Source: a virus
Virus record (IMG/VR): IMGVR_UViG_3300049440_000066
Coordinates: 1-55,303 of that record
Reading direction: 5' to 3' (one strand)
DNA: 55,303 bases
Positions 1 through 55,303 of the stretch are shown piece after piece. The stretch's first letter is position 1. Each line of letters begins with the position of its first letter. The notes beneath the pieces are model-generated. The model made no database searches, was not told the DNA's origin, and worked only from the letters and a program-made list of their open reading frames with translations. The position numbers were made by a program, and so were the translations under genes.

Positions 1-127
1 CACCTTGGAACGATTGTTGAGGTACGCGACGGGCCGGGAGACTTCGTTCTGATGAGCCGGGAGAACTGGCATCTCCTTCGAGGCTATCTCGATCTTGTGA
101 GTTACACACATATCGACTCTCTCTTGT
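1..127. repeat. Terminal direct repeat, left copy
   Basis: Bases 1-127 are identical to 55177-55303, as read base by base. An exact 127-base overlap at contig ends is what a short-read assembler using k=127 leaves on a circular path. It is therefore more likely an assembly overlap than a biological terminal repeat. An open reading frame crosses the join in frame, which supports circularity or circular permutation. Confidence 0.95.
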
Positions 128-318
128 GGTGGACCGCCGAGAAATTCGGAATCAAGAAGGCCATGCTCGAAGAGTATGTCGTTCACGAAGACCATGACCG
201 CTCCGATCATAAGAGCAGGTGGGGCATTCACTCAAGCGACATCCACAGATTCATCGGACAGAGGAATGACGAATCCTGGGGCCTGCACGAAGTCACACTC
301 TCGGAGACGATGACATGA
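1..318 (+). CDS. Glycosyltransferase family 2-like, 3' part
   Basis: This is the C-terminal part of the glycosyltransferase gene that begins at 54778 and crosses the contig junction. Joined, with the 127-base overlap counted once, the protein has 238 residues. The part here carries the C-terminal acceptor-side region, rich in Trp, His and Asp, and ends in TGA at 316-318, overlapping the ATG of the next gene at 315. It belongs to the same plus-strand operon as the other sugar genes. The family call rests on the N-terminal half (see 54778). Confidence 0.8.
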   Translation, partial: HLGTIVEVRDGPGDFVLMSRENWHLLRGYLDLVSYTHIDSLLWWTAEKFGIKKAMLEEYVVHEDHDRSDHKSRWGIHSSDIHRFIGQRNDESWGLHEVTLSETMT

Positions 319-1307
319 AGGTCGGACTTTTGTATCCGACAGTCGGAGCACTGTGCGAGAAGATGGCTTCGATATTTCCGGGCCTCACGGTTATCGGTCC
401 TCCCTGCGACGATCTCAATAAATGGCCGAAGGAAATACTTCCACTGGCAAAAGCCATCGACCGGCAAGCGGAATGGAAGGAACTCGGCCTCGACATCACT
501 TTCGAGGAAAAGCCCTACAGCGAGTGCGACTTCTCGAAATTCGATCTGCTCATCGAATCGGTGGAAACCTTCAACTATGCCGCCGACTGGAAGAATCATT
601 GCCACCGCCACGAATGCCCGACCATCGTGTTTGTCTGCTGGTACGACAATCCAAGCTACCTGCCGGCGAACTATCGGGAAAAGATCAGCAAAGTACCTAT
701 CCTGCTCGGAATGCCCTCGGCACTTCCGGCATGGCAACTCGAATATCCACAGGCTAAGGTTGTTCCTGTTCCAGTCGGCGACTGGTGGTTTCAAAACGAA
801 TGGACCGGGAAACGCGAAGAAGCCCTGTTCGTCCTCGCCGGCAAAGACCTCTGGCGTCCCGAAAAGTCAGTGTGCGGCGTGGATATTTTCGAGCGACTAT
901 CGGAACGCTTTCCGGGTAAGATGCACCACCACGACGGAGCAACAGATTTCAAGACCGGAAAGCAGATGGCCCAAATGTTCAGCGAGTACCGGGTATTCGT
1001 GAATCTCGACAATCAAGGCGCAAGGCCGCTTTGCACTTCGTTTACCGAGGCGCTTGCTGCCGGTATGCCAGTCGTCGCTCGGGACTTGCCGGGACTGAAC
1101 TACAAGAACTACATCGACGAGAATGGAGTTTGCACCGACGAGTTCGAGAAAATGTGCGACTTCCTTTGCATGTGTTTTTCGGGAGTCGGTTATACGAAGT
1201 ATGCGAGCAATCGAAGCAGGGAAATTGCCATGCAAAACTTTTCAATCAGTGCTGCTCGGCCACACTACGAATCGGCTGCCATCGAAGCGGGGATGAAGTT
1301 CAAATGA
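315..1307 (+). CDS. GT-B glycosyltransferase (GT4-like)
   Basis: A 330-residue protein with a GT-B look. It starts with a Rossmann-type strand (MKVGLLYPTVG) and has a C-terminal donor-site segment with the E-x7-E pattern of GT1/GT4 enzymes around residues 240-262 (SFTEALAAGMPVVARDLPGL). Such enzymes transfer a sugar from a nucleotide donor; donor and acceptor cannot be read here. The start overlaps the preceding stop (ATGA at 315), and the stop overlaps the next ATG at 1304, so it is translated in a coupled series. No signal peptide or membrane segment is seen, so it should be cytosolic. Confidence 0.8.
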   Translation: MKVGLLYPTVGALCEKMASIFPGLTVIGPPCDDLNKWPKEILPLAKAIDRQAEWKELGLDITFEEKPYSECDFSKFDLLIESVETFNYAADWKNHCHRHECPTIVFVCWYDNPSYLPANYREKISKVPILLGMPSALPAWQLEYPQAKVVPVPVGDWWFQNEWTGKREEALFVLAGKDLWRPEKSVCGVDIFERLSERFPGKMHHHDGATDFKTGKQMAQMFSEYRVFVNLDNQGARPLCTSFTEALAAGMPVVARDLPGLNYKNYIDENGVCTDEFEKMCDFLCMCFSGVGYTKYASNRSREIAMQNFSISAARPHYESAAIEAGMKFK

Positions 1308-2194
1308 TCTCTCTACTCTTGCCTTCCCGTAAACGTCCTGAAATCCTTGAACGAATGGTTAAATCCGTTCGCGATACCGCCACAAATCATGTGGAAATAG
1401 TTGTCCGCTTCGACGATGACGACTTGGAGAGTGCTGACGAAGCCCCCGGAGATGTGTCAACCAGCGACCATGTGGATGAAAGCGAATTGGATGTTCCCCC
1501 GGAATATGGCGTTGTCGCCATCGTAGGACCGCGCTATCGGAAAATGACGATCTACTGGAACGAATGCTTTGATGTCTGTGGCGGCGATATTGTCTGCCAA
1601 GCGAACGACGACATGCTATTCACGACTCCCGGCTGGGATGTGATGGTCGAGAAAGCCTTCGCCGAGGTTCCCGACAAGATGCTGCTCGTTCACGGTGACG
1701 ACGTTTTCGGGCATCGAGGTAACTTCGGTCCTCACGCCTTCGTGCATCGCAAATGGATCGAGACTCTCGGATATTTCATTCCGCCATACTTCTGCTCGGA
1801 CTTCGGAGACGCTTGGATCAATGAACTGGCCGACCGAATCGGTAGACGCAGATACGTTCCTTTCAATGTCGAGCATCGGCACTTCTCCCACGGATTCCCG
1901 GAAATGGAAGATGAAAACACCAAAGACCGACTCGCCCGACACGCCGAGGATGATCCCGACGCCATCTACTATAGCCAAGAGAAAATGGCCGAACGCGCAA
2001 GGGACGCGCAGAAGTTAGCAGCCCTCATGGATGCGGCAGTCGATACGCACGGCTGGACGCCTCCGAAGGAACGCTCGGGAATCCTGAGCATGGGCAAATG
2101 TCCGAAGTGCGGGAGTGTATCGACGGTGCCCGGAGCGAATGGAAAGATTCATTGCAACCAGGATGGACATGAGTGGGACCGAGTGAAGAAATGA
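1304..2194 (+). CDS. GT2-like glycosyltransferase with C-terminal zinc ribbon
   Basis: A 296-residue protein. The N-terminus (ISLLLPSRKRPEILERMVKSV) is the standard GT-A opening strand and helix, followed by an Asp cluster (RFDDDDLES, about residue 40). The last ~35 residues form a zinc-ribbon-like tail with CPKCG and a downstream C-x-x-D-G-H. Start ATG at 1304 overlaps the previous stop, which I prefer to longer in-frame extensions. The next gene has a related tail, so the zinc ribbon is likely a shared module, perhaps for docking. A GT2 role is inferred from fold motifs only. Confidence 0.72.
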   Translation: MISLLLPSRKRPEILERMVKSVRDTATNHVEIVVRFDDDDLESADEAPGDVSTSDHVDESELDVPPEYGVVAIVGPRYRKMTIYWNECFDVCGGDIVCQANDDMLFTTPGWDVMVEKAFAEVPDKMLLVHGDDVFGHRGNFGPHAFVHRKWIETLGYFIPPYFCSDFGDAWINELADRIGRRRYVPFNVEHRHFSHGFPEMEDENTKDRLARHAEDDPDAIYYSQEKMAERARDAQKLAALMDAAVDTHGWTPPKERSGILSMGKCPKCGSVSTVPGANGKIHCNQDGHEWDRVKK

Positions 2195-2895
2195 AATGGG
2201 ACATCCTCTGCCTGACGATGCCAAGTCGGACTGAGTTTCTTGCCCGCTTACGGCAGAATATCGAACCGCAACTTAGAACTGGTGTTCGCTTCGTCGTAAA
2301 AGTTCACGATCCCGAACTGTCTCTAGGTTCCAATCGGCAAAGAATGCGAGAGGAATCGGACGCTCACTATGTATCGTTTGTGGACGACGATGACCTCGTA
2401 GCTGGCGATTATGTGTCACAAATTCTTCCTCGCCTTACGAGGGACTACGTTGGATTTTCGCTCCAAGCCTACGAAGATGGAGTTCCCCTTCCAGGCCCAA
2501 CTTACCATTCCCTGATGTGTGGAGGATGGTTTGATAAAACTTTTGCCGATGGAACGAAGGCTTGGTTTAGGGATATTTCGCATCTAAACCCAATCAAACG
2601 CAAACTTGCTCTGGCCGTTCCAATGTACGGCGGCTTTGCCGAAGATAGCCGATGGGCTGGCGAACTTCGGGCGCTGGGCATCGTAAAGACAGAGAATTTT
2701 ATAAATGAAGTCATGTATCACTATTATTCGAGACCAGGAAAGAAAGACGGTGTAAGTCCTGGGCCAGTAACGGCGGGAACCTGTCCGCATTGCCAATCAT
2801 TTTCTACGGTAATGATCGGGAAGGCCAAGATATTCTGCAATCGCTGCTCGTACGAAGGACCGTTAAGCGGACCATTGCCCCTTGCTGGTCAATGA
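2191..2895 (+). CDS. GT2-like glycosyltransferase with C-terminal zinc ribbon
   Basis: A 234-residue protein with a GT-A style core. It has an N-terminal strand (WDILCLTMPSRTEFLARL) and an acidic metal-site segment (YVSFVDDDDLVAGDYV, about residues 63-78). A C-terminal four-Cys zinc ribbon (CPHC ... CNRC) resembles the tail of the gene before it. ATG 2191 overlaps the previous stop at 2192-2194. Base composition is more AT-rich than its neighbours, which may mean a separate origin. Its last 33 bases overlap the convergent minus-strand gene that ends at 2863, and it closes the sugar operon. Confidence 0.7.
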   Translation: MKWDILCLTMPSRTEFLARLRQNIEPQLRTGVRFVVKVHDPELSLGSNRQRMREESDAHYVSFVDDDDLVAGDYVSQILPRLTRDYVGFSLQAYEDGVPLPGPTYHSLMCGGWFDKTFADGTKAWFRDISHLNPIKRKLALAVPMYGGFAEDSRWAGELRALGIVKTENFINEVMYHYYSRPGKKDGVSPGPVTAGTCPHCQSFSTVMIGKAKIFCNRCSYEGPLSGPLPLAGQ

Positions 2896-3426
2896 ATAGC
2901 CCGCTGCGAGATGGTTAAATCTAACGTGCGGCATGACTCCGGTTTTCAATCCCTTTCGGTTAATCTCATCGCAGATGGTGCCATCGACCTGATCGGCTCG
3001 GCATTCTCGGAACTCGGTCAGGATTCCCTTGCGAACGAAAGCTATCCCTCCGACCGCGTGCATTTCGATCACGTCCGCAAGTGGAACTTCATGGCCCGCC
3101 GGGAATAGGCCATCGCAAATACTTGTCGCCGAAAGAAGCCCGTACTCGGGATGCGCTTCGAGTGTCGCTACACCCTTCGAGATGAAGTCTTTCCCGAGAA
3201 TCAGGCAGTCCGCGTCGGCAATCACATAGATACTGGACGTGGCATTTTCCTCGGCAGCCTTCTTCGATTCGATATGGAAGTTCGGTCCTTCCCCGAAAAT
3301 TTCTTCGAGTCGGCAATCTTTTTGCAGGAGCCAGCGAGCGAGAACGGCCTGTGTCAATCCCGACCGAATGCCGATCTTATCGCAGCACATTTCGGTGTGG
3401 TGGATTCTTACGAAGGCGTCGATCAA
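2863..3426 (-). CDS. GT2-like glycosyltransferase
   Basis: A 187-residue protein, short for GT2. The segment YVIADADCLILGKDFISKG (about residues 67-85) is a DxD-type nucleotide-sugar/metal site with the usual following helix. The later VGGIAFVRKGILTEF resembles the acceptor-side strand of GT-A folds. It is the last gene of a four-gene minus-strand operon, and its ATG at 3426 overlaps the stop of the gene before it. It faces the other sugar genes across a 33-base convergent overlap. Confidence 0.68.
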   Translation of the reverse strand: MIDAFVRIHHTEMCCDKIGIRSGLTQAVLARWLLQKDCRLEEIFGEGPNFHIESKKAAEENATSSIYVIADADCLILGKDFISKGVATLEAHPEYGLLSATSICDGLFPAGHEVPLADVIEMHAVGGIAFVRKGILTEFRECRADQVDGTICDEINRKGLKTGVMPHVRFNHLAAGYSLTSKGQWSA

Positions 3427-3671
3427 CTCTCAGCCTCTTCTTTGCCATCAGCCCAGAAGTCGCACACATAACTAGGGTCGATAGAGGCTTCGTCCTTTAG
3501 TCTTACGAGTTCGCAAACTCGATATTTGTCTACATCCCGAGTGTAAAAGTGGAAGCAATTACCGCACTTCTCCTCGCCTTCCGAATCCAAGTAGTTTGAT
3601 TCTTCCTCATTGAGCTTTACAGGGTGATTCTGCATTAAGCGGTCAGTGAGACTATGAAATTCGTTCGCCAT
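3423..3671 (-). CDS. Small four-Cys protein
   Basis: An 82-residue acidic protein with four spaced cysteines (CGNC, then RVCEL, then YVCDFW). This is the layout seen in small phage proteins that resemble high-potential iron-sulfur or zinc-knuckle folds; metal binding is likely but its type is unknown. It overlaps its upstream neighbour by one base (TAATG) and its downstream neighbour by four (ATGA), so it is translationally coupled. Confidence 0.7.
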   Translation of the reverse strand: MANEFHSLTDRLMQNHPVKLNEEESNYLDSEGEEKCGNCFHFYTRDVDKYRVCELVRLKDEASIDPSYVCDFWADGKEEAES

Positions 3672-4078
3672 TACCGAACCTCCACTGGAGGAATTTCAAC
3701 GTCTGACGGTCGTGTACGGGCCTTTGCTTCGAGTGCCGCTAACTCATCCTCATTCAGTTCTGGAACCGGAACAGCGAGAGCACCGAACTTCTGGCCGCAT
3801 CCTCCGCAGAAAGTATCATCGGGTTCCGCAGCCTTGCCGCAGGAGCATTGCTTCCCGGCCATCAATCGAACGCCATCGGCGCGGCAGAAGGTGTCTCCGA
3901 CTCTCGGGACTTTAGCACATTGCGGGCAGACCATCGTGGAAACAGCAGAAGTCGTTTGCGGACGTTGCGCCGATCCGCGAATCATTTCTTGGACAGCCTT
4001 GTGACAACCACACCTACATTGAGAATCGTGGCATTCGGAGTGCTGACCGGACATGCAAAATTCTGCGAAACCGGGCAT
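3671..4078 (-). CDS. Cys/His-rich protein with double zinc ribbon
   Basis: A 135-residue protein. The N-terminus holds a dense Cys/His cluster (CHDSQCRCGCH, about residues 16-26). The middle has two CxxC-type knuckles in tandem (CPQCAKV ... FCRAD and CSCGKA ... FCGGCGQKFG), the layout of the double zinc ribbon (DZR) family. The C-terminus is acidic and Pro-rich. It is second in the minus operon and starts directly after the stop of the 4079-4258 gene. A role as a nucleic-acid or protein adaptor is only inferred. Confidence 0.72.
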   Translation of the reverse strand: MPGFAEFCMSGQHSECHDSQCRCGCHKAVQEMIRGSAQRPQTTSAVSTMVCPQCAKVPRVGDTFCRADGVRLMAGKQCSCGKAAEPDDTFCGGCGQKFGALAVPVPELNEDELAALEAKARTRPSDVEIPPVEVR

Positions 4079-4258
4079 CTATTTCTCCACCGATTCTGGA
4101 TGCCAGCGGGCCATTGCTGCGGGCCGAGCACGCTTTTGATTTGCAGCAGTTTTTTTCGCAGATCGAACCCTTCCCCCTTTAGCGCCACGGCAACTTAAAC
4201 AGGGAAATGGTTTTCTGTGTATTGGGCATATCCCCCGAGTTCCTAATCCTCTAGGCAT
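4079..4258 (-). CDS. Small basic zinc-knuckle protein
   Basis: A 59-residue Arg/Lys-rich protein with C-x2-H and C-x2-C near the N-terminus (ICPIHRKPFPCLSC), a likely zinc knuckle. I chose ATG at 4258; an in-frame TTG at 4270 is possible. The start lies inside a short palindrome (4253-4267) and close to a predicted transcription start, so the mRNA may be leaderless. It is first in the minus operon that includes a glycosyltransferase. Confidence 0.55.
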   Translation of the reverse strand: MPRGLGTRGICPIHRKPFPCLSCRGAKGGRVRSAKKTAANQKRARPAAMARWHPESVEK

Positions 4259-4301
4259 GATGCCTAACAATACTAGTTTTTTGTTGGGCTTGCAACATAA
4301 T
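4253..4301. promoter_or_regulatory. Divergent control region with TAGGCAT palindrome
   Basis: Between the leftward operon (start 4258) and the rightward virion operon (start 4327). A palindrome, TAGGCATGATGCCTA at 4253-4267, overlaps the leftward start codon. On the minus strand TTGCAA lies 17 bases from TATTGT (4267-4272), a plausible promoter. On the plus strand CATAAT at 4296-4301 is a good -10 but lacks a clear -35. The half-site GTTAGGCAT recurs in other control regions of this genome. Confidence 0.5.
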
Positions 4302-4326
4302 TTGGAAAGATGTAGAGTCCTTCCGA

Positions 4327-4614
4327 ATGCCGAACATTCCCGAGTGCGCCAACCATCTGCAAGGTTCCTGCGAACGGTCGAATACGTTCGTCGAGGGTGA
4401 ACGCCACAACTGTTTTGTCATCAAGTGTCGAACATGCGGCGGAGTGAATATCTGGCCTTTCGACAAGGAAGAAAAACTCGGGAAATACACCAGTTTTCTT
4501 AAGCATCAAGCAGCAAGAGAAGCACAGCAGCGTTCCGAATCTCTCAGACGTTCTTACTCGTTGCCGACGAGCTATGGAGTAGGCAAGTTCACCAGTGGAG
4601 ATAAAACTCAATGA
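4327..4614 (+). CDS. Small zinc-ribbon protein, first gene of the virion operon
   Basis: A 95-residue protein with Cys at CANHLQGSC and then NCFVIKCRTCGG, a probable zinc ribbon. A basic, Ser/Gln-rich C-terminus follows. It is the first gene of the rightward packaging and structural operon, and its stop overlaps the next ATG. I recognise no family. A packaging-related or regulatory role is suggested only by position. Confidence 0.65.
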   Translation: MPNIPECANHLQGSCERSNTFVEGERHNCFVIKCRTCGGVNIWPFDKEEKLGKYTSFLKHQAAREAQQRSESLRRSYSLPTSYGVGKFTSGDKTQ

Positions 4615-5141
4615 TGTCACCCGAGGCCCGCGCCGCCGCATCCGAGCGCATGAAGAAAATGCAAGCAGATCGAAAAGCCAAGAAAGCCGATCCTGCCTTA
4701 CAGGAAGCACTAGCCAAAGCTCCATTCATCACAGCAGTAAACACCGATCAGACAATGGCGCTCCCCACCTCGAAGCAGCCTTTTGACCAAGTTCTAGCCA
4801 TCGAATCTCCTGCCATTCGGGTGTCAATCGACTGGCAAAACATCCCCATTGCACAGGGGGAATCCTTCTACGCGATCCTGAAGAATGAGTTCGAGAAGGC
4901 CGGAAAGATACTCAATGGCCGGCACAGCGCCGAGCAGGATGGATATACGTGTTTCATGTGCCACAAGCACTACGCGGGACGCCCCGGCATGACCGACCTC
5001 AGCTACCAAGACCCGAAGACAGGACTTTTCCCTCGCGTTGACCTCTGTGGCGAGTTATGTGTGGTCAATTACCATAAGCTCCGCATTGACATGAGGACCG
5101 CCAAGCATCTCGACGAAGCCAAAGCATTGCAAGAGGCATAA
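4611..5141 (+). CDS. Unknown protein before HNH and terminase; small terminase candidate
   Basis: A 176-residue protein. The N-terminal ~30 residues are a basic helix (SERMKKMQADRKAKKA). The middle has predicted strands, and the C-terminal half has two CxxC-like pairs (CFMCHKHY and CGELC). Two ATGs (4611, 4614) follow a GGAG ribosome site. It lies two genes before the large terminase, the usual place for a small terminase subunit, but I see no clear helix-turn-helix. The call is positional and weak. Confidence 0.6.
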   Translation: MMSPEARAAASERMKKMQADRKAKKADPALQEALAKAPFITAVNTDQTMALPTSKQPFDQVLAIESPAIRVSIDWQNIPIAQGESFYAILKNEFEKAGKILNGRHSAEQDGYTCFMCHKHYAGRPGMTDLSYQDPKTGLFPRVDLCGELCVVNYHKLRIDMRTAKHLDEAKALQEA

Positions 5142-5749
5142 TGGCAAAGCCAATTCTGATATTTTCTAGAAAGAAACCCGGTCCCCCACCCACCCCTCGC
5201 TGTGAGCAGAAAAGGAAATGGAAATCAAATAGAAACGCAAATGGACTTTGCTCTACTTGTCCAAATAGCCTAGATCGAATCGGAGTTATGTGCTCTACCT
5301 GCGCCGACAAAATGAGAGAGCGTGGCATAAAAGAACGTAAGCGATTGAAGAAATTGGGTATCTGTCGCTCTTGTAGGAAACAGCCCGTAAGCAATATTGG
5401 CGACTATATGTGCGAAACGTGCAGGGCGACGCATGTGGCGGGGAATAGGGAGTACGTTGAGAGATTAAAAATACAGATTTATGAAGCCTATGGAAACAAG
5501 TGCGCCTGCTGCGGAGAAACGAATCCAGGGTTCTTTACTTTGGATCATGTTCGTCAAGATGGGGCTGCCCATCGGAGAGAACTATTCGGTAGGAATATCG
5601 CCAGTCCAGTAGTCATGTATAAGTGGATCGTCAAAAACAATTACCCCGATAGAATTAGAATTTACTGCTGGAATTGCAATATGGCGTCCTACCGTCATGG
5701 CGGCATCTGCCCACATGAAATTGAAAGAAATAAGAAAGCTCAAGCATGA
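5141..5749 (+). CDS. HNH endonuclease next to terminase
   Basis: A 202-residue protein. The N-terminal half has several CxxC knuckles (CSTCPNS, CSTCADK, CRSCRKQ, CETCRA). The C-terminal half is an HNH core: CACCGETNPGFFTLDHV, then CWNCNMASY, with the LDH motif as metal/catalytic site. Many phages carry an HNH nuclease beside the terminase that helps DNA packaging. A homing (free-standing) endonuclease is the alternative. It is more AT-rich than its neighbours, which hints at acquisition, yet it is fused into the operon by 1- and 4-base overlaps. Confidence 0.8.
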   Translation: MAKPILIFSRKKPGPPPTPRCEQKRKWKSNRNANGLCSTCPNSLDRIGVMCSTCADKMRERGIKERKRLKKLGICRSCRKQPVSNIGDYMCETCRATHVAGNREYVERLKIQIYEAYGNKCACCGETNPGFFTLDHVRQDGAAHRRELFGRNIASPVVMYKWIVKNNYPDRIRIYCWNCNMASYRHGGICPHEIERNKKAQA

Positions 5750-7539
5750 AAAGCCACGAAACAACGTGGCTTGATAGGTCGAGACAACTTCTTACACGAT
5801 TGCCAATTCGCCATATATCAAGCCAAAGAATGGCCCCGTTTCAGTTCAATCCCAATCAGGAATTGCGCTGGCGAATGATCTGCGACCAGTGGAAGCGCGA
5901 GAAGAAAATTAGGGTGATCGACCTCAAAAGCCGACGTGTCGGAGTTTCGGCGCAAACCGATGCCCTGTTCTGGTGCTTTGCAATGTCTTTCTCCCACATG
6001 AACACGAAGATTGTGGCGCACCTTGCCGGATCAGCCGAAGAGTTGTTTCGCGTGCCTTCCGACCTTGCAAGGGCGTTTCCGGGCTTTCCGCTCGAAGACA
6101 TCCAGCAAAAGAGACTGCTTTTCAAGCATCCCGACGGCGATAGCCAAATGACGATGGCGACCGCCGGAACGCCTTCTGCCGGCCGTGGTGGAACTCTTTC
6201 GGCACTACATCTTTCCGAAGCGGCTTTCTATCCCTCCGACGAATCGTTTACGGCCATGATTTCATCGGTGTCGAAGGGCGAAGGCAGCGCAATCATCATC
6301 GAATCGACGGCGAATGGGCGTGAGGGTCCAGGAGAAGCCTTTGCCGAATATTGGGAGAACGCGGTCGCCGGCAGAAACGGGTATGTCCCTATCTTCCTCG
6401 GATGGTTGAACGACCCGCAATGCCGAAGACCAGCCGAGGAAGCGGAAGACGCTCCGAAAGACGACCTCGAAAAAGAACTGATGCTCCCGCCGTTCAATGC
6501 GACTCGGGAACAGATTGCATGGATGCGCCGAACCAAGGCCGACGACTGCCGCGATCAGGAAGTGAAATGGCTGACCGACTACCCGCATTGCCCGGAAGTG
6601 GCTTTTCAGGTGTCGGGCTTCCCTGCATTCCCTCGGGAAGAATTGGCCTACTGCGAATCGACGATAAAAGACCCTCTTTGCCGTGGAAAGTTTGTTCGCG
6701 CTGGCGCAGCAGTCAAATTCGAGCGCGACGATAATGGACCTGTATTCCTGTGGAAGTATCCCTATAACGAGCGCAAGCAACCGGACGGAATGCACTACTA
6801 CGTCGGCGCTGACGCGGCTCTCGGCACGGAAGAGGGAGACTTCGCCTGCTACGCTTGCATCTGCGGAGAAACCGGGGAAATGGCCTGCCGATTCGCCGAA
6901 CGCATTGCTCCAGAAGTGTTGGCCGACCAGATGGATATGTGCGGTCGCTTTTACAACATGGCGCTTGTGAATATCGAACTTACCGGAAACCTCGGACGTT
7001 GGGCACTTGTCGCGCTTCGGGACAAGTTCCGCTACCCGAAAATTTACCAGTGGAAAGGCCGTGACGACCGGAAACGCGGCAAGAGCCGAAGCATCGCTCT
7101 AGGATTCGAGATGAACCAAGCCACTCGTCGGCTGATTGTCGATGCGGCCAGAAGCGGAATCCGCATGGGACTAAAGGGCGAACCTGGGGCACTTGTAATT
7201 CGGGACCGCGCTTTGATGAGTCAACTTTCACTTATGACCATCAAGGAATGGCGATGGGACGTGGTTCGTGGGCATGATGACATTGCCGTAGCGTGGATGA
7301 TCGCTTGCTTGACGAGAGAACAGTATCCTCCGAATCGAATGAAGTTCGCACCGAAAAACGTCATGGACCCCGAAAGCCCGAAACAGATGCTTGAAGGATT
7401 GCCGATAAAAGAAGAAATGTCCGGTTTCCTACGAAGTGAGATGATGGCAGAGATGCGAAGGGCTGGTTTGCGTAGAGATGAAACTGGTTGGATGAGAGGG
7501 ACTGGAAGACGTAAGATCGACCGTCTCGTTGGCATCTAG
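5746..7539 (+). CDS. terL: Terminase large subunit
   Basis: The DNA-packaging motor ATPase and nuclease, 597 residues, normal for TerL. Seen motifs: a deviant Walker A, KSRRVGVSAQ (about 61-70); Walker B with catalytic Glu, LSALHLSEAAF (about 151-161); coupling motif III, IIIESTANG (about 183-191); and a C-terminal RNase H-like nuclease with acidic residues in VGADAALG (Asp 356), VNIELTG and GHDDIAVAW. ATG 5746 overlaps the HNH gene by four bases. It would dock on the portal encoded at 8531. Confidence 0.95.
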   Translation: MKSHETTWLDRSRQLLTRLPIRHISSQRMAPFQFNPNQELRWRMICDQWKREKKIRVIDLKSRRVGVSAQTDALFWCFAMSFSHMNTKIVAHLAGSAEELFRVPSDLARAFPGFPLEDIQQKRLLFKHPDGDSQMTMATAGTPSAGRGGTLSALHLSEAAFYPSDESFTAMISSVSKGEGSAIIIESTANGREGPGEAFAEYWENAVAGRNGYVPIFLGWLNDPQCRRPAEEAEDAPKDDLEKELMLPPFNATREQIAWMRRTKADDCRDQEVKWLTDYPHCPEVAFQVSGFPAFPREELAYCESTIKDPLCRGKFVRAGAAVKFERDDNGPVFLWKYPYNERKQPDGMHYYVGADAALGTEEGDFACYACICGETGEMACRFAERIAPEVLADQMDMCGRFYNMALVNIELTGNLGRWALVALRDKFRYPKIYQWKGRDDRKRGKSRSIALGFEMNQATRRLIVDAARSGIRMGLKGEPGALVIRDRALMSQLSLMTIKEWRWDVVRGHDDIAVAWMIACLTREQYPPNRMKFAPKNVMDPESPKQMLEGLPIKEEMSGFLRSEMMAEMRRAGLRRDETGWMRGTGRRKIDRLVGI

Positions 7540-7981
7540 GAGGTGTGATATTCCCGCGTATACGAAAGGCGAAGCCAGCCTAGAAAATTACATGCTCAAG
7601 ATCATCGCTGCTCTCTGCAAGATGAATGGCGGTGAACTTAGAATTAAGGGAGAACTAGTTGACATTATGGACCAACCTGTAATGCTGACGAAGTTCTGGG
7701 ATAGCGCCACGCAAGAATTGGTACTTACGACCCACATGGGAAGTTTCCCAGAAGTATTCATCGCTCGCCCTGAAAAGCAGAACACCAAGGAAGTCATCGC
7801 CGCTGACCCGATTCGTAAGCAAACACAAGAGGAAATACCGCTTACTCTTCCTCTCCGGCCCCGATCTTCTACACTCGACGATGAAAAAGCCATTGCGCTT
7901 GAGAAAAAAGTAGATAAGATGAGGCTGGCAAGAAAGATACGCGATGAGATGGACGCAGCTCATCGACAGGCAGGAGCCTAA
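7529..7981 (+). CDS. Unknown protein with C-terminal coiled coil; start unclear
   Basis: Up to 150 residues. The N-terminal half looks like a small alpha/beta domain and the last ~45 residues are a charged helix (EKAIALEKKVDKMRLARKIRDEMDAAH). The start is hard to place. A perfect AGGAGG at 7538-7543 is spaced six bases before an in-frame ATT at 7550, while the ATG/GTG/TTG choices (TTG 7529, ATG 7591) lack a ribosome site. I give the outer bound. It lies between terminase and portal; function unknown. Confidence 0.65.
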   Translation: MASRRCDIPAYTKGEASLENYMLKIIAALCKMNGGELRIKGELVDIMDQPVMLTKFWDSATQELVLTTHMGSFPEVFIARPEKQNTKEVIAADPIRKQTQEEIPLTLPLRPRSSTLDDEKAIALEKKVDKMRLARKIRDEMDAAHRQAGA

Positions 7982-8220
7982 TGGAAAATATAACCATCGT
8001 TCTGACGTACCATCCCGATACGCTAGAACTGGACGTTGACGCTCCGACACTTGCTCTCGACGTGGTAATTTCCTTCCTGCAACGCGCCATGCGGCAATGT
8101 GAGAATGCCGAAAAGATTGTGGTAGCGCAGCAAGTCACAGCAGCCGTTCGGGACGTGAACGCCAACGCCGCTTTCAACGAAATGCGGACTAAGAAAGTTC
8201 TTAGCAACATCAAAATGTAA
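7981..8220 (+). CDS. Unknown small protein
   Basis: A 79-residue protein with a hydrophobic N-terminal strand, then helices (APTLALDVVISFLQRAMRQCENAEKIVVAQQV). I recognise no family. It abuts its upstream neighbour (TAATG overlap) and overlaps its downstream neighbour by one base at 8220, inside the packaging operon. Confidence 0.65.
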   Translation: MENITIVLTYHPDTLELDVDAPTLALDVVISFLQRAMRQCENAEKIVVAQQVTAAVRDVNANAAFNEMRTKKVLSNIKM

Positions 8221-8534
8221 TGTCCGAAGACACTCCAAACCGAGCACGCGAAGCCTACGATGCAATGTGGGCGCAGTTCGACAAGGACGCCGAAACGAAC
8301 TGGACCGAAGCCTGCCGAAACCTCAGACGCGCCCTTTGCCAGAACGCCGGGGAGCTTGTGCCGCTTTATTTTAATAGCAAGGATCACATGGAAGCCGTTT
8401 TCAAGGTGAAAGAGCAGATGAAGTCTGCCGAGAGGCCGGAAGAAGCGGGCGACCCGGTGGAAACGATGTCGAAATACTTGCGCGGGGAGATTGAATTGTC
8501 GAGAATCCCTCTTGAAGCGCCGAGGAAAAATTGA
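8220..8534 (+). CDS. Unknown small helical protein
   Basis: A 104-residue, mainly helical acidic protein (REAYDAMWAQFDKDAETNWTEACRNLRRAL). It directly precedes the portal gene and overlaps its TTG start by four bases. No known family is recognised; a head-assembly role is possible from position. Confidence 0.68.
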   Translation: MSEDTPNRAREAYDAMWAQFDKDAETNWTEACRNLRRALCQNAGELVPLYFNSKDHMEAVFKVKEQMKSAERPEEAGDPVETMSKYLRGEIELSRIPLEAPRKN

Positions 8535-10264
8535 GCATTTCTTACGTTCCGATAATGATGGGCACGGAGAAGAAAAGCTCTGGCCCGTCCAACCAAGAAC
8601 GACGCATCTCCCGGCAGATCGACGAATTGATGCGTATGTCACGCGCCGAGCGCGAACAGAAACAAGGCTCCGATCACGCGCAAGAAATGGTTCAGCTTTA
8701 CAACCTGCATAGCTACGCTACTTCCGCAGCACCATCCTTCCGGCCCCGAGTCATGCTTCCCGAAGTTCAATTTCTGATGATGTGCGAGGCCACGGATTTA
8801 ACGAATGACACGCCGAAGGTTTACATCTCCGTGGACGGCAAAGCGGACGAACAGCGCGAGAAGGCTTTCAATGCCGCATGGCGACTCGGGATGTTCAACA
8901 ACCGGATATTTGACGCGGTGCTTTGGTCGCAATTCGTCAATCCCTCATGGATTCAGTTGGGATACGCGCCGGATGCCCGAAACGGCAAGGGCATGGTCTG
9001 GATTGCCGCCGACGATCCCTCCTCGGTTTATCCCGACCCGCACGCCATCAACGACCGCACGATGGCGTATCTCGTTAAGGAACGCTATTTCTACGTGGAC
9101 GAAATCAGGAGAGCCTATCCCGAGCGCGGGAAATACGTGAAGATCGGAGGCGGCTATGACGACTTCCAAGACAACGAGATGGAAGGTTCTCGATTCGATC
9201 TTTCGATGGAGTTACCGCCAGGTCCGCTCCGAGTTGATGCACCAGAGGGGTTCGAGCATCAAAGAAACGGGCCAAGAGTTCGTGTGCGATACCTCTGGGT
9301 CAAGGATTATGCGAAAGAGAGAATCGAGGAAATCGCTGGTGTAAAAGCGGGAAATGGATTCGAGCTTGTCATTCAGCCGAAGAGTAAGTGGAAATTCCCG
9401 AATGGCAGATTCATCGTCGAGTGCAACGGTATTATCCTTGCCGATGGCCCCAATTTCATTCCGCGCTTACCGGAAGACGATTTTGGAACTTTTCCGTTTG
9501 TTGGTGTCTGGTCGATGCCTCATCTCAACAGCATCTACGGCCCCGATCCCGTACGCTATGCGAAGAATCCGCAGGACATCGCTGAGAAATTGAGCACGCA
9601 GCTTGTCGAAAACGTAGTTCGCACTAACAACGTGCAATGTTGGATTCCAAAAGACGCGGGCATTGACATTGACGCCTACGGCGGGCTTCCCGGAGAAGTG
9701 CAAGTTTACGACGGCGATAAGCCTCCGACGATGAGTTCGCCGCCACAGATTCCGCAGCACATGACGCAACTGCCGGAATATTTTCTCGGGAAGGTAGGGC
9801 GTTACACTGGCACAACACCCGAGCGGCAGGGACAGGCCGGGGGAGGGAACATTTCACCGGAACTGTTCGATGCGGCTGTATTTCAAGGACAGACGTTTGT
9901 TCGGATGAAGGCGCGACTCTTAGCCGAATCGTATCAGCGCCTTGCAAGAATGACTTTTTACACGATGGCGAGATTCAAGCGGCAGGATGACATTCTTTCA
10001 GCGGCTCGCGGCAAGAGAAAATCATGCGCGTGGCTTCCGATTCCCGATGGGGCGGAATGCGACATCGAATTGGACGAGGCCGACCTAAAAGCCGTGTCTT
10101 CGTCGATGATGAAAAACTTAGTGATGGCCCTCTCGAAGACTGGCGCTCTCCCGCCGAAGTTTGTGTTCGAGACGCTCGGCCTTCCGAACGCTGATGAGCT
10201 TGCAGCGCAATCCACTCAGGCGCAAGAGCTTGCCGCTATTTCTAAATTGAGAAAGCCCCGATGA
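8531..10264 (+). CDS. Portal protein
   Basis: The dodecameric ring at the capsid vertex through which DNA passes, 577 residues. The core contains motifs typical of phage portals (AADDPSSVYPDPHAINDRTMAYLVKERY at about 155-185, and long wing/stem helices later). The region around EKLSTQLVENVVRTNNVQCW fits the clip/stem part. Start TTG 8531 has a GAGG ribosome site and overlaps the previous stop; ATG 8555 is an alternative. Location after terL supports the call; the exact portal family (P22-like or other) is uncertain. Confidence 0.85.
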   Translation: MSISYVPIMMGTEKKSSGPSNQERRISRQIDELMRMSRAEREQKQGSDHAQEMVQLYNLHSYATSAAPSFRPRVMLPEVQFLMMCEATDLTNDTPKVYISVDGKADEQREKAFNAAWRLGMFNNRIFDAVLWSQFVNPSWIQLGYAPDARNGKGMVWIAADDPSSVYPDPHAINDRTMAYLVKERYFYVDEIRRAYPERGKYVKIGGGYDDFQDNEMEGSRFDLSMELPPGPLRVDAPEGFEHQRNGPRVRVRYLWVKDYAKERIEEIAGVKAGNGFELVIQPKSKWKFPNGRFIVECNGIILADGPNFIPRLPEDDFGTFPFVGVWSMPHLNSIYGPDPVRYAKNPQDIAEKLSTQLVENVVRTNNVQCWIPKDAGIDIDAYGGLPGEVQVYDGDKPPTMSSPPQIPQHMTQLPEYFLGKVGRYTGTTPERQGQAGGGNISPELFDAAVFQGQTFVRMKARLLAESYQRLARMTFYTMARFKRQDDILSAARGKRKSCAWLPIPDGAECDIELDEADLKAVSSSMMKNLVMALSKTGALPPKFVFETLGLPNADELAAQSTQAQELAAISKLRKPR

Positions 10265-10749
10265 TGTCCGAAATACTTGGAAATATCGCGCAGCAAATGA
10301 GTCCATCCACATCAACCACTCAGCCACTAATGACTTCACCAAGCACTGATGCGAAGAACCAACCACAGTCAAAGTGGCCCGTTGGAATGTTAGAACCTCC
10401 AAACATAAATCTTTATGATCGGCCAACCGTTCACAATCCCGACGGGACGATTAGCAGCGTTCGTTCAATGTCATTTGAAGAAGATGGACATTCCATTGTA
10501 GTTCCCACAGTGAGTGACGATGGAAGGATTCTTTCCGAGAAAGAAGCTATCGACCAGTATCATAGAACTGGAAGACACTTAGGAAGATTTGCAACAACAG
10601 GTCTATTCCCTTGGCAGTTTTCTGATGCTTATTCACAGCAGCTACACGACGAATATGCTAAAGGAGAATATGGTGGACAAAGATCGGGACAAAGCATTGT
10701 GCCGCAAACTACTCCGTGGAATTTGACGATTCCAGCAGGAAAGAAATGA
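10261..10749 (+). CDS. Conserved phage virion-associated protein
   Basis: A 162-residue protein containing a motif common in phage structural regions: INLYDRPTVHNPDGTISSVRSMSFEEDG..., followed by VVPTVSDDGRILSEKEAIDQYHRTGRHLGRF (about residues 50-120). The domain occurs alone or within large virion proteins; its activity is not known to me. The gene is more AT-rich than its neighbours. ATG 10261 overlaps the portal stop, and its own stop overlaps the next start. Confidence 0.75.
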   Translation: MMSEILGNIAQQMSPSTSTTQPLMTSPSTDAKNQPQSKWPVGMLEPPNINLYDRPTVHNPDGTISSVRSMSFEEDGHSIVVPTVSDDGRILSEKEAIDQYHRTGRHLGRFATTGLFPWQFSDAYSQQLHDEYAKGEYGGQRSGQSIVPQTTPWNLTIPAGKK

Positions 10750-10913
10750 CCACTCAAGTCCAATGGGTCCGTGTCGGTGATGCTGCTCGCTACTACCAGA
10801 CGAGCACGCAGACGATTCGGAATTGGTGCAAAGTTGGACTCCTCGTACGTGTCGGATGCCAAGTAATGCGCGATCCGAACGGTCGCTGGCGCATCGCGCT
10901 CCCCGAAAAGTAA
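10746..10913 (+). CDS. Excisionase/MerR-type helix-turn-helix protein
   Basis: A 55-residue protein whose sequence (VRVGDAARYYQTSTQTIRNWCKVGLL ... RDPNGRWRI) matches the winged HTH of MerR/Xis-like DNA-binding proteins: helix-turn-helix, then a basic wing. It would bind DNA and may regulate late genes. Its position in the middle of the head operon is odd, since no integrase is present for an excisionase role. ATG 10746 overlaps the previous stop. Confidence 0.75.
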   Translation: MTTQVQWVRVGDAARYYQTSTQTIRNWCKVGLLVRVGCQVMRDPNGRWRIALPEK

Positions 10914-10946
10914 ACCTCTAAAACGCAAAATCCGCAAAATGGTCTA

Positions 10947-11204
10947 TTGCCATCCCTTGACGTGTGCCTCAATGTGTGCGCGGTGCGATACGAACTCATT
11001 CATCTCTCCGAGCACTCTCATCCGGGATACCAAGCTCCGATCTATCTCGTTCAATTTGCGATTGACGGAAAAGTTTCTCCGCCTTTCTGGTCCTCGAAGC
11101 AATCCCGCATTGAACTCGGAGAAGAGATGTGGTTTGAGAACTTGAAACTCGAAGCCGAAGCAGCCCTGCAAGAGAGCGGGCCAAGCCGAGCACTGACGAA
11201 TTAG
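10947..11204 (+). CDS. Unknown small protein
   Basis: An 85-residue protein with alternating hydrophobic residues (YLVQFAIDGKVSPPFW), then a charged helix (GEEMWFENLKLEAEAALQESG). Only TTG/GTG starts are available and none has a strong ribosome site, so the start is uncertain. An overlapping ATG frame from 10939 encodes a less protein-like product. Function unknown. Confidence 0.5.
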   Translation: MPSLDVCLNVCAVRYELIHLSEHSHPGYQAPIYLVQFAIDGKVSPPFWSSKQSRIELGEEMWFENLKLEAEAALQESGPSRALTN

Positions 11205-11214
11205 GGAGAACAAC

Positions 11215-11298
11215 ATGGCGCGAAGAGGGAAACGCGGTTCGATGAATACGAAGATGGCTGGCCGGAATCCCGGCGCTCGCAAGGCTGGCCGCTACTAA
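11215..11298 (+). CDS. 27-residue Arg/Gly-rich protein
   Basis: ATG 11215 follows GGGAGAA with good spacing. The product has nine Arg/Lys in 27 residues and no acidic residue (opens MARRGKRGS, ends RKAGRY). It resembles protamine-like or nucleic-acid-coating peptides; a DNA-condensing or capsid-internal role is only a guess. A strong RNA hairpin follows at 11307. Confidence 0.6.
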   Translation: MARRGKRGSMNTKMAGRNPGARKAGRY

Positions 11299-11306
11299 GA
11301 GTTTGC

Positions 11307-11343
11307 AGTTGGGGGTCTCCCCTGAAAAACAGGGTGCCCAACT
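11307..11343 (+). other. Two-tier RNA hairpin
   Basis: AGTTGGG (11307-11313) pairs with CCCAACT (11337-11343). Inside, CCCTG (11320-11324) pairs with CAGGG (11330-11334) around an AAAAA loop. No U-tract follows, so it is less likely a simple terminator than an RNase site, attenuator or translation control between two tiny genes. Confidence 0.65.
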
Positions 11344-11360
11344 AGAAAGGAGACACTGAA

Positions 11361-11399
11361 ATGGCGCGACATCGTGGACGCAAAGCCAAGCGGCGTTAG
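11361..11399 (+). CDS. 12-residue basic peptide gene
   Basis: ATG 11361 is preceded by AAAGGAG at good distance and followed by a 12-residue frame, MARHRGRKAKRR, then TAG. Eight of twelve residues are Arg, Lys or His. The strong ribosome site suggests real translation. It could be a mini-protein binding DNA or RNA, or a leader peptide controlling the following gene. Confidence 0.45.
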   Translation: MARHRGRKAKRR

Positions 11400-11432
11400 T
11401 TTTTGGCGCGGAAGGCACTAAGTATGGCGGCT

Positions 11433-11458
11433 GGGCGGGTGACGTGAAACACTCGCCC
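11433..11458 (+). other. GC-rich hairpin
   Basis: GGGCGGGTG (11433-11441) pairs with CACTCGCCC (11450-11458), with one G-U pair and an eight-base loop. It lies between the 12-residue gene and the gene at 11478. No T-run follows; it may be a processing or attenuation element. Confidence 0.55.
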
Positions 11459-11477
11459 TTGCTGCACGGGAGAAGAA

Positions 11478-11675
11478 ATGGCAACGAATAACGGGCGTGA
11501 TGATCGGATCGACGTAGCGCAGATCGAGCGCAATCGCCGTTTGACCGAGGAATCGACACAGGAAACGCCTTTCAACGAAGAGATTATGGCTGGAGAGGCA
11601 AATTACGGCGAAGCACTTTACGACAACATGCCCGAGGACAAAGTTGGATTCATGCCGACGTGGAAAAGGAGATAG
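11478..11675 (+). CDS. Unknown small acidic protein
   Basis: A 65-residue, mostly polar protein with ribosome site GGGAGAAGAA before ATG 11478. It appears unstructured (many Asn, Glu, Arg). It is one of three small genes before the scaffold and is probably a minor head or assembly factor by position only. Confidence 0.65.
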   Translation: MATNNGRDDRIDVAQIERNRRLTEESTQETPFNEEIMAGEANYGEALYDNMPEDKVGFMPTWKRR

Positions 11676-11677
11676 CG

Positions 11678-11860
11678 ATGGCGAAAAACGATTATTTCTC
11701 AAACTTTGACACTCCGTACCAGACGCAGCCGCCGAAGGGTGCTGCCGAGGGTGGGATTGATTACGGCGGGGTAACGGCTATTCCCGAAGCGAACGATCCG
11801 ATGGGTGTGATGCCGAAAGACGCGAAGCCCCGGAATATCGGGCCGTCCTCAAAGGAATAA
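11678..11860 (+). CDS. Unknown small protein
   Basis: A 60-residue Pro/Gly/Asp-rich protein. I chose ATG 11678, which has GGAG at good spacing, over an upstream frame opening at 11660. No family is recognised; it lies in the head operon. Confidence 0.6.
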   Translation: MAKNDYFSNFDTPYQTQPPKGAAEGGIDYGGVTAIPEANDPMGVMPKDAKPRNIGPSSKE

Positions 11861-11865
11861 CTTGA

Positions 11866-12285
11866 TTGGCTTCGCCGCCAAATCCGTTGCAAGGGGCAGG
11901 TGCTCCGCCATCCGGCGGTGGGATGCTCGGGACGATTTTAGGCGCTCTGTCCAACAGGGCTTCTACGAATCCGGGACAGGATTACTCCGAGCAATCCGCC
12001 GCCTTACAGGGTGCCGACCCTTCGATGATTTTGCGGCAACTCGAACAGATCAACCAGGTGCTCGGCGTTCTGTTCGTCAAGACGTTTCAAACGCTGCCGA
12101 ATGTAGCAAATCAGATTAGCACGACGATGAAGGCTCTCAGCCGTGCAATTAAAGAGGGCCAGCAAGCCTCGAATGTCGGGGAAGTGGTAAAGAACTCAGA
12201 GAATCAAGGTTCACAGCCGATCAGTTTCAGTGCTGTACAGCAGGGGCAACCGCCGACCGGAAATGAAGCCCCCGCCAGCATGTAA
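11866..12285 (+). CDS. Unknown protein with central helices
   Basis: A 139-residue protein with TTG start (11866) after AAAGGAATAA. The N-terminus is Gly/Pro-rich, the centre is an amphipathic helical stretch (LRQLEQINQVLGVLFVKTFQTLPNVANQISTT), and the C-terminus is disordered and Gln/Pro-rich. The pattern suits a small structural or assembly protein. Position just before the scaffold supports a head role. Confidence 0.6.
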   Translation: MASPPNPLQGAGAPPSGGGMLGTILGALSNRASTNPGQDYSEQSAALQGADPSMILRQLEQINQVLGVLFVKTFQTLPNVANQISTTMKALSRAIKEGQQASNVGEVVKNSENQGSQPISFSAVQQGQPPTGNEAPASM

Positions 12286-12300
12286 AGGGAGAGAAAACTT

Positions 12301-13122
12301 ATGAGCGTCGATCAGATCAAAAAGTTTCTTGAGCAAGCGCAGGAATATCCTGACAACACGCCAATCCGAATCGGCGATCAGGAGATTCCTCTCGGTTCTC
12401 TTCGGCAACTGAATGCCTCGGAACGCAATACGCTTTCCGAACGGCTCAAGGGAGTCGAAACAAAGGAAGCCGAACTCAACACTCGGCAGCAATCCATCGT
12501 GGACCTCGCGCAGAAAGCGCAAGCGGCGTATCAGGCCGCCGAAGAAGCCCGTGCCAAAGCGGGACAGGCACCTCTTCCGAATCCCGGCGCGGACCCATTC
12601 GCCGATCCGTGGCTTGCTCCGGTGAAATCGGCTCTTGACGCACGCGACAAGAAGATCGAAGAACTCTCGAACCTTGCCAAGAACCTGCAATCGACGCTCG
12701 GGCAAGCGGCCACCGTGTTTATGAAGCGCGAGTGGCAGCGCGAGTACGACGGCCTGAACTTCGGCAAGCGCGACAAGAAGCCGAGTCGGGACGAAATCCT
12801 GAAGTACGCGAACGAAAACAAGATCATCGACCAGGACGGAATGCCATCGGTGCGGCTTGCTTGGGAAAAGATGTCGGAAACTGACCGCCTCGAAGAAGCG
12901 CGTCAAGCGGCACTGGAAAAGGGACGCGAAGAGGGCCGCATGGAAGCGATGGCCGCTCGGGTTACGCCTCCCGGAGTTTCTGGCATCGGGCAAGGGCCGG
13001 CAGCGGCTCCGAAGAGAATCGGTCCCGAGACGGACGTTCTCGGCGATATGTACGGAGAGGCTTTGAAAGACCCTGAACTGCGGCAACTGATCGAGCAGAT
13101 GGGTCCGGGAATGATGCAGTAA
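12301..13122 (+). CDS. Scaffolding protein
   Basis: A 273-residue, highly charged helical protein with long coiled-coil stretches (ERNTLSERLKGVETKEAELNTRQQSIVDLAQKAQ... and DRLEEARQAALEKGREEGRMEA). It sits directly before the coat protein, as scaffolds do. Its role would be to guide procapsid assembly and then leave. Ribosome site GGGAGAG precedes ATG 12301. Confidence rests on composition and position, not on a catalytic motif. Confidence 0.8.
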   Translation: MSVDQIKKFLEQAQEYPDNTPIRIGDQEIPLGSLRQLNASERNTLSERLKGVETKEAELNTRQQSIVDLAQKAQAAYQAAEEARAKAGQAPLPNPGADPFADPWLAPVKSALDARDKKIEELSNLAKNLQSTLGQAATVFMKREWQREYDGLNFGKRDKKPSRDEILKYANENKIIDQDGMPSVRLAWEKMSETDRLEEARQAALEKGREEGRMEAMAARVTPPGVSGIGQGPAAAPKRIGPETDVLGDMYGEALKDPELRQLIEQMGPGMMQ

Positions 13123-13153
13123 CGCTTTTTAATCGAAAAAGGAGCCATAAAAC

Positions 13154-14158
13154 ATGGCCTTCATTACAGGAACAGGAATCAACCAGCCTAGCGCGACACT
13201 GGTAAACACGCTCCAGTCGATCTCGCAGAAGATGATCTACCCGAAGGTTGCGGACCTCGTGTTCCAGCCGTCGCCGACATTCTCATTCCTGAACCAATAC
13301 GCCAAAAAGTACAATGCAGGGGCCGAAATCGTCTATCCCTTGCTGACCACGAAGATTACGACTCGTGGCGCGTATTGGGGCGACCAGCTTTTGCCGACTT
13401 CGGCGATTGACGCCATCCAACCCGCTGACCAGGTGTGGCGCGGCTATTTCCAGGCCGTGACGCTGCCGGTCATGGACATCGTTATCGGTCGCGGCGGTCC
13501 TGTGGGTCTCGATCTTGTGAAGACCTACGTGCAGGCTGCTGCCGGTTCGATGCTCGACATGCTGGCCGAAGCGGTCGCGGGCAATGCGCCGTTCAACTCC
13601 TCGATTGACCTCGATTCGATCAGCGCATGGGTACTGTCCACCACGAACACGATTGCCGGAATCAACCGCACAACGAACTCATTCTGGCAACCAGCGGCGA
13701 ACCAAGCCATCGGCGGACACCTCACTCCGATCAAGCTCTTGCCGGCGTACTTCCTGACGACTTTCGGCTATGACGAGCCGAACCTGTTGATTCTGAACAA
13801 CACTGACTTTGCGAACTTCGAGGGACAGTTCACGCAAAACTCGAACGCCTCGGCATCGACGACCATTATCCGCGCGAGCGACAATTACGCGGACACGGCC
13901 CCGATCCAGACTTCCTTCCGGTATCACATGCGGTTCAAAAATGCGGTAGTCCTTGCGGATCAACACTTTCCAGCAGGAACCGGTTACCTGCTGAACACGA
14001 AGTACATCTGGATGATCTATAATCTTGGCAGTTATTTCCGCATGACTCCGTGGATTATGCCGTCGAACCAGGACGTTATCACCGCGAGGATTCACTTGAT
14101 CGCGCAACTCGGCTGCAATCGTCCTTTGGCCCAGGTTGCGCTCACGACTTTGAGCTAA
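13154..14158 (+). CDS. Major capsid protein
   Basis: A 334-residue protein, the most likely HK97-fold coat subunit. It follows the scaffold, has its own strong ribosome site (AAAGGAGCC), and shows coat-like composition with few Cys/Lys and many Asn, Thr and aromatic residues. A long central helix (GLDLVKTYVQAAAGSMLDMLAEAVAGN, about 118-144) could be the spine helix. The C-terminus (ARIHLIAQLGCNRPLAQVALTTL) has the form of coat proteins from short-tailed phages. Confidence 0.85.
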   Translation: MAFITGTGINQPSATLVNTLQSISQKMIYPKVADLVFQPSPTFSFLNQYAKKYNAGAEIVYPLLTTKITTRGAYWGDQLLPTSAIDAIQPADQVWRGYFQAVTLPVMDIVIGRGGPVGLDLVKTYVQAAAGSMLDMLAEAVAGNAPFNSSIDLDSISAWVLSTTNTIAGINRTTNSFWQPAANQAIGGHLTPIKLLPAYFLTTFGYDEPNLLILNNTDFANFEGQFTQNSNASASTTIIRASDNYADTAPIQTSFRYHMRFKNAVVLADQHFPAGTGYLLNTKYIWMIYNLGSYFRMTPWIMPSNQDVITARIHLIAQLGCNRPLAQVALTTLS

Positions 14159-14188
14159 GAACGATCTGATTCTTTTAAGGAGCCTTCG

Positions 14189-14695
14189 ATGGCCTTGAAT
14201 ATTGGAGTTGAACGTACATTCCCAGGAGCAGGCGTATCCACACGCCAAACGATCCAGACCGTCACCGGACTGGCGATTACCTCGGGAACCACGTATTACC
14301 TTCCGGGAACTTCGCTGAACACGGTGGTCGGACTGCTTCAGCCGACGGTCACGATTTGCAAAGTGCGCGTGAAGATTTACAACGGCGCTGGAACCTCGCC
14401 CACGCTCACCAAATTGCAGATCATGGGCTATGACGGGACGAACTCCGTGGTCATCGCGGACTGGAACTTCTCCACCGCCGTCACGCTCTCGACGACAAGC
14501 TGGTTTGACGGATTTGCCTTCTGCATGGCGGATACGGCTACCGGAGCGACGAGCGGCGGCGCGGTCGGCCAACTCATCAGCGGGTCGAGCGCCACGTCCG
14601 GCAACGGCGGAATGATCGCCGTGAAGATTATCCCGACGCTTGGCGGCACTTCACCGGCGGCTACGATGGACGCGGAAATCTTCGGCCTCATTTAA
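14189..14695 (+). CDS. Probable capsid decoration protein
   Basis: A 168-residue beta-rich protein of Thr, Gly, Ser and Val, with ribosome site AAGGAG before ATG 14189. The repeated strand pattern and place right after the coat gene suggest a head decoration or minor capsid protein. No specific family is recognised. A large hairpin follows at 14716. Confidence 0.65.
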   Translation: MALNIGVERTFPGAGVSTRQTIQTVTGLAITSGTTYYLPGTSLNTVVGLLQPTVTICKVRVKIYNGAGTSPTLTKLQIMGYDGTNSVVIADWNFSTAVTLSTTSWFDGFAFCMADTATGATSGGAVGQLISGSSATSGNGGMIAVKIIPTLGGTSPAATMDAEIFGLI

Positions 14696-14715
14696 GCCGA
14701 AGCTAAATTTCTCCA

Positions 14716-14772
14716 CTGGTCGGCAACGGGCCGGGCTAGGCTTCCCTCAGAGCTTGGCTTGGCCCGTACCAG
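14716..14772 (+). other. Long intergenic hairpin
   Basis: CTGGT (14716-14720) pairs with ACCAG (14768-14772), and ACGGGCC pairs with GGCCCGT nearer the loop, leaving a small bulge. Further partial pairing in the GGGCTAGGC...GCTTGGC loop is possible. It lies between the capsid genes and the small basic gene at 14787; it could lower read-through or stabilise the coat mRNA end. Confidence 0.65.
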
Positions 14773-14786
14773 TTTAGGGGCACGAA

Positions 14787-14972
14787 ATGCCAAATGATCT
14801 CTACAAGAAAGCCGATGACAAGACTCCATTCCGGCCCTTGCTCGACTCTCCTGCGGACCCCGACCCGCAAAGGACTCTTGGCATACCGGATCGGGATGTA
14901 GAACGGGCGCGTCAAGTAGCGCGTGAGGCCGGAGCGTACAGAACGACAAGCAGGAGAAGCGCGAGACGCTAA
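14787..14972 (+). CDS. Unknown small protein with basic tail
   Basis: A 61-residue polar protein with an Arg/Ser-rich end (YRTTSRRSARR). It abuts the next gene (stop at 14970-14972, ATG 14973). Possible virion-associated or DNA-binding role from its tail; no family recognised. Confidence 0.6.
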   Translation: MPNDLYKKADDKTPFRPLLDSPADPDPQRTLGIPDRDVERARQVAREAGAYRTTSRRSARR

Positions 14973-15167
14973 ATGGCAACGACAAGAAACTTACGGAAGG
15001 CCGTCCGCGACGAAGAGAAGGCCGTGCAGGATTACCAGCGGTCGGCAGACACGGCGCAATCGGAAGATAAGCCTGTCACAGCGCGGAAATTCAGGCATGT
15101 TCGCAAGGAAGAAAAGCAGCACAAGCGGGAATTTAGCAAGCTGCTGAAAAGAACTTCGAGGCGCTAA
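14973..15167 (+). CDS. Small helical protein, half-ferritin-like
   Basis: A 64-residue protein of two helices with DEEKAVQDYQRSA and HVRKEEKQHKREFSKLL. The spacing of E, H-x3-EE-x2-H recalls one half of a rubrerythrin/ferritin-like four-helix bundle, and similar mini-proteins occur in other phages. Metal binding by a dimer is possible. It is very basic at the C-terminus. Confidence 0.6.
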   Translation: MATTRNLRKAVRDEEKAVQDYQRSADTAQSEDKPVTARKFRHVRKEEKQHKREFSKLLKRTSRR

Positions 15168-16427
15168 GTGGCTACAACTCCCATTGCATTGTTCACAGGT
15201 TCGCTCATCGGTGACGTGCTCGTACAGGCCCGCGAAACCGTACCGGATATGCCTCCGAGTTTGCCTGCTCCAGTAGCGGTGGCTGTGGTTACGACTCCCG
15301 GAACTGGCACGCTCGCGGCTGGCACGTATTTCGTCGAAGTGACGCAATGGAATCAATGGGGCGAAACGCTTGCCTCGACCGAATCTCTCCAACTTACGGT
15401 TCTAGCGACAAACGGCATTCAGATCACGTCGGCCTTGCAGGTGGGCGCGACCAAGATTCGAGCATATCTCACTCAGGTCAATGGCTCATCGGGAAGCGAG
15501 TCTCAGTATGTCGAATCCACCGTATCGCCGTTCACGATCCTTGCGAATCCGGTGCTTGCCGGCAGTCCTCCGGTACGCGGTACGGCATGGCTTCCCGACT
15601 CGGATGGCGGCTTTATCTCGGCAGGAGCGATTTACAGGTGGCTGAACGCAGGGCTTGAAATCATCGCTCGCGGTACAGGGGGATTCCAAGACTATTCGGC
15701 CATCGGCTCGACCATCAATCAGCCGCTTTATCAGATTCCCGCGAACTGGAACTCGATCACCGCAATCTGGTACGACGGTTACTGGATGACGGGCGGCGAT
15801 CCTGGCTACTTCTGGAAACGCAACTCGATCACCAGCCAAGTGCTTGCAAATGCACATATTTCTCACAACGGTTCGCGCACGATTCTCGAAGTGTACCCGC
15901 AACCGGCCAGAACTTCGCTCGTCACGACTCTGGCAGCGCCAATGAGCACTACGGACACGACAGCGACACTTACGAGCGCGGCTTTTGTTCTGCCGTTTGG
16001 ATTCGTTTCTATCGGTTCAGAGATTATGGCCTATGCGACGATAAATGGAAATCAGTTGACGGGCCTCATCCGGGGACTTGGCGGAACAAGTATCATCGCG
16101 CATGTCGCAACCGAAGTAGCGACGGAATGCAACATCGCATGGATGGGCAAACGGCAATCGACGCAGACCTATACGCCCGGACAATCTACAGCAACTCTTC
16201 CGATTGTTTCGGGATGGGATCAGCTTCTCATTTCATATATTGCAGGACGGGCCAAGATCGTCGAGCATGATTTACAGTCGATGAGTGCATTCAATCAGGA
16301 CATGGAAAAGCAGGTAAAAGGTTGGGCGCAAACGGCGGGATCGGTGGTTCGCAGAAGGCAAGTGGGAGGACCGAGCAAGCCTGGAGTGTACTTCCCAGAC
16401 GTTGCGGGAGGTATTCTTATCCAATAA
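15168..16427 (+). CDS. Probable head-tail adaptor / connector protein
   Basis: A 419-residue protein with GTG start directly after the preceding stop. Residues ~37-115 look like an Fn3/Ig-type beta sandwich (TYFVEVTQWNQWGETLASTES). The middle (AIYRWLNAGLEIIARGTGGFQDYSAIG) is a helical element typical of connector proteins, and the C-terminus has helices with a basic end. Position before the large gp10-like gene fits an adaptor that binds the portal in short-tailed phages. No enzymatic motif is seen. Confidence 0.6.
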   Translation: MATTPIALFTGSLIGDVLVQARETVPDMPPSLPAPVAVAVVTTPGTGTLAAGTYFVEVTQWNQWGETLASTESLQLTVLATNGIQITSALQVGATKIRAYLTQVNGSSGSESQYVESTVSPFTILANPVLAGSPPVRGTAWLPDSDGGFISAGAIYRWLNAGLEIIARGTGGFQDYSAIGSTINQPLYQIPANWNSITAIWYDGYWMTGGDPGYFWKRNSITSQVLANAHISHNGSRTILEVYPQPARTSLVTTLAAPMSTTDTTATLTSAAFVLPFGFVSIGSEIMAYATINGNQLTGLIRGLGGTSIIAHVATEVATECNIAWMGKRQSTQTYTPGQSTATLPIVSGWDQLLISYIAGRAKIVEHDLQSMSAFNQDMEKQVKGWAQTAGSVVRRRQVGGPSKPGVYFPDVAGGILIQ

Positions 16428-16433
16428 TAATTT

Positions 16434-19259
16434 ATGGCCTACCAACCACAACTGTCCGGGCCTTTCTTAAAAGGCCTCGTCGCGTCCAATCAGCCTCTCG
16501 CGCAGCCGAAAGGCTCGTTTCCGCGTGGCTCGAACCTTGTGATGATGGAACGTGGCGCTCTGACTCCGTGCGATGGGTCGGGAATCATCAACTGGTTCAA
16601 TGGAGCGGTGCAAACGAATGTCGGGCGTTTCATGTCCACGTTTCTTTATGAGCCGACCGGAGTGAATCCGTACTATCTGGCGATTAAGCAGGCGCTTGAC
16701 GAGCATCTTGGAGCACCGCATATCAATTCAGCCACAGCATCGACAGGTGGCACGCTCTCTTCAGGAACGACCTATTTCTACAAGATCACGGCACTTGATG
16801 GCGTTGGCGGGGAAACGACAGCTTCCAATGAGGTAAGCGCGACACCCTCCGGCGGCAATTTGTCCGTAACTCTTGTGTGGAATGTCGTGCCGAACGCCTT
16901 TGGCTATAACATTTATCGGGCGACTTCTTCTGGTGCCGAAGTCTTGGTCATAGGAACAAAATTCCCTGCGCTTCAGCCGAATCCTTTGACCGCAACCGTG
17001 ACATTTATCGACGACGGAAGCGGGTCAGTCGCTCCTCTGACCTTTACGATCACTACGGCAACCCGTCTAAGTACCAATACGAACCAGATATTTCTTACTA
17101 CCCAACCGCCTTCTACGATTCTGAATCAATTAGCTACTGTTTCAGGAAATTCCGGCTCTGTTTTCAACAGAACCGGACGTATTATTTCCATCGGAACAAA
17201 TTCGGTAGTGCAACAAGTCAGTTCTATTCCATTCGCTCCCGGTACTGGGACTGGTGGAACATTGACTGTATCGGGGGTAGGACCGCCGATTGCCGACACT
17301 ACGCAGCAAACAGTGCTATTCCAAATGCCAGGTGGAGTAGTTCCAGTCACCTATAGCGATTCCAATATTGTCGCTTTCTATCCAGCTTCCATCGGCACGC
17401 TTGGACAGGTTCCGACTGGTGGATCGGGCGGAAGTGGAACAACTGGTCCTGGCATTAACGGGCAGGGCAGTTCCACGCCTTCTGGTGGTGTTGCGGGCCT
17501 CGTAGGTCCGTTGCCACAATTCAAGCAATTTACGAATCGCGCCGTAATTGCACTTGGCAACGGTTTCTCGATGCAACTGTTTTGGGATTCCACAGGCAGC
17601 CCGGTGAATACCGCCCCTACGGGACCGATTGCTTCCGTGGCTGTGTCGAACGACCAGGTAACTGTGACTGTAGCGGCATCCGTGACACTGAGCACGACCG
17701 ATCCTACAAAGAATGGATTCATGCCCGTCGGAACAAACGTCATCCTTTCGGGGATGAGCGATGCAACCTACGATGGCGTGTTTCCAGTCATTTCGGTAAC
17801 TCCTGGCGCTGGCGGAACATTCGTAGTCCGAAATCCTACCGCATCTGGTGGAGCATCAACGGGCACATTCACTGTCTCGACGACTCCGATCATCAGTACC
17901 TTCACTCCTTCTTTTCCGGCATGGACAGCAAGCACCGCTGTTGCCGCCGGCGACGTGTACGTTCCGAAAACGCAACCCGGAGCGGCAAATATCTACATCG
18001 TAGCAACACAGGGCGGAGTTACTGGATCGGTCGAACCGACTTGGCAGGCAGTTACCGCTACAGGCCAGCATTTTCCTACAGGCAACATCGCCGATGGAAG
18101 CGGTGTGATCTGGCAGGAGGCTGGCTACCTCACCTCACCTCAACCCCCCGGCGCGGGGCATATCGAAATCTACGCAGGATCGCTGTGGGCCTTAAATACA
18201 TCCCCAACGAACACAACGAATGGACTCGATGGCCCCACCGCTCTGAGGATGACGAACACAAATGATCCCTTTGGTTGGAACTCGGTCAATCAGGCGTTTC
18301 TCGACAAGGACGATGGTGCGGAAGGGATGGGCCTCGGCAAATTCACGATTACGGCGCTCGGGATTCCGCCCGAAGGCTCGCTCATCGCCTTCAAATACCG
18401 CGTTCCCTATCAGATCATCGGGGTATTCGGCGCAAACAACTTTGCGATTCAGCCTGTTTCCTCGGACATGGGATGCCTTGCTCCGAGAACGATTCAATTC
18501 GTTCCGGGCTACGGTCTTGTGCGTTACTGCCATCTCGGATACGCGGTATTCAATGGGTTCAAGGATGAAGTTATCAGCGAGCAGATCAGGCCCTACCTGT
18601 TTCCGGTGAACGACTTCGACGCGCAAGACATTACCGTGGCCGATGCGAACTACATTCCGCTGTCCTGGGGAGCGCAGACCGCGAATCCTCCCATGTACGC
18701 GATAGCTGTTCCGATTGGAAACAGTGGCGGGCAGTTGACGCGCATATTCCTGTTCGATTTGATTCTGAAATGCTGGGCCGCGCCTGTCGATCTGCCCTTC
18801 CCGATTGGATGCATGTCTCAGGTTCAGCCGGTCACATCGAATCCTTTGACGATCATCGGTGGATTTAATGATGGAGCCTTGCAACGCTGGCAGGCCGGTG
18901 ACACGAACTGGTATACAGGCGGCGGAGTATCGGCAGCAGCCGTTTTGTGGTCGAAGAGAACTATTACGGTCGCCTCACAGGATTCCAGCCAGCGCGTTTG
19001 GGCAAGAAGGCTGATTATCCGAGGCACGAATGCAGGAGCAAGCGGAAAGATTACGGTGCAGCCTCGCGTTTCCGGTGTGTCGCAGGCTGCGGTTCAGTAT
19101 AGAATCCCTGCGAGCGGAGACTTCGACCTATTCGCCGACGTGGGACTTACCGGATTGCGATTCGACGCGGACATTAGCGGCACCGTGCATGTCGAGATTG
19201 ACGGAGAGACTTGGAACATAGAACCAAGACCTTCGGGCGTTCCAGTTGGAGCTATTTAG
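16434..19259 (+). CDS. Large tail protein, gp10/packaged-DNA-stabilisation-like
   Basis: A 941-residue beta-rich protein. The N-terminus (LAQPKGSFPRGSNLVMMERGALTPCDGSGIINWF) resembles the opening of phage gp10-type hub proteins (RGxN... GALxxRxG). Residues ~95-185 form an Fn3-like domain. A later segment has a surface-module look (WTASTAVAAGDVYVP ... WQEAG). The last 250 residues form a propeller-like repeat with a final beta domain. It is likely a tail hub that closes the head after packaging, with extra adhesion-type inserts. The family call is moderate. Confidence 0.65.
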   Translation: MAYQPQLSGPFLKGLVASNQPLAQPKGSFPRGSNLVMMERGALTPCDGSGIINWFNGAVQTNVGRFMSTFLYEPTGVNPYYLAIKQALDEHLGAPHINSATASTGGTLSSGTTYFYKITALDGVGGETTASNEVSATPSGGNLSVTLVWNVVPNAFGYNIYRATSSGAEVLVIGTKFPALQPNPLTATVTFIDDGSGSVAPLTFTITTATRLSTNTNQIFLTTQPPSTILNQLATVSGNSGSVFNRTGRIISIGTNSVVQQVSSIPFAPGTGTGGTLTVSGVGPPIADTTQQTVLFQMPGGVVPVTYSDSNIVAFYPASIGTLGQVPTGGSGGSGTTGPGINGQGSSTPSGGVAGLVGPLPQFKQFTNRAVIALGNGFSMQLFWDSTGSPVNTAPTGPIASVAVSNDQVTVTVAASVTLSTTDPTKNGFMPVGTNVILSGMSDATYDGVFPVISVTPGAGGTFVVRNPTASGGASTGTFTVSTTPIISTFTPSFPAWTASTAVAAGDVYVPKTQPGAANIYIVATQGGVTGSVEPTWQAVTATGQHFPTGNIADGSGVIWQEAGYLTSPQPPGAGHIEIYAGSLWALNTSPTNTTNGLDGPTALRMTNTNDPFGWNSVNQAFLDKDDGAEGMGLGKFTITALGIPPEGSLIAFKYRVPYQIIGVFGANNFAIQPVSSDMGCLAPRTIQFVPGYGLVRYCHLGYAVFNGFKDEVISEQIRPYLFPVNDFDAQDITVADANYIPLSWGAQTANPPMYAIAVPIGNSGGQLTRIFLFDLILKCWAAPVDLPFPIGCMSQVQPVTSNPLTIIGGFNDGALQRWQAGDTNWYTGGGVSAAAVLWSKRTITVASQDSSQRVWARRLIIRGTNAGASGKITVQPRVSGVSQAAVQYRIPASGDFDLFADVGLTGLRFDADISGTVHVEIDGETWNIEPRPSGVPVGAI

Positions 19260-19260
19260 G

Positions 19261-19656
19261 ATGGTGACCGTTCGCACACTACGAGAGGACGAACCGTTTC
19301 CACAGCATCTCGGAACTGGCTTCGAGGCTATGCCTGTGATGAAGTCGTTTTGCTGGGTCGCCGAGCACGAAGGCCGGATAGTAGGAATGTTGATGGCAGC
19401 GCCGTGTCACGGACTTGCTTTCTTTGTGCGGCTGCGCGTTGATAAAGGCGCACCGATTTCGGTTACGTCTATCTTGTTTCGGAAGTGCATCAAGGATTGC
19501 GAGAAGCGAGGACTCAAGGGATATTTCACGTTTATCGATCCATCGCTTGACCTTGAGAGAAGGATGATTTCGATTTGTCATCGAGCGAAAGGGTTCCAGA
19601 TTCCGTCCATGCAAGTAGGCCTTGTAGGACGGATCGAGGATGCAGCGAGGTTCTAA
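19261..19656 (+). CDS. GNAT-like acetyltransferase domain protein
   Basis: A 131-residue protein. The strand pair CWVAEHEGRIVGMLMAAPC and the following helix (SILFRKCIKDCEKRGLKGYFTFI) fit the GNAT acyl-CoA-binding core, but the classical Q/R-x-x-G-x-G/A loop is not clear, so activity may be lost. I chose ATG 19261 with GGAG nine bases away; an upstream TTG at 19246 is possible. GNAT-like genes amid tail genes are known in several short-tailed phages. Confidence 0.55.
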   Translation: MVTVRTLREDEPFPQHLGTGFEAMPVMKSFCWVAEHEGRIVGMLMAAPCHGLAFFVRLRVDKGAPISVTSILFRKCIKDCEKRGLKGYFTFIDPSLDLERRMISICHRAKGFQIPSMQVGLVGRIEDAARF

Positions 19657-20096
19657 TGCCACAGATTATTCCAGCAATCGTAGGGTTTTTGGCTGCAAAC
19701 GCTCCCGCCATCGGAGCAGCTTCGGCGATTGCCGGGGCGGGAACATCTATTGGAGAGGCCATCGCTAATAGGGGCGGACCAGCTACGCCAACGACTCCAA
19801 CGGCTCCAACGGCTCCAACGCCTACACCACCGAACTTAAATCAACTTTTGCAGGAACGGCAATTAGTTGGAAGTCAGGCTTCCAATCTGGAAAGCGCCAC
19901 ATCAGGAGCGGCTGGACCGGATTTTCTCAAGTTGTTTGCGCCATTCCTTGCAGGCATATCGGGTCAACCAGGGGCAAGCGGAGCAGGGACATACGCAGCA
20001 AATCAGGCTTGGGCGCCGGCGAACAGCCAGCCAACAAATGCGGCAGTACAGGGGCAACCAGTAAATTTGAGCGATTTCATCAGTAGCAACACATAG
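19656..20096 (+). CDS. Ala/Pro/Thr-rich virion or ejection protein
   Basis: A 146-residue protein. The N-terminus is hydrophobic (IIPAIVGFLAANAPAIGAASAIAGAG), possibly membrane-active. A tandem PTTPTAPTAPTPTPP stretch (about residues 45-59) is encoded by repeats of CCAACGGCT. The rest is Gly/Ala/Asn-rich. Start overlaps the previous stop (TAATG). This type of composition is typical of proteins ejected with DNA in short-tailed phages. Confidence 0.65.
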   Translation: MPQIIPAIVGFLAANAPAIGAASAIAGAGTSIGEAIANRGGPATPTTPTAPTAPTPTPPNLNQLLQERQLVGSQASNLESATSGAAGPDFLKLFAPFLAGISGQPGASGAGTYAANQAWAPANSQPTNAAVQGQPVNLSDFISSNT

Positions 20097-20104
20097 GCGG
20101 TCAA

Positions 20105-20761
20105 ATGAGCGAAGTACTTGGAAATATCGGAAACTTCTTTAGTAGCGCAGCAGGTAAGGGGCTCGGTGAAATTGCTGGCCTCGGAGCGACTGGGGCTGGA
20201 CTCGTCGGCAATCTCGCGGCGGATCGGCAACGCTCTAAAGCTGCGAAACTGGCTCAAGCGAACGCCAATCTGACGCCCGCGCAACTCGCTGGTCGGGTGA
20301 ACGCAGCTACGCTTCCCTTGAATGCCAATCTCGTCCAGGCGATAACCGGCAACGTCAACGCGAACATGGCCGAGCAGGGATTGTCGCAAGCTCCGGGACT
20401 TCAGGCTGCGGCTATCGCTCAGGGGCTTGCAGGACCGGAACAGGCGCAACAGCAGGCCGCGCTTCAGCTTGTGATGAGGCAACTTGGATTGCCGGCGGAA
20501 TTTGCATCGACAATCCCGCCAAACTCTCCACTTGCGCCTCTGATTGCCATGCTGATGAAGGGATTCGGAACGCCTGGGAGTCCAGTGACAGGGAAATCAA
20601 TTACTGGTGGAGCGCCTGGTAGTTTCCCTACTATGCCATTTCCCATCGAAGCAGCAGGCGCGATGCCAAGTCCAAATATGCCGACTGATTGGCTCGGCCT
20701 CACTCCGAATCAACAGAACTTACCGCCGGACATGACACCTCCCGACATTGGAGGCTTCTAA
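20105..20761 (+). CDS. Ala/Gly/Leu-rich internal virion protein
   Basis: A 218-residue low-complexity helical protein (GKGLGEIAGLGATGAGLVGNLAADRQRSKAAKLAQANANL) with a Pro-rich C-terminus. It resembles phage ejection proteins that form part of the trans-envelope channel. The opening MSEVLGNIGNFF recalls the opening of the 10261 gene (MMSEILGNIAQQ), perhaps a shared capsid-targeting start. Function inferred. Confidence 0.65.
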   Translation: MSEVLGNIGNFFSSAAGKGLGEIAGLGATGAGLVGNLAADRQRSKAAKLAQANANLTPAQLAGRVNAATLPLNANLVQAITGNVNANMAEQGLSQAPGLQAAAIAQGLAGPEQAQQQAALQLVMRQLGLPAEFASTIPPNSPLAPLIAMLMKGFGTPGSPVTGKSITGGAPGSFPTMPFPIEAAGAMPSPNMPTDWLGLTPNQQNLPPDMTPPDIGGF

Positions 20762-21720
20762 TGGGCTGGTTCGGAAGAGGTATCGGAGACTTCGGATCGC
20801 AAGTCGGCCAAGGGTACGACATAAACCTCGGCTGGAAGGAACGTCTTCAGCAGATGGCGATGGAGCAAGCCCGTCAGAAGCTCGCCGATCTGAAAGGCCC
20901 ACTTGAACTCCAAGAACTTCAGCAGCGCATTAAGCAAATGGGCCAGCCGCAGCCAGCCGGAATCGTCAAAGGACCGGGCGGAGAGACTTCGGGCGTGACG
21001 TTCGACCCAGCTACGAGCACGTATTCGATCAAGACGCTCATCCCCGGTGCTGCACCTGAACCTAAATTCCCGACCTTACAGGCAGCAGCAGCGTATTACA
21101 CGCAGCACGGCGACTGGGAGAAGCTGAAGCTCATCAATGACGAAATTGACCGGAATAAACCACAGCAGAAAACCACAGAGGGGTTTTCTGATGTGCGCCC
21201 CGACATTCACGGTAGATTGTGGGGCTTCAATAAACAGACTAATCAATGGGAACTAGTCCCAGTGAATGCAAGGTTCCCGATTCCGCACGAAGGGCAGGGT
21301 AGCGCACCGGGAGACGTAGACGCCCTTGCATACGATATTGCAGCAGGGAAAGCCTTGCTTCCAGGAGGCAAGTTCGGCGCTCAAGTAGCGACTCGAATGA
21401 AGCAACTCGGACTTGAGCCGCCGCTTCGGAAACCTCCTAAACCAGTACCGCCGGATGTGCTGGCTATGCTCAACGGTCCTATTCCAAAGAATCCGACTCC
21501 AGAACAGAGTCGCAGACTTGCAGACGCGGCCGATCGGATGTTCGGGGGAACCGCCTACAAGCAAGATTTGATCGACCGTGGACGGCGTTCACCTTTACTT
21601 GGATTGCGTTCCCCCTACTCAGCGCAGGGGTACGACGAGGGCGAATACGCTTCCATCGTTAACCACCTAAAGGAAGCGGCTCAAGCACCGCCTAGCGATT
21701 TCAGTGAGGTAGTGAAGTAA
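20761..21720 (+). CDS. Internal virion protein, helical
   Basis: A 319-residue protein with ATG 20761 overlapping the previous stop. It opens with a coiled-coil region (WKERLQQMAMEQARQKLADLKGPLELQELQQRIKQM), followed by a Pro-rich, loosely structured body. It is located within the run of ejection-type genes. No catalytic motif seen. It ends directly before ATG 21721. Confidence 0.65.
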   Translation: MGWFGRGIGDFGSQVGQGYDINLGWKERLQQMAMEQARQKLADLKGPLELQELQQRIKQMGQPQPAGIVKGPGGETSGVTFDPATSTYSIKTLIPGAAPEPKFPTLQAAAAYYTQHGDWEKLKLINDEIDRNKPQQKTTEGFSDVRPDIHGRLWGFNKQTNQWELVPVNARFPIPHEGQGSAPGDVDALAYDIAAGKALLPGGKFGAQVATRMKQLGLEPPLRKPPKPVPPDVLAMLNGPIPKNPTPEQSRRLADAADRMFGGTAYKQDLIDRGRRSPLLGLRSPYSAQGYDEGEYASIVNHLKEAAQAPPSDFSEVVK

Positions 21721-23817
21721 ATGGCTCAAGACCAATACGCGGAATATGAATCCGTCCGGCGCAATCCTAAAACTGGACAGATGATCGGTCTGAAAAATGG
21801 ACAGTGGACGCCAATCGTGTCCCAAACGGCTGCTACTCCTGTGGCAGCACAATTCCCTACCGGAGCGATGCAGGCGAAGCCAGGCGGACCAATTCTGGAT
21901 GCTTTTCAGCAGCAGCATCCGATTCGTGCCATTCCTGCCACAATTCTTCAGTCATTCGGTATTGATCCATCCCAGGTTGAGGGGGCTAAGAGTTACATAG
22001 ATGCTCTCAAGGGTGCTGGGAGCGACGTAGCGAATGCAACTGGCGAACAGATGTTCGAGTCGATGATTCACGCTGGCCCTCTTGCTCCAGTGGACATGCT
22101 CCGCAAGGGAATCGAAGGAGTAGCCAATGGAATCGAGGATGGTAGCAAGCAGGCGTATGCCTCTTATCGCAATGGAGACAGGTTCGGGCTGACGCAAGGG
22201 CTAACCAAGGTCGCTTCATCGCTCGGGCAGCTTGCTCTTTTGAAGGAATCCAAGCCAGCAGTTGAAAAGTCTGTGGAATTAACAGGAAAAGGCGTACGTG
22301 CTGGGTTCCGAGCGCCACTTGGTATTGGTCCATCGGCTGAACGACTGGCTGCTGAAGATAGAGCCACAGAAGTTGCCGCAAACGAGCACGCCAATCGTGA
22401 GGCTGCACGCCAAATCGCAGAGAAAAATCAGGAAATAACGACTAAAAACATTCAATCTGTGTCCAATGCGAAACAAACCAGCGAAGAGGCTGTCAGAAAA
22501 ATAGAGGAGCAGAATGCTAAAGCACAAGCCGATTACGAACAGAACAAGCGAAGGATAGACGCCCAATACAAGCGCGACACGCAGAAATTCGAGCAGGCCA
22601 GATCGGGACAATCGCTCACTTCGCAGGGTCGTGGAACTCGTCCCTCGGTGACAAATGAGGCTGCGGGCGCGACAAGAGCGCGCCTGAACGCATGGTCGGA
22701 TAAGGTGGTAGACATCGCAGGGAAAACAAAAGCAAATCTAAAGGAATCCTTTAATAAACGCTATAACGCTTTCCGGGAAGCTATTTCCGACAAGGACGCA
22801 AACGGAAATTCTGTCCCTGCGAAAGTAAACTGGAGTCCTATTCAAGGGGCCGTCAAAAACGCAGAGGACAACATCCTGCAAGGTTCACCGGAAAGTATCA
22901 CTCTCTTCCGAAACATTATGAAAGAGGGTCCACAACTTGATGAGGCGAGCGTATTCCGTTCATCTCAAGGGAACGAGGCGGCGCAAAATCTAAAGGAACT
23001 GCTTCGTTCAAAGCAGATCGGTCCCAAGGGATTCGACAGAATGATGGCGGAACTTCACGCGCAAGGAGTTCCAACTGAAAATATTGAAAGTGCCCCGTCA
23101 AATACAATCACGAAAGGTCTTCAAATTCCCCACGAAGATGCTTGGGGCTACGCGCAAGAACTTAACGCCAAGTTGCATGGAGCGCAACTGCCGAGTGACG
23201 TGTACCGCGCCTTAACGAGCGTAAAAGAGGCCATTGATGAAGGACTCCAAGAAACTGCGGACCTAAAAAATGCTGGCGGGATATGGAAAACAATCCAAAA
23301 CGATTATAGCGAGTACGCGCAACGCTTTCTCGACAAGGACTCTCCGGCGTACAAACTGATGAATGCCACGAATCCAGAAGATCGGCTCTCAATTATCACT
23401 GGAAAGGAAGGGCAAAACCTTATTGACGCACTGCACAAGTATCGAGGTTTTGGGGGAGATACCGAGATTGCTGGAAAAATCAGGGCATTGCGTGCGGCTG
23501 GCTCCAAGATCGTTGACCAACTTACTGAGCCAGTGCGGGGAGAGTATCCAGGAGCGCCAACACCGAAGTCTCTTCCAACCGAGTCGTCATATCCTGCACT
23601 AACGCAACCGGAAACTCTCGATCCTTCCAAGTTGAAGTCAACGGAGCCATTCAGTCCCGAAGAGTGGCGCAAAGCACGTCTGCGGAAATACCAAGAGACG
23701 CTTGCAATGAGACAGCCACCGTCACAATGGCAGTTTTTGCAACTACCATTCTTTCGTGCGATTAGTGCGCTGTATTCAAATCCGGCGTTTGTGAAGATGG
23801 TTCTTGGGATTAAGTGA
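21721..23817 (+). CDS. Large internal virion / ejection protein
   Basis: A 698-residue protein, mainly helical, with a long coiled coil around residues 215-300 (ANREAARQIAEKNQEITTKNIQSVSNAKQTSEEAVRKIEEQNAKAQADYEQNKRRIDAQY). I see no lysozyme or peptidase motif and it is too short for a usual tape measure. Best read as the biggest ejection protein of a short-tailed virion. The stop at 23815-23817 overlaps a GTG start at 23814. Confidence 0.65.
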   Translation: MAQDQYAEYESVRRNPKTGQMIGLKNGQWTPIVSQTAATPVAAQFPTGAMQAKPGGPILDAFQQQHPIRAIPATILQSFGIDPSQVEGAKSYIDALKGAGSDVANATGEQMFESMIHAGPLAPVDMLRKGIEGVANGIEDGSKQAYASYRNGDRFGLTQGLTKVASSLGQLALLKESKPAVEKSVELTGKGVRAGFRAPLGIGPSAERLAAEDRATEVAANEHANREAARQIAEKNQEITTKNIQSVSNAKQTSEEAVRKIEEQNAKAQADYEQNKRRIDAQYKRDTQKFEQARSGQSLTSQGRGTRPSVTNEAAGATRARLNAWSDKVVDIAGKTKANLKESFNKRYNAFREAISDKDANGNSVPAKVNWSPIQGAVKNAEDNILQGSPESITLFRNIMKEGPQLDEASVFRSSQGNEAAQNLKELLRSKQIGPKGFDRMMAELHAQGVPTENIESAPSNTITKGLQIPHEDAWGYAQELNAKLHGAQLPSDVYRALTSVKEAIDEGLQETADLKNAGGIWKTIQNDYSEYAQRFLDKDSPAYKLMNATNPEDRLSIITGKEGQNLIDALHKYRGFGGDTEIAGKIRALRAAGSKIVDQLTEPVRGEYPGAPTPKSLPTESSYPALTQPETLDPSKLKSTEPFSPEEWRKARLRKYQETLAMRQPPSQWQFLQLPFFRAISALYSNPAFVKMVLGIK

Positions 23818-23942
23818 GGAAAATAAATCCCAAACAGAAACGAAGGCGTATGCGGAATAGCAACAAGCCCAAAGAAGGGCATAGGCCACGAAGGGCGCAA
23901 GTAATATTAGGAGAAGGTACGCAATCAGAAGATCAAGCATGA
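23814..23942 (+). CDS. 42-residue basic protein
   Basis: GTG 23814 overlaps the preceding stop (GTGA) and opens a 42-residue frame beginning VRKINPKQKRRR; an in-frame ATG lies at 23850. It is strongly basic at the N-terminus and polar after. Coupling by overlap on both sides (its TGA at 23940-23942 overlaps ATG 23939) supports translation. Function unknown. Confidence 0.5.
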   Translation: MRKINPKQKRRRMRNSNKPKEGHRPRRAQVILGEGTQSEDQA

Positions 23943-23980
23943 GGGAACGCTACCACAAGTTAGGCATAGGTGTCAACTAG
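23939..23980 (+). CDS. Possible 13-residue coupled peptide
   Basis: ATG 23939 overlaps the previous stop (ATGA) and the 13-residue frame ends in TAG at 23978-23980, immediately before ATG 23981. The DNA also contains the CCTAACTTGT-type site at 23955-23976, so this may be a control site rather than a gene. Confidence 0.25.
   Translation: MRERYHKLGIGVN
23955..23976 (-). promoter_or_regulatory. Copy of TTGACA...CCTAACTTGT element inside virion operon
   Basis: These 22 bases match 46931-46952 with one difference. Read on the minus strand they give TTGACA, CCT, then ATGCCTAACTTGT. At 46.9 and 48.9 kb the same element forms promoters for leftward genes. Here it points against the structural operon and lacks a good -10 (GTAGCG), so antisense transcription or regulator binding are both possible. 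Confidence 0.5.
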
Positions 23981-24262
23981 ATGGCGACTGAAAAAGAACG
24001 CGCCATGATGTCAAAGACGCGCGGCCAAGTAGCGGCTGGGATGCGTCCCGGCGAAGAAAAGAGAGAGTTCATCGCCCGACAGGGAAGAGAAGAAGCCCGA
24101 GGCAGAGAGGACATGCAATCGCTCGAACAGGAAGCCTATCGGCAACGCAATGTCAACGCCGTGGAAGGCTCGATGAGGAAGGGTGGCAAGGTCCGAAAGA
24201 CTGGTTTATACCGATTACATCGCGGCGAGCGCGTGGTTCCGAAGAGAACGAGAAGGCGGTGA
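23981..24262 (+). CDS. Small basic protein with GGKVxKTGxYxLHxGExVVP motif
   Basis: A 93-residue charged protein. The C-terminal segment (MRKGGKVRKTGLYRLHRGERVVPKR, about residues 66-90) is a motif seen at the ends of small phage proteins, often near virion genes. N-terminal two thirds are helical and Glu/Arg-rich. It starts directly after the TAG of the tiny frame before it. Role unknown, perhaps a head-associated DNA-binding protein. Confidence 0.7.
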   Translation: MATEKERAMMSKTRGQVAAGMRPGEEKREFIARQGREEARGREDMQSLEQEAYRQRNVNAVEGSMRKGGKVRKTGLYRLHRGERVVPKRTRRR

Positions 24263-24265
24263 GGG

Positions 24266-24427
24266 ATGCCGGGAACTGAACATTTCAAGAGTCCAGAATC
24301 TTACAGAAAATACAGGGCATTCACACATATCCATCATATTCCTACACATGCCCGCGAAGTGGTGGTCGGCGGGCGCAAGCATAAGGTAATTCACAAACGC
24401 GAGACGAGGAAAGGAAGGCGAAGATAA
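24266..24427 (+). CDS. 53-residue His/Arg-rich protein
   Basis: ATG 24266 has GTGAGGG before it. The product has a His-rich middle (FTHIHHIPTHA) and a basic end (HKRETRKGRRR). The stop overlaps the next ATG at 24427 (TAATG). Too short for many gene finders, but coupling on both sides supports it. It may bind nucleic acid or metal. Confidence 0.6.
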   Translation: MPGTEHFKSPESYRKYRAFTHIHHIPTHAREVVVGGRKHKVIHKRETRKGRRR

Positions 24428-24639
24428 TGGCCCGAAAAAAGAAGGACAAGAAGTTCATCCAGAAAGCCACCGAGCGCATGGAAGAAAAAGGAACTGTGGG
24501 TAGTTTCGGCAAGGCCACACCCTCGAAGATTGAACACGCGAAGGAGCATGGCGGTCTTGAGAAGAAACGCGCCGTGTTCGCCCAGAATATGAAGCGTATC
24601 GCAGCGAAGCGTCACCATCGGAAGTCGAGTCGGCGATGA
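24427..24639 (+). CDS. Small basic phage protein
   Basis: A 70-residue protein rich in Lys, Arg, Ala and Glu, with FIQKATERMEEKGTVGSFGKAT and GGLEKKRAVFAQNMKRIAAKR. I recall similar short basic proteins next to tail genes in other phages; the role is unknown. Overlaps its neighbours on both sides. Confidence 0.68.
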   Translation: MARKKKDKKFIQKATERMEEKGTVGSFGKATPSKIEHAKEHGGLEKKRAVFAQNMKRIAAKRHHRKSSRR

Positions 24640-24713
24640 TCGCAAATAGCAAAAAGACGAGCGGTAGTGAGCAGGGCTACGGTCGGAAGCCGCGTCGATC
24701 TAAGAGGGCATGA
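24636..24713 (+). CDS. 25-residue basic protein
   Basis: ATG 24636 overlaps the previous stop; the frame ends in TGA at 24711-24713, overlapping the next start. The product is Ser/Lys/Arg-rich and ends RKPRRSKRA. The tight coupling suggests translation. It continues the series of short basic proteins in this region. Confidence 0.5.
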   Translation: MIANSKKTSGSEQGYGRKPRRSKRA

Positions 24714-25897
24714 TGAAGAAACTGTTTCTAGTTGCGGCTTTGTTGTTCTTCCCCGCGTTGTGTCGGGCGCAGAACACAACTATCGTCGCCACGATCACCG
24801 ATCCGACGGGACGGTTCTATACGTTTCTCACCGGAAGCGCCTCGATCCAGTGTCCCGGCAATGAGCAACCGACCTTCAATGGTTCTCCTCTCGCTCGCAC
24901 TATCCCGATCACTGGCGGGGACGGAAATGGACACTTTACGCAAGTCCTTTGGGATACGAGTAAAATTCTTCCTGCTGGATGCACTTGGCGTTGGGCGATA
25001 ACGTGGCAAGACGGGATTACTAATTTCACAACCGGAAATATTGGAGGCGTGACAGGCACCGGGCCAGTCGATCTTTCTTCTGCCATCTCCGCATTTTCCG
25101 TCCCTCTTCCGAATACGGCAGGATTCGTTCTCGGCGTATCGGCTACAGCGCCTATTGTGTCCTCGATGGGAGTTGCGCCAGTAATTTCCTGTCCGACATG
25201 CACGACAAGTGCCGCTGCACTGACACTAAATCAGCTTATTCTCGGTGCTGGCTTGCAGGCCGAAGCCGCACTCGGAAGTCTCGGGACGACTACCACGGTC
25301 CTGCATGGGAACGCCGGCGGAGCGCCTTCGTTTAGTGCCGTAAATCTAGCCACTGATGTTACTGGATCATTGCCTGTCGGCGATCTGACCGGACAAATAC
25401 CAATCTCGCAGGTAGGGAGCGCCGGTCTAAGCGGAACGGCTCCCATTTCCATTGCTGCTACAGGGGCTATAAGTTGTTCGACTTGCTTAACCACAACATC
25501 AACGTCCGTTCCATGGGTTGCCATCTGTGACCAGTTTAATGCCGGTGGCAGTCAACTTGGTTGCTACGGCGGGTTTGCAAGCGGATCGCAGTCGATATGG
25601 GCAGAGACTATACTTCCAACAGCCCATACGTTGCTTCGTTTTACTATCTATATGACTGCTGGAGTAACAAGTTGTACGACATATCCAGTCATATCGTTTC
25701 GGGACGAAACATCAAATACGACTCTCGCGTCGCTAACGCTGCCAAATAGTGTTGGACCTGATTTTCTAGACTCTGGGATTCTTTCCGTCGCACTAACTTC
25801 TGGCGACACATTTTCCGTAAAAACAACGACTGCTGGAGACACGTGTGTGAATACGGTGGGTTATCAAAACTGGGAAGCAACGGCAATATACCAATGA
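24713..25897 (+). CDS. Secreted fibre-like protein with Sec signal peptide
   Basis: A 394-residue protein (ATG 24713, GAGG six bases before; ATG 24710 also possible). The N-terminus is a classic signal peptide: MKKLFLVAALLFFPALCRAQ, basic start, hydrophobic core, cleavage after Ala or Gln. The mature part is beta-rich Thr/Ser/Gly sequence with paired Cys (CPTC, CSTC). Phage fibres are normally cytosolic before assembly, so a signal peptide is unusual. It is the first of five adjacent genes with such N-termini. Confidence 0.7.
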   Translation: MKKLFLVAALLFFPALCRAQNTTIVATITDPTGRFYTFLTGSASIQCPGNEQPTFNGSPLARTIPITGGDGNGHFTQVLWDTSKILPAGCTWRWAITWQDGITNFTTGNIGGVTGTGPVDLSSAISAFSVPLPNTAGFVLGVSATAPIVSSMGVAPVISCPTCTTSAAALTLNQLILGAGLQAEAALGSLGTTTTVLHGNAGGAPSFSAVNLATDVTGSLPVGDLTGQIPISQVGSAGLSGTAPISIAATGAISCSTCLTTTSTSVPWVAICDQFNAGGSQLGCYGGFASGSQSIWAETILPTAHTLLRFTIYMTAGVTSCTTYPVISFRDETSNTTLASLTLPNSVGPDFLDSGILSVALTSGDTFSVKTTTAGDTCVNTVGYQNWEATAIYQ

Positions 25898-25923
25898 TAA
25901 GGAGATATTATCGAGACAATACA

Positions 25924-28671
25924 ATGAGAAAGCTAATAGTACTTTCGATGATCTTAGCCATGTGTTCTGTGGCAAAAGCGCAACAAAAGCAGGCACTCAG
26001 CGCGGCTTCGGCCAGTTGTACGGCCACGTCATGCCTTGGGGTCACAGTCGATCAGACCCAAGGTGGCGCTACATTCACGATCACAGCCAACGCCTCGGGC
26101 AACACGATAGTTTTTGAAGCCTCCGGGGATGGCGGCACAACCAGAGTTGCGCTCAACGTGACTCCGAGCAATAGCACCACGGCGGTCACTTCGACTACGG
26201 GAACAGGAACCTGGCAGGCCAACACAGCCGGCTATACCAATGTCTACATGCGAATGTCGAACCTTGTCGGCGGAACCACGACTGTTTCGATCATTCAATC
26301 GACCGCCTCTGCCAGAGCTGGGGGAGGCGGTGGAGGCGGCAGTGGCTCCATCGTCTCCTGCACCGCTCCAGCCGCGAATGGAGCCATCCTCTTCCAGAAT
26401 GGAACAACGGACACAGCAACGTGCGATCCAAACCTCGTATGGAATCCGACAGGTGGCGGTCTTGGCGCTCTGGAAGTAACCGCCGATGGCGTCAACGCAT
26501 GGTATGCAATGGCTCCGATAGTGCAGGGGTCAACGATTACCGGGAATCAGCAGATGGCCGGCCTATTCGCTGAAGGCAATACAACGATCAATTCGCCGAA
26601 TACGAACGCGGACTCTGTAGCGGGCATTCTTGGAGATGCGTTGGGAGCGGGGAGCGGCACCTTTAATGAATTAGTTGGATCGTCTTTTAATGCCGGTTAT
26701 AGCGGTACAGGCACAGTCACTCTAATGAACGATTACCGGGCGCAGGGAGGTACAAATACCGGCGGCGGCACGGTTACTCATCTTAGCGGCTATTACTGCA
26801 ACGATATTCATGGCATAGCCTCGACGCTGAATACATGCTTCTATGCTGAAAATCAGGGTGCAGGCGCGAATGACTATGCGCTGTATCTGGCCGGAGGGAA
26901 GGCGCACATCGCCGCTATAGGTGCTTCAACTCCAGTTTGCACAGATAGTGGCAGCAACTTAGGGTCTTGCAATACATCTCTCCCGGCAGGTCAATTCTTG
27001 TTGGAGACGAATTGCGGGAGCCTAACAAACTGTTTCCAAGTTCACGCAGATGGTCAGCTAGTCACCGATCCAGTATTCACGGCTGGAAGTCACACCGTCA
27101 CTTCAGCTACAGCAGCGTTCTGTGGTGGAAGTGGACCAGCCTGCACAGCCGCACAGATCGCACGCGGTCACACGACGGATGTAGGGACAATCGCTGTGGG
27201 GCTTGATAATTGCCTGTCAGTAAACGAAATGGCCTGCACTTATAACTGCGCGCAAACGACGATTGCCACGGTAGCGAGCGCGACCAGTATTACTCTTACG
27301 GGAACATGTACTAGAAATTCTTCAGCCACAGCCAAATCGAATACCTTCTACTGGGGCCAGGATGACGGCGCTCAAATACAAGCGGCCAACCTTGCTTTGG
27401 ATACGGCTGCGAAGACAGCGCCAGCGGGCTTGAAATTACCATGCGGAATTATGCTGACCAGCCTTAATCCATTCATCGACCAATTCATAAACCGGCCCTT
27501 TAACATCGGTATTGATGGATGTGCGCCCGGAACTGTAAGCACGATCATTCCCCTACCTAAGATGGATTGTAATTTAGGCGTGAATGAGGGATGCCTGATC
27601 TACAGCAACTTTTCGCAGAAAGCTCTCGGGATTATTGGCTTGTCGGACAAGTTCAGGGACATTCTTTTCCTCGGCGCAGGCGTTCCCGACAAAGATTCGA
27701 CAGCTACTTATTCTGCGAGCACCAGCGGTATCTATATTCAGTTCCTTGACGAACTTGATGATGTGATGGTCGAAGGTTGGGACTGGAACCGAGCATCAGG
27801 AACTCCGGTCTACGGCATCAAGTGCATCGGCTGCACGCTGTTTAACTCTGGCTCTTATGCCGGAGGTAATTACGGCTGCTACTTAATATCGAACTCGCTC
27901 GTTGCTGCAAACATGCATGGTGGCCTTTGCGGTGGTTCGTCGTTTAATTCTCTTACCATCGGTACAGGTGCCTCAAATGGGGTATCGACATACGGTGTCT
28001 ACATCAATGGGACGAATGCCGGAGTGTTTGGAACAAAGACGACCTATGGTGTTTATAATGACGGCGGTTTGTGGAACGACTATGGCAGCGTCGTCGGTAC
28101 GGGTATTTGGCAGGACTTGGGGACGAGCGCGTTGTATGGAACCTGGGACAATGGTCTATCAAACTTCAACATCAACTTGGCGGGCGGCACGATCAAACTC
28201 TCCAACGCCCACATGGATGCCAATGCAAACATAACAGGCGGAACGCTCATAGATCAGTGCGGAAATACGAGCTTCCCTACGGGTATCACTTTCGTAGCTG
28301 GGACCATGTTAAGCGATTGCGTCGTGGGCGGGGATACGCAACTAGCGTTAGCGACGGCTCAGACAGCAAAAACAGTTTTCACTGTCGGGGCGGCAACCGT
28401 ACTTTTTCGAGTCCACATTTCGGTAGAGTGTACGACGACTTCTGCAAGCGCCACGGTTACACCTGCCGTGCTTTACACGGATACATCGAACACGGCGCAG
28501 ACGGTCACGGGCACGGCAGCGACCTGCACGGCTCTTGGAGCTGCTAGCAATACGAGCCAAGATGTAACATTTAGGGCCAAGAATGCGACTACTATCCAGT
28601 ATCAGACGACAATCGTCAACACCCCAACATATGATGTGAGTGTGACTGTCGAACAGTTGGGTTTACGCTAA
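25924..28671 (+). CDS. Large secreted fibre/adhesin-like protein with signal peptide
   Basis: A 915-residue protein. Residues 1-20 form a signal peptide (MRKLIVLSMILAMCSVAKAQ). ATG 25894, overlapping the previous stop, is an alternative that adds ten basic residues. A Gly-rich linker (GGGGGGGSG) lies near residue 145. The centre has repeats typical of beta-helical tail fibres (GVYNDGGLWNDYGSVVGTGIWQDLG). The final ~150 residues form a separate beta domain. Many Cys occur, which fits oxidising compartments. Fold type is inferred from composition. Confidence 0.68.
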   Translation: MRKLIVLSMILAMCSVAKAQQKQALSAASASCTATSCLGVTVDQTQGGATFTITANASGNTIVFEASGDGGTTRVALNVTPSNSTTAVTSTTGTGTWQANTAGYTNVYMRMSNLVGGTTTVSIIQSTASARAGGGGGGGSGSIVSCTAPAANGAILFQNGTTDTATCDPNLVWNPTGGGLGALEVTADGVNAWYAMAPIVQGSTITGNQQMAGLFAEGNTTINSPNTNADSVAGILGDALGAGSGTFNELVGSSFNAGYSGTGTVTLMNDYRAQGGTNTGGGTVTHLSGYYCNDIHGIASTLNTCFYAENQGAGANDYALYLAGGKAHIAAIGASTPVCTDSGSNLGSCNTSLPAGQFLLETNCGSLTNCFQVHADGQLVTDPVFTAGSHTVTSATAAFCGGSGPACTAAQIARGHTTDVGTIAVGLDNCLSVNEMACTYNCAQTTIATVASATSITLTGTCTRNSSATAKSNTFYWGQDDGAQIQAANLALDTAAKTAPAGLKLPCGIMLTSLNPFIDQFINRPFNIGIDGCAPGTVSTIIPLPKMDCNLGVNEGCLIYSNFSQKALGIIGLSDKFRDILFLGAGVPDKDSTATYSASTSGIYIQFLDELDDVMVEGWDWNRASGTPVYGIKCIGCTLFNSGSYAGGNYGCYLISNSLVAANMHGGLCGGSSFNSLTIGTGASNGVSTYGVYINGTNAGVFGTKTTYGVYNDGGLWNDYGSVVGTGIWQDLGTSALYGTWDNGLSNFNINLAGGTIKLSNAHMDANANITGGTLIDQCGNTSFPTGITFVAGTMLSDCVVGGDTQLALATAQTAKTVFTVGAATVLFRVHISVECTTTSASATVTPAVLYTDTSNTAQTVTGTAATCTALGAASNTSQDVTFRAKNATTIQYQTTIVNTPTYDVSVTVEQLGLR

Positions 28672-28672
28672 A

Positions 28673-29257
28673 ATGAAAAAGAATCTACAACTCGCCGCTT
28701 TTCTGATGGTCGGAGTTTTGCTCGGGAACCTCTTGGGCGGGTTCGTTCACGCGCAGACCTATCTGATTGCAACCGAAGTCCCGCGTGGCACGATTCTACT
28801 AATGGCGGCTGCATGTCCAACCGGATATGTGGAAGTCACAGCTCTTAACGGAGCGATGCCTCTTGGGACACTTGCCGCGAACGGAGATGTCGGCACAACA
28901 GGCGGCTCAAACACGATCACGCCCACTGTGGCCAGCCTGACGGCGGCGGCGCAAACTGTTTCATGGCCTGTCGGAGTTCCGACATTTGCAGGTTCGACAT
29001 TGGCGGCAACGACGTTCGCTATTGCTACCGGCAGCGGTTCTTTCAAAGGGACAAGCAGCGGAGGATTCTCTACCGTGGGCGGCGCGGCTCCGGGTTCGGC
29101 GGGAGCTACCACATCGAAAAGTCCAGGAACGCCTGCCGGGACTGTGGCATGGCCTGCCGGAGTGCCTACAAATTCCACGTCCTCAGTTACAGGTACGCTA
29201 AACAGTTTCGATAGCCGCTCGGCATTCGTGAGGGTGATATTTTGTCAAAAGTCCTGA
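28673..29257 (+). CDS. Tail collar-like protein with signal peptide
   Basis: A 194-residue protein. An N-terminal hydrophobic signal (LAAFLMVGVLLGNLLGGFVHAQ) is followed by a tail-collar-like sequence: RGTILLMAAACPTGYVEVTALNGAMPLGT, then VGTTGGSNTITPT, ending FDSRSAFVRVIFCQKS. This order matches fibre-tip collar domains of phages, which end in the same F-D-R-x-A/S-F/Y-V-x-V-x-F-C pattern. A signal peptide on such a domain is odd. Confidence 0.75.
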   Translation: MKKNLQLAAFLMVGVLLGNLLGGFVHAQTYLIATEVPRGTILLMAAACPTGYVEVTALNGAMPLGTLAANGDVGTTGGSNTITPTVASLTAAAQTVSWPVGVPTFAGSTLAATTFAIATGSGSFKGTSSGGFSTVGGAAPGSAGATTSKSPGTPAGTVAWPAGVPTNSTSSVTGTLNSFDSRSAFVRVIFCQKS

Positions 29258-29535
29258 TTGCGGCAATATTGCTCCTGATGCAATCTGCTCCTCCGATTGC
29301 GGTGTCGGTTTCTCCCGACAATGCGGAAGTGGCAAAAGGCCAGCAGCAACTCTATACAGCGACGGTGGCGAACGATCCGACAAACAGCGGAGTGACATGG
29401 ACACTAAAGGATGAAAATGGGAATCCATGCTCTCCCGGCTGCGGCACGCTGACGATGGTGACTCCGTTCACGGCAGTCTATACCGCGCCGAACGCGCCTG
29501 ATCCACCAACGGATTTGAAGGTGATCGTGATATGA
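29242..29535 (+). CDS. Small secreted Ig-like (Big2-type) protein
   Basis: A 97-residue protein from TTG 29242, overlapping the previous gene by 16 bases. A hydrophobic N-terminus (VLIAAILLLMQSAPPIAV) looks like a signal or anchor. The rest is a bacterial Ig-like domain (VSVSPDNAEVAKGQQQLYTATVANDPTNSGVTWTLKD). It may be an extracellular decoration or adhesion module. Confidence 0.65.
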   Translation: MSKVLIAAILLLMQSAPPIAVSVSPDNAEVAKGQQQLYTATVANDPTNSGVTWTLKDENGNPCSPGCGTLTMVTPFTAVYTAPNAPDPPTDLKVIVI

Positions 29536-29909
29536 AATCTTCCATACTCGAACGGTGGGAAGAAATCGGCAGGCAGATCAATGCCTTGCAAAAAGAGCGT
29601 GTCGAACTGCGAAGGATTATCCTCGACAAGATCGGGGCTTTCAGCGGGTCGAGACTCACAAGGCGGGAACGGGAAGTTCTGTCATTTCTTACGAGCGATC
29701 CCGGAATCGCCAACAAGGAAATCGCCGATAAACTGAACTGCGCCGAGAGAACGGTCAAGTTTCATCTAAGTTCGATGTTCGAGAAGTACAATGTCACAAA
29801 CAGGCGCGACTTGGTGCTGATGGCAACCGAAGAAATGGAGAGTAAAGCCGATGAAACGATTCCTGTTATGCGTGCCCCTGTTCCTGATGTGCGCCGCATC
29901 GCCAATTAG
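29532..29909 (+). CDS. LuxR/GerE-type transcription regulator
   Basis: A 125-residue protein. Residues ~5-33 form a coiled coil (WEEIGRQINALQKERVELRRIIL). Residues ~41-97 match the LuxR/GerE HTH: LTRREREVLSFL, IANKEIADKLNCAERTVKFHLSSMFEKYNVTNRRDLV, with the conserved E-I-A and T-V-K-x-H of the recognition helix. No sensory domain is attached. It overlaps its neighbours by 4 and 59 bases. It could time late genes or act on host promoters. Confidence 0.85.
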   Translation: MKSSILERWEEIGRQINALQKERVELRRIILDKIGAFSGSRLTRREREVLSFLTSDPGIANKEIADKLNCAERTVKFHLSSMFEKYNVTNRRDLVLMATEEMESKADETIPVMRAPVPDVRRIAN

Positions 29910-30423
29910 AGCGCAGCACAAAGTCACTCTGACATGGACAAACTCGCCCGACACGAATAACACGTTCGTCTATCGGCTAACCGGACCTTGCCCGACGCCG
30001 CTGGCCGGATTTACGAAGCTCACCGCTTCCCCGGTTACGACCGCGACTTATGCCGATTCGGCTGTGAACGCCGGAACGACGTACGCTTACTATGCGACTG
30101 CATTCCTGAACAACCTCGAAAGCGTACCGAGTAATTGTGTTTCTGCGACCGTGCCAGTAGCGCCTCCGACTGGACTGGCAATCAGCAGCGTAGCGATTCT
30201 CCGACAAGGCACTCAGGACCGCTTGCAAGCCGACTGGACCGACACGAATGGTGTGGCTACAGCCTTCACGATCTTCGGCGGGCAGGGACAAGTTCTAAAG
30301 CAAGGTTCGCAAACCACTGGGAATGGGATATATTCTTTCGCAATCTTGGTGCCTCCGCAGAGTGGCGTGTTTTCGGTCTGCGATAGCAAGGGCTGCGTAA
30401 CTCAAGCGTTTACGGGCATCTGA
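29851..30423 (+). CDS. Secreted protein with two Fn3-like domains
   Basis: A 190-residue protein. Residues 1-22 (MKRFLLCVPLFLMCAASPIRAQ) form a signal peptide. Two fibronectin type III-like domains follow (VTLTWTNSPDTNNTFVYRL... and TGLAISSVAILRQGTQDRLQADWTDTNG...). ATG 29851 lies inside the regulator gene in another frame; no strong ribosome site is seen, so coupling is likely. It belongs to the row of exported proteins. Confidence 0.7.
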   Translation: MKRFLLCVPLFLMCAASPIRAQHKVTLTWTNSPDTNNTFVYRLTGPCPTPLAGFTKLTASPVTTATYADSAVNAGTTYAYYATAFLNNLESVPSNCVSATVPVAPPTGLAISSVAILRQGTQDRLQADWTDTNGVATAFTIFGGQGQVLKQGSQTTGNGIYSFAILVPPQSGVFSVCDSKGCVTQAFTGI

Positions 30424-30959
30424 TGTTCGGACTTCATTGGCGGAAACGAATGGGCGAACATGACGACAAGCACCACGGCAAACCAGCGGAATCGCACGAC
30501 GAGCAGATCATTGCCCGTCTCGACTTCATCGAAGCACAGCTTGACGACATCATTGCTTTACTTCGGCCCAAGGCAGCAAGTATTCAGTTCCAGGTCAAGT
30601 TCAAAGGTCAAATCTTAGGAGGAAATCAAATGGTAGCACTCGATCCAACCAATAATGCGTACGATCTCGTTGTGACGGGCGAACTCGATGCGGCTGGAAA
30701 TCCGGTAGCTCTGCCGGCCATCGCATTTGGCTTCGCAGTCAGTGATCCGAACCTCGGCATAATGACCGTCAACGCCGATGGCAGGAGCGGGACTTTTGTG
30801 GCAAATAAGGCACAGACGGCCAGTTCCGCAGGTTCTATCGTGATTACGGACCCAGTTGTCGGTATCACGGCAGAATCGCATTTCACCTTCACCGTGCCGC
30901 CGCCTCCCGTGGCCGCCACGATCCAATTTAGTGAGAGCGCACCTCACCCTTCCGTCTAG
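30423..30959 (+). CDS. Ig-like protein with coiled-coil N-terminus and internal start
   Basis: A 178-residue protein. Residues ~12-50 are charged and helical (HDEQIIARLDFIEAQLDDIIALLR). The rest is an Ig-like beta domain (YDLVVTGELDAAGNPVALPAIAFGFAVSDPN...). A perfect AGGAGG at 30617-30622 lies seven bases before an in-frame ATG at 30630, so a shorter 109-residue form lacking the coiled coil may also be made. Probably a structural or adhesion protein. Confidence 0.65.
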   Translation: MFGLHWRKRMGEHDDKHHGKPAESHDEQIIARLDFIEAQLDDIIALLRPKAASIQFQVKFKGQILGGNQMVALDPTNNAYDLVVTGELDAAGNPVALPAIAFGFAVSDPNLGIMTVNADGRSGTFVANKAQTASSAGSIVITDPVVGITAESHFTFTVPPPPVAATIQFSESAPHPSV

Positions 30960-30967
30960 GAGGCTCG

Positions 30968-31237
30968 GTGCAAGACACTTGGTGGAATCACAACACCGAT
31001 AAGCTGATCCTGCTTCTCTTGGCTGCCGGCCTATGGTCGAGCACCATGTGGGCAGCGATGCACATTTTCCACCATGACCTCGACAACATGGCGGCGCTGG
31101 CTTTCATTTCTTTTATGACAGGATCGGTGAGCACGGTTCTCGGTGCATTGATCCTGATTCTAACGGGCCGAACATTCAGGGCTGACAATCCGACGCCTGC
31201 GCCATCTGTTCCGAGTCCAGAACAGCCCAAACCGTGA
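30968..31237 (+). CDS. Two-helix membrane protein, holin candidate
   Basis: An 89-residue protein with GTG 30968 after GGAGG. Two membrane segments: LILLLLAAGLWSSTMWAAM (about 12-30) and ALAFISFMTGSVSTVLGALILIL (about 43-65), then a Pro-rich tail. This is the size and topology of class II holins. It is next to another membrane gene and close to the lysin candidate at 31950. Other membrane roles cannot be excluded. Confidence 0.65.
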   Translation: MQDTWWNHNTDKLILLLLAAGLWSSTMWAAMHIFHHDLDNMAALAFISFMTGSVSTVLGALILILTGRTFRADNPTPAPSVPSPEQPKP

Positions 31238-31476
31238 ACGAAACCTCGATCATCAGCATGGTTCTGGTTATCCTTGCCTGGGCCGGTTCCGGGCTTATCA
31301 CTTGGGGCGTAATGAAGGGCAAGATGGAGGACTTCGAGCGCCGACTTGATGAAATCGAGGAAGACAGCAAGGGGCTACTTCCGAGGATCGAATACGATAA
31401 TCGGCACGCCGACCTAGTACGCCTGCTGACGCGCATCGAAGACAAGCTCGACCGGGAATTGAGGCATGAGAACTGA
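31234..31476 (+). CDS. One-helix membrane protein with coiled coil, spanin/holin-like
   Basis: An 80-residue protein, GTG 31234 overlapping the previous stop. One N-terminal membrane helix (ISMVLVILAWAGSGLITWGVM) is followed by a charged coiled coil (GKMEDFERRLDEIEEDSKGLLPRIEYDNRHADLVRLLTRIEDKLDREL). This topology matches inner-membrane spanins or accessory lysis proteins. Confidence 0.6.
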   Translation: MNETSIISMVLVILAWAGSGLITWGVMKGKMEDFERRLDEIEEDSKGLLPRIEYDNRHADLVRLLTRIEDKLDRELRHEN

Positions 31477-31484
31477 TGTGGGTT

Positions 31485-31490
31485 TATAAT
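31485..31490 (+). promoter_or_regulatory. Consensus -10 box before endonuclease gene
   Basis: A perfect TATAAT at 31485-31490 lies five bases before ATG 31496, so any transcript would be near-leaderless. No good -35 is seen at 16-18 bases; TTGAGG is 20 bases upstream. Possibly a private promoter of a mobile endonuclease. Confidence 0.35.
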
Positions 31491-31495
31491 AAGCC

Positions 31496-31975
31496 ATGCA
31501 CGCAAAGCTATCCAACCCAGAATTGAGATTATGCGCTAGGAATGTTTGCCGTAAACCTTTTCTATCTGATTGGTCTGACAAACAGTACTGTATCCGCTTA
31601 TGTAAAATAAAAGAGGCCAATGAGCGGCACCGTCAGAGATTCCCAGAACGAGCACTTCAAAGGTCTAGGGATTTTGAAGCTCGCCATCCACACAGAGGAA
31701 AAGCCTACGCTAGAAAGTTCAAATATGGAATCAGCCAAGAGAAATTCGAGGCGATGATCCTAGAGCAAAAGAATTTCTGTAAACTGTGCGGGTTGCCTTT
31801 TGGTGAAGGCATTGTCCCTCGCGTAGATCACAATCATAAGACGGGGAAAGTGCGCGGACTTCTGCATGACAAATGCAATACTGGGATCGGCTTCTTTTCA
31901 GATGACCCATCTCTATGTCGGAAAGCTGCGAAGTACTTAGAGGATTCTGATGTCTTGGATATACGTTCAAAATAG
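31496..31975 (+). CDS. Endonuclease VII-like HNH nuclease
   Basis: A 159-residue protein. The C-terminal half matches the recombination endonuclease VII family: [25 protein letters not shown], then [31 protein letters not shown], with two CxxC-type zinc ligands and the DHNH metal site. The N-terminus has two further Cys pairs. T4 endo VII resolves branched DNA; free-standing relatives can be homing nucleases. The gene is AT-rich compared with its neighbours and sits inside the lysis region, which favours a mobile origin. Confidence 0.88.
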
Positions 31976-32336
31976 CGGTCAACTGATTTCACCAGCGGGT
32001 GGCCTTATGGCAACTGGTTATAGTGGCGCGGGCACAGGAAAAAACGCGCCTACCGAGGAGAACGTGCAAAATGTCGGACCAATACCCGAAGGATGGTATG
32101 ACATCGAAGCGCCGGAAAATTCACCTACGCACGGGCCATTTGCCTTACGCCTTTTGCCGGACGCCGGAAACGCCATGTATGGACGCTCTGAGTTCCTTAT
32201 CCACGGTGACAGTATCGAGCGCCCCGGCCAAGCGAGCGAAGGTTGTATTATTTTGCCTCGATTTGCCCGAGAAGCCATCTGGAACGGCGGGGATCACCGA
32301 TTGCAGGTAGTCAAGGAACTGCCGACCAAGACATGA
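31950..32336 (+). CDS. Tlde1/L,D-transpeptidase-like peptidoglycan enzyme; lysin candidate
   Basis: A 128-residue protein that matches the Tlde1 (DUF2778) pattern throughout: [44 protein letters not shown] and PGQASEGCI. The His 85 and Cys 99 pair is the catalytic pair of L,D-transpeptidase-fold enzymes. In type VI secretion toxins this fold acts on peptidoglycan stem peptides. No lysozyme, amidase or endopeptidase is seen elsewhere, and small membrane genes flank it, so it is the best lysin candidate. No signal peptide is seen. Ribosome site GAGG precedes ATG 31950. Confidence 0.82.
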
Positions 32337-32518
32337 AAGACCTAGACCCACGCATCATGTTCGGCTTCTGCTTACTCCTCGCGGTTGCCATTCTTGCCGG
32401 GATTATCGCGCTCGGCCATGTCGAACAGACCACCAGCCACGGCCTCGACATCGTGCTCGGCTCACTTGCTACGCTGGCAGGCGGGTTTTCCAACTGGGCT
32501 TTCACAAAGAAAGACTAG
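32333..32518 (+). CDS. Two-helix membrane protein, holin candidate
   Basis: A 61-residue protein, ATG 32333 overlapping the lysin stop. Two membrane segments (IMFGFCLLLAVAILAGIIALG and GLDIVLGSLATLAGGFSNWAF) and a basic end (TKKD) give a small holin-like topology. It is the last gene of the plus-strand late operon, directly after the lysin candidate. Confidence 0.65.
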   Translation: MKDLDPRIMFGFCLLLAVAILAGIIALGHVEQTTSHGLDIVLGSLATLAGGFSNWAFTKKD

Positions 32519-32521
32519 CCA

Positions 32522-32555
32522 GCGTGGACCGGCCTTCCCCTAAGTCGATCCACGC
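32522..32555. terminator. Hairpin between convergent operons
   Basis: GCGTGGA (32522-32528) pairs perfectly with TCCACGC (32549-32555) across a 20-base loop, right after the end of the rightward operon. No T-tract follows, so termination would need a factor. It may serve both strands. Confidence 0.4.
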
Positions 32556-32576
32556 CAGCCGGGACAACGGCCAACT

Positions 32577-32744
32577 CTACAGTTTCCAATCTTCGAGATG
32601 TCGGAAAAGTGTCATTACAGCAGATAGGAACACCAGCAAAAGAAGTACTGATTGATGCGTTGTGATCATTTTGCTGTCTGGATCAGTGATTAAACCTATG
32701 CCAGCAAAGAAACAGCAATATATAAAGAATCGAGCAAGATGCTT
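32577..32744 (-). CDS. Small two-helix membrane protein
   Basis: A 55-residue protein with a very strong ribosome site (GGGAGGA) before ATG 32744. Two membrane segments: LARFFIYCCFFAGIGLIT and HQSVLLLLVFLSAVMTLFRHL. It is the last leftward gene, separated by ~220 bases from the rest. It could be an antiholin, holin or exclusion protein. Confidence 0.6.
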   Translation of the reverse strand, partial: KHLARFFIYCCFFAGIGLITDPDSKMITTHQSVLLLLVFLSAVMTLFRHLEDWKL

Positions 32745-32967
32745 CATATTCCTCCCTAATTGAATCGAAGCAGTCGGCATCTCAGCCGAGACTTTTTCCT
32801 TTGGCCTTGGATACTCGCCTACAGTACTGACTCGTCGGCTAGCACCCGCGTCGCAACTCTCAATACTGCCCGCTCTGCGCGGTTCTGCCTCGAACTTGGA
32901 CTGCTAAACTCATGCCGCGCTTCCCGCAGACTCGGCGCGGCGCGAGGCCCAGTCTCGTTCTGCGGAA
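32745..32967. other. Non-coding gap with hairpins
   Basis: I see no convincing gene here. On the plus strand TCGGC (32774-32778) pairs with GCCGA (32785-32789), followed by TTTTT at 32793-32797, a weak terminator that could stop late transcripts. A stronger stem lies at 32924-32965. Several restriction-like palindromes occur without clear meaning. Confidence 0.5.
32924..32965 (-). other. Structured RNA element after leftward operon
   Basis: CCGCAGA (32924-32930) pairs exactly with TCTGCGG (32959-32965). Inside, CGAG and CTCG form a second hairpin. It sits three bases beyond the stop of the 32968-33153 gene, so a terminator or 3'-end protector is likely. The acceptor-like seven-pair stem is not a tRNA. 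Confidence 0.5.
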
Positions 32968-33153
32968 CTAGGATGTCGGCGGTAATCCGGCCAAGAGTTG
33001 CTTAATCAGCGCTGTGTTTGCAGTTGTTTGCGCGTCGGCAGCCGCTAGAATCTGATCGTCGGTCAATCCGTTCTGCGCCTTGATTCCATGAATGATGTTC
33101 ACGATGGCGTTGATTCCAGCGATTGCTTCTCCGATTATGCTGATCGGGTCCAT
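32968..33153 (-). CDS. Small amphipathic protein
   Basis: A 61-residue protein, ATG 33153 directly after the preceding stop. The first half is a hydrophobic/amphipathic helix (MDPISIIGEAIAGINAIVNIIHGIK) and the second half is a soluble helix (DDQILAAADAQTTANTALIKQLLAGL). It may associate with membranes. No family recognised. Confidence 0.55.
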   Translation of the reverse strand: MDPISIIGEAIAGINAIVNIIHGIKAQNGLTDDQILAAADAQTTANTALIKQLLAGLPPTS

Positions 33154-33612
33154 TTAGTTTGCTCCTAGTGCGGTAATCGCAGAATTGACAGCACCGACAA
33201 TCGAGTTCGCTATCTGTGTGACATTGGCCTGAGACTTCGGATTGCTCACTTTCAGGGCCGCAAGTGTAGCCGGATCGCCGATCCCCGAGGCAAGAGACTT
33301 CGCACAGGCCGAGAATCCGCCTACTTTGGTTTGCGTGTGCGCTACCCGGATGCAGCCAATGTACTGCGCGTTTACGACGTTCACCAGGTTCGACCATCCG
33401 AGAATGTTGCGTTCTTCGGTGGCGTTCAGAAGTCCTTGCACCCGCCAAGCATCGACCAAAGCATCGCCGTTGTTCACCGATAGAGCCACATCATCGGCTA
33501 GACGAGATGCAATGCTGTAAGGCGTCGATGGCGCGGTCCCACCTGCCGGATTCTGCGCCGCGCATCCGGTCATCGAAACAGCCAGAACCAAAGCCAGTAC
33601 GATTCGCTTCAT
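33154..33612 (-). CDS. Secreted lipoprotein
   Basis: A 152-residue protein with a lipoprotein signal: MKRIVLALVLAVSMTGC, lipobox with Cys 17. The mature part is Ala/Asn-rich and helical. Phages place lipoproteins in the envelope as outer spanins or for superinfection exclusion. At 136 mature residues without a Pro-rich region it suits exclusion or an unknown envelope role better than a typical spanin. Start overlaps the previous stop (ATGA). Confidence 0.68.
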   Translation of the reverse strand: MKRIVLALVLAVSMTGCAAQNPAGGTAPSTPYSIASRLADDVALSVNNGDALVDAWRVQGLLNATEERNILGWSNLVNVVNAQYIGCIRVAHTQTKVGGFSACAKSLASGIGDPATLAALKVSNPKSQANVTQIANSIVGAVNSAITALGAN

Positions 33613-34058
33613 TTAACCTCCAATTTGACTTGTGTGTTTTTATACGCCGCTCTCGACGTAGATACTACATCAACCGCGCCCGCTCCAATCCACCAATAAT
33701 TTGCCGTTTTTATGTAGGGATCGGGCCGATGCGTGTGCAGCCAATGATCCATTGTAATCAATGTCCACGAACTGCCGAGGTCGATCAGCAGAACTTTGTG
33801 GAAGTCGGGATGCCGACCATAGAGAAACGAGTTCGCCTCATTGCAGTTCGGGAGTCGCTGGCAGTTGGCCGTGGTCGTAGCGTCGGCGAAGTCGGCTCCA
33901 ATCTCGGCAAGCGCCATCAGGTTCCAGGCAGGATGCCGAAACGTCACAAAGTCGATGCCAGTCTGTTTCACTTCATGGCCGATATTCGAGAGCAGTTTCT
34001 TCGGGCCAGCCGAAGCGGGAAGGGCCGACAGCAAGACAAGCGCAAGGATTCGTTTCAT
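33609..34058 (-). CDS. Exported protein of unknown function
   Basis: A 149-residue protein with a signal peptide (MKRILALVLLSALPASA). The body has His, Trp and Tyr-rich stretches (TFRHPAWNLMALAEIGADFADATTT and HWLHTHRPDPYIKTANYWWIGAGAVDVVSTSRAAY) that may form two membrane-near helices. GAGAGGAAGAGG precedes the start. It pairs with the lipoprotein gene downstream and probably acts in the envelope. Confidence 0.62.
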   Translation of the reverse strand: MKRILALVLLSALPASAGPKKLLSNIGHEVKQTGIDFVTFRHPAWNLMALAEIGADFADATTTANCQRLPNCNEANSFLYGRHPDFHKVLLIDLGSSWTLITMDHWLHTHRPDPYIKTANYWWIGAGAVDVVSTSRAAYKNTQVKLEVK

Positions 34059-34092
34059 GGCTTTCCTCTTCCTCTCCGAGACTCACAAATTT

Positions 34093-34209
34093 TTAGGCCA
34101 GCGCGTCCGTAGAAGTCACTGGCCCATGATGATTGCCGCGCTGCATACGCTGCCCGAAGGTCGATAACGCGCTCGCCGCAGCTATGGCCCTTTCGACTAG
34201 GGCAACCAT
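34093..34209 (-). CDS. Possible 38-residue protein
   Basis: An open frame in an otherwise empty 156-base gap, from ATG 34209 to TAA 34093. The product begins MVALVERAIAAASALSTFGQRM. No ribosome site is seen before the start. Kept as a weak candidate. Confidence 0.3.
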   Translation of the reverse strand: MVALVERAIAAASALSTFGQRMQRGNHHGPVTSTDALA

Positions 34210-34214
34210 CAAGA

Positions 34215-34421
34215 TCAATCTCGTTTTACCTTCCCCGCCTTCCGCCTGACTCGCGGGCGCGGGCCGATCCGTCGCATAAATTCTTGACCAACAAAGAATC
34301 CAGCATCGACTCGAAAAGACGTTCCGTTGGGAGCGCGTTCATGTATCTTCGTAACGCATCGGCCTCCGCCAACAATCGGCCCGTATGAAACAGTTTGCCC
34401 GACCCGAAACTTGTCAGCCAT
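34215..34421 (-). CDS. Small basic beta protein
   Basis: A 68-residue protein (FRVGQTVSYGPIVGGGRCVTKIHERAPNGTSFRVD...), resembling small KOW/SH3-like phage proteins, with a basic tail (RPRVRRKAGKVKRD). ATG 34421 overlaps the previous stop by eight bases. Function unknown; RNA or DNA binding possible. Confidence 0.62.
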   Translation of the reverse strand: MADKFRVGQTVSYGPIVGGGRCVTKIHERAPNGTSFRVDAGFFVGQEFMRRIGPRPRVRRKAGKVKRD

Positions 34422-34887
34422 TCGTCTCCTCCGGCGCTCCGGCAGCGGCAGTTTCATTCATACGGATGATGTTATTGTGTTCCTCTCGCGTGATATATCG
34501 CTCGGCCACGGCTTCCGGTGCCAACCAGCCAGCTTGGATCAACTCATTTTGTGCTTCAGCTGCGATATGGGCGTCGTGCCTGTCGAGGTCCGGCTGGTCG
34601 GTGGGGATGGCAAGGATGTGCTTCGTCCATACGCGGGGATCAATTTCGTAGGAATCAGCGTTCTGATTAAATCCACAAGAGCAATACACCCATACTTTTC
34701 TCGTTGTATCGTTAATTGCGAGCATCGGCTGGTGCGCAGCCACCTGCCGCACAATCGCGGCCTGATTCAGCGCCAGTTCGTCGGTTAGAGCATCGATGGT
34801 GTCGAGAAAACGCCTGAACATACGTGGATCATTTGGAGGATTTAGCTTTCTAAGTTCGTCCAACCCTTCCTTCGACAATCGACTCAT
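34414..34887 (-). CDS. Unknown early protein
   Basis: A 157-residue protein. A helical N-terminus (EGLDELRKLNPPNDPRMFRRFLDTIDALTDEL) is followed by one CSC pair (VYCSCGFNQN) and a C-terminal charged helix. ATG 34887 overlaps the upstream stop. No family recognised. Confidence 0.65.
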   Translation of the reverse strand: MSRLSKEGLDELRKLNPPNDPRMFRRFLDTIDALTDELALNQAAIVRQVAAHQPMLAINDTTRKVWVYCSCGFNQNADSYEIDPRVWTKHILAIPTDQPDLDRHDAHIAAEAQNELIQAGWLAPEAVAERYITREEHNNIIRMNETAAAGAPEETNG

Positions 34888-35348
34888 CTCTTTTGCTTCC
34901 TTTCCGGCGTGGCGGCAGGCTCGCCCAGGGCGGCGAGGAGTTCGCGCACAGTTTTGATCCAATGACGTACCTTTTCTCGATGCTGATAAACAAACTCGCG
35001 CGTCCGATTACTTTTGTCCAACTCGACCTCGGCAGCCCACGCCAGATTGCCTGCTGCTTCTCGCAGTTCCCTCACCCGGTCGATCTGCGCTTGCAGGGCT
35101 GCTGTTTTCCTGTCGGCCTGTTCTTCATCCAACAACATCATGTCGATTTGTTCGGTATATCCAGTGATTTTTTGTTTTAGCTGCCCCTCCAACTCCTCAA
35201 TCCTGCGGTCCTTCGCGGCGAAGTCGGCTCGAAGAAGAGTTGCACATGATCGTAACTGCTGCCCGCGAATCGCGTTAGTCGTATGCAACGCTTTAGCGAT
35301 CTCATGCAATTCGTCGAGTAATAGTTCCGTGCGCGGTTTCTCGGTCAT
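34884..35348 (-). CDS. Coiled-coil early protein
   Basis: A 154-residue, almost fully helical protein with heptad-like stretches (KDRRIEELEGQLKQKITGYTEQIDMMLLDEEQADRKTAALQAQIDRVRELREAAGNL). Start ATG 35348 is preceded by GGAGACTGACGCC, a sequence repeated before the next upstream gene start (35580). Probably an oligomeric accessory protein. Confidence 0.65.
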   Translation of the reverse strand: MTEKPRTELLLDELHEIAKALHTTNAIRGQQLRSCATLLRADFAAKDRRIEELEGQLKQKITGYTEQIDMMLLDEEQADRKTAALQAQIDRVRELREAAGNLAWAAEVELDKSNRTREFVYQHREKVRHWIKTVRELLAALGEPAATPERKQKR

Positions 35349-35361
35349 GGCGTCAGTCTCC
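35345..35361 (-). repeat. Start-associated repeat GGAGACTGACGCCATGA, copy 1
   Basis: Seventeen bases around the start codon at 35348 that recur exactly at 35577-35593. They contain the ribosome site GGAG and the ATG. Exact repetition beyond the ribosome site suggests duplication or shared translational control. Confidence 0.7.
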
Positions 35362-35580
35362 CCGGCGAATGCGCCGCCATTTTCTTTCCATCAAAGTCCA
35401 ACTGCTTTCATAAGCATCCTCGACCGGCTTGCCGTTGTGAGATATTTTCCTGGCCAGGATTGATTCTTCTCCGACTGCTGTAATGCGAATCACCGTGGGG
35501 CCATAACCCTCATTCCCGACGAGCCGTGTCCCGGCCTTCCAGCCGTTCCGCTTGCATTTTTCGACCGTGCCGTCGTTCAT
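35353..35580 (-). CDS. Small early protein
   Basis: A 75-residue protein (GWKAGTRLVGNEGYGPTVIRITAVGEESILARKI...) with a beta-type, SH3-like pattern. ATG 35580 overlaps the VRR-NUC stop. A longer upstream frame is less likely, as the ribosome repeat sits at 35580. Function unknown. Confidence 0.62.
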   Translation of the reverse strand: MNDGTVEKCKRNGWKAGTRLVGNEGYGPTVIRITAVGEESILARKISHNGKPVEDAYESSWTLMERKWRRIRRGD

Positions 35581-35593
35581 GGCGTCAGTCTCC
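35577..35593 (-). repeat. Start-associated repeat GGAGACTGACGCCATGA, copy 2
   Basis: Exact second copy of the 17 bases at 35345-35361, again placed on a start codon (35580). Part of it also encodes the end of the VRR-NUC protein. Confidence 0.7.
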
Positions 35594-35960
35594 GAATTAC
35601 GTCTTCCAAAGAAAAGCACAAGAGATACACTCCCCCGGCCCGCGTGAACTCGACCTCAAATTCTTTCTGTACCTGGGATTGGAAACCATTGTCAGCTTTT
35701 ACTTCAATCCCGAAAATATTCCCCGCGATCACGGCAAAAATATCAGGTCCGCCCTTTGGACCGAACTTCACAAAACGGCGCTTCCCTTTATAGGTTCCGA
35801 CCATCGCGCCAGAATTTGACCTCCATGCAAAAATCCTCTTATGTTTCAGCCAATCCAAGATTTGTTTTTGGATGGCGTGTTCTGACAGATTTAGGCCTCC
35901 GGTTTTTCGCCTGTGCGGAACGCGTGGCCCAGGTGCAATTGGAAGGTTCGTAGTTCCCAT
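35577..35960 (-). CDS. VRR-NUC domain nuclease
   Basis: A 127-residue protein with the VRR-NUC core: [16 protein letters not shown] (Glu 27), [25 protein letters not shown] (G-x-P-D at 71-73), [11 protein letters not shown] (Glu 86, Lys 88) and SQVQKEF (Gln). These are the PD-(D/E)xK residues of Holliday-junction and flap nucleases. ATG 35960 has AAAGGA nine bases before. Its first ~40 codons overlap, in another frame, the end of the AP2/HNH gene (35839-36363). A repair or branch-resolving role with ERF is likely. Confidence 0.85.
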
Positions 35961-36363
35961 CGTTGTCGATCCTTTCAATGGTCAATCCGTCAGGACATTT
36001 CCCCATATCTTTTAAGAAGTTTTCAAAATTTAGCCAGGAATTGCAGACGCGTATTCCTCTACCTCCATAATAGGGATAGGCTTGACTATTTGATTTGGTG
36101 CAACGCTCAACAAGATTTCGCCATGATGCATACGTTCTGGACGAACGACCTCCGACCGTATGGCCATGCTTAACGTGAATACCCTTTCTGTTGCATCCAC
36201 AGCTTTTTGTATTTCCACTTAGCAAACGGGCCGCCCGCACTATTGTTAGATTCCCGCAACTGCAAGAGCAAAGCCACATTGCACGCTTGCCTAATATCGG
36301 CCATCTTGGTGTCAGCTTGCCAATTGTTCTGTTTGTTAGGTCTTGTCTGTCCCCGAAGCGCAT
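35839..36363 (-). CDS. AP2/HNH-type homing endonuclease
   Basis: A 174-residue protein. The N-terminus has [26 protein letters not shown], a known phage HNH/AP2 opening. The middle has [30 protein letters not shown] and [22 protein letters not shown], the H-x-H/H-N-H-like core, then RSAQAKNRR, the AP2 end. ATG follows directly on the stop of the previous HNH gene. AT-rich composition and overlap with the VRR-NUC gene point to insertion of a mobile endonuclease. Confidence 0.82.
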
Positions 36364-36666
36364 TCATCCGACCTTCCCCGACATGACGTGGACGTGCTTC
36401 AGCCGATGAAACTCTGGGCAGACCCATCTGAGGTTGTGACGGCACCAACATCGGTCGTCAGTGCCTCCCCCCACGACATGATCCATATGTCCATTCCATC
36501 CGACAAGATGAGCAACTTCGCAACCGATGCACATGCCCCGGTCACGGTCGTAGATTTCCTGCCTTCGATTTCTAGCATCGTCTCCAAATAGGTATTCATG
36601 TCCGGCATTGGTCCAGTAGCTCCGCTTGTCGAGGAAGTGCGCCTCTTCGGTTTTGGTCCGATCCAC
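36364..36666 (-). CDS. HNH endonuclease
   Basis: A 100-residue protein with an HNH signature: RQEIYDRDRGMCIGCEVAHLVGW, MDHVVGGGTDDRCWCRHNLRWVCPEFHRLKH. The D-H metal site and the N and H of the motif are present. GTG 36666 follows closely on the preceding stop; longer frames from upstream ATGs are less likely. It could be a homing nuclease or a DNA-processing enzyme. Confidence 0.78.
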   Translation of the reverse strand: MDRTKTEEAHFLDKRSYWTNAGHEYLFGDDARNRRQEIYDRDRGMCIGCEVAHLVGWNGHMDHVVGGGTDDRCWCRHNLRWVCPEFHRLKHVHVMSGKVG

Positions 36667-36667
36667 G

Positions 36668-36955
36668 TTATGTGCTTTTCGGGTCAACGGGCTTCTCCGA
36701 CAATCGGGCATAGATCGCATCGAACTCGGGATTCGTTTGCAGCCATGCCTCTTCCTGCTGAAGAATCCTTATCTCCCGAGCCATTGTCTGCACTGTCAGT
36801 TCCAGTTGGCGCAGTTCCGTCTCCTTCCTCTGGCGTTCAGCCCTCATGCGCTCGACGAGATAGCGGCTTCGGACAGGCTCTTTCATCGCTTCGAGCTTCG
36901 ACGCTACTTCACCGACGATCGGCGGGGGCGCATTCTTTCTCTTGTCTCCGAACAT
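36668..36955 (-). CDS. Coiled-coil early protein
   Basis: A 95-residue helical protein (SRYLVERMRAERQRKETELRQLELTVQTMAREIRILQQEEAWL). ATG 36955 has GAGGA five bases before. Function unknown; oligomerisation likely. Confidence 0.62.
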   Translation of the reverse strand: MFGDKRKNAPPPIVGEVASKLEAMKEPVRSRYLVERMRAERQRKETELRQLELTVQTMAREIRILQQEEAWLQTNPEFDAIYARLSEKPVDPKST

Positions 36956-37262
36956 TCGATTCCTCACTTTCAATCTCCGGCGGATTCGATGCGTACAGGT
37001 CTTTATAGAAAATCCTCAACGAATAAATGGCTTCGAGATGGAGCCGAAATACGTGAGATTCGAGATACTTGCCACTGATTGTTTTAGCTGCCGCTTGGAA
37101 ATTTCTGTGGCTCTCATCCCCGCAAGTGAAGATTGAATGCATTGTTAAGCAGCGACCGCAAGATAGAAACTCAAAGGGAAATCTGCCGCTACGCCATCGC
37201 TCATACAATTCCGAATCATTGAGCTTATTCAGTTCTTCGAGAGAAATAAACTGGTCGGACAT
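36909..37262 (-). CDS. Unknown early protein with Cys/His centre
   Basis: A 117-residue protein. The middle (FEFLSCGRCLTMHSIFTCGDESH) may be a zinc site. The C-terminus is charged. ATG 37262 overlaps the preceding stop (TAATG). Its end overlaps the next gene by 47 bases. Confidence 0.62.
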   Translation of the reverse strand: MSDQFISLEELNKLNDSELYERWRSGRFPFEFLSCGRCLTMHSIFTCGDESHRNFQAAAKTISGKYLESHVFRLHLEAIYSLRIFYKDLYASNPPEIESEESNVRRQEKECAPADRR

Positions 37263-37516
37263 TAGAAATTCCTCCATTCCTCGTCGGTCATTTGCCGGAA
37301 ATGCTGCAACATGCACTCGTACAGGGCAGTGAACGCAGCGCAAGACTCGGATGAGTTCTTCTTTTCGAGCGTGTCAATGTCGGGAATCGCAATGCCTTTC
37401 TTAGCCGCCAGTTCCAGTTCAAACTCTTTCCAGCCCTGATATATCGAAAGCCCTATCGGACGGTAAAGAATGCGCCAGTCCGTAGCCTCAGGGGTCTTGG
37501 GAGTCGATTCGGTCAT
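37262..37516 (-). CDS. Unknown early protein
   Basis: An 84-residue acidic helical protein (IYQGWKEFELELAAKKGIAIPDIDTLEKKNSSESCAAFTALYECML). No family recognised. ATG 37516, with GGAGATTAACG before it. Confidence 0.62.
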   Translation of the reverse strand: MTESTPKTPEATDWRILYRPIGLSIYQGWKEFELELAAKKGIAIPDIDTLEKKNSSESCAAFTALYECMLQHFRQMTDEEWRNF

Positions 37517-37518
37517 CG

Positions 37519-37788
37519 TTAATCTCCAGAGTGGCCTTCCGTGTGGCGTTTGAAGGCAGAACTGGGGGCTTTACGAGGCTTCCCCAATGCCGCTAGACTC
37601 CGAAAACTAACCGATTTGATCGGAACATCCCAATACCAGGCTTGTCGACCACTCTTTCGATTCTGTAAACCGTACCTTTTCACCATCTTACGTGCCATCG
37701 AAGGCCAACTTGACACACAAATATGAGCCATTTGGTCGACCTGATCGAGCCGCACAATGACCTCGGCTTCTTCTTTTCGGCCATTCAT
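37519..37788 (-). CDS. Unknown basic early protein
   Basis: An 89-residue protein with basic central region (SMARKMVKRYGLQNRKSGRQAWYWDVPIKSVSFRSL) and a Lys/Arg/Ser-rich end. ATG 37788 overlaps the upstream stop (ATGA). DNA or RNA binding is possible. Confidence 0.6.
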   Translation of the reverse strand: MNGRKEEAEVIVRLDQVDQMAHICVSSWPSMARKMVKRYGLQNRKSGRQAWYWDVPIKSVSFRSLAALGKPRKAPSSAFKRHTEGHSGD

Positions 37789-37985
37789 GCTTTCTTTCCT
37801 TTCGGCTTCGGCTCGCAATTTTCGGCAATCCGGGCCTGCGCTCGTTTCACGTCCCCGGTTCGGCGAAGTAGAACGCGGATCACGAAGCTAACCGACACCA
37901 TGTCCCTTTCGGCAAGCCACTCCAGAGCATTCTTCAGGCTCGGCTCGACGGCCACATGAATGACTTCGCTCATTTGTTCAGGCAT
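37785..37985 (-). CDS. Ribbon-helix-helix protein
   Basis: A 66-residue protein with the RHH layout: strand VIHVAVE, then helix PSLKNALEWLAERDMV, then helix SVSFVIRVLLRRTG, then a basic tail (EPKPKGKKA). RHH dimers bind short DNA repeats as repressors or antitoxins. Start ATG 37985 coincides with the predicted transcription start of the promoter at 37992-38020, so the message may be leaderless; ATG 37973 is an alternative. Confidence 0.7.
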   Translation of the reverse strand: MPEQMSEVIHVAVEPSLKNALEWLAERDMVSVSFVIRVLLRRTGDVKRAQARIAENCEPKPKGKKA

Positions 37986-37991
37986 GATCGG

Positions 37992-38020
37992 CTTGTATCA
38001 CTTTCATCAAAAACTGTCAA
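37992..38020 (-). promoter_or_regulatory. Sigma70-like promoter for ribbon-helix-helix gene
   Basis: On the minus strand TTGACA (38020-38015) lies 17 bases from TACAAG (37997-37992). The -35 is perfect and the -10 fits four of six. Transcription would begin near 37985, at the ATG of the ribbon-helix-helix gene. Confidence 0.6.
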
Positions 38021-38235
38021 GACCTCTTTCCGAAATACAGCGTGCCGCACCTCGGGCAACTGGCCGGGAGAAATGCGGCAGTGAGGACTTTCGGGCACGT
38101 GGGATTCGGGCAATGGAAACGCTCTCCCTCAAAGAATGGTCCCGTGCTGCCCTCGCGCATTGCTGCATTTCTGTCCCGGCCTCGATCTTCGGCCCGCAAT
38201 GTCCACAGGAAGCCGCTTGTGTCCGAACGCTTCAT
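38017..38235 (-). CDS. Zinc-ribbon protein
   Basis: A 72-residue protein with C-terminal CPNPTCPKV ... CPRCGTLYFG, a zinc ribbon. ATG 38235 overlaps the stop of the membrane gene upstream. GTG 38241 is an alternative. One of many small zinc-ribbon proteins here. Confidence 0.62.
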   Translation of the reverse strand: MKRSDTSGFLWTLRAEDRGRDRNAAMREGSTGPFFEGERFHCPNPTCPKVLTAAFLPASCPRCGTLYFGKRS

Positions 38236-38360
38236 GGCCACACTCGATCAAGCCATCGCCAAATATGAATCACGATTGGTCCAGCTAGCCCAAAAAGAAA
38301 CAGCATTGACAGCATTACACCGAAAATCCCGAAAAAGCTGACTTTGTACTCTTCGCTCAT
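38232..38360 (-). CDS. 42-residue membrane protein
   Basis: ATG 38360 has GAGGA before it (AGCGAGGAACTAGTCG). The product contains one strong hydrophobic segment (FFGIFGVMLSMLFLFGLAGPIVIHI) and ends WRWLDRVWP. The stop overlaps the next ATG. Too short for ordinary gene calling but well supported by coupling and ribosome site. Confidence 0.6.
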   Translation of the reverse strand: MSEEYKVSFFGIFGVMLSMLFLFGLAGPIVIHIWRWLDRVWP

Positions 38361-38385
38361 CGACTAGTTCCTCGCTTCTGAAATC

Positions 38386-38691
38386 TCATGGCCGAGTATG
38401 CCTTTTGGCTCTTTCTCGAAGCACTTCAATCGGCTGCGCTGCCATTCTTTCATTGCTTCGAGTATTGTTGCATTTCTTACAAGCCGCTACTCGCCGACGT
38501 TCACCTGGATGCTTGCCCCTTGTCGGCTCCCATCGGTCATCCAAATGGTCGAGCGTTGCGCGATTGTCGGGATCAGAGACGTGCCGCAGTTCCGTGCGAA
38601 TCAGGATCATTTCGACCTTGCACCAATGACATAGGCCGCCTTGTCTGGTAAACAGACGGTCAATCTGTCCGGGATGTCCACTACGTGTCAT
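38386..38691 (-). CDS. HNH endonuclease
   Basis: A 101-residue protein: FTRQGGLCHWCKVEM, ATLDHLDDRWEPTRG and RRVAACKKCNNTRSNERM give the two zinc CxxC pairs and D-H...N...N of an HNH core. ATG 38691 has GGAG with spacer CGAGTCG, identical to the spacer before the 38890 start. Homing or DNA-processing role. Confidence 0.8.
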   Translation of the reverse strand: MTRSGHPGQIDRLFTRQGGLCHWCKVEMILIRTELRHVSDPDNRATLDHLDDRWEPTRGKHPGERRRVAACKKCNNTRSNERMAAQPIEVLRERAKRHTRP

Positions 38692-38716
38692 CGACTCGCT
38701 CCTGTATCCGAACGCT

Positions 38717-38890
38717 TCATGGCCGGGGCCAGTTCCGAAGTTCGGCAATCAGCTCTGGCCTTAGAATCTCATCGAGTTTCTGGGCAATGCTCAGGAATTG
38801 CATCTCGACGCTCCATGCCACCGTTAATCTGGCGGCTGCGAATGCCATATCCCTTGCTTCGGTGATTATTTTCAGTTCTTCGGCATTCAT
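38717..38890 (-). CDS. Small helical early protein
   Basis: A 57-residue helical protein (NAEELKIITEARDMAFAAARLTVAWSVEMQFLSIAQKLDEIL). ATG 38890 follows GGAGCGAGTCG and the repeat GTGACGCACTGA. Function unknown. Confidence 0.6.
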   Translation of the reverse strand: MNAEELKIITEARDMAFAAARLTVAWSVEMQFLSIAQKLDEILRPELIAELRNWPRP

Positions 38891-38901
38891 CGACTCGCTC
38901 C

Positions 38902-38913
38902 TCAGTGCGTCAC
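38902..38913 (-). repeat. GTGACGCACTGA start-associated repeat, site D
   Basis: Twelve-base core shared exactly with 39302-39313, 39709-39720 and 40086-40097, embedded here in a longer match (CAAGGCCCGGTGACGCACTG) with 40086. It lies 11 bases before the ATG at 38890. Confidence 0.75.
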
Positions 38914-38958
38914 CGGGCCTTGCCATCGACGCAAGAGAACTGCGTCAAATTGGTCGCT

Positions 38959-39282
38959 TCACATCCTTACTTTCGGCGCCATGTGCAGCAATTTTCCGAG
39001 CAATTGCCAAGATAGCTTGAAATTGCCAACGTCATTAGCCTCGATGACCCCACTAACTAAAGTACGAATGTGCTCACTGTCGGAATCGGAGATCGCATAC
39101 CAGTCTATCTTTGGATTGGCCTTCAGAATCGCATCTCTAAGCTGTTGTTCATTTGGAAAGTCATAACTCATCCCGACTTCGTGGCACAATGCCCCGCCAA
39201 CGCAATAATCATCGTAAGCCGCCCTGCTAGCGCAAGCTGGATGTGGATATTTCTTTTTTAGCTTTGTTACCGATACGCTCAT
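38959..39282 (-). CDS. Unknown early protein
   Basis: A 107-residue protein (YPHPACASRAAYDDYCVGGALCHEVGMSYDFPNEQQLRDAI...). It has a Cys-containing N-terminal third and a helical rest. GGAGGAAAGAG precedes ATG 39282, after repeat site C. No family recognised. Confidence 0.65.
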   Translation of the reverse strand: MSVSVTKLKKKYPHPACASRAAYDDYCVGGALCHEVGMSYDFPNEQQLRDAILKANPKIDWYAISDSDSEHIRTLVSGVIEANDVGNFKLSWQLLGKLLHMAPKVRM

Positions 39283-39301
39283 TGCTCTTTCCTCCGAACG
39301 C

Positions 39302-39313
39302 TCAGTGCGTCAC
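39302..39313 (-). repeat. GTGACGCACTGA start-associated repeat, site C
   Basis: Exact core copy, here overlapping the stop codon of the ADP-ribosyltransferase-like gene (TGA within GGTGACG) and preceding the ATG at 39282 by 19 bases. Confidence 0.75.
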
Positions 39314-39690
39314 CTGCCAAAATCCGGCAATCCAAACACGGCTAGTATTCTTCGGCGACGAGCAGGAAGTACTCGGCGCTCGCGGATAATCCTAGCTTTA
39401 CTTGCTTGGAAACTCATGGTTGGATCATCGCAATCAGGATCAGGTTCTATCTCTCCGATTACTTCCACCTCGTAAACGCTAACTGTCCGATGAGGAGCCA
39501 TTGACGCAAACATCTCAGCAGCAGCGAAAAGCGAACTCAGATAGACCTTATCCGTCCGATGTGGATTTGGTCGAGCTTTCGATCCCATGCTTTTTATCGA
39601 ATCGGAGCAGGAATAGACTTTCGTCTCCTCTGGTGGAAGGATAAAACCGCACGCACTCAACCCTGCTGGACCTCCATGAAATAGTTTCAC
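39310..39690 (-). CDS. Arr-like ADP-ribosyltransferase
   Basis: A 126-residue protein, the usual length of Arr (rifampin ADP-ribosyltransferase). It shows the Arr order: KLFHGG (His 5), DKVYLSSLFAAAEMFA (Tyr 50), and SVYEVEVIGEIEPDPDCDDPTMSFQASKARIIRERRV (acidic residues 84/86), matching the H-Y-D/E NAD-binding triad. Arr modifies rifampicin; phage ADP-ribosyltransferases often modify host RNA polymerase or translation factors. GTG 39690 after GGAGGAGCG. The target is unknown and the family call is from pattern only. Confidence 0.7.
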   Translation of the reverse strand: MKLFHGGPAGLSACGFILPPEETKVYSCSDSIKSMGSKARPNPHRTDKVYLSSLFAAAEMFASMAPHRTVSVYEVEVIGEIEPDPDCDDPTMSFQASKARIIRERRVLPARRRRILAVFGLPDFGR

Positions 39691-39708
39691 TAATCCGCTC
39701 CTCCAGTT

Positions 39709-39720
39709 TCAGTGCGTCAC
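39709..39720 (-). repeat. GTGACGCACTGA start-associated repeat, site B
   Basis: Exact core copy, 18 bases before the GTG at 39690, flanked by CAAGGGCCG on its 5' side as at sites A and D. Confidence 0.75.
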
Positions 39721-39738
39721 CGGCCCTTGCCCTACAGG

Positions 39739-40071
39739 TTACGTTCCCCATCCGACGCCGAGACCATCATCGGCCTGTTCTTGCTCTCGAAGCCATTTCT
39801 TGCATTCCTTTTCGTCGAACCGCTCGATTAATCGAATCAAGTTTTCCCGCGTTCCCGGTCCATTGGTGCAAATCAGGATGTCGTAATCCGCAGCATATTT
39901 GTGACAGGCAAGCGTAAAACTGACCTCGGCTGTCGTCAGGACTTCTGCTTCGATAGTGAGTCCCGCCTTCCGAATCTTTGCTAGTTTCGCACGCAATGAA
40001 TCAGGCACATCGACCGAGACTTCGCGTTGTCGGCCATCCGGCAACAGATATTGGGTGAGATGGATTTCCAT
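39739..40071 (-). CDS. Unknown early protein
   Basis: A 110-residue protein: an N-terminal beta hairpin (IHLTQYLLPDGRQREVSVDVPDSL), a helix, then a segment with HKYAADYDILICTNGPGTRENLIRLIERF and an acidic tail. AAAGGACC precedes ATG 40071. Function unknown. Confidence 0.65.
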   Translation of the reverse strand: MEIHLTQYLLPDGRQREVSVDVPDSLRAKLAKIRKAGLTIEAEVLTTAEVSFTLACHKYAADYDILICTNGPGTRENLIRLIERFDEKECKKWLREQEQADDGLGVGWGT

Positions 40072-40085
40072 TTTGGTCCTTTCGC

Positions 40086-40097
40086 TCAGTGCGTCAC
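40086..40097 (-). repeat. GTGACGCACTGA start-associated repeat, site A
   Basis: Exact core copy that also encodes the last residues (VTH) and stop of the 40086-40367 gene, 14 bases before the ATG at 40071. Confidence 0.75.
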
Positions 40098-40367
40098 CGG
40101 GCCTTGGCCTGCACGGAGTTCCTTCCGAAGTTCGTCATCTCTTTGCCCGCTTCGGCCCTGGTGCACCGGGAATAGCCCTTGATACCCGCAAAGGATCGAC
40201 TGCTCAAGCACGTCTGCCGGATGGTCGCCTGTTGCCCGGTAAATCTCCAGCAACTTCTTGACCGCCAGCTTTCGGGCATAGTCGGTGAGCGGCTTCCGCA
40301 TCTTCTTGCGCGACTCTTCCCATCCGTTCCAGATTTCTTTGTCGATCCATTTCGGCAATTCGATCAT
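40086..40367 (-). CDS. Replication-initiator C-terminal-like protein
   Basis: A 93-residue protein: LPKWIDKEIWNGWEESRKKMRKPLTDYARKLAVKKLLEIYRATGDHPADVLEQSILCGYQGLFPV. This W-x-E-R-K ... L-x-Q-S-I-x-x-G-x-x-G-L-F-P pattern is found at the C-terminus of phage replication (O-like) proteins and as separate small proteins. It may recruit host helicase. No DNA-binding domain is attached here. Confidence 0.65.
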   Translation of the reverse strand: MIELPKWIDKEIWNGWEESRKKMRKPLTDYARKLAVKKLLEIYRATGDHPADVLEQSILCGYQGLFPVHQGRSGQRDDELRKELRAGQGPVTH

Positions 40368-40368
40368 T

Positions 40369-41175
40369 TTATCTCTCGCAAAGATTATAGATGCTCATGC
40401 ACTTCTTGGATTCTTCCCAAGGCAATTCAGCAAGAGTTTTCATATCTAAGTATGTGAACACATCTTCCGAAGTCGGGAAACTCTTCCCGCTTTTCACGTC
40501 GAAGCCTGTTTGGAATCGCTTAGGGATGTAATTCGGTGGAAAGAACGATCTGCCGCAGATTTCCTCAAGTCTTCGCACGCGACGCTTGAAGTCAGGACCG
40601 AGGATCGGATCGAGCAGGAATGCCTTCGCCTCACGATGGTTAATCAGCACGCAAGGAAAGCATCCCACGCGCCCGGCATTCATAAGATAAAGTGGATTCG
40701 GTTTGACGCCGTGTTTATGAGCGATTGCGAACACTTGCTCAACATTCCAAAATGCAAGTGGATGATTCACCCAGCAGTCGTACCAATCGGACCATTCGCG
40801 CTCTTGTAATTGGCTGCGACTATCGCTTTCATCGCGCCTTTTACCGTCGTAAAGCTCAAACTCATCCTCCACAGTTTTCAGGAACTCGATCATGGGCTTA
40901 ACTTTTAATTCCTCTGTGCAAAAGCGTGCCTTCGCCGAAGGCACGCGATGCTTGATCTCGACGAGCTTCTCCATTCCCATCGAAGGCAACGCATGAAACT
41001 CGACTCCCCTGAGAAGACTTTCTTTCATTTCTGCCAAATACCCGTACATCAATTCGTGCTCCCAGATCGTGTCATTGAAAACCACAATCAATTCAGAAGG
41101 ATCGAACCTCTCTTTTGCCCAGCACACAAGCGCAGTTGAATCTTTGCCCGTGCTGTAACCAAGGATTCTTTTCAC
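40369..41175 (-). CDS. PAPS-reductase/PP-loop family protein
   Basis: A 268-residue protein. The N-terminus ILGYSTGKDSTALVCWAKE is an S-x-G-K-D-S PP-loop that binds the AMP part of ATP or PAPS. RFCTEELKVKPM and GRVGCFPCVLINHREAKAF (CxxC) are typical of phage PAPS-reductase-like proteins and DndC relatives. The reaction is unclear: sulfate activation, nucleobase or DNA phosphorothioation-like chemistry are possible, but no other dnd gene is seen. GTG 41175 overlaps the preceding stop. Confidence 0.8.
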   Translation of the reverse strand: MKRILGYSTGKDSTALVCWAKERFDPSELIVVFNDTIWEHELMYGYLAEMKESLLRGVEFHALPSMGMEKLVEIKHRVPSAKARFCTEELKVKPMIEFLKTVEDEFELYDGKRRDESDSRSQLQEREWSDWYDCWVNHPLAFWNVEQVFAIAHKHGVKPNPLYLMNAGRVGCFPCVLINHREAKAFLLDPILGPDFKRRVRRLEEICGRSFFPPNYIPKRFQTGFDVKSGKSFPTSEDVFTYLDMKTLAELPWEESKKCMSIYNLCER

Positions 41176-41537
41176 TTGAGACACACCCCCGTCTTTTCTC
41201 CTGCATTTACTCTTAGCCCGGATTGAACACACCCACACCCTACGCTATATGCAGTCGCCTGTTGTGAGACGGGTAGCACAGAGCAGGACTTTTTTCTAGT
41301 TTCGGGAATGGGCACAACGTGACCTTTACTCGCAGAAGTAATGTCATCAAGGCTGGCATGGATTGTGACAAAAGGCCCTCCATACAAGGGTAAGGAAAAG
41401 GGCGATGTGTATGGCACCGCCCCTTGATCCTCTGGCACCGAGACTTGCATCCCGGCCCCATATTCAATTTCTCGGCGCAATCTACCGCGAGTCTCGTTAG
41501 GAGTCAAGAGTTTTCTAGACCTGATTTTCGGCAACAT
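41172..41537 (-). CDS. Unknown early protein, moderate support
   Basis: A 121-residue frame from ATG 41537 to TGA 41172. It overlaps the upstream gene by 23 bases and the downstream GTG by four (GTGA), as other genes here do. Composition is somewhat odd (SVPEDQGAVPYTSPFSLPLYGGPFV). Alternative: partly non-coding leader of the PP-loop gene. Confidence 0.45.
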   Translation of the reverse strand: MLPKIRSRKLLTPNETRGRLRREIEYGAGMQVSVPEDQGAVPYTSPFSLPLYGGPFVTIHASLDDITSASKGHVVPIPETRKKSCSVLPVSQQATAYSVGCGCVQSGLRVNAGEKTGVCLK

Positions 41538-41808
41538 TCGCCATTGCCTTTTTAGCGAAGAAACACGCCTCTTCGAGTTTGGTCTTAACGATTGCCAATT
41601 CTCGGCCCTCTGGACAAATCAAACTCAATCCTCCGAGAAGAGCACTGAAATCTCCGGCAATCTGGACCGCTTTTCCTTTTCCTGTTTCGTTGAGCATGTG
41701 GACTTCAAATAATGGGTACATTTTTCTCCTTTTAGTTTTCGGCACAAAGCCGCTTGCGCCGTAATGATGCCGCATAAATTGTTCGCTCGTGGGACCGTAT
41801 CGACTCAT
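41515..41808 (-). CDS. Unknown early protein
   Basis: A 97-residue protein (RKMYPLFEVHMLNETGKGKAVQIAGDFSALLGGLSLICPEGRELAIVKTKLEEACFFAKKAMA). The spacing of strands and C-terminal helix resembles small phage proteins of unknown function. ATG 41808 overlaps the preceding stop (ATGA). Confidence 0.65.
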   Translation of the reverse strand: MSRYGPTSEQFMRHHYGASGFVPKTKRRKMYPLFEVHMLNETGKGKAVQIAGDFSALLGGLSLICPEGRELAIVKTKLEEACFFAKKAMANVAENQV

Positions 41809-42017
41809 CGGCCTTTTTCTGATTCTTTAAGAACGACGCGATAGAACTCCACACTTTGTCGGAGCGTTCTGTCCATTACAGCAGATCGATTATCGGCCCA
41901 TGCACAGGCGCAATATATAAGATGAATTCGAGCAAATTCTAATTTCTTTTTTATGTCTACAACTTTTGCAAATGGTCTATCAGTTTGTGGATCATGCGCT
42001 CCATTAGATTCGCTCAT
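41805..42017 (-). CDS. Unknown small helical protein
   Basis: A 70-residue protein (VVDIKKKLEFARIHLIYCACAWADNRSAVMDRTLRQSVEFYRVVL). ATG 42017; longer frames upstream exist but lack support. Function unknown. Confidence 0.6.
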   Translation of the reverse strand: MSESNGAHDPQTDRPFAKVVDIKKKLEFARIHLIYCACAWADNRSAVMDRTLRQSVEFYRVVLKESEKGR

Positions 42018-42040
42018 ATCACGCTCGTTCCGCCTCCGGG

Positions 42041-42280
42041 CTAGTCTGCCAGGATTTGATGCTCGCACAAAGCCAGCCCCGGCATAATGTCGATAATTTC
42101 CCTGTCTTCCGGGTGAACCTCGAATTGTTTTTCACCGCAAAAGAAAGTTCCACATGGCCTTACTCTAACTATTTTCCCGCGTGCCTTTTCCGGGCGCCCA
42201 TCGCTTTTTGCGAACCAATAGCAATCAGGATTATTAGTGTGAGCGATTATCACCACCGGCTGCCATCCTTGTTCGTCCAT
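42041..42280 (-). CDS. Unknown small beta protein
   Basis: A 79-residue beta-rich protein (GWQPVVIIAHTNNPDCYWFAKSDGRPEKARGKIVRVRPCGTFFCGEKQFEVH), a small barrel-like pattern. Only three bases separate its ATG 42280 from the upstream stop. Function unknown. Confidence 0.62.
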   Translation of the reverse strand: MDEQGWQPVVIIAHTNNPDCYWFAKSDGRPEKARGKIVRVRPCGTFFCGEKQFEVHPEDREIIDIMPGLALCEHQILAD

Positions 42281-42283
42281 TGG

Positions 42284-42496
42284 TTAGTCTTTCCCTTCGA
42301 GGATGGCCGAAAGCTCGTCGGCATACACAATCATCCGGCTCATTTCGTTTTTGTGATACTCGAAGTCAGCATTCCTTAGTATTTCCGCGTGTTCTCGCCA
42401 TTTTTCGGGCAGCGCAAACAGTTTCTCGAAAGAAGCCTGCACTTCCAGCGGCGCATGTTGACTCCACAGCCAGTCTTTGATGGAGGTTCGGCTCAT
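42284..42496 (-). CDS. Unknown small helical protein
   Basis: A 70-residue helical protein (ASFEKLFALPEKWREHAEILRNADFEYHKNEMSRMIVYADELSAIL). It directly follows the ERF gene with an ATGA overlap, so it may be a recombination partner. Confidence 0.62.
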   Translation of the reverse strand: MSRTSIKDWLWSQHAPLEVQASFEKLFALPEKWREHAEILRNADFEYHKNEMSRMIVYADELSAILEGKD

Positions 42497-43263
42497 GGGT
42501 TAGCCGCTTTCTTAGCCGACTGCGCCCAATGCACCGGGACATTGGCCCGTTTGCACATATCCTCGAAGGCGAAGGCGTTTGCCGCCGGGATCGTGACCAC
42601 GTTGCCATCGAGCTTGAATCCAAGGCCTTTCAGTTCTTCGGCTTCGATCTCAGCCTTGACGACGGCTAGACCGCCACCCGAGACAGCGACAAATCCTTCT
42701 TTCCATTCAGTCAGGGCCACGGCGTCATCGCCTTTCTTAGCTGCTGCTTTTCGGAGTTTGTCTCCAGCTACAGCGTTGGCCTCTTGTTTCGATCCCACTC
42801 CCGATGCTTTATTGCCGTCGTCATCCTCTTGGGCCACATTCGTCATGGCAGCAAGGCTATAGCGTCGAGCGTAGGTGACAGCCGATCCGACCGATTGAGC
42901 GTCGAAGCGTTCACGCATCATGGCCGGAAGAGTCAAGTCGGAAGCCATCCACTCGCCGGAAGTATGGGCCAGCATGGTCGTGACTGTAAGCATCTTGGCT
43001 TCATCGGAGCCGAACTGAGCGTGTGGCATTTGAATGACGGCCACGCCCTCGGCGGCAAGGTGTTTGCGCGTGGCTTCAATGATGGTGGGCAGGTCGGCAT
43101 ATTTAGACCTATAAGCCGGATTGTCGGCATCTTTGAGCACCGGATCGAACTTGAGAGAGGCTTTTGCAATCGCTTCGACCAGTTTGCCGATGGTCGGAGA
43201 CATGCTCCAACTCATTTTCGGCACTTCGGCCTGTTCTTTTAAAGCAGGTTCGGGAGTGCTCAT
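42493..43263 (-). CDS. erf: ERF-family single-strand annealing protein
   Basis: A 256-residue protein. Residues ~25-150 match ERF recombinases: KLVEAIAKASLKFDPVLKDADNPAYRSKYADLPTIIEATRKHLAAEGVAVIQMPHAQ, then TTMLAHTSGEWMASDLTLPA and QSVGSAVTYARRYSLAAMTNVAQEDDDGN. These Y-x-Y-x-D-L and G-S-x-x-T-Y-x-R-R-Y-x-L motifs define the family. ERF anneals complementary strands and can circularise phage DNA. The C-terminus is an acidic linker and a small extra domain. It is likely the core recombinase. Confidence 0.93.
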   Translation of the reverse strand: MSTPEPALKEQAEVPKMSWSMSPTIGKLVEAIAKASLKFDPVLKDADNPAYRSKYADLPTIIEATRKHLAAEGVAVIQMPHAQFGSDEAKMLTVTTMLAHTSGEWMASDLTLPAMMRERFDAQSVGSAVTYARRYSLAAMTNVAQEDDDGNKASGVGSKQEANAVAGDKLRKAAAKKGDDAVALTEWKEGFVAVSGGGLAVVKAEIEAEELKGLGFKLDGNVVTIPAANAFAFEDMCKRANVPVHWAQSAKKAANP

Positions 43264-43529
43264 CGAGGCTCCGTTTCCACGTCAGCTACAGTATTAAATG
43301 AAACCTTAGTTTTTCGTTTAGAGAGAGGCTTTTTAAGGATTTTCTTCGGATCATGGTGCGCTTTCATCCATTTTGTCAAAATCGGCGTTGCTTCACTTAG
43401 GCTTAACCCGAAGGCTTCTCGCAGATAAGTTCCCGCGCCGAACATATTCGTATCCCCGGACTGCCGCAAATCTTCAAGGAAATCGAACATTTCTTGCTCC
43501 CTAGCATTGTCACCTTTGATGTAGCTCAT
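43260..43529 (-). CDS. Unknown early protein near ERF
   Basis: An 89-residue protein (EQEMFDFLEDLRQSGDTNMFGAGTYLREAFGLSLSEATPILTKWMKAHHDP) with a basic tail. It resembles small phage proteins often found near recombination genes. ATG 43529 overlaps the upstream stop; its stop overlaps the ERF start. Confidence 0.65.
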   Translation of the reverse strand: MSYIKGDNAREQEMFDFLEDLRQSGDTNMFGAGTYLREAFGLSLSEATPILTKWMKAHHDPKKILKKPLSKRKTKVSFNTVADVETEPR

Positions 43530-43717
43530 TTTCCCTCTCTTTCAGCTTTTCGGAGATAGTCGGCTCGGTCGGCCATCCGGTCGAAAAACTCATCTGTAGC
43601 CTTGCGGTACATTTCGTATTGCACGTCATTGGGCAAGTCCCAATACTCCACAATGCGACCGAACTTTTCATGCACCATTTCCTCGAAGATGGCCTGAATT
43701 TCATCTTTGTAGCTCAT
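43526..43717 (-). CDS. Unknown small helical protein
   Basis: A 63-residue charged helical protein (IQAIFEEMVHEKFGRIVEYWDLPNDVQYEMYRKATDEFFDRM). Coupled on both sides by ATGA overlaps. Function unknown. Confidence 0.62.
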   Translation of the reverse strand: MSYKDEIQAIFEEMVHEKFGRIVEYWDLPNDVQYEMYRKATDEFFDRMADRADYLRKAEREGK

Positions 43718-43917
43718 AAGCCCTCATTCTCGGCGCTCAGAATATCCGAGGCGTCCTCCGGTTCGTAATGGCTCGTTTGCGAATAGTCATTGACATATCC
43801 GATGAGACATTGATTCGTAGAACTGTGATTGCTCCAAGATTCGCCGCAATTCCGGCAAGGTGGATGCACATCCGACACCCCGGAGCGTTCCTGCAATTCT
43901 TCATCGGGAGTGAGCAT
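43714..43917 (-). CDS. Small Cys/His protein
   Basis: A 67-residue protein with [21 protein letters not shown], a possible zinc knuckle, and an acidic end. ATG 43917 has GGAGG seven bases before and overlaps the upstream gene by 17 bases. Confidence 0.6.
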
Positions 43918-44266
43918 TAGGAACCTCCGCTTTCTTGAAATCAACGGACGGATCAAACCAATCGTCATTGACGATATGGCCGATGGCATGAACCTTTGAA
44001 TGTTCGCAACGTACGCGGATTGTTTTTCCTGGCAACTTCGACCACTCTGTAACGCCTGCAACTTCCATACATCGCCATATGAAATGTCCGGCACAAGAGT
44101 TCAAATCATGGTGCGAGAATGACTTTGGGAGATACAAAGCATAGCCTCCGAATCCTTGGCAGCCTTGATCACCGTAATCTAAATTTAGCCATGCGGACAA
44201 TAGGCCATGATCTTCGGAAGTGATTTGCACGCTTTGAATGACAGCATTTCGTGTTTCAATCTCCAT
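43901..44266 (-). CDS. Conserved phage protein of unknown function
   Basis: A 121-residue protein with a pattern I recognise from many phages: [36 protein letters not shown], then [45 protein letters not shown]. The family has no known activity to me. ATG 44266 has GGAGG nine bases before. Confidence 0.75.
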
Positions 44267-44453
44267 CGGCTTGCCTCCAGGTAGGATCGAAAAGACACTC
44301 ACAAACAAGACACCGATAAATGCCGGTGTATCCGGTCGGATGTTCGAGCGTGAAGATTTCGATAGACGGGCCGCTGCAACAAGGGCTAATGCGCGTAACG
44401 ATTCCCCTGCGTGATTGCTCGTACAAAGCAAAGGCGTCGGATTCAATCGACAT
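44256..44453 (-). CDS. Small Cys-rich protein
   Basis: A 65-residue protein with paired Cys (SPCCSGPS and [12 protein letters not shown]), a probable zinc ribbon. ATG 44453 overlaps the upstream stop (TAATG); the end overlaps the next gene by 11 bases. Confidence 0.62.
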
Positions 44454-44692
44454 TAGAGCAGTCCTCCTCGAAGTAAATGAATCGTCCACAAAACACAAGC
44501 GACAGCAACAATAGCGCCGACAATAGCAAGCCATTTCGGAATAGTGGGTGAAGGTTTGTAGGTCCACTGGTCGATAATCCGGTGATACTCTTCATCGGAC
44601 ATATGCCAGATCGCGTCGGCGCGTGCCAGGCGTTCTTCGGCAGCTTCGTTCATGGCTTCGTTCGACAACTTGATGCGTTCGGATAGTTTCAT
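44453..44692 (-). CDS. Tail-anchored membrane protein
   Basis: A 79-residue protein. A soluble helical part (LSERIKLSNEAMNEAAEERLARADAIWHMSDEEYHRIIDQW) is followed by one C-terminal membrane segment (WLAIVGAIVAVACVLWTIHLL). GGAGGAATAGCGCC precedes ATG 44692. Function unknown. Confidence 0.62.
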   Translation of the reverse strand: MKLSERIKLSNEAMNEAAEERLARADAIWHMSDEEYHRIIDQWTYKPSPTIPKWLAIVGAIVAVACVLWTIHLLRGGLL

Positions 44693-44696
44693 GGCG

Positions 44697-44846
44697 CTAT
44701 TCCTCCTCTTCCTCTTCGTGAAAGTTTGTGCCTTCGCAATAGGGGCAATGGATGAAATGGTCGGGATCGGCTTCGGTGCAAACAAGTTCATCAGGATCGC
44801 CGGACCAATTACATCCCTTCGATTCGCAATACAGTGTGGTGCTCAT
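44697..44846 (-). CDS. 49-residue zinc-finger protein
   Basis: ATG 44846 overlaps the previous stop. Product: YCESKGCNW, VC and HCPYCEGTNFH, likely one zinc site, then a tail of six Glu, whose codons also form the ribosome site of the next gene. Short but well supported by coupling. Confidence 0.6.
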   Translation of the reverse strand: MSTTLYCESKGCNWSGDPDELVCTEADPDHFIHCPYCEGTNFHEEEEEE

Positions 44847-44956
44847 GGTTTCTTTTCGTCCCGCCAGAGCTTGCTACCGCAATTCGGGCACCTAAGCGGC
44901 GGCGTTTCGAGTCGGCCCAGCCATTCATGCTTACAGCGTTTACAGGTGAGTTTCAC
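44843..44956 (-). CDS. 37-residue zinc-ribbon protein
   Basis: GTG 44956 overlaps the previous stop (GTGA). The product (KLTCKRCKHEWLGRLETPP, CPNCGSKLWR) is a near-minimal zinc ribbon with two CxxC pairs. A truncated copy of its start lies at 45060-45104. Confidence 0.62.
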   Translation of the reverse strand: MKLTCKRCKHEWLGRLETPPLRCPNCGSKLWRDEKKP

Positions 44957-45063
44957 AAGTCCAATCCTTTCTTAATTATGCCGACAAGAGTCATTGCGCC
45001 GATTACGGCAAGCACAGCAACAAACATTTGACCGACTACTGCCCATACGAATTGCTCATTCAT
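44953..45063 (-). CDS. 36-residue membrane protein
   Basis: ATG 45063 overlaps the stop of the tiny frame upstream. The product is one hydrophobic helix (AVVGQMFVAVLAVIGAMTLVGII) with KKGLDL at the end. One of several single-helix peptides in the leftward operon. Ribosome site GAGGAC. Confidence 0.55.
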   Translation of the reverse strand: MNEQFVWAVVGQMFVAVLAVIGAMTLVGIIKKGLDL

Positions 45064-45104
45064 TTTGTCCTCGATTCGGCACAGCGTTTACAGGTCAGTT
45101 TCAT
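45060..45104 (-). pseudogene. Truncated duplicate of the zinc-ribbon gene
   Basis: A 14-residue frame opening MKLTCKRC, the same as the gene at 44843-44956 (VKLTCKRC). About 23 bases match with one change (44934-44956 and 45082-45104). After that the frame runs into different sequence and stops, so only the first half-knuckle remains. It may still act as a coupling leader for the membrane gene. Confidence 0.55.
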
Positions 45105-45216
45105 CGAACCCTCTGAAAGTCTGGCCGAGCTTACCTACCCGGCCTGTGAGCAGTTACCAACTGCAAGGATGCCGATAGGACGGGAAAACAAAGAAAAGGC
45201 GCCCTACCGGGATGTC

Positions 45217-45414
45217 TCATGGCTGGCCTTCGGCTTTGCGAATGGCTGCCTGCACTTTTTCGAGCAAATTGTTTTCAGCCGGGCCTTGATGCGGCAGAAA
45301 CGTATTCACCCAGTCCTCAACAAACTTGCACGCTTCCAGCAACTCCGCATTGATGGCTCGAAGCTCGGCGATCTCGGCCCGATCGGTGAGTCTATTAATC
45401 GTTTTATCCGACAT
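45217..45414 (-). CDS. Small coiled-coil phage protein
   Basis: A 65-residue protein (EIAELRAINAELLEACKFVEDWVNTFLPHQGPAENNLLEKVQAAIRKAEG), a type common in phage early regions. It begins MSDKTI, as does its upstream neighbour. ATG 45414 is best spaced from GGGAGG; the preceding gene overlaps by 11 bases. Confidence 0.65.
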   Translation of the reverse strand: MSDKTINRLTDRAEIAELRAINAELLEACKFVEDWVNTFLPHQGPAENNLLEKVQAAIRKAEGQP

Positions 45415-45733
45415 CGCCATCCCTCCCAGCTTCGGAATCAGTTCTAATCATGTGCTTGTGCTCCTCGAAAAACTTACGCAATGGGCCATTTTCGGGGAAC
45501 TTAGTCCAATCCTTGCTAACTTGCACCTCGTCGAGAATCGGCTTGCATTTTTCATGTAGGCAGAAGTCTTTTTCCAATCCGTCCATTCCGGCAATGTGGA
45601 CGTTTGTTCCGAATAGAATCTCGGTGAGGAAAGTATCGCCACAGATCGCACAGACACCCAAGTTACCGCCCGGCCCCGGCATGTTCCAAACCGCTTTGCG
45701 TGTCTCGGCCCCGGCAATCGTTTTATCGCTCAT
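45404..45733 (-). CDS. Early protein with Cys/His zinc site
   Basis: A 109-residue protein. VCAICGDTF and FCLHEKCK likely bind one zinc ion; the rest is helical and acidic. ATG 45733 overlaps the stop of the methylase-like gene (ATGA). Begins MSDKTI like the next gene. Confidence 0.65.
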   Translation of the reverse strand: MSDKTIAGAETRKAVWNMPGPGGNLGVCAICGDTFLTEILFGTNVHIAGMDGLEKDFCLHEKCKPILDEVQVSKDWTKFPENGPLRKFFEEHKHMIRTDSEAGRDGDVG

Positions 45734-46299
45734 GGTCGGCCTCCCCACTGTTCAGCCATCGCATCGGCAATTCCTTGAAGTGTACGGCTGCGATTCTTCC
45801 AGCGATCCGGGCTTGGTGGTTCCCGATGTACTCGCGCATACCTGCCTTCCACAATATCGGTAGGAACCAGCTTGGGCAATTTCTTGAGCCACAGGCACGT
45901 TGCTTTTGTTTCGGGATGTCCGAATTGCCACGGTTGAATGATCTGATCCGGCTTGCGCCAGTGGGTACTCAAAACTCCGATAGGATTCTCAATGGCAATC
46001 TTCGGAATGGTCAATTTAGCCAGAAACAGAACAAAGCTGATCGCCTTTAACTGCTCCTCACTCTTGTCCTTGAACCATCTGGCACCACTAACCGCCAAGT
46101 GTGTGCAAGGCGGAAAAGCAATCATCATGTTCCAATCGCGGATATGTCCATCTACAAGCGTTTCGGCAATCGTACATTGAAAATGGTATTTGGAATTGCG
46201 CTCACAAGGAAGAATGTCACAAGACCAAGCATCGTGACCCTGTTTTCGGAAGGCATCCCGCACAATTCCCGAAAATTCACAGGCAATCAATACTCGCAT
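45730..46299 (-). CDS. C5-cytosine methyltransferase-like protein
   Basis: A 189-residue protein. MRVLIACEFSGIVRDAF is the SAM-binding strand and loop (motif I), FPPCTHLAVSGA (63-72) holds the catalytic Pro-Cys, and IAIENPIG (102-109) is the E-N-P motif. Length is about half of a typical Dcm-type enzyme and no clear target-recognition domain is present, as in other compact phage versions. It could methylate phage DNA to avoid host nucleases. Activity is inferred. Confidence 0.85.
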   Translation of the reverse strand: MRVLIACEFSGIVRDAFRKQGHDAWSCDILPCERNSKYHFQCTIAETLVDGHIRDWNMMIAFPPCTHLAVSGARWFKDKSEEQLKAISFVLFLAKLTIPKIAIENPIGVLSTHWRKPDQIIQPWQFGHPETKATCLWLKKLPKLVPTDIVEGRYARVHREPPSPDRWKNRSRTLQGIADAMAEQWGGRP

Positions 46300-46356
46300 G
46301 CTTTCTCCTCTTGGTTCCCGATGGTATCGGGCTGTGTCGGCTTGTGCGTGCCGAGG

Positions 46357-46584
46357 TTACGCTGTGAACACGAAGACATAACCGCGCTTCGATGATCCAC
46401 CTGTGAGATTGCCAGTCCATCCCATTTTCGAGCACAGCGCATCAGCGGCCTTGCGGTGGACTGCTTCACCTGATAGCTCGTAAGGGTAGCTGATAGTCAC
46501 TTTGTTTCCATCCTCGTCCGATGCGATGATTCTAGAGCCTTTATAGTTCGTCGGCCCGACATACTTGGTGAAAATAGCTTTCAT
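46357..46584 (-). CDS. Unknown small early protein
   Basis: A 75-residue protein with a beta-barrel-like N-terminus (KAIFTKYVGPTNYKGSRIIASDEDGNKVTISYPYEL) and a helix (GEAVHRKAADALCSKMGW). Similar small proteins are frequent in phage genomes; function unknown. Ribosome site GGAGG before ATG 46584. Confidence 0.68.
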   Translation of the reverse strand: MKAIFTKYVGPTNYKGSRIIASDEDGNKVTISYPYELSGEAVHRKAADALCSKMGWTGNLTGGSSKRGYVFVFTA

Positions 46585-46596
46585 ACTTGCCTCCGT

Positions 46597-46676
46597 TTAA
46601 CGTCTTGGTAGACGAGTTATGCATTCCTGATTGCCCACGCATCGGCGCGCAGGCAATCGGCAAGGCACAAGCTAGG
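46597..46676 (-). ncRNA. Intergenic structured element A
   Basis: The gap after the 46672-46884 gene holds a stem: GATTGCC and GGCAATC around a GCGC...GCG core, between 46638 and 46660. Its sequence and layout match element B at 48384-48469: GCCTA-R-CTTGTG at the gene end, the hairpin, then ACCAAG-R-CGTT before the next ribosome site. Some stem bases change in pairs between the two, so RNA structure is probably conserved. Terminator, processing site or small RNA are possible. Confidence 0.5.
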
Positions 46677-46884
46677 CCTGGTTCCACCTGAAACCAGGCA
46701 AAGACTCAACTTCGGCAATGAGACGAGCTGAAGCGGTATATTTCCGCTTGGCGTTCAAGTCCCATGCTTTGTTGAGCATATTCAAGGCTTTATGTGGATA
46801 ATCGCAGACAGCATAGGTGCGTTCTTCGCCCCACGATTCGACCTGAATGATTCGGGTATCTCGGACTTCATACTTGGCTGACAT
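46672..46884 (-). CDS. Unknown small early protein
   Basis: A 70-residue protein (KYEVRDTRIIQVESWGEERTYAVCDYPHKALNMLNKAWDLNAKRKYTASARLIAEV). GAGGAGAAAACAC precedes ATG 46884. Transcribed from the promoter at 46929-46952. Function unknown. Confidence 0.65.
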   Translation of the reverse strand: MSAKYEVRDTRIIQVESWGEERTYAVCDYPHKALNMLNKAWDLNAKRKYTASARLIAEVESLPGFRWNQA

Positions 46885-46928
46885 GTGTTTTCTCCTCAGC
46901 AGTTAGGTTACTGCCTACACGCACGATA

Positions 46929-46952
46929 AAACAAGTTGGGCATAGGTGTCAA
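46929..46952 (-). promoter_or_regulatory. Leftward promoter with ATGCCCAACTTGT spacer
   Basis: On the minus strand a perfect TTGACA (46952-46947) is followed by CCTATGCCCAACTTGTT and a weak -10 (TTATCG, or TATCGT with an 18-base spacer). The spacer repeats the motif of 23955 and 48921. It faces the gene starting at 46884. A weak -10 plus conserved spacer suggests a bound regulator. Confidence 0.55.
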
Positions 46953-46967
46953 GACAATTCTGCATCA

Positions 46968-47084
46968 TTATGCAGATTTATTAGCAAGTGTTAGTATTTC
47001 CGCGATGATCCAGAGGATGCCGGCAAGTATAAGCGGTATTCCCCAGAAAAAGATAATCAACGCGAGTACGATGTCTCCGACCAT
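46968..47084 (-). CDS. 38-residue membrane protein
   Basis: ATG 47084 has GAGAGGTGCG before it. The product is almost all hydrophobic (IVLALIIFFWGIPLILAGILWIIAEIL), probably two short or one long membrane helix, ending TLANKSA. Function unknown. Confidence 0.55.
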   Translation of the reverse strand: MVGDIVLALIIFFWGIPLILAGILWIIAEILTLANKSA

Positions 47085-47094
47085 AACGCACCTC

Positions 47095-47256
47095 TCAGTG
47101 TCTCGACTTCGACCGCTCGATAGCTTCCTCGGCACGCTCCCAGATACGCTCAAGGCTCTCGGCTCGGGCACAGAGTATCTGAATATCGACTAGGGCGGCA
47201 TAGACTACGCGTTCGGGCGTCGTTTCGGGTACGGGTTTGCGTTCTTGTCTCGGCAT
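47095..47256 (-). CDS. Unknown small helical protein
   Basis: A 53-residue helical protein (ERVVYAALVDIQILCARAESLERIWERAEEAIERSKSRH). AGAGGTGACGCC precedes ATG 47256, sharing GGTGACGC with the start-associated repeat. Function unknown. Confidence 0.58.
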   Translation of the reverse strand: MPRQERKPVPETTPERVVYAALVDIQILCARAESLERIWERAEEAIERSKSRH

Positions 47257-47281
47257 GGCGTCACCTCTTAGGCGAATCGGC

Positions 47282-47304
47282 CAGCGCACCTAGGCGATGC
47301 GCTG
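47282..47304 (-). other. Hairpin after clamp-loader-like gene
   Basis: CAGCGCA (47282-47288) pairs exactly with TGCGCTG (47298-47304) around a nine-base loop, ten bases beyond the clamp-loader-like stop. No T-run. Likely a weak terminator or mRNA stabiliser. Confidence 0.5.
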
Positions 47305-47313
47305 AACGGGCGT

Positions 47314-47976
47314 CTAGCGTGCAAGTAGTTCAATTTCCAGTTTCATAAGAGCATCGCGGACGTTGTTTGTGCTGTCTTTGGCTATGCGTGCGAAGTCTGG
47401 GGAATCGTCCCTGATCGCTTGTCCAGACTCTCGACACCACACGCAAGAAAGCAATTCGGCCAGAGACTCACGCATCCCATAATTGCTAAACTCTAAGACT
47501 CGGCAACGGGACAAAAATCGCTTTTCTAGGCCATCGGTTGAGTTGCAAGTGAAAATCCAAATGGTTGCCGGCGGCGCCGCAGTTGAGTCTAACTTAGAGA
47601 GGAGTGCAAGCTGGGCGCCTTCAGTCATACGGTCGGCTTCGTCCACGCATACCACGTGGAAACCATTGACTTTGGGAGTGCAATACCAGCACATACGCAC
47701 GGTTTCATCTATGGCGCGCGCGTCACACTTCTGCGACGGGATGTGATGCCATTCGCCGCCGATCGTCTCGCACAGAGCTTGCGCCATCGTAGTCTTCCCT
47801 GTACCTGGATTCCCGGTAAAAACCCATGCACTCGGCGCCGGCCGAAGACTGAACGAGGAAAGCACTTTCTTAACCTTGTCTAGACCGATAAAATCGGAGA
47901 TCACATGCGGACGATACTTTTCGGCTAGTGGCGCTGGGAACGGTAAACCTTGAATTGGTTCGCTAAATAGACTCAT
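47314..47976 (-). CDS. Clamp-loader-like AAA+ ATPase
   Basis: A 220-residue protein. PLAEKYRPHVISDFIGLDKVKKVL is the typical opening of clamp-loader small subunits. GNPGTGKTT (55-63) is Walker A, VVCVDEADRM (108-117) Walker B with DEAD box, IFTCNST sensor 1, and FLSRCRVLEF holds the S-R-C arginine finger. It is shorter than RFC or DnaX because the C-terminal collar is missing. No phage polymerase or clamp is seen, so it may act on the host clamp. ATG 47976 overlaps the upstream stop. Confidence 0.85.
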   Translation of the reverse strand: MSLFSEPIQGLPFPAPLAEKYRPHVISDFIGLDKVKKVLSSFSLRPAPSAWVFTGNPGTGKTTMAQALCETIGGEWHHIPSQKCDARAIDETVRMCWYCTPKVNGFHVVCVDEADRMTEGAQLALLSKLDSTAAPPATIWIFTCNSTDGLEKRFLSRCRVLEFSNYGMRESLAELLSCVWCRESGQAIRDDSPDFARIAKDSTNNVRDALMKLEIELLAR

Positions 47977-48383
47977 GCTCGCACCCATCCTTCCGATTTG
48001 AGATACTTTTCCCAGTGTCCAGACCGAAAACGTGTTTCGATTCCCTTACGTACTTTCGGACATTCAATGGAAACGGTCTCTCGGAGAATTGCTTGTGTTT
48101 GGCCAGCGTTGACAAGGCGAATTTGAAAGTGGGAACCATTGCCGCGATACAGGTCATAAAGACCGCTAGAGCAATCGTATAGCGGTACAGAGTCATTCTC
48201 TTTTAGCTCTGGGATAGTGTATTCAACGTCCTGTCTGTGGATTGTTTCCGACGCTGGCCAGTAGAGGAAATCGGCTTCCGGCTTGTCACCCATGATTACA
48301 GTGTGACGTACGCACAGAAAGCCGATATTGATATTTCCACTGTCTTTCGGCATGAAGACTAGAACATTTTCGCCATCTTTCAT
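47973..48383 (-). CDS. Unknown early protein
   Basis: A 136-residue protein (VLVFMPKDSGNINIGFLCVRHTVIMGDKPEADFLYWPAS... ETRFRSGHWEKYLKSEGWVRA). Ribosome site GGAGAGAAAAC before ATG 48383. Its last four bases overlap the clamp-loader-like gene. No family recognised. Confidence 0.65.
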   Translation of the reverse strand: MKDGENVLVFMPKDSGNINIGFLCVRHTVIMGDKPEADFLYWPASETIHRQDVEYTIPELKENDSVPLYDCSSGLYDLYRGNGSHFQIRLVNAGQTQAILRETVSIECPKVRKGIETRFRSGHWEKYLKSEGWVRA

Positions 48384-48469
48384 TGTTTTCTCTCCTAGAA
48401 CGCCTTGGTTTGTGCGTTCTGGGCCGCCCGCGCATCGAAGCGTAGGCCACCCGGGAAGCACAAGTTAGG
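48384..48469 (-). ncRNA. Intergenic structured element B
   Basis: Second copy of the element at 46597-46676. GCCTAACTTGTGC begins at the stop of the upstream gene, then GGGTGGCC...GGGCGGCCC forms the stem around CGCTTCGATGCG, then ACCAAGGCGTT precedes the ribosome site. Stem pairs differ from element A but pairing is partly kept. Confidence 0.5.
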
Positions 48470-48869
48470 CTGAAAGGAATTTAGTCATATTGGCAGCATT
48501 GAGAAACACATGGGCCGTTGCTGCCTTGCCGCAAAACGTACCAGCAGAAACAAGCGCGAATCCTTCCGGCAAGACTTTCAGTGTCACATTGCCAACATGA
48601 TCGGATTCGACGATCTCATTGGATTGATTGGCCATTCCACGCGCGGCCACGTCGAAGTAGGGATGCGAACTAGTAGGCAATGATTTGCGCTGCATTGTGG
48701 CCAGTTCGACGATAGCGAACTCGTCACGCGATCCGCCGTCCCAATAGGAATTGATTTGCATAGGGCTAAATTCGGACAGGTAAGCGCGGTGTTTCTTATA
48801 ACCCGGAAATGCGGCTGTAATGACTTGTTTCACTTCGGGTGCATTTTTGAGTGATTCGATGATATTCAT
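48465..48869 (-). CDS. Unknown protein, first gene of leftward operon
   Basis: A 134-residue protein (MNIIESLKNAPEVKQVITAAFPGYKKHRAYLSEFSPMQINSYWDGGSRDEFAIVEL...). Ribosome site GAGGAG before ATG 48869. Being first after the control-region promoter suggests a very early role. No family recognised. Confidence 0.68.
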   Translation of the reverse strand: MNIIESLKNAPEVKQVITAAFPGYKKHRAYLSEFSPMQINSYWDGGSRDEFAIVELATMQRKSLPTSSHPYFDVAARGMANQSNEIVESDHVGNVTLKVLPEGFALVSAGTFCGKAATAHVFLNAANMTKFLSA

Positions 48870-48902
48870 TGCGTTTCTCCTCTCGACTAAGGGCGCTACC
48901 CT

Positions 48903-48942
48903 TGTCTACAGACACCTTAATCTAGTTAGGCATTACTGTCAA
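48903..48942 (-). promoter_or_regulatory. Leftward early promoter with operator palindrome
   Basis: On the minus strand TTGACA (48942-48937), then GTAATGCCTAACTAGAT, then TAAGGT with a 17-base spacer. A 12-base palindrome-like site TGTCTACAGACA (48903-48914) lies just past the -10. It drives the gene starting at 48869. The spacer holds the recurring ATGCCTAACT motif. Confidence 0.6.
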
Positions 48943-49109
48943 GTGTTTTCTTGCACTTCGACAAACATTTTTGCAAGTCTTCGGCAATCAACCGATTATC
49001 ACGTGCCAATTCCCGACACTGGACACGTATTTATTCTTACAAGGGATGTGCTTTTTGCTTGCACGCGCACGGCGGACCGCGCTACGCTCCATTTCAGGAC
49101 CATGCTATC

Positions 49110-49316
49110 GTGAAGACACTTGCGGCTACTTTAGCGTCTAAGAGAATGCACGCTGCGCTCCCAGCGCACGTACGCAAGGCTTGGGGTTTCCGTCTGCGAT
49201 GTATTCAAGGAGGACGCGCCTCTCAACGCGCCGCACGTCTGCGCGGATTCGATACGATGGCCTATGCTCGCAGTTTCAGATGGCCAAAGGTTGACAACAA
49301 GACGCGCACAAGTTAG
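49110..49316 (+). CDS. Possible 68-residue basic protein in control region
   Basis: GTG 49110 opens a frame of 68 residues rich in Arg and Ala (SKRMHAALPAHVRKAWGFRLRCIQGGRASQRAARLRG). No ribosome site is seen; an internal ATG at 49146 is possible. TTGCAA (48971) with GATTAT 17 bases on (48994) could be a promoter. The region may equally be non-coding. Confidence 0.3.
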   Translation: MKTLAATLASKRMHAALPAHVRKAWGFRLRCIQGGRASQRAARLRGFDTMAYARSFRWPKVDNKTRTS

Positions 49317-49317
49317 G
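49308..49317 (-). repeat. CCTAACTTGT motif copy
   Basis: Exact ten-base motif on the minus strand, also found at 23955-23964, 48460-48469 (minus) and 49582-49591 (plus). Near copies lie at 46667, 46931 and 48921. Confidence 0.6.
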
Positions 49318-49324
49318 GATTAAC

Positions 49325-49364
49325 TCACACCGATACATAAACCTAGTGTAATCAATCACACCGA
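49325..49364. repeat. TCACACCGA direct repeats
   Basis: TCACACCGA at 49325-49333 and 49356-49364, exactly 31 bases apart (about three helical turns). The spacing favours binding of one regulator on one face of the helix. Confidence 0.55.
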
Positions 49365-49407
49365 CATACTAGTTATTATCAGACGTTAGTTAGGCATGGC
49401 CATTCAC

Positions 49408-49429
49408 TCGGCAATCAATCGGCAATCAA
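49408..49429. repeat. Tandem TCGGCAATCAA repeats
   Basis: Two 11-base copies in tandem, with a third at 48980-48990. The 11-base period equals one helical turn. Iteron-like or operator function is possible. Confidence 0.6.
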
Positions 49430-49592
49430 CTGGCAGAGCTTTGGCCGGCTCCCGCGCGCGCGAAGACCTGGCCCGCTTTTCAGGGTACCCCATAGCGAAT
49501 TGTCGAAGCCTGGGGGAACTTGCACGCGCTCCGGGCGAGTGGCTACCACTAGACCTCTGAGCATCCCAACTAAATTCTGTGCCTAACTTGTT

Positions 49593-49674
49593 GTAATACA
49601 AAATCCTCTTGACATGTAATACAGTGGCGTGTAATACGTAATACGGACGGCTCGTAATACAGGGAACGTAATAC
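49593..49674 (+). promoter_or_regulatory. Operator array of six GTAATAC sites
   Basis: GTAATAC, an odd palindrome (GTA-A/T-TAC), occurs at 49593, 49616, 49631, 49638, 49654 and 49668. Two copies are adjacent, the third contains the -10 box, and the last ends one base before the ATG at 49675. The first gene encodes a ribbon-helix-helix protein, the type that binds such short repeats, so autoregulation is likely. Confidence 0.75.
49609..49637 (+). promoter_or_regulatory. Sigma70 promoter of the rightward sugar operon
   Basis: TTGACA (49609-49614), 17-base spacer, TAATAC (49632-49637). Both boxes are strong. Transcription should start near 49644; ribosome site AGGGA at 49661-49665. GTAATAC sites overlap spacer and -10. 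Confidence 0.8.
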
Positions 49675-49995
49675 ATGAAGACGACGATCAGCCTGCGGGT
49701 AGAGGTAGAGGAGAAGGAGAAGTGGGAAGCGAAGGCAGGGGAGCGGACGTTGACGGAGTGGATTCGGGAGAGATGTAACGGGGAGTCCAGCGGGAAGGAG
49801 GAAAGTGGGACGAGTAATCGAGTATCGGACGTGTCTGGGGGTGCTGAAGTTCGAGCGCCGAAGCGACGGGAGCCTGATGCCGGTGGACCTCTTGCAGCAG
49901 TTAAGTGTTCCCACTGTGGACACGACAAGTCGATTCACAAGGGACCGATGCGAAGTTGTGTTTACGGAGACTGTAGATGTGGAGGGTTCCGATGA
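49675..49995 (+). CDS. Ribbon-helix-helix regulator with zinc-binding C-terminus
   Basis: A 106-residue protein. Residues 1-35 (KTTISLRVEVEEKEKWEAKAGERTLTEWIRERC) fit a ribbon-helix-helix DNA-binding domain: a short strand, then two helices. A Ser/Glu/Arg-rich linker follows. The C-terminus has Cys 78, 81, 95, 100 and 102 (CSHCGHDKSIHK ... CVYGDCRCGG), a zinc or metal site. It lies behind six GTAATAC sites and is probably their ligand and the switch for the sugar operon; a metal-responsive function is possible. Confidence 0.75.
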   Translation: MKTTISLRVEVEEKEKWEAKAGERTLTEWIRERCNGESSGKEESGTSNRVSDVSGGAEVRAPKRREPDAGGPLAAVKCSHCGHDKSIHKGPMRSCVYGDCRCGGFR

Positions 49996-50168
49996 TCGAG
50001 ATGCCAGACAAGGGGAAAGGGTACCTGCACGCAGCCTATGAGGTGGTTGAGCCTCACACGGCGGAATCTGTGTGGCAGGATTGCATGTGTGCATCGTGCC
50101 AGGACGTGCGGGAAGTGAAGAAACTGCCTCGGGGAACGACCTTTCGGAACAAGGATGAGAAGTATTGA
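49992..50168 (+). CDS. Small Cys protein
   Basis: A 58-residue protein, ATG 49992 overlapping the preceding stop. HTAESVWQDCMCASCQDVREVKK contains three close Cys. Likely metal-binding; function unknown. Confidence 0.6.
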   Translation: MIEMPDKGKGYLHAAYEVVEPHTAESVWQDCMCASCQDVREVKKLPRGTTFRNKDEKY

Positions 50169-50350
50169 GCGTCATAAACATCCCGTATGATGGGCCGAAA
50201 ACGATGTGGGATGCTATGGTTCGGGGTGTGGACCGCTATAAGTTGAACTACGACCTAGCCTTTTCGGATCAGTGCATTGTCGATGGCCGGCGCAAGCACC
50301 GATTTGATCCGAAAACGAAGCGTTGTACCCTCTGTGGAGCGAAAAAGTGA
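50165..50350 (+). CDS. Small protein with C-terminal CxxC
   Basis: A 61-residue protein, TTG 50165 overlapping the previous stop. The helical N-terminal half is followed by HRFDPKTKRCTLCGAKK, half of a zinc ribbon, perhaps completed with a His from upstream. Function unknown. Confidence 0.6.
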   Translation: MSVINIPYDGPKTMWDAMVRGVDRYKLNYDLAFSDQCIVDGRRKHRFDPKTKRCTLCGAKK

Positions 50351-50544
50351 TAGTCGAAAGGATGAAGAGAGTCTGCCCGAGCGGAAAAACTAAATTTTTC
50401 GATAAAACTACGGCTAAAATGGTGGCAAAAAAGGATCGAAAAGTGACCGGACATTTTATCGTTCCTTACCCATGTCCACAGTGCGGTTGGTGGCACGTCG
50501 GTCATTCCGATCACTATACCGAGAAAAAGGAAACCAAAAATTGA
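50347..50544 (+). CDS. Small zinc-ribbon protein
   Basis: A 65-residue basic protein, GTG 50347 overlapping the previous stop. CPSGKTKFFDKTTAKMVAKK... and CPQCGWWHVGH give a zinc ribbon resembling those of rRNA- or DNA-associated small phage proteins. Its stop overlaps the dehydrogenase start. Confidence 0.62.
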   Translation: MIVERMKRVCPSGKTKFFDKTTAKMVAKKDRKVTGHFIVPYPCPQCGWWHVGHSDHYTEKKETKN

Positions 50545-51362
50545 CGGATCGAATCTGCGTCTGCGGACTCGGCAAGGTTGGCAGGCCGATCCTCAACATG
50601 CTCCGACAGAAAGGCTTTACCGCTGTCGGCTACGACCACATCCCGAAGCACTCCGAAGTTAGCCTCAGTCAGGCAGTCGATCAGTCCGATGCATGCATCT
50701 TCATTGTCCAGACGCCTTCCCTTCCCGATGGCTCGTTCTCGAACGATTACCTCATGGATGCCCTGAATCGTTTTACTGTGGCTGCTAGAGCCGCCCGAAA
50801 AACGGATTACCTCTACATCGTAACGAGCACCACGAATCCCGGTTCCTGCGACCAGTTTCGGCACATCGTCGGCGATAACATCGTCTATAAGCCGGAATTT
50901 ATCAGGCTGGAGCATGTCGATGCCGACCTTCTCACTCCCAGCTTCATCCTCATCGGGGAAGGGTGCAAAGAAGCCGGAGATAGGGCGGTAGGCATTTACA
51001 GCGACCTGTTTAGGTTCCATCCCATCTTCAGAGGCACCGACATCCCCATCAAGCGCATGTCCCTCATCGAAGCCGAACTCGCCAAGATCACCCTCAACTG
51101 CGCCTTGACCATGAAAATTTCCCTCGCGAATCAACTCTACCTCGTCGCCCGAAAACTCGGTGCCGACCCTCGAAAGATCATGGATGCCGTCGGTGCGGAC
51201 CCGAGAATCAATCCCCACTACCTCGAACCGGGACGCCCTTACTCCGGCCCATGCCTTCCTCGGGATAATCGCATGTTCCAGTTTACCGCCGAAAAAGCGG
51301 GAGTCTTCGCGGCCCTCTCTATCGCCGCCGATGTCATCAACGGGATGCTCGATAATGAATGA
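50541..51362 (+). CDS. UDP-sugar 6-dehydrogenase-like protein, C-terminally truncated
   Basis: A 273-residue protein. VCGLGKVGRP (7-16) is the NAD-binding G-x-G-x-x-G. PSLPDGSFSNDYLMDAL, STTNPGSCDQF, IVYKPEFIRL and EAELAKITLNCALTMKISLAN match UDP-glucose/GDP-mannose dehydrogenases, with Lys 182 and Lys 192. SGPCLPRD contains catalytic Cys 238. The family has ~390-450 residues; the C-terminal UDP-binding domain is absent. It would oxidise a nucleotide sugar to a uronic acid, but loss of that domain could change its substrate. TTG 50541 overlaps the previous stop. Confidence 0.85.
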   Translation: MTDRICVCGLGKVGRPILNMLRQKGFTAVGYDHIPKHSEVSLSQAVDQSDACIFIVQTPSLPDGSFSNDYLMDALNRFTVAARAARKTDYLYIVTSTTNPGSCDQFRHIVGDNIVYKPEFIRLEHVDADLLTPSFILIGEGCKEAGDRAVGIYSDLFRFHPIFRGTDIPIKRMSLIEAELAKITLNCALTMKISLANQLYLVARKLGADPRKIMDAVGADPRINPHYLEPGRPYSGPCLPRDNRMFQFTAEKAGVFAALSIAADVINGMLDNE

Positions 51363-52143
51363 AATCTCCGAGTATTGGGACAGAAGGCCGTGCAATGTCG
51401 GCCACGGAATATCTCCCGTTGGAACCGAAGAGTGGTCCACGGAAGTAGCCATTCGCAAATATTTTGTCGAGCCTCATATCGTCTGGTTCGCGGACTTCGC
51501 AAGATGGAAGGACAAAAAAGTTTTAGAAATTGGCTGCGGCATCGGAACCGATACCCGTGAATTTATACGTCATGGCGTAGGCCATATTGATGCGATGGAT
51601 ATTTCCAGTGGGAGTTTGAACCTCGCTGCAAAGAGATCGTGGCAGGTTCTAAATAAAAGACAGTTGAACCTTCCTGACAAACTCGCTTGGGATAATCCCG
51701 TTGCCACATTCCATCTGGCAAATGCTGAGGATTTCCAGCCTCTCGGACCATTCAATCTCATATACAGCTTCGGAGTTCTGCATCATACGCCGAATCCCAA
51801 AAAAGTTTTAGAAATTGCGAGAAGGGGGCTTGCTCCAGACGGCGAGCTTCGCATCATGATCTATGCGAAGTATTCCTGGAAGCATCTCTTCACCCTCCAG
51901 CAGCCCGAAGCGCAAGCCGGATGTCCGTACGTGAAGTGGTACTCGAAACGAGAAGCCCGAAAACTATTGGAGTCCTGCGGCTTTAAGGTCGTGTCGATCA
52001 CCAAGACGCACATCTTTCCGTGGCGCATCCCCGAATATAGAAACCACCTTTACAAGAAAGCATTTCCGTGGAGCCTTATCTCCGAGAAATATTTTGAACG
52101 CTTCCTCGGCCATCACCTTCTGATCGTCGCGGTGAAAGCGTGA
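51355..52143 (+). CDS. SAM-dependent methyltransferase
   Basis: A 262-residue class I methyltransferase. VLEIGCGIGTDTREFI is the SAM-binding motif I, DAMDISSGSL motif II, and FNLIYSFGVLHHTPNPKKVLEIARRGLAPDGELRIMIY motifs IV-V. The C-terminus (WSLISEKYFERFLGHHLLIVAVKA) is typical of sugar or small-molecule methylases. ATG 51355 overlaps the dehydrogenase by eight bases. In this operon a sugar O- or C-methylation is likely. Confidence 0.85.
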   Translation: MNEISEYWDRRPCNVGHGISPVGTEEWSTEVAIRKYFVEPHIVWFADFARWKDKKVLEIGCGIGTDTREFIRHGVGHIDAMDISSGSLNLAAKRSWQVLNKRQLNLPDKLAWDNPVATFHLANAEDFQPLGPFNLIYSFGVLHHTPNPKKVLEIARRGLAPDGELRIMIYAKYSWKHLFTLQQPEAQAGCPYVKWYSKREARKLLESCGFKVVSITKTHIFPWRIPEYRNHLYKKAFPWSLISEKYFERFLGHHLLIVAVKA

Positions 52144-52340
52144 ACGAAGCACATTGGGCTTATCCAAATTGCGGGTTGCTGTGCTCCTATTGTGCCTCGA
52201 TTATGGATGGCTCCGAATCTGATCATTCCGACTGGCCGTTCAAATTCATCTGGACATGCCGGAACAAAGCGTGTGCCCACTTCGGAATCCGTTACAGAAT
52301 GTCGCGCGAGCAAGGCGTTAAGCTGGAGAGAATCGCGTGA
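52140..52340 (+). CDS. Small zinc-ribbon protein
   Basis: A 66-residue protein, GTG 52140. CGLLCSYCASIMDG and CRNKACAHFGIRY give a four-Cys zinc site. Overlaps both neighbours by four bases. Probably an adaptor or regulator; function unknown. Confidence 0.62.
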   Translation: MNEAHWAYPNCGLLCSYCASIMDGSESDHSDWPFKFIWTCRNKACAHFGIRYRMSREQGVKLERIA

Positions 52341-53362
52341 AAGCCGCCCTCGTCGTCACTTCGATCAACGATTGCACCGAACTTCTGAACGGCTACCTCG
52401 CCAACTTTGCAAAGTATGGACGCCAAGCGAAAATATTCCTTATCCCCGACAAGAAAACTCCCAAGCAGGAATTGCAACATTGCGCCATTGTCCCAACGAT
52501 TTCCGGGCAGCAAGACTTCCTATCGCGGGTTGGATTTCCGTACGAAGACATTCCCCTGAACTCCGACAACCGGCGCAATGTCGGCTATCTCATGGCTCTC
52601 GATTCTGGCGCGGAAGTGATCGTGTCCATCGACGATGACAACTACTGCCCGAAGGACGAAGATTTCATCGCGCAGCATAGACTACCAATGGGTAGCCATT
52701 ATCCTTCGACGGATACGCCGTGGGTTAATAATTGCGATCTTCTGTTCCGCAAATGCGTAGCCTATCCGAGGGGATTTCCATACTTTGCCAGAAACTACAA
52801 AAAAGTAAGGTATGAAAGAGTCCACGATCTATTCGAGATTCGCATAAATGCAGGGATGTGGATTGGCGATCCCGATTTCGATGCAATCACTTGGTTGTCG
52901 AATCCTCCAACGACAGCTACGACTTCAAAAGAAATAACATTGGGAAAGAATGCGTGGTGTCCGATCAACTCCCAAAACACAGCCGTCCACCGCGACCTCA
53001 TGCCCGCGTACTACTTTATCCGCATGATTCCCCCGAGTGACCGCTTCGGTGACATCTTTCAAGGCTACTTCGCCCTCAAGGTCGCAAAGCACATGGGCTG
53101 GACCGCACGCTTCGGCTCGCCCGTCGTGACCCATCGCCGGAACTCGCATGTCTACCTGAAGGATGTGCAAAAGGAAATCGAACCGATCCTCATGCTCGAA
53201 GAACTGCTTCCCAAACTCATCGAGCACAAACTGACCGGAACCACGGTCCACGAAAGCTACTTGTCATTGGCTGACTTTGTGGAAAGCCAGGACACGGAAT
53301 TTTATCGAGGAACCGCGCGTCTCATGCGACAATGGGCGGAGACGTGCAAACGAATTGGCTGA
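52337..53362 (+). CDS. UDP-arabinopyranose mutase / RGP (GT75)-like protein
   Basis: A 341-residue protein. It resembles plant reversibly glycosylated polypeptides and UDP-arabinopyranose mutases: VIVSIDDDNYCPKDEDF with DDD at 99-101; AYPRGFPYFARN (Arg 145, Arg 152), the same spacing as the two essential Arg of plant mutases (RGYPFSLR, as I recall positions 158 and 165); then GMWIGDPDFDAITWL, PINSQNTAVHRDLMPAYYF, RFGDIFQGYFALKVAKHMGW, FGSPVVTHRRNSH. The family interconverts UDP-Arap and UDP-Araf. The match is from memory, so a distant GT75 relative with another substrate is possible. Confidence 0.72.
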   Translation: MKAALVVTSINDCTELLNGYLANFAKYGRQAKIFLIPDKKTPKQELQHCAIVPTISGQQDFLSRVGFPYEDIPLNSDNRRNVGYLMALDSGAEVIVSIDDDNYCPKDEDFIAQHRLPMGSHYPSTDTPWVNNCDLLFRKCVAYPRGFPYFARNYKKVRYERVHDLFEIRINAGMWIGDPDFDAITWLSNPPTTATTSKEITLGKNAWCPINSQNTAVHRDLMPAYYFIRMIPPSDRFGDIFQGYFALKVAKHMGWTARFGSPVVTHRRNSHVYLKDVQKEIEPILMLEELLPKLIEHKLTGTTVHESYLSLADFVESQDTEFYRGTARLMRQWAETCKRIG

Positions 53363-53422
53363 GGCGCGGCTAGGTCTGGCTCGTCCTGCTGCGGTGAGTT
53401 TTGGCATGGTGAGGTTTAATTT

Positions 53423-54781
53423 ATGGCTAAAGTTATTCTAGCTGGCGGCCCGAGTTTTGCCTTGTTCAATCCGAGCTTGCACGCCTCCCTCGGTCTGCTC
53501 TATCTCGGTGCGGCTCTCCGCGAAGCAGGCCACGAAGTTAAGATCATCGACTGCCACCGTATCTCGACATTCGATCCCGAAACGAACAAGCTGAAAGTCG
53601 ATCCCGACAAGATGGAAGAATGCGACATCCTCGGCGTGTCCATCGTCACTCCAAATGCCGAGTTTGGCGGACAACTCGCCGCGCTCTGGCCCGCGAAAGT
53701 AAAAGTGGCCGGCGGTCCTCACGTCACCTACATCGTAGATGGTCCTCATGCCCAGTTCAAGCAGAAGAAATACTTCGATGGCTTTGATTTCCTGATGACC
53801 GGAGAGTGCGAGGAATCGTTCGTCGATTTCTGCAACGCTTTCGACAAGGGCGAGGACGTAACCAAAGTGGCCGGAGTCGCGTGGTTCAATCCGTTCGGGA
53901 TGCAGCACAATCCGACTCCGCCGCTTCCCGACGTGACCAAGATGTCAATTCCGGCTTACGACCTGTGGGAAAACTACTCCAAGGGAGGGCTTCAAGTTGC
54001 CTCTATCCACGGACATTCTATTGATGCCTCTGAACGTACTATCGGCTCTCTTTGGACCGCGCGCGGATGTCCTTATGGCTGCTCGTTCTGCGCAGATGCT
54101 CGCACGAAACTCCGGGAAGAAACCTTCGAGCAAATCGAAGCGGAAGTCAAAGCCCTCGCGGAAATCGGCGTCACCGCCCTCCGTGTTTGGGATGACGTTC
54201 TAACCATCAAGGCCAAGCGATGCCGAGAGTTGGCCGCTCTTTTTCACGACTACGGAATGCTCTGGCGCGGCTGGTCGAGAGTCAATCTCATGGACCCACA
54301 ACTCTTCAAAGACCTTGCCAAGCTCGGCTGCACCGAAATGGGCTTCGGCGTCGAGCATGGTTCTCCGAGGATGCTGAAGGCTATGAACAAGGGCACTACT
54401 CCAGAGGCAAATGAGCGTGGCGTGAAAATATGCCAAGATTCGGGAATATCGGCTCGCGTTTATCTTCTGATCGGCTTTCCGGGAGAAACTTGGGAGTCCA
54501 TCGGAGAAATTAGGGACTGGCTGGACCGAGTTCGCCCGGATGCAGCCAGTCTCCATATGTTCCAGCCCTATCCAGGGTGCGAAGTGTGGAACACGCCCGA
54601 AAAGTTTGGAGTCACAATTCCCGCCGAATCTTTCAGTAAGATGTGGGAACTTTGCGACGACGACCCAAGCACGACAGTTCTCGATTTGCCAACCATGAGC
54701 ACGACGGAATTGTTTCAAGCTAGAAAAGAATTGCACGACTGGATTACGGAAAATATCTCCCTTCGATTGGCAACTAGGTGA
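53423..54781 (+). CDS. B12-binding-type radical SAM enzyme
   Basis: A 452-residue protein. Residues ~15-130 form a cobalamin-binding-like Rossmann domain (LGLLYLGAALREAGHEVKIIDCHRI ... CDILGVSIVTPNAEFGG ... VKVAGGPHVTYI). ARGCPYGCSFCADA (about 214-226) is the C-x3-C-x2-C cluster motif, followed by the radical SAM barrel (GVTALRVWDDVL; EMGFGVEHGS; VYLLIGFPGETWESI). Such enzymes do methylations or rearrangements at unreactive carbons. It fits sugar or peptide tailoring here. A GTGAGG ribosome site precedes ATG 53423. Confidence 0.88.
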   Translation: MAKVILAGGPSFALFNPSLHASLGLLYLGAALREAGHEVKIIDCHRISTFDPETNKLKVDPDKMEECDILGVSIVTPNAEFGGQLAALWPAKVKVAGGPHVTYIVDGPHAQFKQKKYFDGFDFLMTGECEESFVDFCNAFDKGEDVTKVAGVAWFNPFGMQHNPTPPLPDVTKMSIPAYDLWENYSKGGLQVASIHGHSIDASERTIGSLWTARGCPYGCSFCADARTKLREETFEQIEAEVKALAEIGVTALRVWDDVLTIKAKRCRELAALFHDYGMLWRGWSRVNLMDPQLFKDLAKLGCTEMGFGVEHGSPRMLKAMNKGTTPEANERGVKICQDSGISARVYLLIGFPGETWESIGEIRDWLDRVRPDAASLHMFQPYPGCEVWNTPEKFGVTIPAESFSKMWELCDDDPSTTVLDLPTMSTTELFQARKELHDWITENISLRLATR

Positions 54782-55303
54782 ATCTTAGCGTGGTCATGGC
54801 TGGCCGCAACGATGGATATGGTGGCGGAGACTATCTCTCCCGAATGCACCGATGCCTTGCGAGCGTGGTTCCGCTCGGCTGTGAAATCATCTTCGTCGAA
54901 TGGAATCCGCCGCAAGACAGGCCGACACTCATCGAAAAGATCGGCTACAAGGGTATTCATCTAATCACCGTTTCTCACGATCTTCACTCACGGATGCACG
55001 GCGAAGACCTCATGCCGATGTTCGAGTATCGCGCCAAGAATGTCGGCATCCGGCGAGCGAAGGGCGATTGGATTCTAGTAATGAACTCGGACATCGAACT
55101 GACCGAAGCGATGCGGGTGAGGCTCCAAAAAGAACTCTACTGCGATTATATCTACGGAGCCAAGCGGCACGACATTCACCTTGGAACGATTGTTGAGGTA
55201 CGCGACGGGCCGGGAGACTTCGTTCTGATGAGCCGGGAGAACTGGCATCTCCTTCGAGGCTATCTCGATCTTGTGAGTTACACACATATCGACTCTCTCT
55301 TGT
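54778..55303 (+). CDS. Glycosyltransferase family 2-like, 5' part
   Basis: GTG 54778 overlaps the radical SAM stop (GTGA). NLSVVMAGRNDGYGG is a GT-A opening, EYRAKNVGIRRAKGDWILVMNSDIELTEAMRVRLQ is the nucleotide-sugar site with the DxD-like NSD, about residues 84-117. The frame runs off the end at 55303 and continues at base 1 (via the 127-base overlap) to 318, 238 residues in all. A small GT2 enzyme. Confidence 0.82.
   Translation, partial: MNLSVVMAGRNDGYGGGDYLSRMHRCLASVVPLGCEIIFVEWNPPQDRPTLIEKIGYKGIHLITVSHDLHSRMHGEDLMPMFEYRAKNVGIRRAKGDWILVMNSDIELTEAMRVRLQKELYCDYIYGAKRHDIHLGTIVEVRDGPGDFVLMSRENWHLLRGYLDLVSYTHIDSLL
55177..55303. repeat. Terminal direct repeat, right copy
   Basis: Identical to bases 1-127. 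It makes the contig circular; see the left copy. Confidence 0.95.

Follow-up and report, generated by a model that had tools for sequence, protein, structure and literature searches.

Glycosyltransferases are common in phages, and the sugars that they make and the targets of those sugars are mostly unknown. Among the closest described systems is mycobacteriophage Che8, whose virions are glycosylated and which carries the glycosyltransferase cluster gp108-gp110 (Freeman et al. 2023, cited in PMC12363180); of these, gp110 is the glycosyltransferase named as essential for capsid glycosylation. Phage RB69 arabinosylates its DNA, on hmC (PMC6024577), and clusters of UGDH, methyltransferase, NolO, NadE and glycosyltransferase genes are found in Synechococcus phage Bellamy and Pelagibacter phage HTVC008M. 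MtdL and Hyg20 (PDB 7XPR, 7YUA and others) are bacterial GT75 GDP-pyranose mutases from the A201A and hygromycin pathways, and the structure of MtdL has been solved. GT75 has also been mentioned as a soil-phage gene (PMC12016548).

The window analyzed here is the whole 55,303-nucleotide stretch of IMG/VR record IMGVR_UViG_3300049440_000066. Comparison of the ends of the record revealed identity over 127 bp, and the window therefore represents one circular genome of 55,176 bp. On the plus strand, 13 open frames run from 49675 through the circular junction to 2895, and 11 of the 12 gene-to-gene junctions overlap by 4 to 28 nt, the sole exception being a 60-nt gap between the RGP and radical SAM genes. 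An earlier note on this DNA had described about 12 stop-to-start genes crossing the junction, which agrees with this arrangement, and the enzyme families that it named were confirmed by profiles for UDPG_MGDP_dh, Methyltransf_23, RGP (GT75) and Radical_SAM with B12-binding, the GT2 and GT1 matches being weaker. The terminase/head module comes just after the operon and shares its strand. Like Che8, this genome encodes tandem glycosyltransferases, one of which (GT2c) has gp108 as a homologue (E=1e-9 within the phage collection; 25-32% identity over about 190 residues). No significant match to Che8 gp109 or gp110 was found in the operon, which, unlike that of Che8, includes extra sugar-nucleotide enzymes, zinc ribbons and a radical-SAM enzyme. 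Bellamy gp226, which adjoins a dehydrogenase, is 40% identical to the methyltransferase of the window, and HTVC008M gp156 resembles GT2b; both phages differ from the window in their longer dehydrogenase genes and in having NolO and NadE, and in the stretches examined the annotation names neither a mutase nor a B12-radical-SAM partner.

When the same gene order was sought elsewhere in IMG/VR, as the earlier note had suggested, the operon was found to recur in 13 other, related soil phages with largely the same order, G003 being rearranged. Since the operon recurs in these 13 phages and its proteins are conserved despite saturated fourfold-degenerate sites, it is not a chance assembly, and these comparisons point to strong purifying selection. 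Individual members vary. No mutase was detected in G011 or in G012, the latter being a 24.5-kb fragment, and no GT2a in G011 or G013; thus, neither can be indispensable throughout the group. Single genes are gained and lost, with homing-endonuclease-like and other genes lying between operon genes in G005 and a C5-methyltransferase-like gene inserted within the operon of G002.

Directly before the first gene, on the plus strand at 49593..49674, six GTAATAC repeats overlap a TTGACA hexamer. The window holds nine copies of GTAATAC in all, a number reached by no shuffle, and the same arrangement is present upstream in G005, P092 and G012; in G006 and G003, TGTACCCACA repeats take its place. Searched for as an exact pattern, the upstream repeats were not found anywhere else in the viral collection. 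The TTGACA site is not listed by the promoter scanner, whose filter the second hexamer fails. These repeats are probably the operator/promoter of the operon, and its regulator is probably the product of the first gene (49675..49995, plus strand), a small protein with an N terminus that resembles ribbon-helix-helix proteins by eye and a C-terminal zinc ribbon (a UPF0547 zinc match was weak and below the cut-off). No profile supports a ribbon-helix-helix fold for this protein, which the earlier note had called a regulator. The protein would control expression by acting on the upstream repeats. Four further small proteins are encoded on the plus strand: a 63-amino-acid protein (49977..50168) kept in relatives, with 59-64% identity across the whole protein or a portion of it in G005, G006, P092, G011 and G012; a 61-amino-acid zinc-ribbon-like protein (50165..50350) with a visible CxxC pair and a homologue in G012; a 73-amino-acid zinc-ribbon-like phage protein (50323..50544; phrog_15216, E=1.8e-6); and a 66-amino-acid zinc-ribbon-like protein (52140..52340) with visible cysteine pairs.

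Aligned with MtdL over 305 residues, the product of the RGP-family gene at 52337..53362 (plus strand) shows 46% identity (245 bits), and it keeps all 14 of the catalytic and ligand (Mn, substrate) residues checked against MtdL, the roles of which were taken from PMC9937993. The Mn-binding DDD motif and His are present as D99-D101 and H266, and MtdL Arg159, Asp87, Asp195, Asp260, Arg257 and Gln229 correspond to R145, D77, D180, D239, R236 and Q213; among the relatives, only G003 deviates, at D77 and H266. Assignment to the MtdL-like class of GT75 NDP-pyranose mutases is therefore strongly supported by the alignment. The plant-type UDP-arabinose mutase was considered and rejected, the score to the known structure of UDP-arabinopyranose mutase, 8cid, being 34 bits versus 245 to MtdL. 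The RGP-like label of the earlier note consequently holds as a GT75 profile assignment but not as a plant-type enzyme, the score pointing instead to an MtdL-like GDP-sugar mutase. Of the residues that set base selectivity in MtdL, Thr13 and Ser86 are retained, which is the state seen in GDP users, but because Asn42 is replaced by lysine, a preference for GDP is not certain. An AlphaFold model of the mutase from a shallow alignment was poor (mean pLDDT 46). Unlike MtdL and Hyg20, the predicted mutase lies in a phage glycosyltransferase operon beside a radical-SAM enzyme rather than in an antibiotic cluster. Comparable groupings occur in a 119-kb phage, where radical SAM, mutase, sugar C-methyltransferase and GDP-mannose 4,6-dehydratase genes stand in a row, and on an Omnitrophota contig, where a GDP-fucose-synthase-like SDR, a full-length dehydrogenase and a mutase are found together. 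The mutase would turn a host GDP-hexopyranose, perhaps of the GDP-L-fucose or GDP-L-galactose type and presumably supplied by the host, into the furanose form.

Following the mutase, the product of 53423..54781 (plus strand) is a B12-binding radical SAM enzyme (PF04055, E=6e-21; PF02310, 37.8 bits against a cut-off of 32.1) with an invariant CxxxCxxC motif (C216, C220, C223). This gene is among the most conserved of the phage group, its products in relatives being 75-89% identical to that of the window even though fourfold-degenerate sites are saturated. A first genome scan using the radical-SAM alignment turned up no bacterial relative, nor did the literature searched describe a phage cluster combining radical SAM with glycans. 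The enzyme would change the sugar of the mutase, or a related one, at the carbon level, for example by C-methylation. Upstream of the mutase lie a 273-amino-acid protein of the UDP-glucose/GDP-mannose dehydrogenase family (50541..51362, plus strand; PF00984, E=2e-22; PF03721, E=2e-10) and a class I SAM methyltransferase (51355..52143, plus strand; PF13489, E=8e-19; phrog_22502, E=5e-34). By profile search the dehydrogenase has no C-terminal nucleotide-binding domain (PF03720), and its relatives are equally short (about 259-275 amino acids), so that what had been called a UDP-sugar dehydrogenase belongs to that family but is better named a truncated dehydrogenase with no assigned substrate. Its Cys238, Lys182 and Asn186, which we take from the family to be catalytic, are invariant, and the Cys is aligned to the Cys of 3vtf. 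Dehydrogenase and methyltransferase show matching presence and absence across relatives, being gained or lost together; where present, they would oxidize and methylate a sugar as a unit. For 50472-53362, a search of phage records at the DNA level yielded no relative.

The remaining genes on the plus strand encode glycosyltransferases. GT2a (54778..55303, continuing at 1..318) is GT2-like, with a PF00535 match just below the cut-off (E=1.5e-4) and a conserved NxD; bases 1-127, which repeat the end of the window, lie inside its 3' part. It is followed by a GT4-like (GT-B) enzyme (315..1307; PF13692, E=0.0016, below the cut-off) that is 46-76% identical in relatives and by two GT2-like enzymes that share a C-terminal zinc ribbon, GT2b (1304..2194; phrog_14945 glycosyltransferase, E=1e-24) and type A GT2c (2173..2895; phrog_14775 glycosyltransferase, E=2e-26). 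These four would add sugars in turn, the two zinc-ribbon enzymes probably acting together. On the minus strand, the gene at 2863..3426 is a possible glycosyltransferase. Its DxD-like motif is kept in four homologues, but profile searches gave no significant family match, profile comparison with GT2a and GT2c gave nothing, and an AlphaFold model from a shallow alignment was poor (mean pLDDT 48). The fifth glycosyltransferase claimed at this position is therefore unproven. GT2c occurs in two types that are exchanged independently of the phage backbone, and type A always travels with the reverse-strand gene, which is present only in genomes with that type. This exchange leads us to propose that the outer sugar would differ between phages. 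G000 and G006, for example, have major capsid proteins that are about 98% identical but different glycan genes.

Conservation, gene coupling and the co-occurrence of its parts indicate that the operon very probably is a dedicated glycan pathway, in agreement with the earlier note. It would take host nucleotide sugars, remodel them and assemble an oligosaccharide in the cytoplasm. We see about an even chance that it is a soluble, phage-specific pathway that assembles a short furanose-containing oligosaccharide on a phage product, most likely the virion proteins. Consistent with this, a phage with the same major-head-protein PHROG carries a mutase/glycosyltransferase cluster directly after its head genes, and GT2c is homologous to a member of the Che8 cluster, although that member is gp108 and not gp110.

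The alternative that survives best, though it is unlikely, is that during infection the products of the operon alter LPS or some other glycan on the surface of the host cell, the glycosyltransferases working on lipid-linked or LPS acceptors; this might, for instance, block superinfection. The comparable cyanophage and pelagiphage clusters point this way, and we know of no proven virion target for them; exchangeable outer glycosyltransferases are likewise typical of surface antigen variation. Against it, profiles and hydropathy detected no flippase, polymerase, initiating transferase or lipid-carrier enzyme in the operon, and none of the operon proteins reached membrane-span-like hydropathy, which makes export of a glycan by the operon itself unlikely. 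The operon moreover lies just before the terminase/head module, and a related cluster in L105 follows the head genes. A polymerized or exported host-surface polysaccharide is accordingly disfavored as the product. The earlier preference for a protein or surface glycan over modified DNA is supported by negative search results, given below, and indirectly by the gp108 homology and the cluster that follows head genes in a related phage.

Attachment of the sugars to the DNA of the phage, known from T-even phages and RB69, is improbable. RB69, with its phage-encoded unusual-sugar pathway, is a precedent (PMC6024577), and the window has a C5-methyltransferase-like gene (phrog_757), as does the G002 operon. 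However, neither a thymidylate-synthase-type hydroxymethylase (PF00303) nor TET/JBP (PF12851) was detected, in line with the absence of a hydroxymethyl-pyrimidine synthase noted earlier, so no hydroxymethyl acceptor is evident, unlike the hmC of RB69; nor is the mutase of the plant UDP-arabinose type. A small glycosylated molecule, nucleoside- or aminoglycoside-like and not bound to a macromolecule, was considered as another possible product; pathways to such molecules often include B12-radical-SAM enzymes. 
MtdL and Hyg20 themselves come from the making of antibiotics (PMC9937993), and M. thermotolerans locus L074 has a mutase with a gmd homologue. Such a product is nevertheless very improbable, since profiles recognized no core-forming or export genes in the operon and a structural glycan accounts more easily for four glycosyltransferases that are kept throughout a phage group. 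Least probable of all is that the genes are passing metabolic cargo from hosts with no phage-specific product, a reading that the homing-endonuclease-like insertions and the turnover of single genes would fit but that the conservation of the radical SAM enzyme and the retention of the operon in 13 other phages speak against.

Returning to an oligosaccharide on virion proteins, we tentatively advance a more specific and less secure proposal, in which virions are coated with a furanose-containing oligosaccharide remodeled by the B12-radical-SAM enzyme and the outer GT2c, with or without the reverse-strand gene, is swapped independently of the capsid. If this is true, virions with near-identical protein coats would fall into different glycan serotypes. 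A GDP-furanose donor is suggested by the mutase, and in the literature examined such mutases appeared only in plant (UDP) and bacterial antibiotic (GDP) pathways. Moreover, the exchange of GT2c types provides natural phage pairs, such as G000 and G006, with which the role of a phage glycan may be tested directly.

Identity of bases 1-127 with 55177-55303 indicated that the virus record is circular, and 13 plus-strand frames extended from 49675 across the junction to 2895. Overlaps of 4 to 28 nt were present at 11 of the 12 gene junctions, the sole gap being 60 nt between the mutase (RGP/GT75 protein; 52337-53362) and the radical-SAM gene; the stop-to-start operon over the contig junction that had been claimed from sequence is thus borne out. 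Pfam, PHROGs, and NCBIfam assigned the products to dehydrogenase, methyltransferase, RGP/GT75, B12-radical-SAM, and phage glycosyltransferase families. Several glycosyltransferase matches did not reach Pfam cut-offs; GT2b and GT2c matched PHROG glycosyltransferase families (1e-24 and 2e-26, respectively). Small proteins with zinc-ribbon-like cysteine pairs were interspersed among the enzymes. A short distance downstream, on the same strand, lay terminase (5746), portal (8531), and major capsid protein (13154) genes. Within 24710-30423, several consecutive late proteins had Sec-signal-peptide-like starts (24710, 25912, 28673, 29242, and 29851), and most of these were Ser/Thr-rich, which is unusual among phage virion proteins.

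Directly 5' of the first gene (49675-49995, plus strand), six GTAATAC repeats surround TTGACA (49593-49674). TTGACA or a near match was retained upstream in relatives, some of which have TGTACCCACA repeats in place of GTAATAC, and heptamer or decamer repeats were likewise placed in loci L006 (5913-5965) and L031 (4613-4679). The repeat sequence varied among phage groups; the repeats are likely an operator for the first-gene protein, swapped along with its specificity. The early region carries a PAPS-reductase-family gene (40369-41238, minus strand).

The earlier note had proposed searching for this gene order in other phages, and the operon was found, whole or in large part, in 13 further IMG/VR phages (G001-G007, G011-G013, and fragments P371, P092, and P187), all having radical SAM, GT4, GT2b, and GT2c. 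In G003, the block was inverted and rearranged. Between the window and G013, radical SAM was 89% identical, compared to 37% for terminases and 46% for capsid proteins; because its fourfold-degenerate sites matched at only about 30 to 45%, the conservation of radical SAM reflects selection and not a recent exchange. Other genes also lie within these operons: three HNH/AP2 homing-endonuclease-like frames recognized by eye (L033 7626-8132, 10852-11361, and 12493-13092) and an RNA-ligase-family gene (PF09414; 9483-10187) in G005, a PF00145 protein in G002 (L029 13233-13898), and, splitting the dehydrogenase/methyltransferase pair of G006, a 211-aa protein of no recognized family (L032 4213-4845, minus strand).

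That pair was present in G000 (the window's phage), G003, G005-G007, and G011-G013 and missing from G001, G002, and G004, which are closely related, so a single loss may account for the absences. The two genes also adjoin in Synechococcus phage Bellamy and are close together in a 642-kb phage. The claimed UDP-sugar dehydrogenase did belong to the dehydrogenase family and retained Cys238, Lys182, and Asn186; since it stops before the nucleotide-binding domain and its relatives are just as short, the UDP-glucose dehydrogenase label is unjustified. A similarly short dehydrogenase adjoins a glycosyltransferase gene in Microbacterium phage Metamorphoo.

The mutase was 46% identical across 305 residues to MtdL, a bacterial enzyme that interconverts the pyranose and furanose forms of GDP-L-fucose or GDP-L-galactose (PMC9937993), and the window protein has each of the 14 residues examined that bind Mn or substrate or act in catalysis. 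In MtdL, GDP binding is impaired or lost when Thr13 or Ser86 is exchanged (PMC9937993); at the GDP-binding positions, both were kept in the window mutase and Asn42 was replaced by lysine. When bacterial genomes were scanned, the hits included the MtdL host itself along with other relatives. UDP-arabinopyranose mutase was rejected as closest kin, the solved enzyme scoring only 34 bits. No description of an MtdL-like mutase together with a B12-radical-SAM enzyme in one phage was found in the open-licence papers searched.

Related neighborhoods agree with GDP-sugar chemistry. A 119-kb soil phage (L051) encodes a radical-SAM homologue (61% identical) and, after it, a mutase (41%), a sugar C-methyltransferase (PF08421/PF08484), and a gmd-like GDP-mannose dehydratase (269 bits, under the equivalog cut-off of 415, with the next family far behind). 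Within 6486-8903, its radical-SAM gene contains an intein splitting the CxxxCxxC iron-sulphur motif, overlapped in a different reading frame by a weakly Vsr-like frame (7312-8094). An Omnitrophota contig carries its mutase next to a GDP-fucose-synthase-like SDR and a full-length dehydrogenase. L105, a 51-kb phage whose major head protein shares a PHROG with that of the window, has a glycosyltransferase/methyltransferase fusion, a mutase, and further glycosyltransferase genes placed after its head genes.

A zinc ribbon of 29 residues is common to GT2b and GT2c (hhalign, 96%). The GT2c tree contained two clades (support, 100/100), and type A was found in G000, G003, G011, and G013, exactly the carriers of the reverse-strand gene (2863-3426, minus strand; Fisher P = 0.001, ignoring kinship of the genomes). 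The radical-SAM tree lacked this grouping, and G000 and G006 differ in GT2c type with capsid proteins 98% identical. The suggestion that the reverse-strand gene encodes a fifth glycosyltransferase fits its conserved DxD but remains a guess, as the protein gave no significant family match.

As to the target of the glycan, and in keeping with the reported absence of a hydroxymethyl-pyrimidine synthase, neither a hydroxymethylase nor a TET enzyme was found, which makes DNA less likely, although a C5-methyltransferase-like 189-aa protein (phrog_757; 45730-46299, minus strand) is a counterpoint. Nor does any operon protein contain a membrane-span-like segment, which lowers the probability of an exported polysaccharide. 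By elimination, gene position, and a parallel with phage Che8, a virion protein is the favored candidate target. GT2c is homologous to Che8 gp108, which adjoins gp109 and gp110; Che8 virion proteins are reported to be glycosylated and gp110 is named as the essential glycosyltransferase (PMC12363180). The L105 context also agrees with a late, virion-linked role. Together, these results support the conclusion that the phage glycan pathway encoded by the operon is real, conserved, and unusual, and is built of parts from known families.
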